Assembly: GCA_026928325.1 (NCBI GenBank)
Contig: JAIXKS010000007.1
Coordinates: forward strand, 62,001 to 126,000
Origin: Chitinophagales bacterium
Lineage (GTDB): Bacteria; Bacteroidota; Bacteroidia; Chitinophagales; Saprospiraceae
Direction: 5' to 3'
DNA length: 64,000 bases
The translations under genes and the position numbers were made by a program. This document shows, one piece after another, positions 1 to 64,000 of this stretch. The number at the start of each line of letters is the position of its first letter. The stretch's first letter is position 1. The notes below the pieces were generated by a model. It was not told where the DNA came from, made no database searches, and saw nothing but the letters and a program-made list of their open reading frames with translations.

Positions 1-1
1 C

Positions 2-247
2 TTTAATAACTATGCTTCTGGGCTTACTTGTTATATGCTTTTCAGTAATTTATTTAACATCATTCAGACCGTTGTTACTAAAAATTATGTCTTTGACGAA
101 CAAAAAATAAGGGAGGAATTGTTAAAAGAAAAGGAAAAACCTAAGAAAAAGTCCTCCTTCCAAGAACGGCTTGAAGAAGCCATGAAACAACAACAAGCGG
201 CGAAGCAACAACAACAGGCAGCACAGAATAAGAAAAGGAATAAGTAA
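2..247 (+). CDS. yidC: Membrane protein insertase YidC, C-terminal end (partial)
   Basis: The reading frame is open from the first bases of the window, so this is the 3' end of a gene that starts outside it. The residues resemble the last membrane segment of Bacteroidota YidC: an N-N-Y-A-S-G-L-T stretch followed by a hydrophobic N-L-F-N-I-I-Q-T helix. A Lys/Glu-rich and then Gln/Lys-rich cytoplasmic tail follows (K-Q-Q-Q-Q-A-A-Q-N-K-K). YidC inserts proteins into the inner membrane alone or with SecYEG; the basic tail is known in this family to contact ribosomes. gpsA begins 9 bases after the stop, so the two are probably cotranscribed. The main uncertainty is that only about 80 residues are visible. 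Confidence 0.82.
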   Translation, partial: FNNYASGLTCYMLFSNLFNIIQTVVTKNYVFDEQKIREELLKEKEKPKKKSSFQERLEEAMKQQQAAKQQQQAAQNKKRNK

Positions 248-256
248 TTTTTTACC

Positions 257-1297
257 ATGGACGCAATACAAACCGTTGGTGTCATTGGTGCCGGAAGTTT
301 TGGAATCACGTTGGTAAAAATTCTAACGCGCAATGTTGATGTTATCATCTATACTCGTAAGCAGGAAAATGTCGATACTATTAACAATGAACACCATTAT
401 CATGGTCACCCAATCAGCGAAAGGGCTTATGCCACCAATGATATTGCCGAAATTACCTCCAAGTGTGAATTACTTTTTGCTGTTGTTCCATCTTCAGCAT
501 TTAGAAATATGATGAAGGACTTCTGTCCTTATCTAAAACCTTCGCACATCGTCATCCATGGTACAAAAGGCCTAGATGCCAGTCTGATTGAAAAATCAGA
601 CTGGGAAAACCTCAATTTCAATAAGAAAGAGATTTGCACGATGTCAGAAGTAATCCGACAAGAAAGCAATGTCATCCGAGTAGGTTGTATATCTGGTCCA
701 AACCTTGCCAAAGAAATCTTATCCGGCCAACCAGCAGCCACGGTAATAGCCTCAGAATTTGATGAAGTGATTCGATTGGGTCAAACAGTATTGAGTTCTA
801 AAAAGTTTTTTGCTTTTGGCTCTCATGACCTCAAAGCAGCAGAAATCGCTGGATCCTTTAAAAACATTATCGCACTAGCTTCTGGCATTTTATCCGGATT
901 GGGCATGGGTAAAAACATGCAATCCCTACTCATCACGCGAGGCTTGAGGGAACTTATCTATTTTGGAACTGCCATGGGCACGAGTGGTGCTGCTTATTTA
1001 GGTGTGGCAGGTATAGGAGATTTGATAGCGACAGCTACGAGTGAAGATAGCCGAAATTATAATTTTGGAGTAAGATTTGCCGCAGGAGAAAGTTACGAAT
1101 ACATATTAAAAACCTCCACTGAAGTCGTAGAAGGTGTAAGAACCCTCAAAATCATCAATCAGCTGGCCAAAAATGATAAACTCAATCTGCCGATTGTAAC
1201 GGTGCTTCACAAAGTAATTTTCGAAGGATTTGATATGAAGCGAGGCCTGGAATTCCTCATGAACGATGCTTACGCAGTAGATGTTGACTATATATAA
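257..1297 (+). CDS. gpsA: Glycerol-3-phosphate dehydrogenase [NAD(P)+]
   Basis: This 346-aa cytoplasmic enzyme reduces dihydroxyacetone phosphate to sn-glycerol 3-phosphate, the backbone for phospholipid synthesis. The N-terminus has the Rossmann dinucleotide motif G-A-G-S-F-G at residues 11-16. The catalytic lysine of the family is expected in G-S-F-K-N-I-I-A, near residue 200. The C-terminal helical domain has the family signature G-I-G-D-L-I-A-T-x-x-S-x-x-S-R-N. Its length is normal for GpsA. It lies 9 bases after yidC and 18 bases before an SDR gene, all on one strand, suggesting a short operon for membrane biogenesis. Confidence 0.93.
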   Translation: MDAIQTVGVIGAGSFGITLVKILTRNVDVIIYTRKQENVDTINNEHHYHGHPISERAYATNDIAEITSKCELLFAVVPSSAFRNMMKDFCPYLKPSHIVIHGTKGLDASLIEKSDWENLNFNKKEICTMSEVIRQESNVIRVGCISGPNLAKEILSGQPAATVIASEFDEVIRLGQTVLSSKKFFAFGSHDLKAAEIAGSFKNIIALASGILSGLGMGKNMQSLLITRGLRELIYFGTAMGTSGAAYLGVAGIGDLIATATSEDSRNYNFGVRFAAGESYEYILKTSTEVVEGVRTLKIINQLAKNDKLNLPIVTVLHKVIFEGFDMKRGLEFLMNDAYAVDVDYI

Positions 1298-1315
1298 CGA
1301 TTAATCACGGAAATT

Positions 1316-2167
1316 ATGGATATCATTTTTATTACCGGCGTATCTACAGGCATTGGGTATGCGGCTTTAAAACAACTGCAAGACAAGTATTTGATTATTG
1401 GTACTGTAAGAAAGCAAGAAGATGCCAAGGAGCTTAAAAAAGCATTTGGTGATAAGGTCGAGATTCTCGTCCTTGATGTTACAGATCAAGCAACCACAAA
1501 AAAGCAAATAGAAAGTATCTTTCCGCTTTTAGAACGACATGGATTACATTGTTTAATCAATAACGCAGGCATTGCAGTTCCCGGTCCTCTTGAATATTTG
1601 AGTGAATCTGATTTTGCGCACCAGATGGACGTCAATGTGCTAGCTGTCCGAAGAGTTACCAATCTCCTACTTCCCTATCTAGGGACAGATTCAAAATATA
1701 AGGCCGGAAAAATCATCAACATTTCATCGGTTTCCGGACTCTTCAACGCACCTTTCAATGGATCTTATTGTATATCCAAGCATGCGCTGGAGAGCATGAC
1801 AGACGTTTATAGACGAGAATTATATCGATTTGGTATCCAAGTTTCAGCGATTGAACCCGGACCTATAAAAACAGAAATATGGCGTAAAAATCTCGGTCAA
1901 CTCGACAAGTTTCTGGATACGCCTTATGGCGACGTGTTAGCATCCGCAGACAAGATGATCGCCAATTCGGATAAACATGCAATGCCCGTGAAGGTCATCA
2001 CCGATATCATCGAAAAAATACTGCACAGTCCGAAGCCTAAAACACGCTATCTCGTCCACAAAAAGCCCTTTATGTTTAGATTATTGGCACACTATCTACC
2101 AGATAGATTTGTTGATCGTATGGTCAATAAAACACTTGCCAAAAAGGAAAATTACCGGCCTGTTTAG
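1316..2167 (+). CDS. Short-chain dehydrogenase/reductase (SDR) family protein
   Basis: A 283-aa classical SDR. Cofactor motif T-G-x-x-x-G-I-G is at residues 7-14 and N-N-A-G at 82-85. The catalytic residues are Ser about 138, Tyr151 and Lys155 (Y-C-I-S-K), followed by P-G-P-I-K-T at 181-186. Such enzymes oxidise or reduce alcohols and ketones with NAD(P)(H). The substrate cannot be told from sequence; the form resembles retinol- or steroid-dehydrogenase-like SDRs. The start is the ATG 18 bases after gpsA. The stop is 3 bases before a short inverted-repeat element that separates it from the converging gene. Confidence 0.85.
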   Translation: MDIIFITGVSTGIGYAALKQLQDKYLIIGTVRKQEDAKELKKAFGDKVEILVLDVTDQATTKKQIESIFPLLERHGLHCLINNAGIAVPGPLEYLSESDFAHQMDVNVLAVRRVTNLLLPYLGTDSKYKAGKIINISSVSGLFNAPFNGSYCISKHALESMTDVYRRELYRFGIQVSAIEPGPIKTEIWRKNLGQLDKFLDTPYGDVLASADKMIANSDKHAMPVKVITDIIEKILHSPKPKTRYLVHKKPFMFRLLAHYLPDRFVDRMVNKTLAKKENYRPV

Positions 2168-2169
2168 CC

Positions 2170-2233
2170 TAGTACTCTGTCAACAAAAAAATAACTTCCA
2201 TTATAATTAAAGTCTTTTTATAGACAGAGTACT
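2170..2233 (-). mobile_element. Short copy of the gtgctctgtc inverted-repeat element (left arm only)
   Basis: About 64 bases bounded by agtactctgtc (2171-2181) and gacagagtact (2223-2233), a perfect 11-bp inverted repeat. Read on the minus strand it is the left ~50 bases of the full 163-bp element joined directly to the right terminal repeat, so the central hairpin and right arm are missing. It lies between two convergent genes, 3 bases after one stop and 11 before the other, and could fold as a bidirectional terminator. Confidence 0.75.
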
Positions 2234-2244
2234 TGTAATACACA

Positions 2245-3684
2245 TTATTTTTTTACAAACTGTTTAGTTTGCACCTTGCCATCAGTATGCATCAGCGAAA
2301 GATGGTACAATCCTGGTAAAAGATGTCTGACATCTAATACTTTATCCATATCTTGGCCAATGACCGCCATTACTTCTTTGCCTTGACAATCGCTGACTGA
2401 TATTCTTTCCAATCGTACACTTTCAGGCAAATCAAGGTATATGTCCGTGTTTGTTGGGTTAGGGAACAAAGCAAAATCCGGAAGAGCCGTCACATTTGCA
2501 ACAGAATTAATAAAGGCTCCCGGAAAAGACCAGACAAAACTAACGGTATAATTATCATTTTCTAAGAATTTCAAACCGCTGACTACCCAATCCCCTTGAT
2601 GACCAATTATAAAATTGGTACTTATAACATCATCATCTTGATCTAGTGATGCATAACTTCTGGAACTTATAATATTCAAATCCTTATCAAAAACTCGCAG
2701 AGACAGTAAAACCTCATAATTGTCAGTATATTCATGTGCTGCTAATAGAATATTTCCATAATCATCGATCTGCATAGAGTTATTGAAAAATTCTTCAAAA
2801 TACTTGGAAGTCCCTAATAAAATGGTTCTATCAATTTCAAAATCTTGATTCATAACGGCTAATTCCCATTGATATTCTTCCGTATCCTCATCATATTTAA
2901 ATAAGGGAGCTATATATTGGTCGTTCCATTTGTAAGCATTGATTTCCGAATTAATGTATCCTCCAATTTTATAAAGATCAAGTGGTCTCACATCTTCGAT
3001 TTCAAAATAGACATCTAACAAAACGACTTCATCATAAGCAAATAACACATATCCCGAAGCATCGATTCTATCGACCAAACTATAAATGTATAAATCTTCA
3101 AATTCATGGTGACTGATGATTTTTCCTGTATCATCAAATACGACTAGTGCACCCACTTCTCTGCCATACTCTCCTTCCAATTTCATGGATAACACACTAT
3201 TTCCACTGGCCAATTTATTGTACTTATAACTTATTTCATCAATAAACAAACCTAAACCACCTCCAATAATCTCGTTGGATATCAGATTTAAATCGTAGTC
3301 AAACCTACTTGAATACCAAAAATTATCCTTATAACTATGGCTAATTACAAAAAACACCTTTTCCTTAGGTATGTCTTGTGCATATAACATGATAACACCT
3401 TCATCCTCAAAAATACTATTCCGTTGAATCAATTGGCCATCCGTAGATAGTAAAACCATATGGGCTAAAGTTTTTTTAATGTCATAGGACTCTTCATCAA
3501 ATTCGATGCCCCCACCGACTGAAATATAATGGCCATTGGAAAGCTGCTTGACATCAAAATTAGCGACTTGTCTATAATCTTGAACATCATCAAAATAACT
3601 CCAAGAGGATTGTCCGGACAAAGATATACCGTCGGATAATAGACAAAATGTAATAATAATCGTAAATAATCGACTCAAAGACAT
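2245..3684 (-). CDS. Secreted protein with T9SS type A sorting domain
   Basis: A 479-aa protein of unknown function. Residues 1-25 form a signal peptide ending in L-S-G-Q. The body (about 26-400) is rich in Asp, Tyr and short beta-like segments, with recurring phrases such as D-D-Y-G-N-I-L-L-A that suggest a beta-propeller. The last ~75 residues begin with the type A motif F-P-N-P-T-N-T, then a G-K-E segment, L-P-G-L-Y-H and a final K-Q-F-V-K-K. This is a T9SS sorting domain, so the protein should cross the outer membrane and be released or anchored. No catalytic motif is visible. The T9SS call is strong; the propeller is a guess. Confidence 0.8.
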   Translation of the reverse strand: MSLSRLFTIIITFCLLSDGISLSGQSSWSYFDDVQDYRQVANFDVKQLSNGHYISVGGGIEFDEESYDIKKTLAHMVLLSTDGQLIQRNSIFEDEGVIMLYAQDIPKEKVFFVISHSYKDNFWYSSRFDYDLNLISNEIIGGGLGLFIDEISYKYNKLASGNSVLSMKLEGEYGREVGALVVFDDTGKIISHHEFEDLYIYSLVDRIDASGYVLFAYDEVVLLDVYFEIEDVRPLDLYKIGGYINSEINAYKWNDQYIAPLFKYDEDTEEYQWELAVMNQDFEIDRTILLGTSKYFEEFFNNSMQIDDYGNILLAAHEYTDNYEVLLSLRVFDKDLNIISSRSYASLDQDDDVISTNFIIGHQGDWVVSGLKFLENDNYTVSFVWSFPGAFINSVANVTALPDFALFPNPTNTDIYLDLPESVRLERISVSDCQGKEVMAVIGQDMDKVLDVRHLLPGLYHLSLMHTDGKVQTKQFVKK

Positions 3685-4006
3685 TCATTTTTAATACTCA
3701 ATAAAAAAAAAGATATACACAAACGATACATTACAAATATTTATCTGTTGAAATCGTCTGCCTAAATCAAGGACGAACAATCAATAAGACCTTATCAGCC
3801 TATTAGAGTTCTATCATTTTGAAATTCAGCCATTTTTAAATCTAAAGATTCATACTATTTGCTATGCAGTACCAAGCATATATCAACAAAGATAAATAAA
3901 ATTTTGCAATACGCTTAAAAATCATATTCAAATTTATAAAAAAATTATCATATATTTAACAACATAATGACCCAAATATAAGTCTTAGATATTAAACAAT
4001 AGCCAC
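3685..4006. other. Divergent intergenic region, no gene seen
   Basis: 322 AT-rich bases between two divergently transcribed genes. It must hold promoters for both, but I could not pick a convincing TTTG-N19-TAnnTTTG pair. No RNA gene or repeat was recognised. Confidence 0.5.
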
Positions 4007-4747
4007 ATGAGAGCGAGCATTTATATTACCACATTTTTAGTTTGGATATCAACTAGTATCTCTTCATTGCATGCAGGACCTATCGAAGGATGGTATAATG
4101 CCTATACCGGAATGACGATTTATACAGAATACTATACCAATGGCATGCAAGTCAAGGGTCTTTATCAAAAAAACAATATCGCTTGGTTTAAGAGAAAATC
4201 TGGTGGCGTTTTTAGGGATAATCGTGGCAATACTATCCGATTAAATAATAACCAATTGATTTTTTCAGAAAGGCGAAAAAGAGCAAAACTCACTTTCATT
4301 CCACTCAAGGAAGACAAGCCTGTCAACAATCATCGCGGCAACGAACTTCAACCAAATCTATCTTCGGCCACCACCCAAAACGTTACTGAAACACCCAAAA
4401 TCACAACCAAAAGCAATAATTCCGTAGTGACTCCCGCACCAAAGGAAAGCCCAGAAGTCATGATAAAGACCAACTTACCGGAAGTCAATTCAAATCAAAT
4501 CGAAGGTACATGGGCCGTTCAAGGTATGGATAAAAAAGTCTTCATTACCGAAACGCGAGAAGGTATCAAAGCAAGATTTACGGATGAATTTAATTGGTTT
4601 GCTTACGAACGAGCCTCTGATTCTAATAAGTATATCAATACAGATAATGAAGCATATATCCTAGAAAAAGATCACTTGATCTGGAAGAATAAATCAGATA
4701 GCAAGATTATTATGCTCTATAAGATCTCTGACGATTTATCCGATTAG
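4007..4747 (+). CDS. Secreted hypothetical protein with two beta modules
   Basis: 246 aa, no family recognised. Residues 1-23 form a signal peptide ending near L-H-A-G. An N-terminal module (about 24-100) begins G-x-I-E-G-W-Y and is rich in Tyr, Asn and Lys. A Thr/Asn/Pro-rich linker (about 105-165) follows, then a C-terminal module (166-246) beginning I-E-G-T-W. The similar G-W/G-T-W openings hint at two related small beta folds, lipocalin-like in feel, but that is an inference. No T9SS signal is present, so a periplasmic location is likely. The last ~20 codons and 34 bases beyond the stop are repeated 569 bases downstream. Confidence 0.6.
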   Translation: MRASIYITTFLVWISTSISSLHAGPIEGWYNAYTGMTIYTEYYTNGMQVKGLYQKNNIAWFKRKSGGVFRDNRGNTIRLNNNQLIFSERRKRAKLTFIPLKEDKPVNNHRGNELQPNLSSATTQNVTETPKITTKSNNSVVTPAPKESPEVMIKTNLPEVNSNQIEGTWAVQGMDKKVFITETREGIKARFTDEFNWFAYERASDSNKYINTDNEAYILEKDHLIWKNKSDSKIIMLYKISDDLSD

Positions 4748-4781
4748 GAAACTGTTTTATCCAAAATTATAATCAATAGAT
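4688..4781 (+). repeat. 94-bp direct repeat, copy 1 (3' end of the preceding gene)
   Basis: This stretch, covering the last codons, stop and 3' flank of the secreted-protein gene, recurs at 5257-5350. The two copies match at every base I compared. They diverge at both outer edges. Confidence 0.85.
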
Positions 4782-5256
4782 TTACCCTTCTATATTATAA
4801 ATTAGTAATGGTTTACCTCAAGTTTTAATAAAACTGCTTTGCGATTTTAACTTTCGGCTTTAAAATCTATTGATAAGTGGTAATTTCAATCCTTCTTTTC
4901 TTTTGTCTTGACACAAAAGAAACAAAAGGTCAAGGCTGTACTGGTTCAACCTAAAATCATTCCATAAAAACTAAATTTAAAAAACTCGCCTCAATGTGAC
5001 CGGCTTTGGTTTGGCTTTTCCGCCAACTTAGCTTTGTTCTCTAAGTTTTACCAGGAATGGGCTCAAACAGTTTTAAATTTTTAACGTTTTTATTCCACGA
5101 TTTCTTAACGGATGATCCACTAAGGCCGATTTTTACCGCTGATTTAAAGGTTTAGGTTGTATTAAACAAACTGATCTCAGACAATGCATTTAGCATATTG
5201 GTGACAAACTTTTCATATAAATAAATATGGATTTACTTCCCTTGCTATGATGAAAA
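4782..5256. other. Gene-free segment between the 94-bp repeats, with a hairpin motif
   Basis: 475 bases with no plausible gene. Positions 4900-4919 form a hairpin (cttttgt, 6-base loop, acaaaag) followed by aaacaaaaggtcaaggct. From memory, similar strings recur in intergenic DNA of many Bacteroidota; that is recollection, not a search. The segment plus one 94-bp copy may be an insertion or the remnant of a duplication. Confidence 0.5.
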
Positions 5257-5350
5257 AATAAATCAGATAGCAAGATTATTATGCTCTATAAGATCTCTGA
5301 CGATTTATCCGATTAGGAAACTGTTTTATCCAAAATTATAATCAATAGAT
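5257..5350 (+). repeat. 94-bp direct repeat, copy 2
   Basis: Second copy of 4688-4781. It carries the last codons and stop of the upstream gene without its start, so it is a non-functional gene fragment lying just before the convergent amidase gene. Confidence 0.85.
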
Positions 5351-5384
5351 AAACGCTTCAATGTCCTATAGAACGAAGTGCATT

Positions 5385-6650
5385 CTACTTTCTCAAACCT
5401 TCAAATAACCAGTTGGCTAAAGCTTGTCTATTGGTATTAATTAGCAATCTTTTTTGATCTGCTTCGTTAGTAATATTCGCTAATTCTACAAAAACCATAT
5501 CCGGTTTTACATTTCTTACCATATAGATACCTCTGTCTTCTACGTGACCATGATAGCCTCTGTTTTTCTGGTGTTTATCGTATTTAGCTGCAAAAACACC
5601 CTGAACATTTTCGGCGAGCACCTTGCTATTAGGATTATTTTTGTTGTAGTAGAAAAAGACATCCTGACGAAGGTGTTTGCTTCTAGAATCCACATGGATT
5701 TCTATCGCTTTATGGATTTTATAACCTTTCTTCTTATATTGTTCGTATAAGCTATTGACAACATTGACCCGCTCTCTAAGCCGTTTCTTTTGATCTCTAG
5801 GTATTTCGTGGATGCCTAAAGTTCTTTCATCTGTATCACATAGTAAAATAGCATCATCCCGAATACCATCGTCTAAGTCTTGTACGATAATCTCAACTAT
5901 GGCTCCATGTTGCATCAAGTTTCGCGCCAATCTCAAAGCCACATCATAGGCATATTCGTCTTCACATAAGGTATGATTTGTTCCTTTGTAAACAGCTCCC
6001 GGATCCGGACCACCATGTCCGCCAATGATGTAAAACACCTGACCAGCCAAACTAAAATCTTCAATATGGACGACATCATATCCCTTACCCATTAAGGGTA
6101 CGTTGATTGTTTTTACTCCAGTACGCTTCAACTCAGTGGCTGTTGGCGTATATAGAATATCTGTAGTTTTATTATCTAAAGAATCATCAGCGGTATTCAC
6201 TAAAGAATCGGTGATAGCTGGCGAAAAAGCATCGGATGATCCATCTTTACAATCAAATTCGCTAATCGGCACCCATATTTTTTTATTATCCCTAAAGTTT
6301 TGATCTCGGATACCTGCCTCTAGTAAATCCAAATTAAGCTTTTCTATCTTTTTAGCGGTTTCGTAATCCGAAATACCTACAGAACTTCTGATATTTATAC
6401 CATTATATGGCTTGATAGCCAAAGGCAACTTATAAACTCGACCACTATAAATCAAGTTTTTATTTTTAATATTATTGATTTCTAAAAAAGTATTTATATT
6501 ACAACTATGTGGCGTAAGCAAATATCTCTTGAGCAACGATTCTACATTTTCACCGGGCTTCACCTTACATAAGGCATAATTTTCAGATGCGATTCCTGTA
6601 ACGGTGGCCAATAATAAAGAGATACTAATATAAAACATCCTTAGCAACAT
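5385..6650 (-). CDS. N-acetylmuramoyl-L-alanine amidase (Amidase_3) with LysM-like N-terminus
   Basis: A 421-aa exported cell-wall hydrolase that should cleave the bond between N-acetylmuramic acid and L-alanine. I chose the ATG at 6650 because it gives a clean signal peptide; the upstream extension is polar. A LysM-like segment follows (K-V-K-P-G-E-N-V-E-S-L-L ... I-Y-S-G-R-V-Y-K-L-P). The catalytic domain opens with G-G-H-G-G-x-D-P-G-A and has the second zinc histidine in A-I-E-I-H-V-D-S. The family's late catalytic glutamate appears in F-V-E-L-A-N-I-T-N. A low-complexity Asp/Ser/Thr linker separates the domains. Probable role: daughter-cell separation or turnover. Confidence 0.85.
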   Translation of the reverse strand: MLLRMFYISISLLLATVTGIASENYALCKVKPGENVESLLKRYLLTPHSCNINTFLEINNIKNKNLIYSGRVYKLPLAIKPYNGINIRSSVGISDYETAKKIEKLNLDLLEAGIRDQNFRDNKKIWVPISEFDCKDGSSDAFSPAITDSLVNTADDSLDNKTTDILYTPTATELKRTGVKTINVPLMGKGYDVVHIEDFSLAGQVFYIIGGHGGPDPGAVYKGTNHTLCEDEYAYDVALRLARNLMQHGAIVEIIVQDLDDGIRDDAILLCDTDERTLGIHEIPRDQKKRLRERVNVVNSLYEQYKKKGYKIHKAIEIHVDSRSKHLRQDVFFYYNKNNPNSKVLAENVQGVFAAKYDKHQKNRGYHGHVEDRGIYMVRNVKPDMVFVELANITNEADQKRLLINTNRQALANWLFEGLRK

Positions 6651-6846
6651 GATATCGGGTTTTGAGTTCAAGGGCAAATATACATATTATAAATAAATAA
6701 TATATGTAAATTGTTTGAAATTTTTACTTTATCCTCGATTTTTAGTTAAAAATCACTAAATTTTATTGAAATATGCCTACATTTAGCATCATAAAGTACG
6801 CTTCGTTATAGAAACGAAGATGGTTTGAAATTATTATATCAATCAC

Positions 6847-7359
6847 CTATAATTCTAAAATTCCGTCGGGTAGATTCATGTTAATTTGGCGGGTATCGTG
6901 GTTGATGGATTCAATCAAGGATTCGTGAATAGGAATCATTATTTCTTTACCTTGATAATTTACGGTAGCTAACAATTGATGTTTCATCGGTTGCAATTCG
7001 ATGATTTTTCCGATACACTGACCATTATCATATATCTCATATTGTTCTAACTGGGTCATTTCCGCAGAAGTGCTGCCTCCTTCTGACTGAATATCCGATT
7101 GAGGTAGATATATCGGTTCTAAGACCAAACAATTGACGGCTTCTGGCGTATCCATTTCCTCAATTTTAATAATCAAATCGGCTGATTCCCTAAAATATTC
7201 TATAAAATAAGGCACGTAATTTCCTTTATTTTTAACAAAGAAATGTCCACATTGATCTACATCTTCAAAGAATTCATCTTGAACAAGAACTTTCATTTCT
7301 CCTGAAGTTCCAACAGATTTGAGCAACTGACCAATGGCAATAAAAGTATTTTTACTCAT
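6847..7359 (-). CDS. rimM: Ribosome maturation factor RimM
   Basis: A 170-aa cytoplasmic 16S rRNA processing factor that helps assemble the 30S head with ribosomal protein uS19. The N-terminal RimM barrel has I-A-I-G-Q-L-L-K-S-V-G-T-S-G-E-M-K-V. The C-terminal PRC-barrel has Y-E-I-Y-D-N-G-Q-C-I-G-K-I and ends with I-P-I-H-E-S-L-I followed by the typical L-P-D-G-I-L-E-L. Length is usual. It is the second gene of a pair with the lipoprotein gene 9 bases upstream. The frequent partners rpsP and trmD are not adjacent here. Confidence 0.9.
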   Translation of the reverse strand: MSKNTFIAIGQLLKSVGTSGEMKVLVQDEFFEDVDQCGHFFVKNKGNYVPYFIEYFRESADLIIKIEEMDTPEAVNCLVLEPIYLPQSDIQSEGGSTSAEMTQLEQYEIYDNGQCIGKIIELQPMKHQLLATVNYQGKEIMIPIHESLIESINHDTRQINMNLPDGILEL

Positions 7360-7368
7360 GTGATTAAA

Positions 7369-8112
7369 TTATTGATAATCGATCAACTGCAGCGTGTGTT
7401 TAAAGCCTTTTTTAGCCTTATCATCCCAGGGTCTATCCGGGTTGTCGGCATCAGAATCATAGACGATCATCTCTTGTCTCAAAAGTCCGATACCCTTAAC
7501 ATAATACGCTGTAACCCGCCGTAGATCTATAACCGACTCGATATCCGCCATCTTTATTTCCGCAGCTTCAAAGACTTCATTTTGATAGTCCACTTCCGCA
7601 TTCAAACGAACTACTTGCGGTCGCCATCCAGAATACACGGCTACAAATTCGCCACCGACTTCACTTTTTATAGCATCATCAAAGTAAAGATTGCTACTAA
7701 AGCGAGTGCCGGCTTTGAGTGGAAATACCATTTTGACCAATGGGATATTATCTTCTGTGCATATAACCTTCGTTGCATCTTTTTCAACAAACCAAGCATT
7801 CATCTTTTGCCAGTCATCCTGCCCCTGCTTTTTAATCCAACGATCGACCCTATACAATAAATGCCCTTCTTCACTCCGCAACGAATCCGTAATCTCTTGC
7901 CGTATGAAGCTTGTCAGCGTATCCTTAGCCCTACCCGCTTTGGTTATGATAATACTATCCGATTGATATGTCCAAGTCCTACCGACCTCGAGCGGATAAT
8001 ATTCATACCCATATTCGCCATCTGTTGGCGATTCTGTTTCAGATAAGCATGAATATATTCCTATCAAGATAAAACCTAAAAATATCCATTGTACCCGTCG
8101 AAAATTCATCAT
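7369..8112 (-). CDS. Hypothetical lipoprotein
   Basis: 247 aa. The N-terminus is a lipoprotein signal with lipobox I-Y-S-C near residue 22. The mature part starts with an acidic E-x-E-S-P-T-D-G-E stretch, then Y-Y-P-L-E-V-G-R-T-W-T-Y-Q-S-D-S. That opening is common in Bacteroidota lipoproteins of unknown function that look like all-beta domains. No catalytic residues are evident. It is probably cotranscribed with rimM, 9 bases downstream, although no functional link is obvious. Lipoprotein status is well supported; function is unknown. Confidence 0.75.
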   Translation of the reverse strand: MMNFRRVQWIFLGFILIGIYSCLSETESPTDGEYGYEYYPLEVGRTWTYQSDSIIITKAGRAKDTLTSFIRQEITDSLRSEEGHLLYRVDRWIKKQGQDDWQKMNAWFVEKDATKVICTEDNIPLVKMVFPLKAGTRFSSNLYFDDAIKSEVGGEFVAVYSGWRPQVVRLNAEVDYQNEVFEAAEIKMADIESVIDLRRVTAYYVKGIGLLRQEMIVYDSDADNPDRPWDDKAKKGFKHTLQLIDYQ

Positions 8113-8223
8113 TTTTCTTTGTTTATACTATTTAATAACGACTCAACTATGTTCCATTCAGTTAAAAAGTGACAATTAATATACTATGGTAACTTTTACC
8201 TTCGGTAGTTATTCTGTTTTTTT

Positions 8224-9324
8224 TTAAAAAATGGCGCTTCTCAAAATAATCCCGCCTCCGATTACATCATCACCTTCATAAAAAACTGCGGACTGCCCGG
8301 GAGCTACACCGCGAACGTTGGCATAAAACTCTACATTGACCATGTCATCTTCAAGATGAAGGCCTGCCAATGCGCCAGGATCGTTGTATCGGATTTGAGT
8401 TACCGCTTCCATCTCTTCAGGTAGAGATTCATACTTCATCCAATTGAGCTTACCTACTTTCATCGTGTTGCGAATGAGCTCATCCATCTCTCCCAAAACT
8501 ACTGTATTCGTCTCAGGAATAATCTCTGTAACAAACATAGGAGTCTTAAATCCGCCGCCAAGACCTTTTCTTTGACCTACTGTATAAAATGGATAGCCAT
8601 CGTGTATCCCAATAATTTCACCTTTAGTATTGACAAAGTTGCCACCTTTCACGCGAGCTTCGAGGCCTTCAACTCTTCGTTTTAAAAACCCTCTATAATC
8701 ATTATCCGGAACAAAGCATATCTCATAACTTTCCGCCTTCTTAGACAATTCTTCGTACCCAAATTCCTTAGCCATTTGCCTTACCTCTGGTTTGCTATAT
8801 CCACCCAATGGAAACTGGGTTCTATTTAATGATTCTTGTGAAAGCCCCCATAAGACATAAGATTGATCCTTGCGGTCGTCTTTTCCCTTAGATATATACT
8901 TTCTATCATTTAAAGATTTGACTACGGCATAATGGCCTGTAGCTATAAATTCACAATCCATGGCATCTGCTCTTTTGAGCAAGGCATTCCACTTGATGTG
9001 GGTATTGCACAAGATACATGGATTTGGTGTCCTTCCTGCAAGGTATTCATCCACAAAGTTATCAATCACATAATCTCCAAATTCGTCCCTAATATCAATA
9101 ATAAAATGATGAAATCCCATATTAACGGCTACTTGTCTGGCATCATTGATCGAGTCCAAAGAACAACATCCGGTTTCCTTCTTTGAGCCACCTGCCGAGG
9201 CATAATCCCATGTTTTCATGGTTATCCCTATAACTTCGTACCCTTCTTCATGCAACATCATTGCTGTCACGGTGCTGTCAATTCCGCCACTCATTGCGAC
9301 CAACACCTTTCCTTTTTTACTCAT
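8224..9324 (-). CDS. mnmA: tRNA-specific 2-thiouridylase MnmA
   Basis: A 366-aa cytoplasmic enzyme that makes 2-thiouridine at the wobble position 34 of tRNA Lys, Glu and Gln. The PP-loop S-G-G-I-D-S lies near residues 13-18. Next come the family motif G-C-C-S-L-D-S, the nucleophile region N-P-C-I-L-C-N, and the second catalytic cysteine region E-S-Y-E-I-C-F-V-P. A later G-Q-R-K-G-L-G-G-G motif and the C-terminal beta-barrel complete the protein. The length is typical. It stands alone, with a 115-base gap to the upstream end of the lipoprotein/rimM pair. Confidence 0.95.
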   Translation of the reverse strand: MSKKGKVLVAMSGGIDSTVTAMMLHEEGYEVIGITMKTWDYASAGGSKKETGCCSLDSINDARQVAVNMGFHHFIIDIRDEFGDYVIDNFVDEYLAGRTPNPCILCNTHIKWNALLKRADAMDCEFIATGHYAVVKSLNDRKYISKGKDDRKDQSYVLWGLSQESLNRTQFPLGGYSKPEVRQMAKEFGYEELSKKAESYEICFVPDNDYRGFLKRRVEGLEARVKGGNFVNTKGEIIGIHDGYPFYTVGQRKGLGGGFKTPMFVTEIIPETNTVVLGEMDELIRNTMKVGKLNWMKYESLPEEMEAVTQIRYNDPGALAGLHLEDDMVNVEFYANVRGVAPGQSAVFYEGDDVIGGGIILRSAIF

Positions 9325-9640
9325 TTCTACATTTAAAAAATTTATTTATACGAAAGTGACATTCATTTAAGCCCCATTTTCATTAAAAAAAACACCCAAT
9401 TTCTGCGTTAGAAATACCTGCCATAGCAAAGGCTATATCTTCACTTTCTGCCTTAAACTATGATGTTTTTTATGACAAATCTTTGGACGGATTCAAAATT
9501 CATTTTCGTAATAGATGTGCAAAGTTACTCGCTTATCATAAAATTAATACAATAAAACGCCTTTTAGTTTAATTTAGTGTTGATTTTAACCAAATCTGTC
9601 ATTTACCCTTAGATATTGTTGCATATCTTGCTTGAAGTCA
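9325..9640. other. Intergenic region with a diverged hairpin element
   Basis: 316 gene-free bases. About 9390-9476 resembles a very diverged copy of the central part of the 163-bp element family read on its minus strand: ctgcgtta, a small hairpin (atagc, aaag, gctat at 9423-9436), then tctgccttaaac. The terminal gtgctctgtc repeats are absent. The rest shows nothing recognisable. Confidence 0.4.
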
Positions 9641-12600
9641 TTATAAAACGGTAAGATCTCCCTTCAATAATATCGTTTTACCTTCCGGTGTCTGTAGCCT
9701 TATAAAATACACATATACTCCTGACAATACCTTTATTCCATTTTTAGTACCGTCCCAACTGATGACATCGTAAGCACCACTGTACATCTCATTGCCCCAC
9801 CTGTCATATACCTTGGCTTCCTGTACTTTGTATCCCTCGGGAATATGTATTGTCCAGATATTATTACTGCTTTTTGATTGCCTATGAATGATATTGGGTA
9901 TGTGGATTTTGGGTGTTAATTGCTCTACGATTACCTCAAAGCTTCTGTAATAGACGCATCCATTACTGTGGGTTAACTCTAAGGTTATCGTCGTGTTGAC
10001 ATCTACTTTTATTGTGGTCACATAACAGGTATCACACAGCACGGCCGATGCAGGCAACCACTTTAACCTCCATACTGTACTATCTAAATCTACTCTGACG
10101 CTAATGCTGTCTCCCATTTTTATCCTTTTGGTGTCAAAAACAGGAAGTGTGTTGATATCTGGAAGCACATCTATGTCGATATCATAGGTTTTTTCGCATG
10201 CGCCATGATAGTTCAATCTTACAAAACCGCTTGAAGCAAGCCTTGTCGCTTTTTGAGTATCACCATTGCTCCATACTATTGTCCAGTCAGGGTCGGCTTC
10301 GATGTCCGCATGATAGGCGTTGTCTTCGCAGTCTAAGGCTATTTTGGGCGGTGGTGGCCATGAGAGTTTCGTAACATTGGCGTATATGAGGCTATCGCAA
10401 CCGTCCTTATTTTGCAACGTGTAGCTTAGCTCTCCACTTTCGCTGACTACCGTGTTGTTGATGGTTATGCTATCTTCAGGACAAAGGATATAGGTTTCTG
10501 TCGTTAAAGGTATGTCGTATATAGCCACATGCACTGTAACTTCCGTTTTGCAGTTTTCTTCTGTTCGGGTGTATCGTACCGTTTGGGTGTCTTTGATATA
10601 CGTTCCGTCTATCAATATGCTGTCGCCTTTGCAAATATAATGACTCTCCGTCAAGGTACGTACAGGCTCTACTGTGAGCTGCACCTGCACTACACTGTCA
10701 CAACCATAGGCCGTAGTGTATTTTTGCGTATATAGTCCCGACTCTTTGCGCCAGGCATCAAATATAAAAATACTGTCACCGCTGCATATATGATTTGATT
10801 CGCTATTCAGATAACTATTATGCACCATGAGTTGCACTTGTGCGATACTATCACAGCCTGCTAAGGTTTGATGTTTTTTGGTAAACACGCCTGCTTCCTT
10901 CTCCCAGATACCCCATATCCTTATACTGTCGCCCTGACATATCGCCTTGGTTTCCTGAGTCCGTATCGTATCGGATACGCTCAACTCAAATATCACAATA
11001 CTATCACAGCCGTAGCGATTGATTAGGTTGGATGTAATCACGGTCGCTTCTTTCCACCACGTATCCATATAAAGCAGCGAATCTCCCTTACATATCTCCT
11101 GTCGTGGCAATACCAAACTGTCGATAGCTTGTACCGCAATCACAATCGTATCCGTATAGGTACGATGGCATTCATCTGTGGTCTCTAACCAATATACACC
11201 CGGATAAATCAATGAATTGATCCGCTCTGTCGTCAGGTCGCTCCAGGTGTATGACGTCCATGCTCCTGGGTCTATGGTCACGACACTACCTAAACACACC
11301 ACCGTATCAGGACCAATGTCTAAATGTCGAGTAGTAAGGTCAAACATGACTATGCTTACATTATTCTTATAGTTGCACTCATAGATTCCGCTGATATCGG
11401 AACTTCTGACTCCAGGACCATATCCTGCGTCATTGATCGTCCAATATATTTGCGTATTTCCTGCTGGCATCGGTATCGTTATGATCAGGGTATCTGTACT
11501 TTTGTGGGTTATGGTGTCGGTTTTCAAATCTAAGCACCATGTGGTTATCTCCAAAGGCTCCTCATGAACAGGATCTGTGAAGTAGCAACCGCCTACGATA
11601 CAGGCATCTACTATCTCCTTACCGGTATTTTCTATAACCAAGGTAAAAACCAAGCTGTCTCCCTTGCAGGCGTAATCTATCACTGCTATACCCAGATCGG
11701 GCGAGCGCATATCTAACATATAGGTATTATTGCTGTAATCACATTCTGTGATGAATGGCGTTTTAAATAACGGCGGATAGGACAAACCGCTGTCATTGAT
11801 GACGATCAGCATAGAGTCAAAACCTGCTATCGTCGGCATCATCACACACACCGTATCGAGATATATGGTCAGGGTATCTAAAAGCAAGGTCTCGTTTTCA
11901 TAAAAATCAGGTATATAGCATAAAACCATGACACCATTACTGATCAATCCGTTCCGGTTGGCTACGGGATAAAAGCAGATCTCGGTGCTGTCGCCCAGAC
12001 AGCGTGAGGATGCCGTAATGCTCAGATCGGTGCTCAACTCCGGCCATACATAGCATCCCTCCTGCGTGCGGTACGTCGCCTGCGTCAGGAAGTTATTGTA
12101 GGGTGTACTACAGGTCTCCCTGCTACACTGATCCGAATGCTGTAGCGGTATGACCGTGCTTTGCGGATACCTCGGGATCGTAAGATCGTCATTGACAAAA
12201 GTAGGATTGTAGCCATACTGATTCCATACCGACCGGGCAGGTGCCCATGGTATGGAGGCCGATTCAAAGCAATAAATCCGGGCTTCCTCTTCCTTTTCGC
12301 CGGGTAAATATCCCGGCACAAGGATCTCTGCCTGGCCATCATTATCTATATCCACCACCACAGGATACTCTGTTCTTGTAGCCGATAGCAGAGGTGTTGA
12401 TGCAATTGTCCTGCCTGTTGCGCCCTCTATGATTCTAAGCGTCGTTTCGTCCCGGTAAACTAATTCATTACGACCATCCTGGTTAAAGTCAAACATGGTA
12501 ATACCGGTAGTAGCTGATTCATCAGTAGTGGGCAAGGAATAAAGCAGCTTTAAATCCTGGGTGCCATCATACTGGTACATGCGTAATTCGAACGCAAAAA

Positions 12601-15091
12601 TAACACCTATCTCCGGCTTACAATCCCCGTCCACATCGCCGATAAAGGCGACAGAACCTCCTTCTCCCGAAGTGGCTTGTGCTATCAATGCTCCGGTTCT
12701 TGGATTCCAGACATAGATGCCTCCGCCATCTCTGTAGTACTGATTCCGCACGACTATGACATCCAATTGGCCATCACCATCTATATCCCCTACGGAAGTG
12801 ATGCCGTTTTGTACCGGAGCGTCAGCCTGATGCGCAATAAATTGGTTGCCTATGGGCGAATTTTCATTTTTCAGGATAACTTCATACACTACATTACCGG
12901 CAGCCAACTCTAAGCCGGGAGCAGGCAGTAAATCAGCAGCCACTGTATTACTAAAAGTTGGCTCAAATCTCGAACTTGGATTTATTCCTCTTTCATTACC
13001 ACCTTTAAAGATTTCAACATCTTCTAAAATGATCGACCCGTCAAAAAATGAAAGTAACTTATTATATAAATATATATTCGGGATGCCATCCCCGTTGAAA
13101 TCCGCAATATTCAAAGACCCGCCATGATGCAGATAAATTTCTGTCTTCCATTTTACATTATTGAATTGGTCAATCATGCAAATGGAATCACTATACATAA
13201 ATACCGTATATATCGTATCAAGATACTTAAATATAGCCATGGATGACTCGGAAAATGAAGGCATGATAGTATTCGTATATTGATAATCCGATATCGTCTC
13301 ACCTGTCTTACCATTTATATTCAGTATGTGATTACTTGTACTTTGAGAAACAATATTGATATAACCTAATGATTTTCTGGCTACAACCGTATGCTCTCCA
13401 TTTTCATTATATACTAAAATTTTACTAATACTTGATCTGTGTCCTAATACTTCACTTTTCCATTTCAACTTTAAGTCAATGGTGCTGAATGTATCCGGTA
13501 TGATTTCACATAATGATTTGCAATGGTTATAATACGCGTCTCCCATACAGGGACAATCCGGGTCAAAACCGTCGATCAGCCCGTCACCGTCATCATCTAT
13601 ACCGTTGTCGCAGATTTCATCGCTTGTGCCGGTCGTATTGATATATTCGCAATGCTGCTTTGTGCATATCCCGTTATCAACGGTCAGGCATAGCTTTACA
13701 TAAGGATAAGACTTGATGTAAAAGCTGTCAACCGGGCTTACAGAAGATAATACCAACTTGGTGTCTTGCCTTATCTCCCAATTCAATGCGTTGCCCACAG
13801 GGCTACAGGACTCAAAGACTAAGTATTGATTGACAATCGCATATCTGAAACAGGCCTCTACAGGGCAGATGACATAGAGCTTCTTCGTGATTGAATCTGA
13901 CCTGCAATGATCGCTGCCCGATATGGCCACTAATTTTACTGTAAAAACACCCTCCTTATTAAAGCTATAGGACAGATCTTTTTCATTTCCTGCCACTACT
14001 CCGTCAATATACCATTGGAAATCAACAGTATTGACTGAATGATTGATGATATCCGGCACGGTACCTGCATCCACTGTATCCGGCATAGTAAATAAGGCGG
14101 TCACCGGGTTTTCGCACGGTGGCAGACAGGCTTCGGATGCAACTAAAGACGCGTACTGCTGCTCAATGAAAAAATGCATACGGTCGGCTTGCCCTTGTGT
14201 AAAATGTACCCTGCATGACGACCAGTTATAATCCATATAATTACTATGATCATCCGGCTGGTCGCCCAGGCCTCCTAAATGGATTGGCCTGAATGGATTA
14301 TTCGGACTATGGTCATCCATATCCGTTGTACATGAATTATATTCATTAAAACATCCTTCAAGAGTCTTTTGATCAGGTGGCGTATCACAAACCCTATCGC
14401 CGTCCCTCAAACAATCATCATTTTTACATCCACCTGAGAATGTGTGGTATAATCCAAAAAAATGTCCAATTTCATGCATCAATGTTGTTGACAAAAAATT
14501 ATCCGCTTCCACCACGATACGGTTAAATCCTGCAAAACCCGCTACATTACAATTTCCGCCTACACATGCATTTTTCACAATCTGTATATTGATATACTTC
14601 CTGTAATCTATGATCGCATTATCAATTATATAATCATAACTCCCCGGTATCGACATGTCCGTATATATCGATTGATGTCTTTTGATACCATTAAATTTCT
14701 TGCCATCCTCATCCCTTTGCGCCAGACAAAACTGAATATTTGTATTTACTCCCTTTTCGCTGTAGTAAGCACCCATATTCGCAAAGGCTTCATTTAACTG
14801 ATTCAAACCTTTTTGAATCGTCACATCATCTATATTTTCATTTCCACCATTGTGTATAACATGAAAAACTACGGGAAATACATAATCTGGCTGTCCTCTT
14901 AGCTTCGATTCCGTTTTACGGCTAAAGACTTCCCTGTATAATCTTTCAAAAGCATCGTTTTCTATAATTCTTTGGCTATTCCTGACATTCTGCAAGCTGT
15001 CAAACGAATCACTCCCACACAAATGCTCCACCTGTGCAGATATTTTCACACTGACAATGAAAAGCAACAAATATAGAAACGGGTGTCTCAT
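9641..15091 (-). CDS. Giant secreted M43-type metalloprotease with FG-GAP propeller and T9SS type B signal
   Basis: An 1816-aa exported protein. Residues 1-20 are a signal peptide. A pappalysin-like M43 domain has the zinc motif H-E-I-G-H-F-F-G-L-Y-H (206-216) and a Met-turn S-N-Y-M-D-Y (about 286). PKD-like segments follow, then an Asp-rich D-N-G-I-D-D-D-G-D-G-L-I-D calcium-type motif. FG-GAP/VCBS repeats with D-x-D-x-D-G motifs form a probable beta-propeller, ending near W-A-P-A-R-S-V-W-N-Q. CARDB-like domains come next, then about five Cys repeats of the type C-x-G-D-S-I ... G-C-D-S. The last ~85 residues (V-Y-D-R-W-G-N-E ... G-V-Y-V-Y) are the gliding-associated type B sorting domain. It is likely an adhesin-protease on or outside the cell surface, and shares its propeller-to-C-terminus plan with the gene at 38871-42425. 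Confidence 0.85.
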   Translation of the reverse strand: MRHPFLYLLLFIVSVKISAQVEHLCGSDSFDSLQNVRNSQRIIENDAFERLYREVFSRKTESKLRGQPDYVFPVVFHVIHNGGNENIDDVTIQKGLNQLNEAFANMGAYYSEKGVNTNIQFCLAQRDEDGKKFNGIKRHQSIYTDMSIPGSYDYIIDNAIIDYRKYINIQIVKNACVGGNCNVAGFAGFNRIVVEADNFLSTTLMHEIGHFFGLYHTFSGGCKNDDCLRDGDRVCDTPPDQKTLEGCFNEYNSCTTDMDDHSPNNPFRPIHLGGLGDQPDDHSNYMDYNWSSCRVHFTQGQADRMHFFIEQQYASLVASEACLPPCENPVTALFTMPDTVDAGTVPDIINHSVNTVDFQWYIDGVVAGNEKDLSYSFNKEGVFTVKLVAISGSDHCRSDSITKKLYVICPVEACFRYAIVNQYLVFESCSPVGNALNWEIRQDTKLVLSSVSPVDSFYIKSYPYVKLCLTVDNGICTKQHCEYINTTGTSDEICDNGIDDDGDGLIDGFDPDCPCMGDAYYNHCKSLCEIIPDTFSTIDLKLKWKSEVLGHRSSISKILVYNENGEHTVVARKSLGYINIVSQSTSNHILNINGKTGETISDYQYTNTIMPSFSESSMAIFKYLDTIYTVFMYSDSICMIDQFNNVKWKTEIYLHHGGSLNIADFNGDGIPNIYLYNKLLSFFDGSIILEDVEIFKGGNERGINPSSRFEPTFSNTVAADLLPAPGLELAAGNVVYEVILKNENSPIGNQFIAHQADAPVQNGITSVGDIDGDGQLDVIVVRNQYYRDGGGIYVWNPRTGALIAQATSGEGGSVAFIGDVDGDCKPEIGVIFAFELRMYQYDGTQDLKLLYSLPTTDESATTGITMFDFNQDGRNELVYRDETTLRIIEGATGRTIASTPLLSATRTEYPVVVDIDNDGQAEILVPGYLPGEKEEEARIYCFESASIPWAPARSVWNQYGYNPTFVNDDLTIPRYPQSTVIPLQHSDQCSRETCSTPYNNFLTQATYRTQEGCYVWPELSTDLSITASSRCLGDSTEICFYPVANRNGLISNGVMVLCYIPDFYENETLLLDTLTIYLDTVCVMMPTIAGFDSMLIVINDSGLSYPPLFKTPFITECDYSNNTYMLDMRSPDLGIAVIDYACKGDSLVFTLVIENTGKEIVDACIVGGCYFTDPVHEEPLEITTWCLDLKTDTITHKSTDTLIITIPMPAGNTQIYWTINDAGYGPGVRSSDISGIYECNYKNNVSIVMFDLTTRHLDIGPDTVVCLGSVVTIDPGAWTSYTWSDLTTERINSLIYPGVYWLETTDECHRTYTDTIVIAVQAIDSLVLPRQEICKGDSLLYMDTWWKEATVITSNLINRYGCDSIVIFELSVSDTIRTQETKAICQGDSIRIWGIWEKEAGVFTKKHQTLAGCDSIAQVQLMVHNSYLNSESNHICSGDSIFIFDAWRKESGLYTQKYTTAYGCDSVVQVQLTVEPVRTLTESHYICKGDSILIDGTYIKDTQTVRYTRTEENCKTEVTVHVAIYDIPLTTETYILCPEDSITINNTVVSESGELSYTLQNKDGCDSLIYANVTKLSWPPPPKIALDCEDNAYHADIEADPDWTIVWSNGDTQKATRLASSGFVRLNYHGACEKTYDIDIDVLPDINTLPVFDTKRIKMGDSISVRVDLDSTVWRLKWLPASAVLCDTCYVTTIKVDVNTTITLELTHSNGCVYYRSFEVIVEQLTPKIHIPNIIHRQSKSSNNIWTIHIPEGYKVQEAKVYDRWGNEMYSGAYDVISWDGTKNGIKVLSGVYVYFIRLQTPEGKTILLKGDLTVL

Positions 15092-15135
15092 TTACTAACT
15101 ATATTAGAATAAAACCAAAAGTCATTCTCAAATTA

Positions 15136-15300
15136 CTACTTAGTGATGACAAGCTTATCTATAAATACAGTTTTCCCTTCACTGTCTGAAACGAAGAAGG
15201 ATTTTTTAAGCAATAAAATAGTAAGTAATCCCTTCAACATGAGCGACCTTTCCTCTATATCAAAATACAACATATTCTCCAAATTAAATTTCAATTTCAT
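15136..15300 (-). pseudogene. Short ORF resembling a T9SS type A tail (possible remnant)
   Basis: 54 codons from ATG at 15300 to TAG at 15136. The end, S-F-F-V-S-D-S-E-G-K-T-V-F-I-D-K-L-V-I, looks like the last strands of a type A sorting domain (compare L-Y-I-L-I-L-T-D-S-D-G-Q in the 26904-28064 gene). No signal peptide or passenger is present, so if real it is probably a fragment of a lost cargo gene. It could be a chance ORF. Confidence 0.3.
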
Positions 15301-15503
15301 GCTATATTATTTTTGATAACAAAATATTATTTTTAAAGCAGATGTGCTCATTGTCGTTTCAACGCATTAATACCCTGCAATTTAGCATAAATTCTGGAAA
15401 ACGTATGCCTATGGATGTAATTTATTTTAAAAATAGTAATTTACGCTACAAAATCTCAATTGAAATTCAAGCCCGATTTATTTTATACAAGCATTATGCC
15501 CTG
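15301..15503. other. Intergenic, nothing recognised
   Basis: AT-rich bases between the short ORF and purC. With 15092-15300 this makes a 412-base gap free of confident genes. No hairpin repeat, RNA gene or promoter could be supported. Confidence 0.4.
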
Positions 15504-16454
15504 CTAATCATTCAAGTAGTTCTGAACATTGGATTGGATCCGCACCATCATATTGTCCACGTCTGCTTTCATAAAAGATTGACCTGTAATTAGTTCATAC
15601 AATTGGATATAACGTTGGGACGTTTGTAAAACGAAGTCATCATCCATATGAGGAATCTTTTGACCATCTAAGCCTTGAAAACCGTTGGCTATCAACCATT
15701 CTCTGACAAATTCTTTAGACAATTGTGTTTGGGCTATTCCCTTGGCTTGTCGATTGGCATAACCATCTGCATAAAAATATCTAGAACTATCCGGCGTGTG
15801 AATCTCATCGATTAGGATAATTTTATCATCCTTTTTGCCAAATTCATATTTTGTATCCACTAAAATCAGCCCTCGTTCCTTGGCCATCTCGCTACCTCTA
15901 TCAAAAAGCGCTCGAGTATATGATTCTAAAATTGCCCAATCTTCTGAAGTTACGATACCTTGCTCCAAAATAGCCTCTTTACTGATGTCCATATCGTGGC
16001 CATGGGCAGCTTTGGTCGTAGGTGTAATGATGGGTTGAGGAAATGGGTCATTTTCCTTCATGCCATCGGGCATTTGCACACCACAAAGCAACCTTTCACC
16101 AGACTTATAGGTACGCCAAGCATGACCCGACAAATAACCTCTTATTACCATCTCAACAGGAAAGGCCGTGGCTTTAACACCTATAGATACATTAGGATCG
16201 GGTGTCGCTTCCAACCAATTGGGAACAATATCCTTTGTATTTTCTAAAAAAAAACTCGCTATTTGATTGAGGACTTGCCCCTTGTATGGGATCGCTCTAG
16301 GCAAGATATAATCGAAGGCAGAAATCCTATCTGTAGCCACCATAGCGAGTCGCTCTCCTAAGTCATATACATCCCTAACTTTGCCATGATACACGCTGCG
16401 CAATCCCGGCCACTCAAAATTAGTTCGCTCTATCGTTGAAGATTCAATACTCAT
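15504..16454 (-). CDS. purC: Phosphoribosylaminoimidazole-succinocarboxamide synthase
   Basis: A 316-aa cytoplasmic purine-synthesis enzyme that joins CAIR and aspartate, using ATP, to make SAICAR. Motifs seen: [11 protein letters not shown] near the start, A-T-D-R-I-S-A-F-D, the family signature [14 protein letters not shown], and [11 protein letters not shown] followed by [12 protein letters not shown]. It belongs to the longer (about 300 aa) SAICAR synthetase type. It starts 13 bases after the stop of the Nudix-like gene, so the two may be cotranscribed. No other pur genes are nearby. Confidence 0.95.
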
Positions 16455-16467
16455 TGGATCTATTCGC

Positions 16468-16896
16468 TTAAATATTGGTTACTGTATTTCTATCGAAAAG
16501 GATGTCTTTTAATTCTTTCAATAATTTATATTCTTGAGGTAAAACCTTTTTGAAGGCTTCTTTGATAGCAAAATATCCACCCTTTTCACTTTCAGGAAGA
16601 TTTTCCTTTACTATCGATTTTATGAGTTTGATATCGTGCTTCAACATACCTCTGATGGATGGTATATCGTGCCAATCACCCTCGATTGCTATCGTCTTGA
16701 TACTGTGACCGGCTTCATCTTCGACCATATCTAAATCAATTATAGAGCGACCAGCTTCCTTCCATTGATCTACAACGCCTTGAGGAATACGCCAGATGTC
16801 TGCGTCGTGTTCCATCTCATTATTTATAAGGAAAATTTCTAGTCCTTTCTCATGATATCTGTAGATAATCACTCTAGCAAAATCGAGTAAACTCAT
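16468..16896 (-). CDS. Nudix-like protein without a recognisable Nudix box
   Basis: 142 aa from the ATG at 16896. A longer in-frame extension to 16965 exists but reads as untranslated sequence. The opening, [19 protein letters not shown], and the later W-R-I-P-Q-G-V-V match the first strands and the glycine turn of a Nudix fold. The expected G-x5-E-x7-R-E-x2-E-E-x-G box is missing; that place holds an [12 protein letters not shown] segment. It may be a Nudix-fold protein that lost pyrophosphohydrolase activity and now binds a nucleotide or serves structurally. It lies just upstream of purC. Confidence 0.55.
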
Positions 16897-17139
16897 TTTA
16901 TAAATTATTTTATATACAACATGTAATAATAAACATTGCTCTCTGATATGGATATTACATGCCAATTAATCTACAAAATTACATTAATTAATTTACAATG
17001 TATCAAAATTTATCTCAAAATTTGAAAATTGATGCTATTCCCGGAATGATATTTAAAACATACCTCAAAAAATGAAGCCGTTTGTCTCGTTTTCTTTTGG
17101 CGTTGATAGCTGAATTTTAAAACTCAATAGACTAAAATA

Positions 17140-17598
17140 TTATCTTGAAATTGATAAGTCCTTGGACATATAGATATGATTGATGCCTACCTCTTGGAAG
17201 ATTGCTCCTTCTTTGACATAATCAAGGTTTTCATAAAATCCTAGTACGTTATATCTGGCATGTAATTCTATCTTTGAGTATCCCAATTTCCTTGCTAATA
17301 CTTCTGCATAGTTCACCATATACTGTCCGGCACCTCGCTTTTGGAAGGCATCATCCACAGCGACTTGCCTCATTTTGATTCGATCGGCATCCAAAGGCTT
17401 TAAGATCAAGCATCCTAGTAACTGCATCGTATTTGCTGCATAACAGGCCAAATGATAGGAGTCGTATTCCGTTTCGATTTGATCGATTGAAAAGGTCATA
17501 TTCAAGGGCTTTCGCAATATCTTTTCCCTCAATTGGAATAATTCGTCAAACTCTGGAGTTCCAAACTCCACAAGCATACAAAACAAGGGCACATCCAT
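17140..17598 (-). CDS. GNAT family N-acetyltransferase
   Basis: 152 aa. The acetyl-CoA binding core is visible as M-R-Q-V-A-V-D-D-A-F-Q-K-R-G-A-G-Q-Y-M, matching the Q/R-x-x-G-x-G/A motif. Then come a helix (V-N-Y-A-E-V-L-A-R-K-L-G) and the strand/turn L-H-A-R-Y-N-V-L-G-F-Y-E-N-L-D-Y. This places it near the ElaA/YjcF-like GNATs. The acceptor substrate is unknown. It begins 6 bases after the DUF4249 stop and so is the last gene of the sigma-FecR-receptor operon, an unusual partner. A start at an internal Met eight residues in is also possible. Confidence 0.8.
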   Translation of the reverse strand: MDVPLFCMLVEFGTPEFDELFQLREKILRKPLNMTFSIDQIETEYDSYHLACYAANTMQLLGCLILKPLDADRIKMRQVAVDDAFQKRGAGQYMVNYAEVLARKLGYSKIELHARYNVLGFYENLDYVKEGAIFQEVGINHIYMSKDLSISR

Positions 17599-17604
17599 CT
17601 GTTC

Positions 17605-18513
17605 CTATTCTATTTCGGTGAGTTGCTCCGTATATCCTGCAAAGATACCCAAGCCATTTTCGATATTAGAGTAGATCTCAGGGCTATTTGAGAAACTACT
17701 ATTATGGTTTCCTGCGCTCAAAAACCGTTCGACAGATTTATAATAATTATACAAATTACTACTAGCTGTTACTACCCGCAAGTATCGTTTGATAACAAAA
17801 GACTCTTCTAAACCCGGTTCTTCCAATCCTGAACCTCCGGATTCTCCATCTTCAGTGTCATCACTCTCATCGGTAATATTAGAAAAAAAAACGCCTTCAC
17901 TAGATACGGCATCATTGCCTGTTCCTGAAAAGGAGGATAAAGCATGGTTATAATCCATGAAACTCAAGATAAAAGACTTTGGATTGCCTGTAAAAATCAC
18001 ATCCGCAGGTCCGGAGGATCCTTTAAAACTAATAAAATTCCAAATAAGGTATTGCTTGCTATCATCCTTAACTTGAAAATTGACGGTCGAAACCTTTTCA
18101 TCCACAACATCCTTGATAACATTGACGATATTGGCTTTTTTGGGTGCCATACTTTCTGCCTTCACTCTTTTATAACCCGGGACTTCTACGAGTAAAACAT
18201 AAGTTTTGTCCGCTTGAGGCGGATAGTAATTTGAAGAATAAACACCATCTCCGACATGGTCGAGGTAGATTTTCTTCTTGGTCATTTTCTCCACAATGAC
18301 GACATTCGCATTTTCGATATTGGTAATCCGGCTATTAGGATTCAAGATATCCCTACTTGATGATACATGCACAAACCACTTGCTGTCCGGTTTAAATACC
18401 GAGTTAATTACGAGTTGAGGTGTAAAATCCTTTTTCACCAATACGAAGTCCTCTTCACACGAAGTCAAACATAGAACTAACGACAATAAGGCGAAAAATC
18501 GAAAAAACTTCAT
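17605..18513 (-). CDS. DUF4249 family lipoprotein
   Basis: 302 aa from the ATG at 18513, which gives a lipoprotein signal with lipobox L-T-S-C; the 14-residue upstream extension is probably not translated. The mature N-terminus (E-E-D-F-V ... P-Q-L-V-I-N-S-V-F) followed by a W-F-V-H-V-S-S-S-R-D-I-L strand is characteristic of DUF4249. Such lipoproteins are typically encoded next to a TonB-dependent receptor, and I infer it works with the receptor upstream, perhaps as a surface-exposed partner in ligand capture. An acidic/Gly/Ser segment near residues 225-245 may be a surface loop. Confidence 0.82.
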   Translation of the reverse strand: MKFFRFFALLSLVLCLTSCEEDFVLVKKDFTPQLVINSVFKPDSKWFVHVSSSRDILNPNSRITNIENANVVIVEKMTKKKIYLDHVGDGVYSSNYYPPQADKTYVLLVEVPGYKRVKAESMAPKKANIVNVIKDVVDEKVSTVNFQVKDDSKQYLIWNFISFKGSSGPADVIFTGNPKSFILSFMDYNHALSSFSGTGNDAVSSEGVFFSNITDESDDTEDGESGGSGLEEPGLEESFVIKRYLRVVTASSNLYNYYKSVERFLSAGNHNSSFSNSPEIYSNIENGLGIFAGYTEQLTEIE

Positions 18514-18688
18514 ATGCGAAGAGTTTAGAAACCCAAAAATAACAATATTTATCATTATAATAAAAAAATAATGAAAATATTTATTTTAAATCAAATCACC
18601 ACAATCCACATTAAATATTAATTACATTACATAATCAAAATAAAATTTTAACAACAAGCTCAATATACTACCCTTCTAAAATTAAATT

Positions 18689-21328
18689 TTAAAAAATGAT
18701 GCTTACGCTAAATGAAGGTGTAAATGGCAAAATGCTAACTTTTCTGAAAATCGGCTCGTCAGGTGCTAAATTGCTTTTATAAATATAGATATAATAAGCG
18801 TTGAGCCTATTGTAGATATTATACAATTTTAATGAAAAATCAGTATCAATTTTTTTTCCTTTGTGTCGATATAGCGCACTCAAGCTCATCTGATGAAAAT
18901 CGGGCAGTCGATAGTTGTTTTTTCCATCGCTATTGAGCAATTTGATACCTAGATACGAATCGTATTCTTCAGTAGCCAAGGAAAAAGCATTGCCAGTATT
19001 ATATACAAAATCTGCACCCAAACTCCATGCATTTGATAGCTTCACATTTAATCCGGTATTGATATCCCATGGTTTGTCGTGGGTCGCAGGAAAGGGTTTT
19101 CCGTCATTAATCTCCTTAAAAAGGCGCGAAGTTTCCGACCTTGTTACCGATGCCCAACCAGTTATTTTACCGATATTCTTATGTAGCAGCAGCTCGATAC
19201 CCTTAGATCGACCTATCCCGGCATAAACATTGCGCTCCCAATCTCTAGCCGTATTAAAAACAGTAGAAATATTTTGATCGTTGATCAAGAAATAGAACAT
19301 ATCAACTGGTGTTGTATATTCTAGTACGTTGTGCATCTTTCGAGTATAAGCGCCAATTTGGATATAAAATCCTTTGATAAAATCATAGGTTATACCTGCG
19401 CTCCATTGATCCGAATACTGAGGTTTGATTTTTTCGGTAGATGGCACCCAAAGATTAGAAGGCAAGCCTAAGCCTGAATTGGACAGCAAGTGTGTAAATT
19501 GTCCCATTTTGCTATAAGCTAAAGCAACCATTAACTTATCGGACGGTGTCCATATCGCTTTTAAACGCGGTTGAAGTGCAACGTATTGCTTATCATTGAT
19601 CCTAAAAATACCGGTATGAAGCCCGCCATATAGAAAAAATCGATTATTCCACTTAAAATTATCTTCCAGATAAAATTGAAATTGATAGGTATATAAAGAG
19701 GAGTCCTTGTCAACGATTTTTTCGGCATCTTGATCCAAAACTATCGTACTCTGCTTGACAGTAGGATTAAACCGCTGTTTCAAGACATTGATACCCGAAC
19801 GGAGTACATGATTGTCATTCAGATAATAATCGACATCTACCCTAGCGTTATAATCCAATATACTTGTATGAGATAATATATCTAGCTGATCGACCCTACT
19901 CGTATCAGGAAGGATATTATTGAAAATATAGCTAGATCGAGAGTTATTCGTATAATTAATCAATCCAATTTGCGTTTTCATACTCAATTTGTCCCCGGCG
20001 AGATAATTCCATTTCAGAGAACCCACGGTATTCGCCCAATTGATTCCATTCTTATCAAAGACCCGAAGGGTAAAATCTTCTGCTTCATTTCTCAGCGTAC
20101 TCGATTTCGTTAATGAGAATTTATCACTGCCATTATACAAGGCTAGGCTCAGACTGTTAGACGGAGAAAAATGGTAGGTTAATTTACCGAGAACATCGTG
20201 GTACATCAAATCTATATCTTCATATTTTGTATATTTTCTTAATAGATTATTGATATAAAAATTCAACCATGATGCTCGAGTTGTGATGGAATAGGTTAAT
20301 TTGTTTTTTAATATCGGTCCATCCGTATGAATTTTCAATCCGGCAAATCCGGCTGAAACCGCAGTATTGTTTTTCTCTTTATCGCCTTCTTTTAGGGTGA
20401 TATCTAGCACACTAGAAAGTCGTCCTCCATAACGCGCTGGAAAACCATTTTTTATAAAGGATGCCTCTTTAATAGACTCATCCATAAATATCGAGGTAAT
20501 ACCAAAAAGGTGCCCACTTTCATACATCGCTACGCCATCTATCATCGTCAAATTTTGATCCGGTGTACCTCCTCTAACATAAAGACCGCTCAACCCTTCA
20601 CCGGCAGAAATCACACCTGGCAAAATTCGAGCATTATTCACTACATCTTGATCGCCACTAATAGCGTGATAGCCTTGCATTTTAAAGACATCGACCAGAT
20701 TACCACCATCGATAAGCTGCAATCTGGAAGTCGGATTATGAATGTGTATCGTATCCAAATGATAACTACTTATCATGCTCAACTGTAAAAATAGGTTTTT
20801 ATCGAGCGTAACTAAGATATCAACCTTATTATATCCGAGATAATTCATGCTTATCTGGTGTTGCCCGGGTTGGAGTTGCATGATGAAGTATCCCTTTTCA
20901 TTGGTAATGGCCGTAGTTTTAGTTTTGGCATCCATCACGATGGCTCCATAGATTGCTTCGCCTGTGTCAACATCCTTAATGATACCGGACAATCTAAAGC
21001 TCTCGCCTACTCGCTGGATGACGATCTTATTAGGATAGATAAAGGTCAATTCCACCTTATCGGGATAGAAGATTTGTTCGACGACGGTAAGCAAAGTTCC
21101 ACTTTGCAGCGAGGTGTGCGGTCTAGCGCCAACATTGACAGCATTGGCATTATAACTAAATAGGAAACCAAATTCAGCTGATAAATAATTTAAACACGCT
21201 GCACGAGTATTGAATTTGAGCGGTTCCGAAATGGAAATATGAGATTGTAGCGTATCTTGTTGACCTGACAAATCCGACAAGCCACATAAAAACAAGGCTA
21301 TTAGAAGATATAGGTGACTATATCTCAT
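18689..21328 (-). CDS. TonB-dependent outer-membrane receptor with STN-type signalling domain
   Basis: 879 aa from the ATG at 21328, 5 bases after the FecR stop; an upstream GTG start is less likely. After the signal peptide come an STN-like domain (about 25-105), a carboxypeptidase-regulatory-like beta domain (S-G-I-I-K-D-V-D-T-G-E-A-I-Y-G-A), a plug (V-N-N-A-R-I-L-P-G-V ... Y-V-R-G-G-T-P-D-Q-N) and a 22-strand type barrel to the end. It should import a ligand with TonB energy and signal through its STN domain to FecR. The ligand is unknown. It belongs to a sigma-FecR-receptor-DUF4249 cell-surface signalling operon. Confidence 0.88.
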   Translation of the reverse strand: MRYSHLYLLIALFLCGLSDLSGQQDTLQSHISISEPLKFNTRAACLNYLSAEFGFLFSYNANAVNVGARPHTSLQSGTLLTVVEQIFYPDKVELTFIYPNKIVIQRVGESFRLSGIIKDVDTGEAIYGAIVMDAKTKTTAITNEKGYFIMQLQPGQHQISMNYLGYNKVDILVTLDKNLFLQLSMISSYHLDTIHIHNPTSRLQLIDGGNLVDVFKMQGYHAISGDQDVVNNARILPGVISAGEGLSGLYVRGGTPDQNLTMIDGVAMYESGHLFGITSIFMDESIKEASFIKNGFPARYGGRLSSVLDITLKEGDKEKNNTAVSAGFAGLKIHTDGPILKNKLTYSITTRASWLNFYINNLLRKYTKYEDIDLMYHDVLGKLTYHFSPSNSLSLALYNGSDKFSLTKSSTLRNEAEDFTLRVFDKNGINWANTVGSLKWNYLAGDKLSMKTQIGLINYTNNSRSSYIFNNILPDTSRVDQLDILSHTSILDYNARVDVDYYLNDNHVLRSGINVLKQRFNPTVKQSTIVLDQDAEKIVDKDSSLYTYQFQFYLEDNFKWNNRFFLYGGLHTGIFRINDKQYVALQPRLKAIWTPSDKLMVALAYSKMGQFTHLLSNSGLGLPSNLWVPSTEKIKPQYSDQWSAGITYDFIKGFYIQIGAYTRKMHNVLEYTTPVDMFYFLINDQNISTVFNTARDWERNVYAGIGRSKGIELLLHKNIGKITGWASVTRSETSRLFKEINDGKPFPATHDKPWDINTGLNVKLSNAWSLGADFVYNTGNAFSLATEEYDSYLGIKLLNSDGKNNYRLPDFHQMSLSALYRHKGKKIDTDFSLKLYNIYNRLNAYYIYIYKSNLAPDEPIFRKVSILPFTPSFSVSIIF

Positions 21329-21333
21329 CCCGT

Positions 21334-22278
21334 CTAGCACTTAAATTCATGAATAATGATCCTTCCTGTTTTTATTTCGTATTTTAATCCGGCAAGAATC
21401 TCCATCTCCTGCAAAACTGCATCCAATTTTTGATTTTGAATCGTCGTATTGATTTTACAAGCATCTTCAGCACTCAAGGATGGATTCCATGAGATTTTTA
21501 GGTTATAGTACATCGCCAAAGTCTCCATAACATAGTGAAAAGATTGATTTTCGAATCTTATCTCCTGCGTTCTCCACACATCCGGATAGACCTGTGGTTG
21601 AGAAGATACGATGGCTTCTCCGGTACGCAATACGATATTATCTTCCGCATTTAAAATATACTTTTTGCCTTCGTACGTTATTTGAACACGGCCTTCTCGT
21701 ACAAAAACGTCGGTTTCCTCTTGTCCTGCTACCACATTAAAGGCGGTACCAAGTACTTCTATATCGCCATGCAAGGTATGAATCTTAAAAGCATGCTCGG
21801 GATCCTTTGCTACGGCGAAAAATGCTCTTCCAGACAAATCAAATTGGCGATAAGCCACTTCAATAAGATCCGAATGTATATCTAAGTCAATATTGGATCC
21901 ATCCTTATATTGAAGTTTTAGATTTTCTGCTGCATGGTAGGTCATCAACGCAGGTTCTTGTGTAAAAGCAGAGTCATTCCATCTCGAAAAGCTCCATAAT
22001 GCACCCAATATAAGAATAGCAACGGCAGCAACTTTAGCAATATTTCGCATAACGACCATGCGCTTGGGCTTCATCCTTTGCTCAATCGCACGCCAAGCTT
22101 CATCCTGATTGACATCTTGATAGTCGCTAAGTATCTGTAGTTCATCCTCTGGTTTTGACAATGCATTTAAGCCCTCAATATTAGCCTTGGCATCAAGTTG
22201 CCAACGCTCTAATTGCGCTTTTTCATCCATTGAATCATCTCCTAGAATAAAACTCAAAAATCTATTTTTTAAAGACAT
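21334..22278 (-). CDS. FecR family anti-sigma regulator
   Basis: 314 aa. A cytoplasmic N-terminus (about 1-85) precedes a single membrane helix (V-A-A-V-A-I-L-I-L-G-A-L-W). The periplasmic FecR domain follows, with motifs Y-R-Q-F-D-L-S-G-R-A-F-F-A-V and G-D-I-E-V-L-G-T-A-F-N-V, typical of the Bacteroidota form. A C-terminal DUF4974-like segment (F-H-Y-V-M-E-T-L-A-M-Y-Y-N-L-K-I) ends the protein. It should hold the upstream sigma factor and release it when the receptor is occupied. It lies 9 bases after the sigma gene. Confidence 0.92.
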   Translation of the reverse strand: MSLKNRFLSFILGDDSMDEKAQLERWQLDAKANIEGLNALSKPEDELQILSDYQDVNQDEAWRAIEQRMKPKRMVVMRNIAKVAAVAILILGALWSFSRWNDSAFTQEPALMTYHAAENLKLQYKDGSNIDLDIHSDLIEVAYRQFDLSGRAFFAVAKDPEHAFKIHTLHGDIEVLGTAFNVVAGQEETDVFVREGRVQITYEGKKYILNAEDNIVLRTGEAIVSSQPQVYPDVWRTQEIRFENQSFHYVMETLAMYYNLKISWNPSLSAEDACKINTTIQNQKLDAVLQEMEILAGLKYEIKTGRIIIHEFKC

Positions 22279-22287
22279 ATATATAAG

Positions 22288-22854
22288 CTAGTTAAACCAT
22301 ATCATAACAATCAAAAAAAGCATCCTTTTATCTACCAACATGGTCCTCAACAATCTCAGGGCTTTACCCATCTGATTTTCGACCGTTTTTACAGATATAC
22401 CTTTAGCTTCTGCAATTTGGGTGTAAGTTAATCCATTTATCTTGCTCAAGGTAAATATTTCTCCACATTTTGTAGGTAATTGTCGTATAGACTTATAAAT
22501 TTCATCCACTAAAAGGTATTTTTCTATTTCTTCGTCATCTACATCCTGTAGTCCATACGCCGGCGTACCCGAGGCAAATTCTTGATAAATTTTAATTCCG
22601 GTATCTGTTTTACGGATGACGCCAAGGGTTCGATTTTTAACCATCGTGTAGAGATAGCTTTGGGTACTTTTCTCAAACGAAATATCATCCTTTCTGTGCC
22701 AAAGCTTTAAAAACACATCTTGCACTATATCCTCGGCGGCATCCATATCATGTATCATCCTATATGAGAAGTTACATAGCGGCCGATAATGAAGATTAAA
22801 CAGATTTTTAAAACCAGCTTTATCCACTTCGAAAAGTAAATGGTTAATAAACAC
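22288..22854 (-). CDS. ECF RNA polymerase sigma factor (Bacteroidota family, FecI-like)
   Basis: 188 aa with an apparent GTG start at 22854; no in-frame ATG fits better. Region 2 is L-F-N-L-H-Y-R-P-L-C-N-F-S-Y-R-M ... A-E-D-I-V-Q-D-V-F-L-K-L-W, and region 4 is L-P-T-K-C-G-E-I-F-T-L-S-K-I-N-G-L-T-Y-T-Q-I-A-E. This is the usual layout of Bacteroidota sigma factors paired with FecR. It heads the operon running to 17140 and probably controls the receptor and its own operon. The C-terminus is hydrophobic (L-F-L-I-V-M-I-W-F), longer than strictly needed. Confidence 0.92.
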   Translation of the reverse strand: MFINHLLFEVDKAGFKNLFNLHYRPLCNFSYRMIHDMDAAEDIVQDVFLKLWHRKDDISFEKSTQSYLYTMVKNRTLGVIRKTDTGIKIYQEFASGTPAYGLQDVDDEEIEKYLLVDEIYKSIRQLPTKCGEIFTLSKINGLTYTQIAEAKGISVKTVENQMGKALRLLRTMLVDKRMLFLIVMIWFN

Positions 22855-22975
22855 AAATATACTTGTTCTAAAATAGAATTATCGATAATTTATAAAATCT
22901 TTCTCTAAAATCTTCAATTGTGTCTTTTAAAGATACAAATCTATAGTATGCCGACAATTTCCTACGGCTAAATAT

Positions 22976-23701
22976 CTAAAGAATCATTTTCAGGATCTCA
23001 TAAGAATTCAAATCTTTAAAGTCGGGAATATGGTATTTAAAATACTGCAACCAGATCTCGGTGAGTTGATTTCTTTGTAGTCTATTTAATTGTAAAGTTG
23101 AAGCGCCTTCAATAGCATTTCTGCAAATCTCATTAAAAATTTGGCTATTATCGGGATCGAGCATAAAAGGCAATGGTGCATCTTTAGGTTCAAATATCCC
23201 TTCACGCATATTAAAGCATGGTGCATTGTCAGAAAAGTTATCCATAGGCGCAAATCCTAAAAACAAGGACAATTGTGCCATAAAAACCAAATGAATATTA
23301 GGATTCAAATGATTGCTTTCGTCTAATTTTTTAAAAAAATTTTCAATGAAGTCGTATAATGGATAATTGGCTTCTCTTTCCCTTATCGCATTTCGGCATA
23401 TTTCGAGGATAAATATGGCTACAGATGAATGTAAGACATTCCAATTGATTTTTTGATAGTGAAAGGTCGATGAAATATCTTTAATGCGATTGAGCTTTTC
23501 GTGATTATGATCATAAGCTACAACACGCACTAGATTGACTGGTTTGTATATGGCCGCCTTCTGCCCGGATTTACTACTGCGTACTCCAGAAACGATGCAA
23601 GACATCAATCCTTTTTCGCGGGTATAAATATCGCAGATGATACTCGTCTCTGAATATTTAACCACCTTAAAAATAATGCCCTGTGTCTCTACAAAATTCA
23701 T
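22976..23701 (-). CDS. recO: DNA repair protein RecO
   Basis: 241 aa from the ATG at 23701; the longer frame to 23773 has a poor N-terminal extension. The N-terminal OB-fold reads T-Q-G-I-I-F-K-V-V-K-Y-S-E-T-S-I-I-C-D-I-Y-T, followed by the family helix region W-N-V-L-H-S-S-V-A-I-F-I-L-E-I-C-R-N-A. Typical middle phrases such as L-S-L-F-L-G-F-A-P and a C-terminal Y-H-I-P-D-F-K-D-L-N-S complete it. RecO loads RecA on gapped DNA with RecR. Zinc-finger cysteines are absent, as is common in this phylum. Confidence 0.88.
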   Translation of the reverse strand: MNFVETQGIIFKVVKYSETSIICDIYTREKGLMSCIVSGVRSSKSGQKAAIYKPVNLVRVVAYDHNHEKLNRIKDISSTFHYQKINWNVLHSSVAIFILEICRNAIREREANYPLYDFIENFFKKLDESNHLNPNIHLVFMAQLSLFLGFAPMDNFSDNAPCFNMREGIFEPKDAPLPFMLDPDNSQIFNEICRNAIEGASTLQLNRLQRNQLTEIWLQYFKYHIPDFKDLNSYEILKMIL

Positions 23702-23773
23702 GTTTGCATTAGCCAATTCAGATAAGTAAACACCATCCATTAAAGGAATGTTTGAGGAACCTATTCCAAGCAA

Positions 23774-23860
23774 CTTGAGGAATTAAAAATTACGAATTAC
23801 GAATTAAAAATTACGAATTACGAATTACGAATTACGAATTACGAATTACGAATTACGAAT
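23774..23860 (+). repeat. Tandem array of the 7-bp unit attacga
   Basis: Roughly ten copies of attacga, interrupted early by two aattaaaa steps, directly upstream of the recO start. Such simple intergenic repeats can expand and contract during replication. It lies between recO and the FecA-like receptor and abuts the repeat described next. Confidence 0.85.
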
Positions 23861-23861
23861 T

Positions 23862-23955
23862 TTAAACCTATTACACCCTTAAACATTTAAACTATCTCAA
23901 CAAATCCAACGATTCTGCGATTCAACATCTCAATCAACTCGACCCATTAAAAAAA
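23862..23955 (-). repeat. Degenerate copy of the 88-bp intergenic repeat family
   Basis: Read on the minus strand this contains gtcgagttg, aatcgttggatttgttgag and then tttaaatgtttaagggtgta, the same ordered phrases, in a rotated order, as the units at 34-36 kb and 42-44 kb. It shows that the repeat family is not confined to the T9SS cassette. Confidence 0.55.
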
Positions 23956-24005
23956 TTCTAATATTATTCTAATTAGTTATTCTCAGTTAAGGTTATTAAT
24001 ATATC

Positions 24006-24013
24006 TAATTTTG
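24006..24013 (+). promoter_or_regulatory. Candidate -7 promoter element (TAATTTTG)
   Basis: The octamer matches the Bacteroidota -7 consensus TAnnTTTG and lies 35 bases before the receptor start codon. A clear -33 TTTG at the right spacing is not seen (gtta occurs at 23986). Matching one of the two boxes makes this a moderate call. Confidence 0.45.
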
Positions 24014-24048
24014 CATAAATTATAAACACAATCTAAAATAGAAATCTT

Positions 24049-26694
24049 ATGAGGATAATTTTAAAAAGTATGTTAATCCTGTTTGTGGCAGGTTTTTCAT
24101 TATCTATGCAAGCGCAAGATAATCATGTAAAAGGAAAGGTGACTGATACCTACAATCAGGCGCTAACTGGTGTTTCAGTTAGCTCATCCAATGGTGTTGT
24201 TTACACAGATGAAAGAGGCTATTTTAATCTTAACCTAGATTCTGGCGTAAATACTTTATTATTCAAATACCTAGGTATGCAAGACAGTACCATCGTAGTT
24301 ACAGCAATGCCCGGCGGCGTCAACTTAGGTACTATTAAAATGAAAGAAAGCGGAACAATTTTGAAAGAAATTAACGTAACTACGACTCCTCTTATGTATA
24401 AAGAAAACTATCAAGGAAGTAATTACTATGTTAGCCCGGTAACTTTAAAGCACATGCAACCTATCTCTACCGAGGAAGCATTGAAGGTATTACCAGGTGT
24501 CAATGTTCTTGGTGACTTGGGATTGTCTAACCGTTTGAATGTTAGTATCCGTGGATCATGGGGTCGTCGTTCTGAAAAGATCTTAATGATGGAAGATGGT
24601 GCTCCGATATCTCCAGCGCCATATACAGCGCCGGGTATCTACTACAACCCTATTAGTGACCGTGTATCAGGTATCGAAGTTATCACAGGAGCGGACTTAT
24701 TGAGATATGGCCCTAACAACATGTTTGGTGTTATCAACTACAATACCCCAAAACCACCTCAAAAGCCAACAGTAAGAGCAAAATTAACAGGTGGACAGAG
24801 AGGTTATATGTCAGGACTTCTTTCTTATGGAGGTACTTGGAATAAAGTTGGTGCACAAATCGAAGGTGTTTACAAGCAATTTAACGGCTTTACCCAAAAC
24901 TCTTCGGTTAAAGACTTCAATATCAATGCGAAGATATTTGCTGAATTGACTAGTACTCAATCATTATTCTTCAAAATCAGTGGACAATTTGAGGACAACC
25001 AAGCTACATTGAGTTCAATCACACCTTATACATTTAACATAGATCCTACGCAGAGTCCATTTGATGCAGACAGATTTTTGATGCACAGATATAGCTTAGA
25101 CATCATTCATAAATACACACCAGAAGAAAATGCGTCATTTACTACAAGATTATTTACTTCTGACTTCGCTCGTGACTGGTGGAGACAAACAAACACTGTT
25201 ATCAAAGCTAAAGATGTAAGAGGTTATGTGGGTGAATCCATTTTCTCTGAAAAATACAAATATCTTGAAGGGCACACACCTACTGATGATGATTATGTAC
25301 GTGTAGGAACTATCAAGAATGGCAGAGAAGGTACTACGGACAGCCGTTGGAATTTCTCTGTTGTATCTCTTGACGAAACTTTTGAGCATAACGCTTCAGG
25401 AGACAATTGGTTAAACAAATTTGAAGTACAAGGTAAGTTTTATAGAGAAACATTTATCGACAGAGTACTAGAAGCAGATTCGACTAAATGGGCAAGAACA
25501 GGACGTTTCACTACAGATATAGAATATGCATTGGTTTCATTGAATGGATATGTTAGAAATCAATTTACAATCAACAACTTTGATATCACACCGATATTCA
25601 GATTAGAGAGAGTGTGGATGGATAAAACAGACAATATAGTGAATGCTAAAAATCCAAACCTTACTTCTGATGAAGGTAATGAGCGAGTAAACAATTATAC
25701 CATTTTCCAACCAGGTGTCACTTTGGGATATAGATTTGGCGATGCTAAGGTATTTGGTAGTGTTTACAAAGGATATATTGCACCTTCTAAATACTATGGA
25801 TTCTGGGTAGAGCGTGATGGTAACTTGGTCGCTCCAGTTTCTCCAGAGGACTTGAGTAACATCAAACCTGAAGTAAGTTTAAATGCTGAATTAGGAATCA
25901 GAGGTGAATTGTTGAAAAATTTAATTTGGGGACAAATCGCTGTTTATAATAACAGAATTACTAACTTCTCTCTTGCAGGATGGAGTGAGTACTTCAGCAA
26001 ATTAGCAGAAATCAACATCCAAGGTGCAGAAATCGCTTTGAGAATCCAAGTATTACCTGAAGATAACAAACATAGACTTGCTATTCGCCCTAATTTGACT
26101 TTATTAAATTCTAAAGTATTATCAGGAGAGTTACAAGATTTACACCTATTTACTCAAATCAAGCATACACAAGCTACTAAGCAAGAAATGGCAGATAAAG
26201 CTAATGCTAATCCAAATGGATACGCATTTTATGTAAAAAATGCTGAAGGACAAGAAGTTCAGTTACAAACTCCAATTTCTCCAGACGACTTAACTAATGT
26301 AGTTAAGACTGTATATAAGTTTGGTAACGGTGGTATCGAAGACGGCGTAACTCCTTATACTCCTAAAGTAGCTTACAATATTGGATTAGATTATGGATAT
26401 GGCGATTTCAACTTTGGTTTTTCTTACAACTATGTAGGTGATCAATATGGTGAATACGCTAATTTCACAAATGTATCAGGAGACGGTGGACTTGGACAAG
26501 TAAAAGCATTTACAACATTTGATGTTAATGCTAGCTACGATTTCAACTTAGGCAGTACTCGATGCAATGTGTTTGTAGCAGGTAAAAACTTAGGTGACAA
26601 TGTTGTAGTTGGTTCAAGATTAAACAGAGGACAATCAGGAATTATGGCAGTTGGTTTCCGCCAAGTAAATGCCGGTTTGATTCTTGATTTCTAA
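24049..26694 (+). CDS. TonB-dependent receptor, FecA-like
   Basis: 881 aa. A signal peptide (1-22, ending M-Q-A-Q-D) precedes a carboxypeptidase-regulatory-like domain (V-K-G-K-V-T-D-T-Y-N-Q-A-L-T-G-V-S-V). The plug has L-P-G-V-N-V-L-G-D-L-G-L-S-N-R and D-G-A-P-I-S-P-A-P-Y-T-A-P-G-I-Y-Y, which resembles the FecA (ferric dicitrate receptor) plug, then G-P-N-N-M-F-G-V-I-N-Y. The barrel runs to a final aromatic strand ending D-F. No STN domain is seen. An iron-chelate ligand is inferred from the FecA likeness. It is monocistronic, followed by two hairpin terminators. Confidence 0.9.
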   Translation: MRIILKSMLILFVAGFSLSMQAQDNHVKGKVTDTYNQALTGVSVSSSNGVVYTDERGYFNLNLDSGVNTLLFKYLGMQDSTIVVTAMPGGVNLGTIKMKESGTILKEINVTTTPLMYKENYQGSNYYVSPVTLKHMQPISTEEALKVLPGVNVLGDLGLSNRLNVSIRGSWGRRSEKILMMEDGAPISPAPYTAPGIYYNPISDRVSGIEVITGADLLRYGPNNMFGVINYNTPKPPQKPTVRAKLTGGQRGYMSGLLSYGGTWNKVGAQIEGVYKQFNGFTQNSSVKDFNINAKIFAELTSTQSLFFKISGQFEDNQATLSSITPYTFNIDPTQSPFDADRFLMHRYSLDIIHKYTPEENASFTTRLFTSDFARDWWRQTNTVIKAKDVRGYVGESIFSEKYKYLEGHTPTDDDYVRVGTIKNGREGTTDSRWNFSVVSLDETFEHNASGDNWLNKFEVQGKFYRETFIDRVLEADSTKWARTGRFTTDIEYALVSLNGYVRNQFTINNFDITPIFRLERVWMDKTDNIVNAKNPNLTSDEGNERVNNYTIFQPGVTLGYRFGDAKVFGSVYKGYIAPSKYYGFWVERDGNLVAPVSPEDLSNIKPEVSLNAELGIRGELLKNLIWGQIAVYNNRITNFSLAGWSEYFSKLAEINIQGAEIALRIQVLPEDNKHRLAIRPNLTLLNSKVLSGELQDLHLFTQIKHTQATKQEMADKANANPNGYAFYVKNAEGQEVQLQTPISPDDLTNVVKTVYKFGNGGIEDGVTPYTPKVAYNIGLDYGYGDFNFGFSYNYVGDQYGEYANFTNVSGDGGLGQVKAFTTFDVNASYDFNLGSTRCNVFVAGKNLGDNVVVGSRLNRGQSGIMAVGFRQVNAGLILDF

Positions 26695-26720
26695 TAGAGT
26701 AAAACTTTTCAATTATATTT

Positions 26721-26752
26721 AAAAAAAATGGCTGATTTTCGGCCATTTTTTT
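26721..26752 (+). terminator. Intrinsic terminator after the FecA-like receptor
   Basis: An A-rich left arm plus atggc pairs with gccat followed by seven T residues, with a short loop. It lies 26 bases after the stop. A T-rich run on both strands allows some bidirectional activity. Confidence 0.8.
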
Positions 26753-26797
26753 ATCAGATTTTCGTACTAAATGAGTTAGTTAAAAACGTTTGTTAAG

Positions 26798-26834
26798 AAA
26801 AAACCGGATTGACGTTGTCAGTTCGGTTTTTTTA
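26798..26834 (+). terminator. Second hairpin terminator
   Basis: aaaaaaccg pairs with cggttttttt, with an inner tgac/gtca stem around a three-base loop. It follows the first terminator by about 45 bases and faces the convergent SGNH-like gene, so it may serve both strands. Confidence 0.7.
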
Positions 26835-26903
26835 TTTCACCTAATCTTATGCTCAATTTAATCCTTGAGATTTAGTCCAAAACTTACTTGATAATAACAT
26901 CGT

Positions 26904-28064
26904 CTATTCCTTCACAATCTTGTCTCTCAACAATACTTGACCGTCAGAATCAGTCAGGATTAAAATGTATAAAGATGGAGGCAGCGTCGATACATCCATC
27001 TCCCTTACATTATGTTGATCTAAAACCATTTGCCCGGTAAGGGTCATCCATTGAGCGTGCATTTCCTTAGAAAAGACGATTCGACTGCTTACCGGATTAG
27101 GAAAGACAACGACGGAATGATCCGCTACATGGAGATTATTAGAACTTGTCGAACTATAAATCCCTGTTCTTGGATAAGACGTCACAACCTCCCAAATCAT
27201 CGATTGTAGATAATGTGCTAAAGCCAAGGATGGTTTTTTGAAATCTTCCGGTGCATTTGGCATTAAATCATTGGGCAAACCTTCTGGGCTTTTATTGAAA
27301 ATACAAGCATAATGAATGAGCGCAATCGCATAATCTCCCAATGAATTTGTATGAATATTATCACTAAACAGCTGAGAAATATCAGTAATATCCGGCACTC
27401 TACCAAGGGCAATATCATCATAGATTCTAGCCATCATTTTATGTCCGGGAATGATATAAACAGGAGGTGCATCTTCAGACTTATTGGAGTTAGCATAGTC
27501 TTGCATCCTTTCAAAGGCTTCGCCTTGAATATCCAGCATATCACGCCATGGTCCATCGCTATCATCGATGTTTGTCCAAGTCGTCCATAATAATGTTGAT
27601 GCACCTTGGCCTCTATTTCCATGTTGCCAAGCATTGTTCACAAATAAGGATAGGTACGCTCTTTGCTCTTGGATCAAATCTAAATACCATGGTTCTGAAT
27701 TTCCACCGTCATAGGCCAAAGGAACTCTTTCTGTAATACTCAACAACTCCCAATCTGATATATCCAGACGTGCATCCGGGCCATATTCAACCGGATTATG
27801 CCATCTCCAATTGAGGCTTGATCCGGGAACGGTTGACTTTCCGACATTATCCTCTGCCCATGTACCTCTCAAAAGAGTCAGTAAGTTGACAAACTGCCCT
27901 GGCCATGGCTGGCCAAACAATGGATCTGTCAAGCTATGCCCACTATGAATTTGTTTTACATCAAAAGGATATGCTGCTTTAGGAGGCAACGACTGCCCTA
28001 AGGAAGTAGAGATGTTCATGCTTTGGAAGCACATAAAAAGAAAGATCCATTTTAAAATATCCAT
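26904..28064 (-). CDS. Secreted SGNH-hydrolase-like protein with T9SS type A signal
   Basis: 386 aa. The signal peptide ends near S-L-G-Q (about 24). The mature part begins with V-K-Q-I-H-S-G-H-S-L-T-D-P-L-F, where the Ser after G-H could be the block I nucleophile. A later F-S-D-N-I-H-T-N-S-L-G-D-Y-A matches the Asp-x-x-His block V of SGNH hydrolases. This suggests an extracellular esterase or lipase-like enzyme, substrate unknown. The last ~70 residues (V-V-F-P-N-P-V-S-S-R-I-V-F ... L-P-P-S-L-Y-I-L) are a type A sorting domain. It converges on the FecA-like gene. Confidence 0.75.
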   Translation of the reverse strand: MDILKWIFLFMCFQSMNISTSLGQSLPPKAAYPFDVKQIHSGHSLTDPLFGQPWPGQFVNLLTLLRGTWAEDNVGKSTVPGSSLNWRWHNPVEYGPDARLDISDWELLSITERVPLAYDGGNSEPWYLDLIQEQRAYLSLFVNNAWQHGNRGQGASTLLWTTWTNIDDSDGPWRDMLDIQGEAFERMQDYANSNKSEDAPPVYIIPGHKMMARIYDDIALGRVPDITDISQLFSDNIHTNSLGDYAIALIHYACIFNKSPEGLPNDLMPNAPEDFKKPSLALAHYLQSMIWEVVTSYPRTGIYSSTSSNNLHVADHSVVVFPNPVSSRIVFSKEMHAQWMTLTGQMVLDQHNVREMDVSTLPPSLYILILTDSDGQVLLRDKIVKE

Positions 28065-28254
28065 GAGGTGCTGATTTTACAACTGAGTAACTATACGAAT
28101 TCGAGAACTAAATGCCCAAATTCGCCAAAAGGTTGCCATAAGCCCAATTCTATCCAATGAATAAACACTGAAATTGCAAAAAATCAGCTATATCCCTATG
28201 CATTATCAATTCACAAGAAGGATTCCTTATAAAAACGTGAGACAATTAATATTC

Positions 28255-29924
<1,670 letters not shown>

Positions 29925-29972
29925 TTAGAATTGGATGCAAAGATAATAAAAGCCTAGTGTTTAACTCGTATA

Positions 29973-30068
29973 AGGCATTAGAAAATCTATTGCGATGTAA
30001 AATAACTTCAAATCAACTATTTTACTGAATTGGCTGTACTTTTGACGATTATAACGAAACCTAATGCG
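29973..30068. repeat. Copy of a second dispersed intergenic repeat (gcattag ... ctaatgc)
   Basis: About 95 bases reading gcattagaaaatctatt, then aacttcaaatca, ending acgaaacctaatgc. The same order of phrases recurs at 53510-53600 with substitutions. The ends gcatta and taatgc are inverted copies. It lies between the ABC-F start and the converging end of the SprB-repeat gene. Confidence 0.6.
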
Positions 30069-30100
30069 TCATTTGCCTATATCTCGTATAAAAAGCGCGA

Positions 30101-33100
30101 TTAGAGCCTGACCACTTTAAACGCTAGGATTTGGCTAGCATCGTATAATACTAGCATATAAACTCCATGTTGATAGGCTTCCATATCGATGGTAAATTTG
30201 TCATTTTGAATATCTGGTTTGGCTTCGTCGAGTACGCTTCCATGCATATCCATTAAAACATATTTATCAATTGGCTTTTTGGTCACAACCGTTAGAATAT
30301 TCCTAACTGGGTTAGGATAAATGGCCACTTCTGGAAGTGCTTCATTTGAAACAGCCGTGATTTCTTCTATTATAAAATGCCCTTCTATTTGACATCCATA
30401 GTCATCCGTAACAGTTACACTATATATCCCTGCTTTAAGACCTTCGATACATCTATAATTGACTTGCCCATTACTCCATTCAAACCGATAAGGCGGTGCT
30501 CCATTATCAATGTGGATACAAATCCGACCATCAGAACCGCCATTGATCTCATGTTCGATATCGGCGACCAGTTTCATTTTGGATTGTGCCGTGATTAAAA
30601 TTGTATCTATTGACAGCATACAACCTACATCGTCCATCACAAATCCATAGTATTGTCCATTCGGCAGATTATAGAGTTCGGCACCTGCATATTGGCCATT
30701 ATTCCATATAATATCAAATGGTTGGTTGCTACCAATGAGCTTGAGGCGAATTATACCCAAAGAGTCATTTTGACAAACATTATTGGCAGTTTCTAATATT
30801 TCGTATTTGAATACCGGAAATTCAGGGATGATAATAGTATTGGAAACTCCGGTACAACCATCGCTATCGGTTATCGTCAATTCGTATCTGCCGGATGCAA
30901 GGTTGAAAATCGTATCTCGAATTGCAGCGTTAAAATATTGGCTTCCATGACTCCAGTTGTAATCAAAAATTGGCGAACCGTTAGCTATAAACGCCGCAAT
31001 AGCCGCATTGGCTTCACCATAACAAGTATTATTAAGGATTTGGTCAAGATGTATCTCTATGGCTGTATTGATATAAGGCACTTCAATATCAGGAATACCC
31101 GATTTACAACCGAGTTGATCATAAACGGTCACATTGTAATGGCCTCGCGGAATACTATCCAATATATTACTTGTGCTACTTTGTTCATTCCATACATAAA
31201 AATAGGCACCATTTCCTCCTCTACTCTGTAAGCGAATTTGACCATTTCCTCCTAAAATACAAGTCGCAGGGAGGATGCTGTCCACAAATACTTCTAGTGG
31301 ATCGGGCTGAACTATTACGATTGATTCTGTTATTGCAGCGCATCCATTCGCATCTGTAACCGTCAAGGTATAAATTCCAGCTTTGATATTAAATATATCG
31401 TCATCTGTATAGCTATAGTTATTCCATAGATAGGTATAACCCGGTTTTCCTCCTGAAACGTTGGTCTTGATAGATCCGTTAGCTTCTCCAAAACAGCGCA
31501 CATGCTCTGTGCTTACCACCTGAACTTTTAATGGGTCGTAGTCCACCAATTCGGTCTCTAAGATATATTGACATGCATTATCATCTGTAATCGTACAAGT
31601 ATATTGACCCGAAGATAAATGCGTTATCCGACTGGTCATCTGTCCATCTTCCCACTGATATGCATAAGGTGGATTTCCATTGATGGCGAACACTTCGAGG
31701 AAGCCGTCTTCTTTTCCAGAACACGTTGGGTTGGCCTTGGCACTGATGCCTGCAATGACGGAAGGTTTCGCCGATAGCTTAATATCCGACAGAACAGCAA
31801 AACACTGATTTGCATCTGTAACTGTAACATTGTAAACACCTTCTGCGGCATTATCCAAATCTCGATTAGTCATTCCATTAGACCACAGATACGTGTAGGG
31901 CGGCGCATCTAAGGAGTGAGAAATGGCCACTACCCCATCCGATTTACCTAAACAAGAAGGCGCCAGCAAATCTTTGACAATGATGTTTAATGTATTGGTG
32001 GGTTGAATCTTATAAAAATCGGTATGCAAGATACAGCCACCTATATCCGTAATCGTAGCATAATAAATACCGGTTTTGAGGTTGGTAATACTTTCGCCAG
32101 TTTTTCCGTTATTCCAAGTAACTTCATACGGCGGATTTCCTCCTACAATCGTGAGTTGGATACTTCCATCTGCGGATCCATTGCAAGAAGAATCATAGAT
32201 TTGCTCTTGAACTAATATCGGATTTACAGCCGGCTGATCATCTTCATTTCCATTACAATTCTCATCGATGCCGTTACATTGAATTTCTTTAGCTCCCGGG
32301 TGAATTTCCGCATTATCATCGTCACAATCTCCCGAAATCAGGACATAACCCGAGGGTGCTTCTGATGCACAAGACAAAATAAAGTCTCGATCTGTACCAT
32401 ATCCATCACCATCTACATCCCGATAATAAGTATTCAAACCCGCAGCCGGTATAGATTTATAAAATTCGATTTGGTCTATCGCAATATCTCCCAATGGCCC
32501 GTCTCCTGAAATGGCTATAAACCTAAAAACACCTAATTGTCCATCAAAATCCTTGAGCGATAAGGTGTGCTGAATCCATCGATTACCATGGTCGCCACCA
32601 GTTGTAAACAACGTGTTCCAAGTCAAGCCACCATCCACGGACAATTCTAATTTAAGAGCTTCAATATCAGATCCATACATATGATAGTAGAACGACATAT
32701 CACATCCAGATGCATTGCTCAGGATTTGCATACACGTTGACTCGAGGATGGCTTGATTTTGTTGACCACATAGCTGAGGATTGTTTTCTATATATAGAAA
32801 TTTTCCCGTACCATTGATGTCTCCATCAGCGCCCGTAAACTCTGTTTCTGTTTTGCCTTGTATCAAAATCCAATCTTGCGCGTCTTCATTCGTATTATTA
32901 AACCAAATAGATCCGGTATTGGTACAATGCACAATACAACTTGGCTCGCATACATCATAATTATCAAAGCTTTCTGCTATGGAAATCGGTTCACAAGATG
33001 TAGAAGCATAGATAAGGCATCCATCCGAAGAAGACTGTGAATGAGTACAAAGCGACGTAATCGAAAATCCGTATTCTGTATTGGGTTTCAAATTATCAAT

Positions 33101-34114
33101 CGTAAAATACGCCTCTCGACAAGGTACAAAAAAAGAATCCACAGCGATATCGCCTTCAAAAACCCGAATACTAACCGTATTGCACGGCTCTTTAAAGTCC
33201 CACCCTACTGTAATTTCGTTAATATCCGTATTTAGCACCGTAAAATGATCGGGTACAATACAAGCATCATCACTAAAAGTGATATTCATGTATTTCAAAA
33301 TCCCTGCATCTTTTACCGCACGATCGAAGGTAATCAACCTCCAATTGCCCTTGTTTAAGGTATCCGCCTGCCATGTCGCCAAGTCCCCATCCGGGTGAAA
33401 AGCGCCAACGAAAGGAGGTTTGAAGTCTTTCAGATATCTGCAGCCATCCATCGAAAACGAGGTAAACTGTGTACAAGTTGAGTCTTGAAGGATTCCAAAA
33501 TTTCGAGTAACAGTTCCATTGTGATTAGATAGCAAAAGTTGCTGGCCTTGTGGGCTTTCTAAGATGATTTTCAAATCTGCAGGCCAAGCGTGTTCTAATA
33601 TCAAATCCACTGATTTAAGGAAGATATTAGTACCCAAAATGGGATTTTGCAACGTTTTTAAATAAGGAATATCAATATCTAGGACTTCAATTCCATTGTC
33701 TTTAAGCGGAATATTCAGTTGACAAGCCGAAGGTATCTCTATCACCGTAGTAAAAGGAATAGCGACATTCCATTGGCTTCTACTACCTGCACAAACGGTT
33801 CTAATATACAAATCGTAAGAAGTCGAAGGAGTGAGGTTTTGAAGAACAACGGTCTTGTTTGTTTGCAAAGGCAATGATGGCGTACCAGTTTGCGCAGCTC
33901 CACGTTTGACCACTTCGATTTCCCAGCCATCAGGCTGATTATTGATATCCGACCAGGTAACGGTAATGGCCGTAGTCGATTTGTTTTCAAAACGAATATT
34001 AAAAGGAATATTGCATGGTTGTGCTTGGGTTGCAACTATATTTAGAAACAACAAAATCCATACACATCCGAAATACTTTTTTATATATTCAACCACTTCG
34101 ATCCTTTTAAGCAA
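30101..34114 (-). CDS. Giant SprB-repeat surface protein with T9SS type A signal
   Basis: About 1337 aa with a TTG start at 34114; a GTG six codons in is the alternative, and both give a signal peptide ending T-Q-A-Q. Domain order: fibronectin type III (about 35-125), a P/proprotein-convertase-like jelly roll (about 130-280), a second Fn3, a MAM-like domain with C-D-M-S-F-Y-Y-H-M, a MopE-like Asp/Cys motif (D-V-D-G-D-G-Y-G), then eight SprB repeats (C-x-G-x-x-x-G ... P-Y-x-x-x-W-x-N-G ... G-x-Y-x-V-T-V-T-D). A type A sorting domain (I-Y-P-N-P-V-R-N) ends it. It probably is an adhesin on or released from the cell surface. No catalytic site was seen. Confidence 0.87.
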   Translation of the reverse strand: MLKRIEVVEYIKKYFGCVWILLFLNIVATQAQPCNIPFNIRFENKSTTAITVTWSDINNQPDGWEIEVVKRGAAQTGTPSLPLQTNKTVVLQNLTPSTSYDLYIRTVCAGSRSQWNVAIPFTTVIEIPSACQLNIPLKDNGIEVLDIDIPYLKTLQNPILGTNIFLKSVDLILEHAWPADLKIILESPQGQQLLLSNHNGTVTRNFGILQDSTCTQFTSFSMDGCRYLKDFKPPFVGAFHPDGDLATWQADTLNKGNWRLITFDRAVKDAGILKYMNITFSDDACIVPDHFTVLNTDINEITVGWDFKEPCNTVSIRVFEGDIAVDSFFVPCREAYFTIDNLKPNTEYGFSITSLCTHSQSSSDGCLIYASTSCEPISIAESFDNYDVCEPSCIVHCTNTGSIWFNNTNEDAQDWILIQGKTETEFTGADGDINGTGKFLYIENNPQLCGQQNQAILESTCMQILSNASGCDMSFYYHMYGSDIEALKLELSVDGGLTWNTLFTTGGDHGNRWIQHTLSLKDFDGQLGVFRFIAISGDGPLGDIAIDQIEFYKSIPAAGLNTYYRDVDGDGYGTDRDFILSCASEAPSGYVLISGDCDDDNAEIHPGAKEIQCNGIDENCNGNEDDQPAVNPILVQEQIYDSSCNGSADGSIQLTIVGGNPPYEVTWNNGKTGESITNLKTGIYYATITDIGGCILHTDFYKIQPTNTLNIIVKDLLAPSCLGKSDGVVAISHSLDAPPYTYLWSNGMTNRDLDNAAEGVYNVTVTDANQCFAVLSDIKLSAKPSVIAGISAKANPTCSGKEDGFLEVFAINGNPPYAYQWEDGQMTSRITHLSSGQYTCTITDDNACQYILETELVDYDPLKVQVVSTEHVRCFGEANGSIKTNVSGGKPGYTYLWNNYSYTDDDIFNIKAGIYTLTVTDANGCAAITESIVIVQPDPLEVFVDSILPATCILGGNGQIRLQSRGGNGAYFYVWNEQSSTSNILDSIPRGHYNVTVYDQLGCKSGIPDIEVPYINTAIEIHLDQILNNTCYGEANAAIAAFIANGSPIFDYNWSHGSQYFNAAIRDTIFNLASGRYELTITDSDGCTGVSNTIIIPEFPVFKYEILETANNVCQNDSLGIIRLKLIGSNQPFDIIWNNGQYAGAELYNLPNGQYYGFVMDDVGCMLSIDTILITAQSKMKLVADIEHEINGGSDGRICIHIDNGAPPYRFEWSNGQVNYRCIEGLKAGIYSVTVTDDYGCQIEGHFIIEEITAVSNEALPEVAIYPNPVRNILTVVTKKPIDKYVLMDMHGSVLDEAKPDIQNDKFTIDMEAYQHGVYMLVLYDASQILAFKVVRL

Positions 34115-34358
34115 TCAAAATTAAGTATAAAAATGCAAACCAGCCTATCTTTTGCTATATAAATACAGATTTTAACAAAAAACATAAAAACTACCTGGAT
34201 CTATTGGTTTAAAAGTTTATCCGTGTAAAGGTGTAATTTTGATTGTTGATTTGTGGAATCGTTGGATTTGTCGAGTTGGATTAATTGGTTTAAAGGTGTA
34301 AGGGTTTAATTTTTATTGTTGATTTGTGGAGTTGTTAGATTTGTGGAGTTGATTTTAC

Positions 34359-34521
34359 TAGTGCTCTGTCCATAAAAAGACTTAAATTATAATGGAAGTT
34401 ATTTTTTTAAAGCTCAAGGCAAAAAACGCAGGCGAACCAAGTGGTTCGGTGAGGCTTTTTAACGCAGAGATTTGGAAAAAGAACGACATTTTATTAAGAT
34501 CTTTTTGTTGACGGAGCACTA
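34359..34521 (+). mobile_element. Full 163-bp gtgctctgtc inverted-repeat element, copy in block 1
   Basis: Runs from tagtgctctgtc to gacggagcacta, with TA at both ends. The centre holds the hairpin cgaacca-ag-tggttcg. No ORF of useful size is present, so it is non-autonomous. Inside an L block of the repeat field. Confidence 0.85.
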
Positions 34522-34546
34522 TACGAAAGAGACGTCTCTTTCGTAT
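34521..34546. repeat. 26-bp perfect palindrome next to the element
   Basis: The half-site atacgaaagagac is followed directly by its exact reverse complement. The same palindrome occurs at 34982-35007 and 35863-35888, always adjoining the right end of a full element, so it was copied with the L block. Confidence 0.85.
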
Positions 34547-34819
34547 TCAGTTTGACATTAGTGTTTGTCGTCCCGACAACATGACCATTCGATAAGCTTA
34601 GCGTCCTCGCTAAGTTTGATATTAGTGTTTGTCGTCCCGACAACATGAACGAATAAATGCCATTTGGATCTATTGGTTTAAAGGTTTAAAGGTGTAATTT
34701 TTATTGTTGATTTGTGGATTCGTTGGATTTGTCGAGTTGGATTAATTGGTTTAAAGGTGTAAGGGTTTAATTTTTATTGTTGATTTGTGGAGTTGTTAGA
34801 TTTGTGGAGTTGATTTTAC

Positions 34820-34982
34820 TAGTGCTCTGTCCATAAAAAGACTTAAATTATAATGGAAGTTATTTTTTTAAAGCTCAAGGCAAAAAACGCAGGCGAACCA
34901 AGTGGTTCGGTGAGGCTTTTTAACGCAGAGATTTGGAAAAAGAACGACATTTTATTAAGATCTTTTTGTTGACGGAGCACTA
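34820..34982 (+). mobile_element. Full 163-bp inverted-repeat element, copy in block 2
   Basis: Same sequence as 34359-34521 by eye. Because the flanking block is also the same, this copy most likely arose by block duplication and not by separate insertion. Confidence 0.85.
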
Positions 34983-35700
34983 TACGAAAGAGACGTCTCT
35001 TTCGTATTCAGTTTGACATTAGTGTTTGTCGTCCCGACAACATGACCATTCGATAAGCTTAGCGTCCTCGCTAAGTTTGATATTAGTGTTTGTCGTCCCG
35101 ACAACATGAACGAATAAATGCCATTTGGATCTATTGGTTTAAAGGTTTAAAGGTGTAATTTTTATTGTTGATTTGTGGATTCGTTGGATTTGTCGAGTTG
35201 GATTAATTGGTGGATTTATAGGTTTAAGGGTTGATACGTGTAAGAGTTTAATTTTTACTCTGATAAGCTTAGTGTCCTCACTAAGTTTGACATTAGCGTT
35301 TGTCGTCCCGACAACATGAACGAATAAATGCCATTTGGATCTATTGGTTTAAGGGTTTAAAAGTGTAATTTTGATTGTTGATTTGTGGAATCGTTAGATT
35401 TGTCGAGTTGGATTAATTGGTGGATTTATAGGTTTAAGGGTTGATACGTGTAAGAGTTTAATTTTTACTCTGATAAGCTTAGTGTCCTCACTAAGTTTGA
35501 CATTAGCGTTTGTCGTCCCGACAACATGAACGAATAAATGCCATTTGGATCTATTGGTTTAAAGGTTTAAAGGTGTAATTTTTATTGTTGATTTGTGGAT
35601 TCGTTGGATTTGTCGAGTTGGATTAATTGGTTTAAAGGTGTAAGGGTTTAATTTTTATTGTTGATTTGTGGAGTTGTTAGATTTGTGGAGTTGATTTTAC

Positions 35701-35863
35701 TAGTGCTCTGTCCATAAAAAGACTTAAATTATAATGGAAGTTATTTTTTTAAAGCTCAAGGCAAAAAACGCAGGCGAACCAAGTGGTTCGGTGAGGCTTT
35801 TTAACGCAGAGATTTGGAAAAAGAACGACATTTTATTAAGATCTTTTTGTTGACGGAGCACTA
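35701..35863 (+). mobile_element. Full 163-bp inverted-repeat element, copy in block 5
   Basis: Third copy with the same sequence and flanks as those at 34359 and 34820, again followed by the 26-bp palindrome. Confidence 0.85.
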
Positions 35864-36352
35864 TACGAAAGAGACGTCTCTTTCGTATTCAGTTTGACAT
35901 TAGTGTTTGTCGTCCCGACAACATGACCATTCGATAAGCTTAGCGTCCTCGCTAAGTTTGATATTAGTGTTTGTCGTCCCGACAACATGAACGAATAAAT
36001 GCCATTTGGATCTATTGGTTTAAGGGTTTAAAAGTGTAATTTTGATTGTTGATTTGTGGAATCGTTAGATTTGTCGAGTTGGATTAATTGGTGGATTTAT
36101 AGGTTTAAGGGTTGATACGTGTAAGAGTTTAATTTTTACTCTGATAAGCTTAGTGTCCTCACTAAGTTTGACATTAGCGTTTGTCGTCCCGACAACACGA
36201 ACGAATAAATGCCATATATTCGGAGCTATTACTTGCCCATAATGTTAAAGTAACGATTTTTTTGAAAATATTTTTAAATTTTGTTGGAAATATCAAAATA
36301 TTTATGCAATATTGCCCTGATTTATTTCATAACATTTGAAAAAATTAAAGTC

Positions 36353-38800
36353 ATGAAAAACATCATTATTACTGCAATTTTGACCCTAATAGTTAGTTTA
36401 GGATTTGGTCAAAACAAAGAAATACTCCGCAATCAGGCGGATTTTACAAAAGCGATGCAGGACTATATCGCTGCTGAGCTGAATGACGCAGATAAGATGA
36501 AAGCGGCACGGGAACAGTACGGTCACAGCTGCGTACCGGGTGTGACTGTAAGTGATGATGATATACGCCGTGAAGCGGGTGATGCGGCAAAGCACGATTT
36601 TATCAGGACTAATATAGAAAGGTATATGGCACTGTATTTTCCTGAGAGTAAAGTTATATCAGATACATTTGCTTGTGATAACGGAGGATTTGAAGATGAT
36701 TTTCTTTATTATTCAGGGTTTAGCAGTACCTTTACTAATGGTAGTAATACCTGTAACCCAAAGAATGGAGGTACACCGTCGGTATTTATTCCTGTTAGTA
36801 CATTGCCAACATTAAAAGAATTTGAAATTGTAACATCTGGTATAGACCCTATTACAGGGTTGCAAAAAGTAAAATTTGGCAATAAAGCATTGAAACTAAA
36901 TGACCCTTATAGTCATATCGATGGTGGATGTAATGGACATAGAGGTGTAAATAAGTTGGTTAAGCGATTTAAAGTAACCTCAGATAATAGGGATTTAACC
37001 GTATGGTATTCAATCGCTTTGGAAAACCCGCCAGGTCATTTGAATACCCAGCCCTTTTTTAGCATTAAATGTGATTTAGCACCATTTAGTGACTTGTGCT
37101 TTGATGCTCATATTTTAGATTGTGATAGTTTATATAGCCAACCAGGCTGTTCATACGCATTGATGGATGTTTTGGATTGGACATGTCATAAAATAAAAAT
37201 ACCAATGTCAGAAGTTGGTAAAATTGCTACTATTGAGATTACAATGGGTGATTGTGGTGAAAGTGCTCATAATGGGTATGCGTATATTGACGGATTCTGT
37301 GAAGAATGCGAAAATAGTTTATTAGGTTCAATATTAATAGACAGTATTGACTATCTTTCTTGCCATGGAGAGAAAGCTAGAATATGTGGTAGTTATATCG
37401 AACCAAATGTATGTGGAGAATGGTACTTAGATTCCGTATCAGTACCCGGTAAAATAATAGAAAATATATCGATTGATACGATCAATAAGCGATATTGTTT
37501 TGATTTACCTGTTTCAAATTTAGATTTATATACTACTAAAATTTTTGTTGCTGGATTTTTCAAAAAGAAAGGAGGAGGATATCTTCCGACTGTATTTAGT
37601 AATACGATAATTATCAAAACGTGGGATTATAAACCGTATCATACTATTGATGCTATAGTTAATGAATGCCATAATAATAATACGCCAAATAACATATCAG
37701 ACGATTATTATTATGTCACATTTAAGATTCAAACATATCAGGTAACAGATACTTGGGAATTGTCAAAACAGTTGTTGGATCCATATCCAAACGAATCGGG
37801 CTTTAGTATTCTCGGTTCGGGAATGGGAACAGATGCAATAACTGTCGGCCCGTTTTTTATACAGGAAGGAAGTTGGGAAGCGACGGTCACAATCGGAGAG
37901 TGTGTATATAAGCTGTTAATAACGCCACCAGATTATTGTAGTGGATGTGAGATCTTTAGGAAGCTGAAGATTTCTAAATTTCAGTGTATTGCAGGGTCTC
38001 CTGATACCTGGTCTTTTGATATCAATGTGCCTTATGCAGGCGGTGGTCAATATGAGCTTATACCTTCAAGTACAGCGTCTAAAAACTACAACCAGACCTA
38101 TACGATATATCCGGGAAATATAGGAACAGAATGTATGGAATATATACTTAAAACCATGGACTTGCCAACTTGTGAAGTTACATTTACAGTCTGTCCACCA
38201 AAGCCATGTGATGTGGAATGTGATATCGAAATCACTAATAGAACGTGGTCATGTGAAATGGATTTGAACGGTAACTATCAATATTATGTACATTTAGAAG
38301 GAAGTGGATATACTTGTTATTCAGTTGATGGAGGAACACTGCAATTATTTCCGTCAACAGGGATTATCGGTCCATTTACTACAGATGTAACTTTGGTATT
38401 GTATTATTGTCCTGCAATCTCAATAAACCCATGTGCCGATTGTGATGATTCTGACTGTTATAAAGTATTAAAAATATTTGAGCCGGATTGTGAAAACAAC
38501 AATGAACCAAATAACCCGATGCCCGTTGGACGGATAATATCCAATGCAGGAAATGAGCCTCAATCATCTGAAGTTAAAGTAATACCTAACCCAATAGAAA
38601 GAGATATGCTTCGGATTGTCTCCGGGTATGAAAAAACAAGTATTGACATCATAGATATCAATGGACGTTTGTTGGATAAAGTAACATTTGAAGCAAAAGA
38701 ACATATAATGGATGTAAGTCGCCTGACACAAGGCAGTTACTTCATCCGTTATCGGGATAATCATGGAAAGATTCGGTACATACATTTTGTTAAGTTATAA
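36353..38800 (+). CDS. Cys-rich secreted protein with T9SS type A signal
   Basis: 815 aa from the ATG at 36353, which gives a signal peptide ending G-F-G-Q; a 24-residue upstream extension is open but not signal-like. The mature part starts with a charged helical segment (about 20-100). A Cys-rich jelly-roll/MAM-like region follows, ending in A-H-N-G-Y-A-Y-I-D-G-F-C-E-E-C. Three or four further Cys-containing beta modules come next, then a type A sorting domain (V-I-P-N-P-I-E-R ... L-T-Q-G-S-Y-F-I). No enzyme motif is visible. The first ~250 coding bases look GC-richer than the rest. It is first in a pair with the type B gene downstream. Confidence 0.82.
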   Translation: MKNIIITAILTLIVSLGFGQNKEILRNQADFTKAMQDYIAAELNDADKMKAAREQYGHSCVPGVTVSDDDIRREAGDAAKHDFIRTNIERYMALYFPESKVISDTFACDNGGFEDDFLYYSGFSSTFTNGSNTCNPKNGGTPSVFIPVSTLPTLKEFEIVTSGIDPITGLQKVKFGNKALKLNDPYSHIDGGCNGHRGVNKLVKRFKVTSDNRDLTVWYSIALENPPGHLNTQPFFSIKCDLAPFSDLCFDAHILDCDSLYSQPGCSYALMDVLDWTCHKIKIPMSEVGKIATIEITMGDCGESAHNGYAYIDGFCEECENSLLGSILIDSIDYLSCHGEKARICGSYIEPNVCGEWYLDSVSVPGKIIENISIDTINKRYCFDLPVSNLDLYTTKIFVAGFFKKKGGGYLPTVFSNTIIIKTWDYKPYHTIDAIVNECHNNNTPNNISDDYYYVTFKIQTYQVTDTWELSKQLLDPYPNESGFSILGSGMGTDAITVGPFFIQEGSWEATVTIGECVYKLLITPPDYCSGCEIFRKLKISKFQCIAGSPDTWSFDINVPYAGGGQYELIPSSTASKNYNQTYTIYPGNIGTECMEYILKTMDLPTCEVTFTVCPPKPCDVECDIEITNRTWSCEMDLNGNYQYYVHLEGSGYTCYSVDGGTLQLFPSTGIIGPFTTDVTLVLYYCPAISINPCADCDDSDCYKVLKIFEPDCENNNEPNNPMPVGRIISNAGNEPQSSEVKVIPNPIERDMLRIVSGYEKTSIDIIDINGRLLDKVTFEAKEHIMDVSRLTQGSYFIRYRDNHGKIRYIHFVKL

Positions 38801-38815
38801 GTGATTATGTAATAA

Positions 38816-38851
38816 TTTTCTGAAAGCATACTTAGGTATGCTTTCAGAAAA
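38816..38851 (+). terminator. Perfect 16-bp inverted repeat between the two cargo genes
   Basis: Arms at 38816-38831 and 38836-38851 (ttttctgaaagcatac and its exact complement) with a ttag loop. A-rich and T-rich outer ends fit a bidirectional or attenuating terminator. The first in-frame ATG of the next gene (38838) lies inside the stem, favouring the start at 38871. Confidence 0.65.
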
Positions 38852-38870
38852 TTTAATCGATTTAAATAAT

Positions 38871-41800
38871 ATGTGTTATATCATAAGATACGGTATTGTT
38901 TTTTTTGTTATTTTGTTTACTAAAGCAGAGCTAATTGGACAGGCAGATGTAAAGTGCTATGGGAACGGAAACTTTGAATTTGGGATAGAAAAAGAACGGC
39001 AATCAATTTTTGAAGTACCTGTATTTCAAACGTTCAAAGTTCAGGATATAGACAATGACGGAATTCCTGAAATAATTGCCGTTAAAAATGCGGATTATAT
39101 TGTAGGAGCTTATTATTTAAATCGGGATATATTAATTATTAACTCTCAAACACTTGAAGTTGTAAATGAAATCAATACCTATTATTTTGCACCAAATTAT
39201 GGTAATTTTGTTATTACAGGAGATGAATTGGGCGGATATGAAATTATAGTTGCAGTTGCAGATAATGACGAAAATCCAAATCATGTCAGAGGCAAATTGG
39301 TTTGTTATCGTTCTGATGGAAGTATCAAATGGATATCGGATTTTAAGTATGGATCAGGCCATAGTGATAATATGTTTTTTTATCGTCTTGGAGGATGTTT
39401 ATCATTAGCCGATTTTAATCAGGACGGTATCCCGGAAGTGTATATTTTTAACGAAATATTTAATGCCCGGACCGGTAAAAAATTAGCTTATGGAGGTAAA
39501 CATGGACTTGGTGGATTACCAGGCATAACTATTGCAGCAGATTTGGATGACAATCCAAATGATCTGGAATTAGCTGCGGGATATACTATATACAAAGTTA
39601 AGATTACAAATTTAAATGGATTAGCAGGTAATGAAATGACACCATATAATATGCGTGTCAACGGAGATTTACTTGATGGATATACAGTGGTTGCCGATAT
39701 CAATGGTGACGGCAGATTGGATGTAATCGTAACACATAGTCGTCAGATTTCCATGATTTATGTATATACGTTAGCTGATTTGCAATGTTCTTTTATTGCG
39801 AAAAAGGTATTTTTTGTTGAACGATGGGATATTCTCGGATTTCCCGTAATAGGCAATTTTACAAATCAATCGGAAGTGGGCATGGTTCTGTTTACAAGAG
39901 ATACACTACATAAATTATCGTATATTGATTCAGAATTGTTGTCGGAAGATTGGCGATTAAAAATACAAGATAATAGCAATTATTATATATTTTTGTCCGC
40001 TTATGATTTTGATAATGACGGAATTCATGAATTTATATTTCGGGGTAAAGAAAATTTACAAGTGTTTAATGCAAAAGATAACACACCCGTAATGCTTGGT
40101 GGAGCTCACTGCAAGTCTGCTCCTACGCATGATCACGCTATGATTGCAGATATAAACAATATAGGTTCAGCAAGGATTTGTGTTCCGTGTTCGGATAGTG
40201 ATAAGAATTTTAAACCCGGCCACCTCACAATCTTCGGTCCACCCGAAGGCCAGCATTGGGCACCGGCCCGCAATATCTGGCATCAGTTTGGCTACAATCC
40301 GCTTTTCATCAACGATGACGGTACAGTACCGCAACACATGCACAATCCTGCGACCTACAAGAACGGTAAGTACAACAACTTCAATGTGCAGGAAAACCTG
40401 CTTGACGGAGACGGTAAGATACCTGCCGCCTCGCTGTACGGCGATATCCCTTGTATCGGCTACGATGTGGATACAGACAGCTACCATGTAAGCTTTACGG
40501 TGCGCAACCGAGCAGATGCGTCCGCCACAGCAAAGACCAATGTCCCTGTCGCCTTTTACACAGGCGACCCGGAGCGTGACGGCAGGCTGATCGGCGTATA
40601 TCATACCACGGCAAGCATCACGGCAGGAGAAAATACAGGTACGCTGAGCTATAGCTTTCCTGCATCAGGCGTTACATCGCTGTGGATGGTGGTCAATACA
40701 GACAGATATCCGATGATACTGAGCGACTCATCGTACTACAGCATCGATGAGTGCGACTATACAGACAATGTATTTATAGCAGAACTTCCAAAGATACAAA
40801 GACAAGAGCAGGAAATCTGCGAGGGCGATACAGTGGATTTTTACGGTCAGCAGTTGAGTACAGCAGGACAATATCACTACAAGCTGAGGTCAGCAACGGA
40901 CTGTGACTCACTCATCGCCATACTCGACCTGACCGTTACCGATAAGAAAGATGAAGCAGTCACAGACATAGCTTGCGATACCTATACCTGGAACGGTCAG
41001 ACCTACGACCGCAGTGGCGACTACGAGTATCGCACAACAAGTATATCGGGTTGTGACAGCATCGTCACGCTAAGCCTGTCGATACATCCATCCATCCAAC
41101 AAACAGAGGTACAAACCACCTGCGAGCGCTACGAGTGGAACGGACAGACCTACACAACAAGTGGTATATTTACCTACAACGGACAAACAAGTCAGGGCTG
41201 TGACAGTACCGTCACGCTAAATCTCACGATACATTCCAAAGCAGAGTCCATACAACAAATATCCGTATGCGACAGCTACGAATGGAATGGTCAAAGGTAC
41301 GATCAGAGCGGCACTTATACCTACAACGGACAGACAAAGCAAGGTTGCGACAGCACCGCCATATTGGAGTTGGTCATATCCACTTCACTGACCGTAACCG
41401 AAGAAAAAACGGCCTGTGACCAGATCATCATCAACGGCATCACCCTGGATACCAGTGGCGACTATCCGGAAAGTTATCTGACAAGTACCGGCTGCGACTC
41501 CACGCACATCCTTCGGCTGACGATACACAAATCTACACAAAGCAATCAGGCAATAACCGCTTGTGAGGAATATGATTTTTTTGGCAGCACGAAAACAGAA
41601 AGCGGCATATATCGCCACACACTGACCAACCAACAAGGCTGTGATTCGCTCATCACGCTCGATCTGCGCATCGCAGCCGAAGCATCACAAGCGATAGCAA
41701 CCGCCTGTGGTAGCTACCACTGGGCAGCAGGCGACACGACGATAACGAATAGTGGCGTTTACACGACACGATACTTGAACCAATACGGCTGCGACTCGAC

Positions 41801-42425
41801 CATCACACTATCGCTCAACATCGCACCCGAATACGATATCCAAAAGCAGGAAGAAGCCTGCGGCAATTTTACCTGGTCGGTAACAAAGGAGCGATATACA
41901 GCAACCGGCATATATAGCCAACTACTGAAAACAGCACAGGGCTGCGACTCGCTCATCACACTCGACCTGACGATACATCCAGAGTTTGAATACCACGATA
42001 CAGTAAGCACCACATCGTCCTACTACTGGCCACTCAACGGACAAACCTACGACCAATCGGGTGTTTACACGGAGTTATTCCGTACGGAAGCCTCGTGCGA
42101 CTCTATCCATGTCCTACACCTACGGGTCAGTTACAACACAGACATCTACTTCCCAAATGTCATCACGGGCGAAGGCAGCAACGGATATTTTACAGGATAT
42201 AGCACGACGAAAGGCACACAAATCCGATCGTTATCAGTCTTCGACCGCTGGGGCAATCGGGTATTTCACCGAGAGCACTTCGCTACGAATGAACCGGAGG
42301 CAGGTTGGGATGGGAAGTTTGGCGGCAAGGATGTAGTACCGGGCGTATATATTTGGACGGCGCAGATCGTACATAGCGATGGCAGAGAGGAGACTTTTTC
42401 TGGGGATGTGACGGTAGTTAGGTGA
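38871..42425 (+). CDS. Large secreted FG-GAP/Cys-repeat protein with T9SS type B signal
   Basis: 1184 aa from the ATG at 38871, chosen for its signal peptide (I-V-F-F-V-I-L-F). An FG-GAP/VCBS propeller (D-I-D-N-D-G-I-P-E, D-F-N-Q-D-G-I-P-E, D-I-N-G-D-G-R-L-D) ends at W-A-P-A-R-N-I-W-H-Q-F-G-Y-N-P. A CARDB-like domain and about nine Cys repeats follow (C-x-x-Y-x-W-N-G-Q-x-Y ... G-C-D-S). The final ~85 residues (V-F-D-R-W-G-N-R-V-F ... G-V-Y-I-W) form a type B sorting domain. No protease domain is present, unlike its apparent paralogue at 9641-15091. From about 40180 on, codons become clearly GC-richer. Probable surface adhesin. Confidence 0.87.
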   Translation: MCYIIRYGIVFFVILFTKAELIGQADVKCYGNGNFEFGIEKERQSIFEVPVFQTFKVQDIDNDGIPEIIAVKNADYIVGAYYLNRDILIINSQTLEVVNEINTYYFAPNYGNFVITGDELGGYEIIVAVADNDENPNHVRGKLVCYRSDGSIKWISDFKYGSGHSDNMFFYRLGGCLSLADFNQDGIPEVYIFNEIFNARTGKKLAYGGKHGLGGLPGITIAADLDDNPNDLELAAGYTIYKVKITNLNGLAGNEMTPYNMRVNGDLLDGYTVVADINGDGRLDVIVTHSRQISMIYVYTLADLQCSFIAKKVFFVERWDILGFPVIGNFTNQSEVGMVLFTRDTLHKLSYIDSELLSEDWRLKIQDNSNYYIFLSAYDFDNDGIHEFIFRGKENLQVFNAKDNTPVMLGGAHCKSAPTHDHAMIADINNIGSARICVPCSDSDKNFKPGHLTIFGPPEGQHWAPARNIWHQFGYNPLFINDDGTVPQHMHNPATYKNGKYNNFNVQENLLDGDGKIPAASLYGDIPCIGYDVDTDSYHVSFTVRNRADASATAKTNVPVAFYTGDPERDGRLIGVYHTTASITAGENTGTLSYSFPASGVTSLWMVVNTDRYPMILSDSSYYSIDECDYTDNVFIAELPKIQRQEQEICEGDTVDFYGQQLSTAGQYHYKLRSATDCDSLIAILDLTVTDKKDEAVTDIACDTYTWNGQTYDRSGDYEYRTTSISGCDSIVTLSLSIHPSIQQTEVQTTCERYEWNGQTYTTSGIFTYNGQTSQGCDSTVTLNLTIHSKAESIQQISVCDSYEWNGQRYDQSGTYTYNGQTKQGCDSTAILELVISTSLTVTEEKTACDQIIINGITLDTSGDYPESYLTSTGCDSTHILRLTIHKSTQSNQAITACEEYDFFGSTKTESGIYRHTLTNQQGCDSLITLDLRIAAEASQAIATACGSYHWAAGDTTITNSGVYTTRYLNQYGCDSTITLSLNIAPEYDIQKQEEACGNFTWSVTKERYTATGIYSQLLKTAQGCDSLITLDLTIHPEFEYHDTVSTTSSYYWPLNGQTYDQSGVYTELFRTEASCDSIHVLHLRVSYNTDIYFPNVITGEGSNGYFTGYSTTKGTQIRSLSVFDRWGNRVFHREHFATNEPEAGWDGKFGGKDVVPGVYIWTAQIVHSDGREETFSGDVTVVR

Positions 42426-42440
42426 TTACCTAAGTTTAAA

Positions 42441-44200
42441 GGTTTAAGGGTGTAAAGGTGTAATTTTTATTGTTGATTTGTGGAATCGTTGGATTTGCTG
42501 ATTCGTTGGAGAAATTGGTGGATTTAAAGGTTTAAGTGTGTAAAGGTGTAATTTTTATTGTTGATTTGTGGAATCGTTGGATTTGCTGATTCGTTGGAGA
42601 AATTGGTGGATTTAAAGGTTTAAGTGTGTAAAGGTGTAATTTTTATTGTTGATTTGTGGAATCGTTGGATTTGCTGATTCGTTGGAGAAATTGGTGGATT
42701 TAAAGGTTTAAGTGTGTAAAGGTGTAATTTTTATTGTTGATTTGTGGAATCGTTGGATTTGCTGATTCGTTGGAGAAATTGGTGGATTTAAAGGTTTAAG
42801 TGTGTAAAGGTGTAATTTTTATTGTTGATTTGTGGAATCGTTGGATTTGCTGATTCGTTGGAGAAATTGGTGGATTTAAAGGTTTAAGTGTGTAAAGGTG
42901 TAATTTTTATTGTTGATTTGTGGAATCGTTGGATTTGCTGATTCGTTGGAGAAATTGGTGGATTTAAAGGTTTAAGTGTGTAAAGGTGTAATTTTTATTG
43001 TTGATTTGTGGAATCGTTGGATTTGCTGATTCGTTGGAGAAATTGGTGGATTTAAAGGTTTAAGTGTGTAAAGGTGTAATTTTTATTGTTGATTTGTGGA
43101 ATCGTTGGATTTGCTGATTCGTTGGAGAAATTGGTGGATTTAAAGGTTTAAGTGTGTAAAGGTGTAATTTTTATTGTTGATTTGTGGAATCGTTGGATTT
43201 GCTGATTCGTTGGAGAAATTGGTGGATTTAAAGGTTTAAGTGTGTAAAGGTGTAATTTTTATTGTTGATTTGTGGAATCGTTGGATTTGCTGATTCGTTG
43301 GAGAAATTGGTGGATTTAAAGGTTTAAGTGTGTAAAGGTGTAATTTTTATTGTTGATTTGTGGAATCGTTGGATTTGCTGATTCGTTGGAGAAATTGGTG
43401 GATTTAAAGGTTTAAGTGTGTAAAGGTGTAATTTTTATTGTTGATTTGTGGAATCGTTGGATTTGCTGATTCGTTGGAGAAATTGGTGGATTTAAAGGTT
43501 TAAGTGTGTAAAGGTGTAATTTTTATTGTTGATTTGTGGAATCGTTGGATTTGCTGATTCGTTGGAGAAATTGGTGGATTTAAAGGTTTAAGTGTGTAAA
43601 GGTGTAATTTTTATTGTTGATTTGTGGAATCGTTGGATTTGCTGATTCGTTGGAGAAATTGGTGGATTTAAAGGTTTAAGTGTGTAAAGGTGTAATTTTT
43701 ATTGTTGATTTGTGGAATCGTTGGATTTGCTGATTCGTTGGAGAAATTGGTGGATTTAAAGGTTTAAGTGTGTAAAGGTGTAATTTTTATTGTTGATTTG
43801 TGGAATCGTTGGATTTGCTGATTCGTTGGAGAAATTGGTGGATTTAAAGGTTTAAGTGTGTAAAGGTGTAATTTTTATTGTTGATTTGTGGAATCGTTGG
43901 ATTTGCTGATTCGTTGGAGAAATTGGTGGATTTAAAGGTTTAAGTGTGTAAAGGTGTAATTTTTATTGTTGATTTGTGGAATCGTTGGATTTGCTGATTC
44001 GTTGGAGAAATTGGTGGATTTAAAGGTTTAAGTGTGTAAAGGTGTAATTTTTATTGTTGATTTGTGGAATCGTTGGATTTGCTGATTCGTTGGAGAAATT
44101 GGTGGATTTAAAGGTTTAAGTGTGTAAAGGTGTAATTTTTATTGTTGATTTGTGGAATCGTTGGATTTGCTGATTCGTTGGAGAAGTTGGTGGATTTATA
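42441..44200 (+). repeat. Tandem array: 20 copies of an 88-bp unit
   Basis: Unit starts ggtttaagtgtgtaaaggtg and ends gaaattggtggatttaaa. Starts fall at 42441 + 88n, with the 21st position (44201) opening the next repeat type. Internal units look identical. The first (ggtttaaggg) and last (gaagttgg, ttata) differ slightly, as expected for edges. 88 is not a multiple of three and no ORF runs through it. There are no unique spacers, so it is not CRISPR. Confidence 0.95.
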
Positions 44201-44640
44201 GGTTTAAGGGTTTATACGTGTAAGAGTTTAATTTTACTCCGATAAGCTTAACCTCCTCGCTAAGCTTGCAGTTAGCGTTTGTCGTCCCGACAACATGAAC
44301 GAATAAATGCCATTTGGATCTATTGGTTTAAGGGTTTAAAAGTGTAATTTTGATTGTTGATTTGTGGAATCGTTAGATTTGTCGAGTTGGATTAATTGGT
44401 GGATTTATAGGTTTAAGGGTTGATACGTGTAAGAGTTTAATTTTTACTCTGATAAGCTTAGTGTCCTCACTAAGTTTGACATTAGCGTTTGTCGTCCCGA
44501 CAACATGAACGAATAAATGCCATTTGGATTAATTGGTTTAAAGGTTTAAGGGTGTAATTTTTATTGTTGATTTGTGGAATCCTTAGATTTGTAGAACTGG
44601 TGGAATTGCTGGAATTGGTGGAATTACTAAATTGTAGAAA
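44201..44640 (+). repeat. S-type repeat blocks downstream of the cargo pair
   Basis: A diverged partial S block (44201-44315), a full 210-base S block (44316-44525) and a partial block that fades into gaattggtgg-like steps near the prfB stop. The full block has the same phrases and direction as those at 35127-36218, on the other side of the two cargo genes. Confidence 0.85.
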
Positions 44641-44648
44641 TTTTTCAA

Positions 44649-45729
44649 TCAATTTCCATCCCACATAAGGAAAGCCTTCAGGAAGCCATCGAGCTCACCA
44701 TCTAGTACTGCCTCGGTGTTTCTTGTTTCAAAGCCTGTTCTGTGATCCTTGACTCTACGGTCATCCAATACATAGGAACGTATCTGAGAACCCCATTCGT
44801 TTTTCATTTTTTGGGCTTCTATTTTATCTCTTTCTTCGCGTTGCTTTTCGAGTTCAATCTGGTAAAGCCTGGATTTGAGCATTTGCATGGCTTTTTCTCT
44901 ATTCGCATGTTGAGATCTAGCTTCTTGACATTGGATAGCTATTCCGGTAGGCAAGTGTTTGATTCTAACGGCAGTTTCTACTTTGTTTACATTTTGACCT
45001 CCTGCGCCCTGTGCTCTAAACGTATCCCATTCGATCTCGGAAGGGTTAATTTGAATATCTATCGTATCGTCAATCAAAGGATGCACAAAGACAGAAGCAA
45101 AAGAAGTCATCCGTTTGCCTTGGGCATTAAAAGGGCTCACGCGTACTAAGCGATGAACACCATTTTCGCCTTTGAGCATTCCGTAGGCATACACACCATC
45201 AATCTCGATAGATACTGACTTAATACCCGCAACATCGCCAGCTACATAATCCACTTCTGCAACGCCATAACCATTTTTATCGGCCCACATTTTAAACATT
45301 CGGTATAGCATGGATGTCCAATCACAAGCTTCAGTTCCACCTGCACCTGCATTGATTTCCAAAGTGCAACTCAATTTATCTTCCGGCTTATCTAAGGTCG
45401 TCCTAAACTCGATTTCATCCAATAGCGATAAAATCTCCTGATATTTTTCATTTGCCTCTTCTTCTGTAGCTTCTCCTTCTCTCACAAACTCCATCAAGAC
45501 TTCGGCATCGTCTGCTTTAGATTCAAGTTCTTTATAAACTTCAACCCATTTTTTGTTGTCTTTGAGTGATTTTAAAATGGCTTCTGCTGATTCTGGATTA
45601 TTCCAGAATTCAGGATTAAGGGAAAGTTGTTCTTGGTCTTCTATTTGCAATAATCGATTATCAACGTCAAAGATACCTCCTTACCGATGTCAATCGCTCC
45701 CGTATATCAGCTAACTGTTCTATGGTCAT
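44649..45729 (-). CDS. prfB: Peptide chain release factor 2, with programmed +1 frameshift
   Basis: RF2 ends translation at UGA and UAA. The long frame (44649-45668) has the stop-recognition S-P-F motif and catalytic G-A-G-G-Q-N-V-N-K, but no ATG start. A second frame begins with ATG at 45729 ([13 protein letters not shown]), runs 20 codons and reaches AGG AGG TAT CTT TGA C. This matches the well-known RF2 frameshift site: Shine-Dalgarno-like AGGAGG, slippery CTT and in-frame TGA. Skipping one base (45669) joins the frames into 359 residues, a normal length. It autoregulates RF2: low RF2 favours frameshifting. Confidence 0.95.
45666..45681 (-). promoter_or_regulatory. RF2 +1 recoding site
   Basis: On the minus strand: AGG AGG TAT CTT TGA C. 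The internal AGGAGG lies three bases before CTT, the spacing used in known bacterial prfB genes. TGA is at 45667-45669. Confidence 0.93.
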
Positions 45730-45812
45730 TGCCCTGCATGTTTAAAAGTAAGTAAAAAACACCGATAGTCAATTACAAATTCAAATATCGGTGCTCATTT
45801 TTTTAATTCTTC

Positions 45813-45974
45813 TAGTGCTCTGTCTATAAAAAGGCTTAAATAATAATGGAAGTTATTTTTTTAAAGATCAAGGCAAAAAACGCAAACATAGTGATAACTA
45901 TGGCGAGTATTTTTAACGATGAGATTTGAAAAAAGAACGACATTGCATTAAGATCTTTTTGTTGACAGAGCACT
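45813..45974 (+). mobile_element. Full inverted-repeat element, first of a tandem pair
   Basis: Runs from tagtgctctgtc to gacagagcact. The central hairpin is catagt-gata-actatg instead of the cgaacca type seen at 34-36 kb. No coding potential. It shares a single T with the next copy, with no full TA between them. Confidence 0.85.
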
Positions 45975-46136
45975 GTGCTCTGTCTATAAAAAGGCTTAAA
46001 TTATAATGGAAGTTATTTTTTTTAAAGATCAAGGAAAAAAACGCAGACATAGTGGTAACTATGGCGAGTATTTTTAACGATGAGATTTGAAAAAAGAACG
46101 ACATTGCATTAAGATCTTTTTGTTGACAGAGCACTA
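45975..46136 (+). mobile_element. Full inverted-repeat element, second of a tandem pair
   Basis: Runs from gtgctctgtc to gacagagcacta, with central hairpin catagt-ggta-actatg. It ends 7 bases before the convergent FKBP stop codon. Differences from the first copy are few, suggesting a tandem duplication. Confidence 0.85.
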
Positions 46137-46142
46137 AAATTA

Positions 46143-47042
46143 TTAACGATTTTGGATATCATTTAGTTCAACGTAGAAAAGTAAATTTGCTTGCGCTGGA
46201 ATAACTGGTGGGCTTCCTGCCTCACCATAAGCTAATTCATAAGGAATAAACAAGAAACCTTTTGAACCTTTATTAAAATGCGTAAAGCCCTCATCCCAAC
46301 CACGGATAACCATCCCTTGTCCTACAACGAATGAAAATTCTTGTCCTCTAGAGAAGGAGTCATCAAATTTAGTTCCATCCATCAAAGTTCCATAATAGTC
46401 TGCATTAATGACTTGGCCACTTTGAGTATTATCTCCTGTTCCTTGCTCGACGATATAATACTCAAGCCCTGAAGGTGTTTTTTCTGTTTTCAACTTACCT
46501 GCTTTATAAGCGTCTAGAGTAGATTTAACCAAAGCTTCAATTTCAGGAAGTCTTGCTTGTTGTAAAGCTGCCTTAGCAGCCATTTCTGCTTGTGCTTCTT
46601 GCTGTTTTTGGTTGAAAGCTTCTTCGTCAACTATTTTTTTGATAGTAAAATAATACACAAAGTTTTCGATATGCGGGTATTCGGCTCTTGCACCTGGAAG
46701 AGAATCTAATGGCATATATAGTTTATACTCTGCGCCTACTTTAGCATGTGACAATTTAAAAACGTCAATAATTGGATTAGACTGTGGTCCAGTAGGGAGT
46801 TCCTCCGGAATTCTCAATACCGGCAAGTCATTCTCATCATTCATCTCATTAATCAGTTCTGTATCGTCACCTAAAACCTTTATTGTGAAATACACATAAT
46901 CATCATCTTTAATAGATTCACCAGTACCTTCATTCAGAACTTCATATTTAAAACCGCCCGGGGTTGTAGTTTCCGAATTGGTTTTACAGGAGGTAAATAA
47001 AACTCCTGCTAATAATAAAAATGCAAAATGCTTAAAATTCAT
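46143..47042 (-). CDS. FKBP-type peptidyl-prolyl isomerase lipoprotein
   Basis: 299 aa. Lipoprotein signal with lipobox F-T-S-C (about residue 19). An N-terminal FKBP-like domain (G-F-K-Y-E-V-L-N-E-G-T-G-E ... V-Y-F-T-I-K-V) appears degenerate. A charged helical linker (E-A-F-N-Q-K-Q-Q-E-A-Q-A-E-M-A-A-K-A) precedes a complete FKBP domain: V-I-N-A-D-Y-Y-G-T-L-M-D-G-T-K-F-D-D-S, then V-I-R-G-W-D-E-G and I-P-Y-E-L-A-Y-G-E. It should catalyse proline isomerisation in folding of envelope proteins, outside the inner membrane. Confidence 0.9.
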   Translation of the reverse strand: MNFKHFAFLLLAGVLFTSCKTNSETTTPGGFKYEVLNEGTGESIKDDDYVYFTIKVLGDDTELINEMNDENDLPVLRIPEELPTGPQSNPIIDVFKLSHAKVGAEYKLYMPLDSLPGARAEYPHIENFVYYFTIKKIVDEEAFNQKQQEAQAEMAAKAALQQARLPEIEALVKSTLDAYKAGKLKTEKTPSGLEYYIVEQGTGDNTQSGQVINADYYGTLMDGTKFDDSFSRGQEFSFVVGQGMVIRGWDEGFTHFNKGSKGFLFIPYELAYGEAGSPPVIPAQANLLFYVELNDIQNR

Positions 47043-47113
47043 TGTTTCAATGTTTGTTTAAAAATAAAAATTCACTTCAAATATAAATTCGACAGCCCAA
47101 AGGTTGTCTTTTT

Positions 47114-48118
47114 TTAATTAACTTTAGGTAAATGCTCAGGAATAACCCTTTTCAAACGGTTGATGACGTCTTTTAGGGATGCATACACGCCGCCTCCTGC
47201 TGCATTTTTATGTCCACCGCCATTAAAATGTTTTTGTGCTATCTCTTGAACGGAAACATCATCCTTGCTGCGCAAAGAAATTTTTACAATCGTTGGTTGC
47301 TCCAAAATCAATGCTGCTATTTTGACCTTTTCAATCATCAACATGTAATTGACAATGCCTTCTGTATCGCCTCTTTGAATATCGAAATCCTGATAGTCTT
47401 TTTTACTCAACCACATAATACCGGCTCCATAATCTTGCAAAATCTCCATTCTATTGGCCAAACAATGCCCTAACAATCTAAGATGACGTTCCTTCTGCGC
47501 ATTATAGATTTTATTATTTAATCCATAATCATCCACGCCGATACCTTTCAGAATTGCTGCTGTTTCGTAGGTTTGAGGTCTCGTGTGGTATTTAAACGAA
47601 CCTGTATCTGTAATAATGCCCATAAAAAGGCTTTCGCCAATATATCGGTCTATCTTACCTCTATCTCCCAATTGGTCAATCACTTGAAATATCATTTCGC
47701 AGGTACTACTAGCTTCGATATCTGAAATCAAAATATCAGGAAAAGGTTCAGGATCTAAGTGATGGTCTATCACAACTTTTTTAGCTTTCGAAAACTTAAC
47801 ATTTTCTCCCAACTTGTCTATCCGATCTAACCCACTAAAGTCAAGGCAAAAAATCAAATCCGCACGATCTATAATTTTTCTAGCCTTATCCGGTTCTAAA
47901 TCAAAGATGGTCGATTGCTGAATTCCTCTGACAAACTCGTACGTAGAGGAATATTCACTTGGAAAAACAACGTTTACATTATGATGTTTATTCTTGAGAT
48001 ACCCGGCCAAGCCCAATGATGAACCAATGGCATCACCATCAGGGTTGCGATGTGAAATAATGGCTATTTCCTTAGGTAGGATCAGTAAATCCTTTAATTC
48101 CTTCAATTCTTCCGTCAT
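47114..48118 (-). CDS. DHH/DHHA1 phosphoesterase (NrnA-like)
   Basis: 334 aa from the ATG at 48118; an upstream ATG at 48151 is possible. The DHH domain has S-H-R-N-P-D-G-D-A-I-G-S, then the D-H-H motif (V-I-D-H-H-L-D-P), and the DHHA1 domain ends with G-G-G-H-K-N-A-A-G-G. Members break down nano-RNA (2-5 nt) and may hydrolyse pAp to AMP. It is divergent from ndk, with about 125 bases between the starts. It is cytoplasmic and soluble. Confidence 0.9.
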   Translation of the reverse strand: MTEELKELKDLLILPKEIAIISHRNPDGDAIGSSLGLAGYLKNKHHNVNVVFPSEYSSTYEFVRGIQQSTIFDLEPDKARKIIDRADLIFCLDFSGLDRIDKLGENVKFSKAKKVVIDHHLDPEPFPDILISDIEASSTCEMIFQVIDQLGDRGKIDRYIGESLFMGIITDTGSFKYHTRPQTYETAAILKGIGVDDYGLNNKIYNAQKERHLRLLGHCLANRMEILQDYGAGIMWLSKKDYQDFDIQRGDTEGIVNYMLMIEKVKIAALILEQPTIVKISLRSKDDVSVQEIAQKHFNGGGHKNAAGGGVYASLKDVINRLKRVIPEHLPKVN

Positions 48119-48198
48119 AATGGCCGCAAAATTGAGTATTTTAAATGTCATATCAAAATATTTTTTTGCTTTTTCGTTACTTATGAAATATGATTTTA

Positions 48199-48206
48199 TA
48201 ATTTTG
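48199..48206 (+). promoter_or_regulatory. Candidate -7 promoter element for ndk (TAATTTTG)
   Basis: Matches TAnnTTTG, 39 bases before the ndk ATG. Same octamer as before the FecA-like receptor. The -33 box is weak (gtta at 48176). Confidence 0.45.
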
Positions 48207-48245
48207 CACCGTTTTTGAAAATTCTAAAAATTTAAATAATAAAAT

Positions 48246-48665
48246 ATGTCAGGAAACAGAACATTTACGATGATTAAGCCCGATGCAGTAGCAAGTGGTC
48301 ACATTGGTGCCATATTGGCTCAAATCAATGAAGCAGGATTTAAGATTGTAGCGATGAAGTACACGAAATTGTCCGCTGAAAAAGCCGGAGAATTCTATGC
48401 TGTACATCAGGCAAGACCATTCTACGGAGAACTTGTTGACTTTATGTCTTCAGGTCCAATCGTAGCCGCCATCCTTGAAAAGGACAATGCCGTGGAAGAT
48501 TTCAGAACACTTATCGGATCTACCAATCCGGCAGAAGCTGCTCCGGGAACTATCAGAGCAAGATTCGCTAAAAACATAGGAGAAAACGCCGTTCATGGAT
48601 CTGACAGCGACGAAAATGCCGCTATCGAATCAGCGTTTCACTTCGCAGGCGTTGAGATATTCTAA
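48246..48665 (+). CDS. ndk: Nucleoside diphosphate kinase
   Basis: 139 aa, cytoplasmic, transferring the gamma phosphate from ATP to other nucleoside diphosphates through a phosphohistidine. Seen: T-M-I-K-P-D-A-V (nucleotide binding), [10 protein letters not shown], and the active-site N-A-V-H-G-S-D-S with His117. Normal length. Its terminator at about 48846 is separated from the stop by an inserted inverted-repeat element, so transcripts probably carry the element. Confidence 0.96.
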
Positions 48666-48674
48666 TATTTCATA

Positions 48675-48837
48675 TAGTGCTCTGTCGGGATAAAAAGTTA
48701 AATTATAATGGAAGTTATTTTTTTAAAGCTCAAGGCAAAAAACACAGGCGAACCAAGTGGTTCGGCGAGGCTTTTTAACGAAGAGATTTGGAAAAAGAAC
48801 AACATTTCATTAAGTACTTTATCTTGACAGAGCACTA
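48675..48837 (+). mobile_element. Full 163-bp inverted-repeat element after ndk
   Basis: Runs from tagtgctctgtc to gacagagcacta, with TA at both ends. Central hairpin is the cgaacca-ag-tggttcg type. It has several differences from the copies at 34-36 kb, so it is an older, independent copy. Confidence 0.85.
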
Positions 48838-48845
48838 ATCAATAA

Positions 48846-48885
48846 TAAAAAAAGAGCGGTATTCTTTGAATGCTGCTCTTTTTTT
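48846..48885 (+). terminator. Terminator for ndk, possibly bidirectional
   Basis: aaaaaaagagc pairs with gctctttttttt around ggtattc/gaatgct, ending in eight T residues. Poly-A on the left allows termination of the convergent gene (stop at 48925) too. Confidence 0.85.
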
Positions 48886-48924
48886 TATTCTATCAATGAA
48901 GTAACTCATCCGGTCATTTCAACA

Positions 48925-50268
48925 TTACTCCACCTTAACTATCTTATAAAGCTCTTTTCTACCCTGCACATCTACTTCTAACATATAAAGCCCATTGACA
49001 ACATCATTCATATCAAGCGTTCCGGAGGCTTTGTCATAGTTTGCTTTTACCAACCTGCCATGTATATCATATAGCTGCACATCAGGATTTTGTTGGTTAC
49101 TTTCTATTTTCACGAAGCCGGATACAGGATTGGGATAGATACGAAGTGAAACGTCTTCTGTATCATCGACATCTGTAATACAATATTGAATGATTTCGTC
49201 TTTGTTACAGACACCACCATTATTGGTTATAGTTACGCTTGTTGGATATCTGTTCAGGGCTTTACAAAGAAATATGGAGTTACAATCTTCAAGTCCTCTA
49301 TTAGACAATATTTGTATTCTACCGTTAGTCAATGGCGGCTCGATATTATCAAAAAAATTAAGATTTTTTAAACTTGTGAGTAGTAAAATTACTGATAATT
49401 CAATTTTCTCGATGGTAGGTAGAAAAGATTCTAGGAAATTATTATTTTCAACTCTTACATAAGATAACTTTTCGATATGCTTAATATTTTTCAATCCTTC
49501 ACCAATTTCAGTATTTGTCATTCTTCCTTCAATTCTTAAATCCCTTACATAGTTTAAAGAAGACAGTGAAGAAAAATTTGAATTTTCACAATTATGAAAA
49601 TGAAGTTCCTCTAAGGAATCAAGTGGTATAAAATAATCGAAATCAAAGTTTTCTACAAAATGAATTGATAAATGACGTAAATTTTCAGGTTTAATTCTTT
49701 TTGATAAAACTTGCAAAGTAATACTGTCTCTACAACGTTCAAAACTCAATGAAAAATTCGAACCTGTTGTGAAATTGGGTGTATTTTCTTCTGATAAAGG
49801 AGCGGTAACCCTCAAATAATTTTTAATATGCTTTAAATTAGGAATAAACGGAAACAAACAGTCGGATTTGCATGTGTCCAAATCTGTATAAAATATCCCT
49901 CCTACTTCTTGTAATTTAGATAATTGACCAGAAAAAAATTGACCATATAGGATAAGATTATCTACTAATTTCAAATTTTTCAATCCGTCTAAATTCAAAG
50001 AAAGGGAAGTTGAATCTCCAAAAATCTGTAATGTTTCCTTTACATTTTCTATCAGATATAAACTATCAAGATTTGATATATCGCCATTATCTTTATTAAA
50101 GACGAACAAGTTATTAACAGTAGTACATGTTCCATAATTTTTGATAAAATTATCAACATCATTTTGATTTCTTAATTCAATATTTTCGCATTGAGATTTA
50201 CAAAACAAACTCAACAATGTAAATATTATAAAAAAAGAAACACGAATGGATTTTTTCAACAGACTCAT
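48925..50268 (-). CDS. Leucine-rich secreted protein with T9SS type A signal
   Basis: 447 aa. Signal peptide ends near F-C-K-S-Q-C (about 26). The body has spaced Leu/Asn/Ile motifs such as L-D-G-L-K-N-L-K-L-V-D-N-L-I-L and L-D-S-L-E-E-L-H-F-H-N-C, like the receptor-L/LRR solenoids common in Bacteroidota. The C-terminus starts I-Y-P-N-P-V-S-G-F-V-K-I and ends with N-G-L-Y-M-L-E-V and I-V-K-V-E, a type A domain. A binding function at the surface is likely; no catalytic site is visible. Confidence 0.8.
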   Translation of the reverse strand: MSLLKKSIRVSFFIIFTLLSLFCKSQCENIELRNQNDVDNFIKNYGTCTTVNNLFVFNKDNGDISNLDSLYLIENVKETLQIFGDSTSLSLNLDGLKNLKLVDNLILYGQFFSGQLSKLQEVGGIFYTDLDTCKSDCLFPFIPNLKHIKNYLRVTAPLSEENTPNFTTGSNFSLSFERCRDSITLQVLSKRIKPENLRHLSIHFVENFDFDYFIPLDSLEELHFHNCENSNFSSLSSLNYVRDLRIEGRMTNTEIGEGLKNIKHIEKLSYVRVENNNFLESFLPTIEKIELSVILLLTSLKNLNFFDNIEPPLTNGRIQILSNRGLEDCNSIFLCKALNRYPTSVTITNNGGVCNKDEIIQYCITDVDDTEDVSLRIYPNPVSGFVKIESNQQNPDVQLYDIHGRLVKANYDKASGTLDMNDVVNGLYMLEVDVQGRKELYKIVKVE

Positions 50269-50443
50269 AAAACCAAACTAAAAAAGTTTACCAATAGATA
50301 CAAGCTACAATTATATTAATTTACCAAAAATTTTGGATAAGATTAAAACCGAATTACAAAAATAGGTTTAATTACTCTATCTAAATGTTAAAAGTGAAAA
50401 TAATTAACGATATTCTTCTAAATTGTCTCTCAAAACACATAAC

Positions 50444-53400
50444 CTACGGACACTTAACCACAACCGTCCTTATCTGCCCGGTTTCATTAACAAAAACACG
50501 CCAGCATGTTCCGTTGGCACTTTTCAATATTGCTGAACCGGCAGGATGCTCTATCGCTATATTACCTGTCTGCTGCTTTACAAAAGTGGATGGTAAGGTC
50601 GATATACTGTTGACATTCAGCTGTCCTGTATTGGACACGTTCAAACGATAATTGCTCCCACCGGGTGACTTGAGTATGATACCTTTACCGGCATCTGTGA
50701 CAAAAATGCCATTAGCCGTGGCGAGTGTCTTATAGTCCGTTGGCGAAGTACTTGTTGCCTGAAGTTGTCCACTGTTATTGACATGGATTTTGAAGGTTTC
50801 GTCGGAATGGTTTTTAAGCAATAATCCCGTATTTGCTGCTTCAAACATCAGATCCGTATTAGCAACCACCACATCACTAAAAGCCTGATAATCTGTCAGT
50901 GTCAGCCACGAAAATCCCGAAAATACACCTTTATACACGTAAGCATTATCTTGACCCAAAGCATTGAATATCGTATCCGGTCTGACGATTTTAACATCTG
51001 CCAGAGTAGCACCTGATAGTGGTACGTTGGATTTCAGGACATTCAGTCTTCCTGCTTCAGCACTCCATGTCGTCATCTGTGCAGCACTAAAGTACAGCGA
51101 CACTTCATACAAAGCATCTTCATCTCCTGAAATCTGAATGGTTTTATCCGAATAATTTCCACCACCAAATGGCAGCGCTTTTTTCCCTGTGCCAGTTGTT
51201 GCCACTTTGGCTTCTATGCATCCGATATCCGTAGTGCCTAAGTTTTTTATGGATGCGATGATCTTTTGGTCAATGGAGTAGAGATGCGCTGTTTCTCCGG
51301 CTGCAAGAGTGGATTTAGAGGTTTTATTTAAGGAATTTTCCACAATCACGCCATCATAGGTATAAAATCGAAATAGAGGCTGCCACGACATGTCAGAATA
51401 AATGATTTTATAACCTCCGAGTAACTCACATCCATGGCTATCATCATTTGTAAAAGCACTCACATATTCACCCGTACCGCCACCGACAGGATTAGTGGTA
51501 GCAATATAATCAGATCCAGAATAGCTATCATTATCAAAACAAAATTCAAAATACAAGGCAGAATTGCCATCCCAATAAAAAGGTTCGCTAAAATCTATTT
51601 TCATCCAAGTATCTGCCACAGTCGAGAAGGTGCCCAAAAACACCTGATCGGTTTCATACCATGGAGCTCCATCTAAAGTAGATATATTGACATTTTTTAA
51701 GCCTACTCTAAAATCATTAAAAGGTTGAGAGGAGTTTTTGATTCCTACATACATGGCAACACCCGAAATAAACCCAGCCGATAAACCCGAAGAAGATAAT
51801 TGTCCCGGCAAGTACAAAAACCTCGATCTTGCATCATCATAATTTGAAAGAAAAATATAGGGTACTAAATATCCATTGGATGATCCATAAGTGATATAAT
51901 CTCCAGGACTACAACAATCATCCGAAACTTTATCCAAACCATCCGTAATCGTTACGGTACACTCGTTATTGGATCCAACCATGGCAGGGCCAGAAATCCA
52001 AGACAATTCTAAGAAAAAAGTCTCTTCATTTTCCTCAATTGCATCATTAATAATTTCAATTTCTACATATTGAGTTGTGACATAGCCGGATGGAAAAGTC
52101 AGCGTAGATGTAATTAATTCAAAATCCCTTCCTGCGATCGCATCACCGCCACTTTGGATATTCACGCCTATGGTTGTAGAACTCGTCGTGACTCGATTGA
52201 GCCCAACAGGTATAAATATTTTCTTGTATGTAGCACCGCAATATTTAGTATCTGATATAGTTCCACTTTCTAAAGTTTCAAAAGTAGATGTCAGAAAATT
52301 AACTTCCGGTGTTGTCGGCGTGCATGCTCCCAAACAATTCAAGCCCGAATAAAACGCATTAATATCGTCCAATGATACTTGTGACCAGACAGTAGTGTTG
52401 GATACAGTCGGAGACATAATATATCCCGAATTAGTGTCATGTTCTGCACCAAAATTATGGCCTATTTCATGCGCTAAAGTCACGCGTTTCAGATTAGCAT
52501 TACTTGTATAATCTTGTACAATATTATACCTATAAGATGAACAAACTGCATTTAACCAAGCCAAACCAACAGTCGAACCATCTAAGTCTCTGTAGGTCCA
52601 TAGGGTACCCAAATCGTGCTTGGCAGAAAATCCGGACGGTGCCCAGGATGTAAAGCTATTTAATAAATCAACAGGATTTGTTGAGGAAGTCCAAGGATCT
52701 CCTCCTGAAGTGGTCACTATAAATTGTTGAACGATAGCGTATCGGATTTCATCATCAAATTCGTCATCATAATTCGTCTGAATATCATTGACTACAGCAA
52801 TATTATGAGCCTCAACCGCAGAAACGGAGCCATAATGATTAAACATCAACCAATCTGCCGCTATGGCATATTCTACCTCGACGCAGCCACCACTAGTTAT
52901 ACTTCTGGTTTTTATATGTTGGTCGTGTTCAATATGATGGAGACTTTCATCTACACCACATTTCATTTCCTTGCCAGGAATGATATCTTTCACATTGTAA
53001 ATGACAAACGCATCCAAGCTACTACTTTTTTGGAAATGTCTCACCGGCTCTATATAAAACAACGCCGCACTATCTTTAATAAATCCTTGTATAAAATTCG
53101 AACCTACCGTCAAACTTACCCGCGCACCCTTTGTCGTATAACCTTGCATCGGCACAATCTTTCTATCTTGGGCATGAGTATATCGCTGACCTTTGTCGTC
53201 AATACAAAAATAATCTTCTCGAAGGATGTTTGACTTTTGCAGTACCAATGTCCAATCTTTCAACTGGAATGTATATGTTCCGGTCTGACTTGCACCAATC
53301 GATTGTAAAATCATATCGGTGGAGAAATCGACTACTTCATATTTTACGAAATAGTCACTTAACTTCGGATCATTTTCTTGTGCATACAAGAAAAATGAAT

Positions 53401-53452
53401 TAGATAAAAAGATACCTAAGATGATTTGGATTTTAACCATTAAGTTATCCAT
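50444..53452 (-). CDS. Secreted reprolysin-like zinc metalloprotease with Calx-beta domain and repeated tail
   Basis: About 1002 aa from the ATG at 53452; a Met at 53440 is an alternative. Counting from the longest frame, the signal peptide ends F-L-Y-A-Q (about 26). The protease has the M12B-type motif H-E-I-G-H-N-F-G-A-E-H-D (329-340) and Met-turn G-Y-I-M-S (347). A Calx-beta-like domain (about 390-505) ends E-N-E-E-T-F-F-L-E-L. Beta domains follow, then three ~40-residue repeats at the C-terminus, each with L-K-S-x-x-G-x-x-x-R-x-x-V-x-x-x-G-Q. No canonical T9SS domain is recognisable at the end, unlike the other cargo proteins. Confidence 0.83.
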   Translation of the reverse strand: MDNLMVKIQIILGIFLSNSFFLYAQENDPKLSDYFVKYEVVDFSTDMILQSIGASQTGTYTFQLKDWTLVLQKSNILREDYFCIDDKGQRYTHAQDRKIVPMQGYTTKGARVSLTVGSNFIQGFIKDSAALFYIEPVRHFQKSSSLDAFVIYNVKDIIPGKEMKCGVDESLHHIEHDQHIKTRSITSGGCVEVEYAIAADWLMFNHYGSVSAVEAHNIAVVNDIQTNYDDEFDDEIRYAIVQQFIVTTSGGDPWTSSTNPVDLLNSFTSWAPSGFSAKHDLGTLWTYRDLDGSTVGLAWLNAVCSSYRYNIVQDYTSNANLKRVTLAHEIGHNFGAEHDTNSGYIMSPTVSNTTVWSQVSLDDINAFYSGLNCLGACTPTTPEVNFLTSTFETLESGTISDTKYCGATYKKIFIPVGLNRVTTSSTTIGVNIQSGGDAIAGRDFELITSTLTFPSGYVTTQYVEIEIINDAIEENEETFFLELSWISGPAMVGSNNECTVTITDGLDKVSDDCCSPGDYITYGSSNGYLVPYIFLSNYDDARSRFLYLPGQLSSSGLSAGFISGVAMYVGIKNSSQPFNDFRVGLKNVNISTLDGAPWYETDQVFLGTFSTVADTWMKIDFSEPFYWDGNSALYFEFCFDNDSYSGSDYIATTNPVGGGTGEYVSAFTNDDSHGCELLGGYKIIYSDMSWQPLFRFYTYDGVIVENSLNKTSKSTLAAGETAHLYSIDQKIIASIKNLGTTDIGCIEAKVATTGTGKKALPFGGGNYSDKTIQISGDEDALYEVSLYFSAAQMTTWSAEAGRLNVLKSNVPLSGATLADVKIVRPDTIFNALGQDNAYVYKGVFSGFSWLTLTDYQAFSDVVVANTDLMFEAANTGLLLKNHSDETFKIHVNNSGQLQATSTSPTDYKTLATANGIFVTDAGKGIILKSPGGSNYRLNVSNTGQLNVNSISTLPSTFVKQQTGNIAIEHPAGSAILKSANGTCWRVFVNETGQIRTVVVKCP

Positions 53453-53509
53453 CACGTCAAGTTTTAAGAGGTTATTAAGTTATAAAACATCTTTTAATTC
53501 AAATTTTGC

Positions 53510-53600
53510 ATTAGAAAATCTATTACGCATCAAAATAGCTTCAAATCAGACGTTATACTGATTTTATTGCTCTTTCGACGCTCATAATGAACCCAATGCA
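53510..53600. repeat. Copy of the second dispersed repeat (gcattag ... aatgc)
   Basis: Starts gcattagaaaatctatt as at 29975, continues with agcttcaaatca, and ends tgaacccaatgca. Differences from the first copy are scattered substitutions. Confidence 0.6.
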
Positions 53601-53830
53601 AAATTCAGCTTAAAATCACACAAACCTTTCTCATTGATCCTTCCACAAACACAATAGCCAGACTATGACATAGGCTATCTAAAGTCTAAATCATGTAGTC
53701 GATCAACAAAAAAAATACTAATCGGGAATAAAACTTGTGAATTCTAAAAAGATATGACAAATATATATCTTTTTTGCTATATGAAAAAATAAACCAGCTA
53801 AAAAATAAAAAAATATTTTTTGTATGCTTC

Positions 53831-53966
53831 TAGTGCTCCGTCCACAAAAAATTCTTAATAAAATGTCGTTCTTTTTCCAAATATCATCGTTAAAAATACT
53901 CGTCATAGTTACCACTATGCCTGCGTTTTTTGCCTTGATCTTTTAAAAAATAACTACCATTATAAG
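53831..53966 (-). mobile_element. Truncated inverted-repeat element (left terminal repeat lost)
   Basis: On the minus strand the right end (gacggagcacta), right arm, catagt-type hairpin and ggcaaaaaacgc segment are intact. The element fades at ttataatggtagttatt, where the left gtgctctgtc repeat would be expected. Confidence 0.7.
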
Positions 53967-54009
53967 AACACTTGGTTGCAAAATAACGCAAAAAGGACGG
54001 ATTGAAAAT

Positions 54010-54045
54010 CTATTACAGCTATCCAATGAAGGATTGCTGTAATAG
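54010..54045 (-). terminator. Hairpin terminator after the BT_3928-like gene
   Basis: ctattacagc pairs with gctgtaatag, with an inner atcc/ggat stem. It starts 6 bases beyond the stop on the minus strand. The following T run is weak (attttc), so efficiency is uncertain. Confidence 0.55.
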
Positions 54046-54051
54046 AAGGTT

Positions 54052-55533
54052 TTATTTCAAATATTCAGCCTTAATTTCACTCCAAGTTGGTAGCTTTTTA
54101 TAGTGCCATTTATGGAGTATTACACCATTTTTCCATAACAATACGCCCGGATTAGAACGCATGATCGTTTTGAGTAATTTCTCATCAGCCGTGAAATATT
54201 GAGCATCAATACCCGTTTCTTTTGCCAACAAATCTGCCTTTTCAGCATCGATTCCTGAAGTAACGACCGCCATAGCGACATTGTCCTTAGTTGCTTGTTC
54301 CATCAGAGGTTTGATCACAGACTTTAATGTATAAATAAAGTCATTATCCCAAACAATCTTATAGCCGTCAACTTCTCTTTCTTCCACCTTAGATAAAGCT
54401 TTACTGACAATCACGATACCTTCAGGTTTGACCACCGTATCATTTACAAAGATCGAGTCTCTTACGATTATTTTTTCAGGAATCGCCGTGTACTTCGGGT
54501 CGTATATCTGAACCATTAAAATCGGTTCCGGATTGTGCAAAAACAAAGATTCGTTTTCGTCACCATCAAAATCCAAGATAGAGAAATCACTAATTTTTGT
54601 GGACGGAATAGCTGGATCTGTTTTGATTTGTTCGATAGTTTCGTATTCTTCGGTTATTGTCGCTAAGTTTTTCATATAATCCGCAAAAGGGAACTCCTTA
54701 ATCTCTCCGGTATTTTTGTTCCGCATCTTCATGGCAATCACCTGCACCGCATTGGCTGCTGCTTTTTCTTGCTGGTAGATTTCAGCGATATTGGCATTGT
54801 TTTTAAATGGTCTGAAATCCACGTGTGGCTCATTCCAATAAAAATTATAAAAGCTATAGAAAATCAAAAATATAGTAGAAAATAGGACGATTAGATTTCG
54901 AGATTTTTGCCCAAAGAATTGGTGCATATCTTTATACCTGAACAGAAAGTACAGTGCAGGAACCATCAAAAAGACGTCCTTCATAAAGGAAGTTCTCGGA
55001 TCGAGTTTAATGAAATCTCCAAAACATCCGCAATCCGTCACTCGCATATTGCTAGCTTTAAAATCCGTCCATGCCGAAAAGCTAAAGAAATTTTGGTCAA
55101 CCGGAACATATCCAGTTAAAAACGTAAACCCGGTCAATGCTGTAAAAAACAAGACAATCAAGAAAAACAACCAAGCTGTCAATTTTGGTCGATCGCCGAT
55201 AATTAACATGATACCTAAGATGATTTCAAGAATAATCATAAAGATAGCAAATGCCAAGGCATATTCAGAAAGCAAAGGAAATAATGGCGCTATAAAATTA
55301 AAGGCCGTTCCAGCGAAAGTGGCTTCAAATTCAGCGAAATAATCTTGCATCTTAATAGCTGTACCCATCGGGTCAACGGCTTTTACCCATCCTGAGAAAA
55401 TAAATAAAACACCGGCAAAGTTTTGAGCAAAGGTCATCAATCCGGATTTATGCACCTTTTTTACCAAGGTCATGTATAAAGTCAATCCCAATGCTACGAT
55501 AGCGATGTATGTCATCAAGGTAACGATCGTCAT
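54052..55533 (-). CDS. BT_3928-like DoxX-family membrane protein with thioredoxin-like C-terminus
   Basis: 493 aa. Several membrane helices occupy the first ~240 residues (I-A-I-V-A-L-G-L-T-L, F-A-G-V-L-F-I-F-S-G-W-V-K, A-F-A-I-F-M-I-I-L-E-I-I-L-G). These include the V-K-A-V-D-P-M-G-T-A-I-K-M phrase typical of the BT_3928 group, and a D-C-G-C-F-G-D-F motif. The soluble C-terminal half resembles a thioredoxin-like region without a C-x-x-C motif (S-N-P-G-V-L-L-W-K-N-G-V). DoxX relatives are linked to electron transfer or redox homeostasis. The exact role is not known. Confidence 0.82.
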   Translation of the reverse strand: MTIVTLMTYIAIVALGLTLYMTLVKKVHKSGLMTFAQNFAGVLFIFSGWVKAVDPMGTAIKMQDYFAEFEATFAGTAFNFIAPLFPLLSEYALAFAIFMIILEIILGIMLIIGDRPKLTAWLFFLIVLFFTALTGFTFLTGYVPVDQNFFSFSAWTDFKASNMRVTDCGCFGDFIKLDPRTSFMKDVFLMVPALYFLFRYKDMHQFFGQKSRNLIVLFSTIFLIFYSFYNFYWNEPHVDFRPFKNNANIAEIYQQEKAAANAVQVIAMKMRNKNTGEIKEFPFADYMKNLATITEEYETIEQIKTDPAIPSTKISDFSILDFDGDENESLFLHNPEPILMVQIYDPKYTAIPEKIIVRDSIFVNDTVVKPEGIVIVSKALSKVEEREVDGYKIVWDNDFIYTLKSVIKPLMEQATKDNVAMAVVTSGIDAEKADLLAKETGIDAQYFTADEKLLKTIMRSNPGVLLWKNGVILHKWHYKKLPTWSEIKAEYLK

Positions 55534-55736
55534 AATAAAATGTGTTTCTCTTGTTTTATCGATTTACCACAAAGGTAGTATTAAAACCAACTACCTCATT
55601 GTAAGAAATATGAAAAATATGTCAATGCGTTGTTAAAACCACAAAATGACCATTATTGTTTTATAATATACGTAAATGTATGTCTTAGAAAGCACAAAAC
55701 ACGTCATTTCGTCGATTGGTTTATATCACGCCTTTG

Positions 55737-56552
55737 TTATATGCCGCCTTGGATTCGCTGGCGTACCGCTTCGTATATGAGAATTGAGGCACTTACGGAA
55801 ACATTCATCGAGTCGATTTTGCCACGCATGGGTATCATCACATTTTGATCGGCAGCTTGTATCCATTCGTCACTCAATCCTGTAGATTCCGTGCCAACAA
55901 CAATGGCTGTAGGCTTAGTATAATCCACATCGTAGCAAGAAACCGAGTCATCCGCTATAGTAGCACAAATGATATTCATATGCTGTTGCCTTAACCAAGT
56001 TATAATATCGGCGGTAGTACCATAAGCAGTTTGCATCGTGAAGATACACCCGATGCTTGCTCTTATGATATTTGGATTGTATAAATCTGTATTAGGATTG
56101 GCAATGATGCAGGCATCCAGACCGGCAGCATCTGCAGTACGCAATAAAGCGCCAATATTACCGGGCTTTTCGGTAGCCTCCGCCACTAATATCAACGGAT
56201 TTTTATTGGTAAAAACGAGTGCTTCAAGTCCTTGAGTTTTTGCAAAAAAAACGCCAATTACACCTTCGGTACCTTCGCGATAGGCCAGTTTATTATAAAC
56301 CTGCGGATTGACTTCTATCAATTCTGTCTCAAGGACAACCTGACCATACAATTGATGCAATTGATTGAATGAGAGAATCGCAGGATTAAAAATCAAGGTT
56401 TTTAGCTTAAAATCTCCCTTTAATGCTAACAAAATTTCACGCTGACCTTCTACCATTAGCGTACCCGATTCCTTTCTGAGTTTAGACTTTTCAGAAAGCA
56501 AAACGAGGTGTTTAATTAACGGATTTGTCAGACTTGTGATTACCTTGACCAT
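55737..56552 (-). CDS. SpoU/TrmH-family RNA 2'-O-methyltransferase
   Basis: 271 aa. An N-terminal substrate-binding domain (I-T-S-L-T-N-P-L-I-K-H-L ... V-E-G-Q-R-E-I) precedes the SPOUT knot domain. Motifs: motif 1 A-T-E-K-P-G-N-I-G-A-L-L-R-T-A-D-A-A-G, motif 2 V-V-G-T-E-S-T-G-L, motif 3 I-P-M-R-G-K-I-D-S-M-N-V-S-V-S-A-S-I. It uses S-adenosylmethionine to methylate a ribose in rRNA or tRNA. Target unknown; the two-domain form resembles 23S rRNA enzymes such as RlmB. It is cytoplasmic and apparently transcribed alone. Confidence 0.92.
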   Translation of the reverse strand: MVKVITSLTNPLIKHLVLLSEKSKLRKESGTLMVEGQREILLALKGDFKLKTLIFNPAILSFNQLHQLYGQVVLETELIEVNPQVYNKLAYREGTEGVIGVFFAKTQGLEALVFTNKNPLILVAEATEKPGNIGALLRTADAAGLDACIIANPNTDLYNPNIIRASIGCIFTMQTAYGTTADIITWLRQQHMNIICATIADDSVSCYDVDYTKPTAIVVGTESTGLSDEWIQAADQNVMIPMRGKIDSMNVSVSASILIYEAVRQRIQGGI

Positions 56553-56596
56553 GAATATCTTATTATTATGACTTAGACTTTAGCTACAACATCCAT

Positions 56597-57640
56597 TTAC
56601 ATTTGTCTTAATCGGGATATCACGTCTTCAACAAGTTTTTTGCCTTCCGGCGAAAACTGTCTAAAATCATTTTTTTTCACCGATAAGAGTGCCAACATAA
56701 AGTTATCTGCCATAATTTCATCCGGGTGAATGATATATTGGGTATTGTCCTTGATGATATTAAAGAAACCTGGCAACTTACTTAAAGGCGTGACCGATTT
56801 ACCATAAACATCACTTTGCACCTTGTAATGGTCACCATAATCACCTAAGCTATAGACATCAAAATCCAAATAATCAAAATAAGCCGGTTTTTCGGGTCTA
56901 TATTTAGCATGCAAACTCGTAATAAAAGGAACTGCATACATGACACCATCGCCTGTCTCGATCTCTGCTCCATACTGCACACTCATACCATCGGGATTGC
57001 AAAGCACCATCACTTTGAGTAAGTCATTGACGATAACAGGTTTATCCATTTTTACAAAGCCAATCAATTTGTATAAATCATCTCGTAAAGGTTCGTTATA
57101 TCTGGATATCAAATGGAAAAGCTCGTGTAATATCACCGGAAGTTGTTTTTCAGTATCCTTAATAGGAAATATCGATTCCGGAACAAAGATATTATGACCA
57201 CGAGTAAAAAACGCATCATTACCATAAGCCTTCGTTTTCCCTTTTATCAGTCGGATATTTCCAGGAAAAATACGAGGGCTCAAGGCGTCACACATGGATT
57301 TTGCCTCTTCAAAAAGTGCTAACATCTGGCTTTTCTCCTCTGACGTCCATTCTGAAACCTGCGATTGCATAAAATGAATATATCTCTCCTGCATTGCTTC
57401 TAAAGTCAATCCTGGAAAGTTTTCCTTCATTTGGATTTGAATCTCTGCTGCGTTAATCTTACTAAAAAGGCTATCTGTATCATCTTTGATAATCGCCTCA
57501 GAAGCTTGAAGACTATCCAAAAACGTCACCAAAGCTGGAATACTGCTATGTGTTTCGTTAGGAAGATCTACAGAAGTATTTTTATTGGATTTGCACGAAT
57601 AAATCAGCGTCACAGCTATTAATAAAACGAATCTATACAT
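56597..57640 (-). CDS. Putative gluzincin metallopeptidase lipoprotein
   Basis: 347 aa, family not recognised. Lipobox I-Y-S-C at about residue 16. A zinc-type motif H-E-L-F-H (172-176) lies in V-I-L-H-E-L-F-H-L-I-S-R-Y. Near the C-terminus, H-P-D-E-I-M-A-D-N-F provides a plausible third ligand, because E-x-x-A-D-N-F is frequent in gluzincins. I infer a membrane-anchored peptidase, probably periplasmic or surface. No adjacent gene suggests its substrate. Confidence 0.65.
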   Translation of the reverse strand: MYRFVLLIAVTLIYSCKSNKNTSVDLPNETHSSIPALVTFLDSLQASEAIIKDDTDSLFSKINAAEIQIQMKENFPGLTLEAMQERYIHFMQSQVSEWTSEEKSQMLALFEEAKSMCDALSPRIFPGNIRLIKGKTKAYGNDAFFTRGHNIFVPESIFPIKDTEKQLPVILHELFHLISRYNEPLRDDLYKLIGFVKMDKPVIVNDLLKVMVLCNPDGMSVQYGAEIETGDGVMYAVPFITSLHAKYRPEKPAYFDYLDFDVYSLGDYGDHYKVQSDVYGKSVTPLSKLPGFFNIIKDNTQYIIHPDEIMADNFMLALLSVKKNDFRQFSPEGKKLVEDVISRLRQM

Positions 57641-57981
57641 AAAAACTATCTTTTATAAAATTTCTAAAAATTTATTATTTTACAAATTACTAATGTCAGA
57701 AAATTACATCATTGTTTTTTAAAAAAAAATCAAGATTTTACAAGTTGAAAAACTTTTTTTTACCGCTTGAAAATCGAAGGCATCCTACCCTATTATCTTA
57801 CACTTTTTACGCATCCGATCTCAAAAAAACGATGTTTGTTAAGATCATTTCGCCAAGATTCAACCGATGCAATCATCAAAACTTCCTAGGAGCAAAGTAC
57901 CATATTTTTGTTTTTCTAAAATATTTTTCTACTTTTACCACTGTTTTTGTTTCGATCATGGACTCAACTAATTAAAATTGT
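57641..57981. other. Divergent intergenic region
   Basis: 341 bases between the gluzincin lipoprotein and S9 peptidase starts. It holds a promoter candidate for the latter (57907-57937). A 87-codon ORF at 57712 has no recognisable features and was not called. Confidence 0.5.
57907..57937 (+). promoter_or_regulatory. Candidate Bacteroidota promoter for the S9 peptidase operon
   Basis: tttg (57907-57910), 19-base spacer, then TACTTTTA (57930-57937), one base from TAnnTTTG. The spacing suits the -33/-7 layout of this phylum. The start codon is 45 bases further on. Confidence 0.5.
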
Positions 57982-60849
57982 ATGCATTCAATGACCACTT
58001 TTTCAAATCGTAAATATCAATTTTCGCTCTTTTTGTTGCTGTTTTTACTAACAGGACTTCAAACAAAGGCGCAAAGTTACAAAAAAATGACTCCTGAAGT
58101 GTATAGTCAGTGGAACAAAATCACACAACCCAAAATTTCTGATTATGCCAATACCATTACATACATGTTGGAAAAGGAAATTGGTGATAAAAGACTCGCC
58201 GTGTATGTTCCTGCTAAGGATACCACTCTATTTTTTGATCGAGTAAAAAAGTCCTTTCTTGATCCTTCTGGTAAATTCATCATTTACACGCACAATCTAG
58301 CTTTTGACAGCTTGCAAACCCTTCAACGAAAGAAAACTGATAAAGATAAACTTCCAAAAGACAGTTTGACTATCATCAATGTTTTTGACGGAAGCAACAT
58401 TACATTTTCAGACGTGGAGAAAATTTATTTTCCAGAGGAAATAGGTGATTACGTTTTATTTACAAAAAAACATGATGCGAAGCCTAAAGATAGCCTCCAA
58501 GTAAATATAGATAGTCTTGGATTACCACCAGACACCTTATTGACTGATGGCCATCAAAAAAAGTCGCAAGAAAAAGCCAAACAAAAGTCCAAAACTAAGG
58601 AAGAAGATTTATATATCTATCATCTATATTCCAATAAAATAGATACCATCCTCCGTGTCAATGACTTTGTGATGGCAGAAGAAGCACCTGAACTCGCCTA
58701 TGTTCAGAAAATGGGAGATTCGCTTACTCATGTCAACATTCACATTTATTCTATCGAAGGGAAAGCCTCAAAAATGGTATTAGACGATATGCAAGAGATC
58801 ACCAATCTAAGCATGGACAAAAATGGAAATCGACTTTCCTTTCTAGCATTAAGTGAAAAAACAAAGATTGCACAACCCGATTATGATTTATATTTATACG
58901 TACCTCGTGACACAAGTGCGCGAAAAATATGTGGTGGAAAAGATGCAATCATTCCAACGGGTCACGTTATCAGCAAAGATAAAAAAATCACTTTTTCAGA
59001 GAGTGGTAAAAGATTGTATTTTGGAATTGCACCTATTTTGCCTGTTCAAGACACATTATTGTTAGACAGCGAAATCGTACAAGTAGAAATCTGGAAATAT
59101 GATACACCAAGATTATTTACGGAAATGAATGCTACTATGGAAGAAGATCGTAAGCAAACGTTTTCTGTCATGTATAATCTAACGGATAATACATTTTTTC
59201 AACTTGAAAAAGAAGAACTTGAGACTACCATCACTTCCGTAAAAGGCGATGGCAGATATGCCTTAAAAAGACGCGTAACACCTTATCAAAAAGCAACCAC
59301 TTGGCTAGGCGATCCACCGGCAGACTTTATACTGATAGATACAAAAGACAATAGTGAGATGATCGTCCTCGAAAGAGAGTACGGACATCCTAGGTTTTCA
59401 CCATCCGGACTTCACTTATATTGGTGGAATAGAAATGACTCCATTTGGAAGGTTTTAAACACCGAAACAAAAATCATAAGTGTCATAGGCTTGTGGTCCA
59501 CTTCGACCTTTTATGATGAAGAAAATGATGTCCCTCAGAAAGCAGATCCGTACGGTCTGGCAGGATGGTTGCCGGGAGATAGTATTGCGATATTATATGA
59601 CAGATACGATTTGTGGCAAATGAAACCTTCCGACCCATTTTTTAGCAACAAAATGACCTCAGGGAGAGCCAATAAAGATGTTTATAGATATATCCAACTG
59701 AATCCAAAAGATGATTATATCCCGGCCGATAGCGATATATTACTCCATGTATTCAATGAGAAGTCAAAAACAGATAGATATGAAGTTTTGGCACCGGGTG
59801 AAAACCAAGTTCCGGTCACCTTATTTGAAGGAAATTATAAACTTTCGAAACGATTCGTAAAAGCAGCAGAATCAGCAAGCCTCCTATTTACGAAGGAAAA
59901 TTTCGAAATATTTCCGGACTTATTGTTGACAGATACTTCTTTTGTTGATATCAAAAAAATATCCGATGCCAATCCACAGCAAAAAGAGTACGGTTGGGGT
60001 CGTGGAGAATTAGTGCGTTGGCAAAACTATGATGGCAAGACGAATGAAGGTATGATTTTTTATCCACCTCAATTTGACCCGGATAAACAATACCCGATGA
60101 TTGTCAATTTTTATGAAAAAAGTTCTTCGGACTTATATAGACATAGAGCGCCAGAAGCACATAGATCCACGATCAACTATAGTTATTATACCAATAACGG
60201 ATATATCATTTTCAATCCCGACATTCATTATACGACCGGGCAGCCGGGAGATGATTGTTTTAATGCTGTAGAAAGTGGTGTGGATTACATCGTGGATCAA
60301 GGATTTGTCGATGAAAGCCGCATCGCATTACAAGGGCACAGTTGGGGCGGCTACCAAGTAGCCTACTTACTCACACAAACCAATCGATATCGCTGTGCCG
60401 AATCCGGAGCACCTGTCGTCAATATGGTCAGCGCTTATGGCGGCATTCGATGGGGAACAGGCATGAGCCGAATGTTTCAATACGAAAAAACACAATCCAG
60501 GCTAGGCATATCCCTTTGGGAAGATCCTGAAACTTATCATAAAAATTCGCCGATATACAATATCCCGAAGGTAAAAACGCCCGTGCTCATTTTGCACAAT
60601 GATATGGATGGCGCTGTACCCTGGTATCAAGGAATAGAGTATTTTATGGCTTTGCGCAGACTCAACAAACCCGCTTGGATGTTGAATTACAATCAAGAAC
60701 CACATTGGCCGGTTAAATGGCAAAATCGCCTTGATTTCAATATCAGAATGGAGCAATTTTTCAATCACTACTTAAAGGATGCACCGATGCCTTTATGGAT
60801 GAAAGAAGGGAATACGCCATTAGAAAAGGGCATTCTTAATAAGTATTGA
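57982..60849 (+). CDS. S9 family serine peptidase (prolyl oligopeptidase-like)
   Basis: 955 aa. The signal peptide ends T-K-A-Q (about 31). A long beta-propeller-like N-terminal region (about 40-650) precedes an alpha/beta hydrolase. Catalytic triad by position: Ser787 in G-H-S-W-G-G-Y, Asp876 in H-N-D-M-D-G-A-V-P, His908 in E-P-H-W-P. It likely cleaves peptides in the periplasm. A Lys/Gln/Ser-rich insert near 185-210 (S-Q-E-K-A-K-Q-K-S-K-T-K-E-E) looks like a flexible loop. The next gene starts one base after its stop, so they are cotranscribed. Confidence 0.92.
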   Translation: MHSMTTFSNRKYQFSLFLLLFLLTGLQTKAQSYKKMTPEVYSQWNKITQPKISDYANTITYMLEKEIGDKRLAVYVPAKDTTLFFDRVKKSFLDPSGKFIIYTHNLAFDSLQTLQRKKTDKDKLPKDSLTIINVFDGSNITFSDVEKIYFPEEIGDYVLFTKKHDAKPKDSLQVNIDSLGLPPDTLLTDGHQKKSQEKAKQKSKTKEEDLYIYHLYSNKIDTILRVNDFVMAEEAPELAYVQKMGDSLTHVNIHIYSIEGKASKMVLDDMQEITNLSMDKNGNRLSFLALSEKTKIAQPDYDLYLYVPRDTSARKICGGKDAIIPTGHVISKDKKITFSESGKRLYFGIAPILPVQDTLLLDSEIVQVEIWKYDTPRLFTEMNATMEEDRKQTFSVMYNLTDNTFFQLEKEELETTITSVKGDGRYALKRRVTPYQKATTWLGDPPADFILIDTKDNSEMIVLEREYGHPRFSPSGLHLYWWNRNDSIWKVLNTETKIISVIGLWSTSTFYDEENDVPQKADPYGLAGWLPGDSIAILYDRYDLWQMKPSDPFFSNKMTSGRANKDVYRYIQLNPKDDYIPADSDILLHVFNEKSKTDRYEVLAPGENQVPVTLFEGNYKLSKRFVKAAESASLLFTKENFEIFPDLLLTDTSFVDIKKISDANPQQKEYGWGRGELVRWQNYDGKTNEGMIFYPPQFDPDKQYPMIVNFYEKSSSDLYRHRAPEAHRSTINYSYYTNNGYIIFNPDIHYTTGQPGDDCFNAVESGVDYIVDQGFVDESRIALQGHSWGGYQVAYLLTQTNRYRCAESGAPVVNMVSAYGGIRWGTGMSRMFQYEKTQSRLGISLWEDPETYHKNSPIYNIPKVKTPVLILHNDMDGAVPWYQGIEYFMALRRLNKPAWMLNYNQEPHWPVKWQNRLDFNIRMEQFFNHYLKDAPMPLWMKEGNTPLEKGILNKY

Positions 60850-60850
60850 T

Positions 60851-61402
60851 ATGGAAGAAATCTCGATTTCTGCGGAACGTCTGTACAAAAATCAAGTGAC
60901 ACAAGTTGCCCAGTTGATACAAGGCGATGCTCAACGCATCCTACAAGTATTAGAGGCACTTGACAGTACGAACCTGAATGTTGTTAAAAATGCAGCTTGG
61001 ATTTTGGGTCATGATGATGCCTTAGACAGCCAGACCATCTCGAAGCACATGGATAGGATTTTATTCTATCTAAATCATGCTTCTCATCCCTCAGTACAGC
61101 GTTGTTTACTTCGAGCCTTACAAAGAGCGGATATTCCGATAGATAAGCATGGTGTATTATACGAGATTTGTTATGATTTCATCATTAATCCATCTACACC
61201 TATTGCCATTCGTGCATTTAGCATGTCCATTTGTGCCCGAATCAGTCAACCTTATCCGGAATTGCAACATGAATTAAAAACAATTCTATTAACGCAGTAT
61301 GAAAATGGTTCGGCAGGCATCAAAAGTAAAATTAAGCATACATTAAAATTCATAAACACATCCAAAACTAAAAAAATCACCGCCGATGAGCCACCATTTT
61401 GA
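60851..61402 (+). CDS. HEAT-like helical repeat protein
   Basis: 183 aa, soluble, no signal peptide. Repeating helix pairs such as L-N-V-V-K-N-A-A-W-I-L-G-H-D, P-S-V-Q-R-C-L-L-R-A-L-Q-R-A and P-I-A-I-R-A-F-S-M-S-I-C-A-R-I are typical of HEAT/adaptin-type solenoids, which bind proteins. No specific family is recognised. One base separates it from the S9 peptidase, and a 45-base gap from the ECF sigma factor downstream, so all may be one operon. Confidence 0.65.
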   Translation: MEEISISAERLYKNQVTQVAQLIQGDAQRILQVLEALDSTNLNVVKNAAWILGHDDALDSQTISKHMDRILFYLNHASHPSVQRCLLRALQRADIPIDKHGVLYEICYDFIINPSTPIAIRAFSMSICARISQPYPELQHELKTILLTQYENGSAGIKSKIKHTLKFINTSKTKKITADEPPF

Positions 61403-61447
61403 ATAAAAAGTGCATCATAAGGTAAAGGATTAATCTCTAAATAAACA

Positions 61448-61999
61448 TTGTCTAATCACTTGGAAAATATCATCCGCTTGTGCAAGGAACAAAATGCTCA
61501 AGCACAAAAGCAACTGTACGAAAGGTACAAAGATACCTTGTATGCAGTGTGTCGGAGATATATCCTTGACAGCCAAGACGCTGAAGATGTGTTTATCAAT
61601 GCGTTTTTTAAAATATTGACCAAAATAGACAGCTTTACGGCAACGGGCCATTTTGAAAGTTGGATGCGGAGGATTATGGTCAACGAAGCGCTCATGCACC
61701 TAAGAAAAAATGCAGCCTTAAAGATACAAATCGTGCCGTTAGACGAAGATCTCCCTGAAGAAGAATGGTATGAAGAAGAGGAAGACATGACTTACGAACA
61801 GGTGCTTGCATTCCTAGAATCGCTGCCGGCAGGATATCGTACCGTATTCAACCTATATGTTTTTGAAGATTATAATCATCGTGAAATTGCAGAAATGCTC
61901 AATATCAGCATCAACACCTCCAAATCACAATATTTGATGGCCAAAAAGAGAATCATAGAATTGTTTAACCAAGACAAAACACGTCAAAAAAATAGTTAA
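61448..61999 (+). CDS. ECF RNA polymerase sigma factor with TTG start
   Basis: 183 aa. A TAA at 61442 blocks any earlier start, so TTG at 61448 (or TTG at 61460) is used. Region 2: Q-L-Y-E-R-Y-K-D-T-L-Y-A-V-C-R-R-Y ... A-E-D-V-F-I-N-A-F-F-K-I-L. Region 4: L-P-A-G-Y-R-T-V-F-N-L-Y-V-F-E-D-Y-N-H-R-E-I-A-E-M-L. An acidic linker (E-E-E-W-Y-E-E-E-E-D) joins them. No FecR follows; a 77-aa membrane protein does. Confidence 0.9.
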   Translation: MSNHLENIIRLCKEQNAQAQKQLYERYKDTLYAVCRRYILDSQDAEDVFINAFFKILTKIDSFTATGHFESWMRRIMVNEALMHLRKNAALKIQIVPLDEDLPEEEWYEEEEDMTYEQVLAFLESLPAGYRTVFNLYVFEDYNHREIAEMLNISINTSKSQYLMAKKRIIELFNQDKTRQKNS

Positions 62000-62002
62000 G
62001 TC

Positions 62003-62236
62003 ATGACGAAAGGATTCAAGGACAAAATGCAACAATCCTCTATGCAAGACAAGGCTATGCCTAAGGATGAGGTATGGATCAAACTCCAAAAAAAATTAAA
62101 AAGTCATGCTAAAAGAAAAACGAAATTTCCTATTGGCTTTATGGTGATGACTATCGTTTTTGTCATCCTTGTATTACTCATTGCTTTCCTCATGTTATAC
62201 TACATTAAAATAAAAGCAGGAATCGAAGTTCAGTAA
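62003..62236 (+). CDS. Small single-pass membrane protein, possible anti-sigma factor
   Basis: 77 aa starting 3 bases after the sigma stop. A charged N-terminus (about 1-43, K-D-E-V-W-I-K-L-Q-K-K-L-K) precedes one membrane helix (about 46-68, M-V-M-T-I-V-F-V-I-L-V-L-L-I-A-F). An anti-sigma role is inferred only from position and topology; no zinc motif or known fold is visible. It could be another small membrane factor. Confidence 0.6.
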   Translation: MTKGFKDKMQQSSMQDKAMPKDEVWIKLQKKLKSHAKRKTKFPIGFMVMTIVFVILVLLIAFLMLYYIKIKAGIEVQ

Positions 62237-62289
62237 AACCTTTTCAAAACCTATGTTCTATGGACTGATTTATGACATTCCGTCAAGGA

Positions 62290-63891
62290 TTACATCGATA
62301 AAAATTGTTTGCTGACGACCTTTTTGCCCGATATCAAACTTATCACATAAATACCCTGCGCTCTTTTGTCATCAAATGGAAAAGAAACGGTCTTCACTCG
62401 ATCTGAAGATACTAAATTATCTGCTGATAAAATTTCCTTACCAGCCATATCATATACTTTGACTTGGATAGATTCGGAATCTTGTGCATTATAACGGACA
62501 ACCAATGCTCCATTTTCTCTGTAAATATCCGTAATCGTCATCGAACCAGGTTTGACCAATTCTCCATTACAATAAGACGTCGATAATAGATTCATTGCAT
62601 TCAAAATATTCATTCGCCCTTCGGAAACGGTTCTTCCTTCAAGGGAAACTTTATGGTCAACGCCGTCCATCAATGCTTTTTTTATCGCTAACACAGCACC
62701 TTTAGGATCATTGGTGATGTAATCGTAGAAATCTTCGCAAGGAAGCGAATACAACAAAGCCGCAGCACCTGCGACCATTGGTGTAGCCAACGACGTCCCA
62801 GAGGCTGTTTGATAGGCATTGCCCGACATTGGCGCTGTCGTTAGGATACGCTCTCCAGGTGCTGACACATCAACACTAATGGCGCCATAACCCGTATTTT
62901 CTTCCATTTCGTCTCTTGTACTAGTGGCATTCACAACCAATAAATATGGCGATGTACAAGTAGATGGCATATCTCCTACCACTTCGACATCTTCGTAATC
63001 ATTCGTAGTAGCACCAACAGAAAGGATGCCTTCTTCTCCCAATTTATTATACATGCCGCACCAAGCTGGATAATCTTTGGCAAAAGCATGCGGAGCACCG
63101 CCGGAATATGACGTCACCAAGATGTTTGCACCTTTTGTGCCTCCTGAACTTTTATAGAGCTTCTTCATGCTCAAAAAATAATCGAAAGCTTCAATGATAT
63201 CACTTATCCGATCACCACTCGTCACGGGCAGCAATTTAATTTTCCAATTGACACCCGAAACACCTACTTGGTTATTACCAGAAGCACCCATAACACCTAG
63301 AACGTTTGTACCATGCGTCTTGATATCATGTGGGCCATTTTTCTTATTCTGATTCCATCCGTTATAATCATCTACAAAACCGTTGCCATCATTATCTACA
63401 TTATCATCAGGTATCTCTCCGGCATTAATAAAGATATTATCCTTCAAATCTTCGTGGTTTACGTCATAGCCATTATCAATAATGCCGATGACAATATCGT
63501 TGCCACTAAAATCCTTACCACCAGTTATAAAATCCCAAGTTTCAAAAGCGCGAATCAGTCCTAAATGGTATTGTTCTGCAACTCGTGGATCATTGGGTTT
63601 ACTCCGTGATTCAACAATGCCATTTCGCTCTACAGAGATGGGTTCCGAGCGATTCACAGCCCAATTATAAAGTGCAGTATCATCACCACCGTGGATCAAT
63701 AATATATCCTTATCTTGTGTAAGCCAACGATATACAGGAACTTGATGGCCAAAAGTTTGTTCGAAATCTTGCAACAAAGAAGGTAGATTCCGTTCCTCCA
63801 TTTGAAGAATTACACCATAAGAGATAGGAAGTCTTTCTTGACCTATAAGTAAACTTGGAATACAAAAAACAAGAAAAAGGAAATATTTCAT
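62290..63891 (-). CDS. Subtilisin-like S8 peptidase with T9SS type A signal
   Basis: 533 aa from the ATG at 63891, which gives a signal peptide ending L-L-I-G-Q; the upstream extension to 63999 is not signal-like. Catalytic triad: Asp139 in I-I-D-N-G-Y-D-V, His193 in T-H-G-T-N-V, Ser367 in G-T-S-L-A-T-P-M. An Asp/Asn-rich calcium-like segment (D-D-N-V-D-N-D-G-N-G) lies between. The end (Y-D-M-A-G-K-E-I ... G-I-Y-V-I-S-L ... K-Q-F-L-S-M) is a short type A sorting domain. Extracellular protease; converges on the small membrane protein gene. Confidence 0.9.
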   Translation of the reverse strand: MKYFLFLVFCIPSLLIGQERLPISYGVILQMEERNLPSLLQDFEQTFGHQVPVYRWLTQDKDILLIHGGDDTALYNWAVNRSEPISVERNGIVESRSKPNDPRVAEQYHLGLIRAFETWDFITGGKDFSGNDIVIGIIDNGYDVNHEDLKDNIFINAGEIPDDNVDNDGNGFVDDYNGWNQNKKNGPHDIKTHGTNVLGVMGASGNNQVGVSGVNWKIKLLPVTSGDRISDIIEAFDYFLSMKKLYKSSGGTKGANILVTSYSGGAPHAFAKDYPAWCGMYNKLGEEGILSVGATTNDYEDVEVVGDMPSTCTSPYLLVVNATSTRDEMEENTGYGAISVDVSAPGERILTTAPMSGNAYQTASGTSLATPMVAGAAALLYSLPCEDFYDYITNDPKGAVLAIKKALMDGVDHKVSLEGRTVSEGRMNILNAMNLLSTSYCNGELVKPGSMTITDIYRENGALVVRYNAQDSESIQVKVYDMAGKEILSADNLVSSDRVKTVSFPFDDKRAQGIYVISLISGKKVVSKQFLSM

Positions 63892-64000
63892 AAATAAGTT
63901 AAATTTAGGATAAACCATACGATAGAACAAATATAACAGCATTCTTGAATTATTTATTATATTTATCCTAAATTGCATATTAGATAACCATTTATGCACT

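What the first reader, a model, noticed from the sequence alone, without database searches (positions are those of the whole stretch)
34197..44525. T9SS cargo pair flanked by direct 210-bp repeat blocks
The full S block at 36008-36218 and the one at 44316-44525 are in the same direction and enclose exactly two large cargo genes. Recombination between them could delete, amplify or exchange the pair. This looks like a system for varying surface proteins by homology, without a dedicated integrase.
Basis: partly seen in the sequence, partly recalled or inferred. Interest (0 to 1): 0.7.

Follow-up and report, generated by a model that had tools for sequence, protein, structure and literature searches.

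The report
Recombining two-gene bacterial surface-adhesin family
The two genes between the repeats are one of several scattered copies of a surface-adhesin gene pair in which variable heads are joined to nearly identical start and stalk regions, so this bacterium and its relatives appear to reshuffle what they show on their surface by ordinary DNA recombination.

Summary
The repeat observation is correct: window 36008-36218 recurs at 44316-44523 with one mismatch, same direction, with two T9SS cargo genes (c1, c2) between. S itself is a dispersed repeat: 95 hits in 37 clusters, 27 of them away from any c1/c2 gene. The main finding lies inside the genes. c1-c2 is a multi-locus family (six c2 copies, five with c1 or part of it). 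A 390-bp stretch (end of S to codon ~50 of c1) is identical at three loci, while the c1 bodies are mostly at dS ~1 to saturation. c2 switches near residue 444-484 from divergent FG-GAP heads (47-70% DNA identity) to stalks 79-96% identical. The same mosaic occurs in G009 and G006, and heads were probably exchanged between G007 and G001. The relative G009 lacks the pair at this site. So variation by homology is supported, but the homologies at the breakpoints are the c1 start and c2 stalk; S-to-S excision is not shown. Strain-level switching could not be tested. Stalk GC3 is unusually high (43-63% against 20-31% in the same genes' heads), hinting at GC-biased conversion, with counterexamples.

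The parts
34196..36218 (+). Left S-family array: 461-bp and 210-bp spacings, three R elements, ending in the S block 36008-36218
36008..36218 (+). S block upstream of c1; its last part (from 36115) is inside the stretch identical at C2, C8 and C42
36115..36504 (+). Identical segment: end of S, spacer and first ~50 codons of c1 (390 bp identical at C8; 421 bp, to 36535, at C42; 160 bp, to 36274, at C68)
36281..38800 (+). c1: T9SS type A cargo (Por_Secre_tail), conserved leader, divergent body (ORF from TTG; ATG at 36353)
38838..40205 (+). c2 variable head: FG-GAP (propeller-type) domain, residues 1 to ~456
40206..42425 (+). c2 shared stalk and CHU_C tail, residues ~457-1195, 79-96% identical between loci, GC3 about 57%
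42435..44194 (+). 88-bp S-related direct tandem array, 20 units
44104..44616 (+). Right S-family blocks: 44104-44313 (87%), 44316-44523 (99.5%), 44526-44616 (84%)

Best explanation
This is one locus of a dispersed family of T9SS adhesin-like gene pairs in a Saprospiraceae bacterium. c1 has a constant start and a variable body; c2 has a variable FG-GAP (propeller-type) head on a constant stalk with a T9SS tail. Homologous recombination (gene conversion or double crossover) between copies uses the constant c1 start (with the end of S) on one side and the c2 stalk (with the 3' S-like repeats) on the other. It keeps those parts alike within a genome while the segment between them (c1 body plus c2 head) is kept as old divergent variants, reshuffled, and sometimes exchanged between species. 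Shown: the copies, the mosaic borders, the within-species homogenisation, the empty site in a relative. Inferred: that RecA-type recombination does it, that the heads bind ligands, that S adds homology or is carried along. Not shown: switching within a population.
For: Six c2 copies linked to S in the genome (C2, C8, C42, C68, C35, C56) plus two distant ones. c1 residues 1-50: dS 0 in 3 of 3 pairs; from residue 91 on dS about 1 to saturated, except C2-C8 at 641-735 (0.29). c2 head DNA identity 47-70% among the six; stalk 79-94% (ignoring cells that fall in N gaps) and up to 96%. MaxChi on third positions: c1 3 of 3 pairs 0/1000; c2 among the six copies 10 of 15 pairs 0/300, 2 at 4-5/300, 3 not significant (all with C35, whose contig ends 39 codons into the stalk); break residues 444-484 in those 12. 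Same in G009 (head 52%, stalk 98%, break 464, 0/300; stalk 72-76% to G000) and G006 (head 39-58%, stalk 82-96%, switch near codon 505, head type FG-GAP_2). G007-G001: c2 head pS 0.02-0.14 while ndk, dhh and prfB have 0.82-0.85. Three of the four large N gaps lie in c2 stalks and the fourth spans the c1 start and body. Empty site in G009. The distant paralog C8b, more than 40 kb from any S hit, shows no significant break with any of the six (53 to 265 of 300).
Against: No strain or read data, so timing and switching are unknown. The genomes are fragmented assemblies; exact identity in shared parts may be inflated by repeat collapse. MaxChi with shuffled sites tests uneven divergence, not recombination alone: 6 of 12 G000-G009 comparisons also reach 0/300, with a weaker step (about 35-39% to 53-70%), and the G000-G009 stalk (pS 0.58-0.61) is less diverged than core genes (0.73-0.83), so the stalk is also somewhat conserved or exchanged between species. 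Three of 15 pairs not significant. Exchange is not limited to one unit: a c1 patch shared by C2 and C8 (641-735), and a 60-75% stretch between two 90-100% stretches in G007-G001. c1 at C68 is reduced to 142 aa. C56 begins inside its head, not in a shared part. The G007-G001 exchange rests on a 5.6-kb contig of an 83%-complete bin.
Confidence: 0.8

Rival explanations
1. S blocks are the working part: recombination between the two direct S copies excises, amplifies or re-inserts the whole pair, solo S copies being landing sites or scars. Not exclusive with the best explanation.
For: S-family sequence on the left at 5 of 5 and right at 4 of 4 loci with a flank; the 9 of 9 best S copies are there; G009 site empty; S blocks without a pair at C20 (92% over 290 bp to the right block) and C8:121 kb (core 98.7% over 78 bp); in G006 a different repeat brackets the C25 pair on both sides as direct copies, and 5 of its 6 longest copies (>=179 bp) lie beside c1/c2 genes, the sixth (C81) not examined.
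Against: No empty site with a single S and no junction reads; G009 has no S hit at all, so its empty site is not an excision scar; breakpoints map to leader and stalk; 27 of 37 S clusters have no c1/c2 gene nearby.
Confidence: 0.25
2. Ordinary old paralogs: leader and stalk are alike only because protein function constrains them, heads diverge by relaxed or diversifying selection.
For: Stalk dN is low (0.02-0.07 among the six for segments of 100 codons or more), and the stalk is somewhat conserved between species too.
Against: Likeness extends to synonymous and non-coding sites: dS 0 and a 390-bp identical stretch across spacer and leader; stalk dS 0.27-0.58 in G000 (one 39-codon comparison with C35 gives 1.1) and 0.07 in G009 beside heads at dS ~0.9 to saturation; stalks more alike within than between species.
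Confidence: 0.04
3. Assembly or binning artefact: repeat collapse or mixed strains created the mosaics and the perfect arrays.
For: Large N gaps and several contig ends lie in the shared parts; 18 perfect 88-bp units are hard to assemble from short reads; the G001 contig is small.
Against: Mosaics recur in three separately assembled species, in G000 and G009 at the same place in c2; C2, C8 and C68 are long contigs with different flanks; heads are 47-70% identical, so the loci are not strain alleles.
Confidence: 0.08
4. A dedicated system (site-specific inversion, integrase cassette or diversity-generating retroelement) makes the variation.
For: None positive; Bacteroidota are known for such systems (recalled).
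Against: S copies are direct, not inverted; variation spans about 450 residues including third positions, unlike adenine-targeted mutation (inference); the 11 ORFs listed for 30-50 kb show no recombinase by eye, but only four were domain-searched. Integrase and reverse transcriptase genes were not searched for in the genome.
Confidence: 0.05

Closest known systems
Porphyromonas gingivalis kgp / rgpA / hagA T9SS adhesin-domain rearrangement (PMC5266723, passages read)
   Same: T9SS surface proteins with identical repeated segments shared between loci, contig breaks in those segments, domain rearrangement and allelic exchange proposed
   Different: There proteinases and a haemagglutinin of one species; here a two-gene unit at several loci, variable N-terminal head and c1 body, constant stalk, flanking intergenic repeats, several species
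Gene-conversion antigenic variation families (pilE/pilS, vlsE, vlhA; recalled, nothing read)
   Same: Many homologous copies with constant ends and variable cores, homology-driven
   Different: No single expression site with silent copies seen: C2, C8 and C42 share the same upstream region and leader; no host immune pressure known
Vibrio cholerae Bap1/RbmC matrix adhesins (PDB 6mlt; that this entry is Bap1 is recalled; PMC10102183 seen in a listing with the start of its abstract)
   Same: c2 residues 369-502 match the chain called Hemolysin-related protein, E 4.7e-9, including a W..A..IW.Q motif
   Different: T9SS stalk and tail instead of the Vibrio modules; no ligand known
REP-type intergenic repeats (recalled)
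   Same: S core is a dispersed ~65-bp unit with two possible hairpins, 92.8% of cells paired
   Different: No excess of double changes over shuffles (248/500); no Y1 transposase directly beside S shown

Membership tests
T9SS cargo proteins | C-terminal sorting domain | tested here: met
   c1 Por_Secre_tail 33.6 bits (cut-off 27), TIGR04183 29 (cut-off 23); c2 CHU_C 29.1 (cut-off 27); c2 TIGR04131 22.5, below its cut-off 35
T9SS cargo proteins | Secretion by T9SS | not testable with these tools
   needs bench work
Gene-conversion surface variation | Several homologous copies in one genome | tested here: met
   six S-linked c2 copies; c1 complete at C2, C8 and C42, reduced at C68, partly in an N gap at C35, not in the assembly at C56
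Gene-conversion surface variation | Mosaic copies with synonymous-site breakpoints | tested here: met
   repeated in G009 and G006
Gene-conversion surface variation | One expression site plus silent donors | tested here: inconclusive
   C2, C8 and C42 carry the same upstream sequence and leader over 390 bp, which speaks against it; expression itself is not testable here
Gene-conversion surface variation | Change within clonal populations | not testable with these tools
   no strain or read data
Invertible shufflon / phase inversion | Inverted repeats around the switched segment | tested here: not met
   S copies direct; the 4 inverted pairs of 30 bp or more found in 30000-50000 are R element ends
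Diversity-generating retroelement | Reverse transcriptase with template repeat | not tested
   no search spent on it
REP/RAYT | Y1 transposase beside the repeat | tested here: inconclusive
   3 PF01797 matches in the genome, 2 on C51 about 1.4-4 kb from weak S-like hits

The most novel reading that the evidence does not exclude
A genus-wide pool of exchangeable adhesin heads recombined onto constant stalks, in which the constantly converting stalk has become a GC-rich island by GC-biased gene conversion. Stalk GC3 is 54-63% in the measured S-linked copies of G000 and in G009, and 43-48% in G006 L-copies and G007, against 20-31% in heads of the same ORFs and 28-33% in four paralog stalks (C8b, C68b, G6_C11, G6_C168) that are mostly not homogenised. 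Third-position changes among three G000 stalks are balanced (56 AT>GC, 54 GC>AT), which by my arithmetic puts the stalk at its own equilibrium near 56% rather than decaying to the local median of 35%.
Probability: 0.25. Interest if true: 0.85.

Novelty: new variant of a known kind. Interest (0 to 1): 0.62.

Why it matters
It gives an uncultured group of Bacteroidota a recombination-based surface-variation system with a clear anatomy (variable head, constant stalk, paired secreted partner) seen in several species, outside the pathogens where such systems are usually studied. It also offers a within-gene comparison, same ORF and so presumably the same expression, in which the homogenised and non-homogenised halves differ by about 30 points of GC3: a possible test bed for GC-biased gene conversion in bacteria. 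It would explain why these genomes break in assembly at these genes.

Tried and rejected
Rejected: a different C-terminus for c2 at C8 and an internal swap at C56, which seemed to show; one search found N gaps there (L053 6507-8581, L070 1345-2696), as for most of c1 at C35 (L056 16799-17316). Cells that fall in these gaps were ignored. Rejected: S as a T9SS-specific block genome-wide. Corrected: one search gave 38 clusters because the 88-bp array was pasted as one placeholder row; with all 95 rows there are 37 (10 at c1/c2 genes, 27 elsewhere). The C28 cluster, at a contig start, is counted as elsewhere. Weak: hairpin covariation of the S core (92.8% of cells paired against 32-42% when slid, but 248/500 shuffles reach the number of double changes). 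Weak: Y1 transposase link. GC-biased conversion: Spearman 0.76, n 20, between stalk GC3 and best same-genome stalk identity; sequences are not independent; 3 of 23 rows left out (G0_C35 too short, G1_C82 and G3_C19 without a same-genome partner). Rfam: 0 matches in 30000-50000. Structure prediction never started: machine busy in 14 tries.
Full report
Observation. The window is G000:C2:62001-126000 of a 3.72-Mb, 74-contig genome. Of four named relatives of c1 in a public collection, three are titled Saprospiraceae and one Aureispira. The S block at 36008-36218 recurs at 44316-44523 with one mismatch in 208 and in the same direction, around two T9SS cargo genes.

What S is. S has 95 hits in the genome, which merge into 37 clusters; 10 flank c1/c2 genes and 27 do not. 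Of the 27, 6 lie within 2 kb of a gene with a T9SS tail (133 Por_Secre_tail and 27 CHU_C matches at E <= 0.001, some below the curated cut-off), against at most about 28% of the genome by a simple bound, so no preference. But the 9 hits with at least 94% identity over at least 100 bp are all at c1/c2 loci, 4 of them in the window. The common core of the family is about 65 bp with two possible hairpins. S gives no hit in G009 and only hits of 24-73 bp in 8 other relatives out of 59 searched.

The family. c1 has paralogs at C8 (67%) and C42 (50%) and fragments at C68 and C35; c2 has paralogs at C68, C42, C8, C35 and C56, two distant ones (C68b, C8b), weaker matches elsewhere, and an end piece at C5. 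S precedes c1 at 5 of 5 loci with a left flank, and S-family sequence follows c2 at 4 of 4 with a right flank (C2, C68, C56, and C8 beyond an N gap), plus the C5 end piece. At C68 c1 is reduced to a 142-aa ORF; at C35 most of c1 is an N gap.

Mosaic structure. From 36115 to 36504 (C8) or 36535 (C42) the DNA is identical to the window, across the end of S, the spacer and the start of c1. c1 residues 1-50 have dS 0 in all three comparisons; from residue 91 on dS is about 1 to saturated, except a C2-C8 patch at 641-735 (dS 0.29). In c2 the head (46-455) is 47-70% identical in DNA among the six copies, while the stalk is 79-96% identical where both sequences exist. MaxChi places the change at residue 444-484 with 0/300 shuffles in 10 of 15 pairs and 4-5/300 in 2; 3 pairs, all involving C35, are not significant. 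MaxChi is not proof by itself: 6 of 12 G000-G009 comparisons also reach 0/300 with a weaker step. The dS values and the within-species likeness carry the argument. A sequence match to PDB 6mlt (Bap1, as I recall) covers residues 369-502, so the border falls near the last conserved motif of that match. The distant paralog C8b, which has no S hit within 40 kb, shows no significant border with any of the six; C68b, whose right flank is the S block of C68, shows one with three of them, at 1168 for C2 and C68 and at 490 for C56.

Other species. In G009 two copies have heads 52% and stalks 98% identical (dS saturated against 0.07), while their stalks are 72-76% identical to those of G000 (dS 1.1-1.3): the stalks are homogenised within species. 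In G006 two c2 genes with another head type (FG-GAP_2) switch from 39-58% to 82-96% identity near codon 505, and one pair is bracketed by direct copies of a different intergenic repeat; that repeat has 70 hits, and 5 of its 6 longest copies lie beside c1/c2 genes. Between G007 and G001 the c2 heads have pS 0.02-0.14 and the stalk 0.44 (56 codons), against 0.82-0.85 in ndk, dhh and prfB; along the pair, identity in 60-base steps runs 70-100% (c1), 60-75% (c1 end to c2 start), 91-100% (c2 head), 86-95% (stalk), with unlike upstream flanks. If the small G001 contig is mis-binned the transfer claim falls, but the mosaic remains.

The site. In G009, which has the highest full-length prfB identity (89%), the orthologues of the left and right neighbours are 219 bp apart, against 10,534 bp here. 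None of nine relatives' prfB loci shows c1 or c2; seven of the nine have more than 2.2 kb of sequence on that side, the distance at which c2 lies here.

Composition. The stalk is GC-rich at third positions (54-58% in the five G000 copies measured, 60-63% in G009, 43-47% in the four G006 L-copies) against 20-31% in the heads of the same ORFs. Other window genes have a median of 35% and a 99th percentile of 55% in 696 60-codon windows. Balanced AT>GC and GC>AT changes (56 and 54, polarised by majority of three copies) argue against a decaying foreign insert. Counterexamples are listed under Tried and rejected. I hold GC-biased conversion as an open, testable reading.

Mechanism. Best read as homologous recombination among copies, pivoting on leader and stalk, with S as extra or hitch-hiking homology. 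The recombination enzyme, frequency and ligand are inferred. Literature: searches of the open-access library showed, in their listings (one search listed 12 of 159), no Saprospiraceae or FG-GAP-head case of this kind; the nearest seen is the P. gingivalis adhesin work (PMC5266723, passages). In F. psychrophilum a 10-kb inverted repeat with an adhesin, a PorP/SprF-family protein and an outer membrane protein flanks an inversion (PMC5808330, passages), a different arrangement. Type B tails are reported to associate with PorP-like proteins (PMC9143113, title and start of abstract only).

Noticed in passing
34359-34522, 34820-34983, 35701-35864, 45813-45974, 45975-46136, 48675-48837: R: a 161-164-bp element with ends TAGTGCTCTGTC / GACGGAGCACTA, 65 hits in the genome, sometimes head to tail; looks like a MITE inserting at TA. 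G006 carries a similar element (seen by eye).
   Followed up: partly
42435-44194: 20-unit 88-bp direct tandem array, 18 units identical, strong GC skew (0.78 in 43001-44000); unit number may be an assembly product.
   Followed up: partly
9644-15091: 1816-aa T9SS gene distantly related to c2 with GC3 up to 70% in 60-codon windows; the C59 gene (L167 2028-4946) has a similar step from low to high GC3 after its first ~220 codons. Their paralogs were not searched.
   Followed up: partly
L166 1543-7713: 2057-aa ORF with a 953-bp internal repeat at 94% identity, not GC-rich.
   Followed up: no
L102 3207-4199: Gene downstream of the G006 pair looks like a PorP/SprF-type protein (recalled from its sequence), a possible anchor partner.
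   Followed up: no
30101-34114: Neighbouring 1337-aa T9SS cargo with MAM, fn3, P-domain and SprB repeats, 59% identical in G009.
   Followed up: partly
L151 784-2715: A Y1-transposase match on C51 with a weak S-core-like stretch about 1.4 kb away; probably chance.
   Followed up: partly
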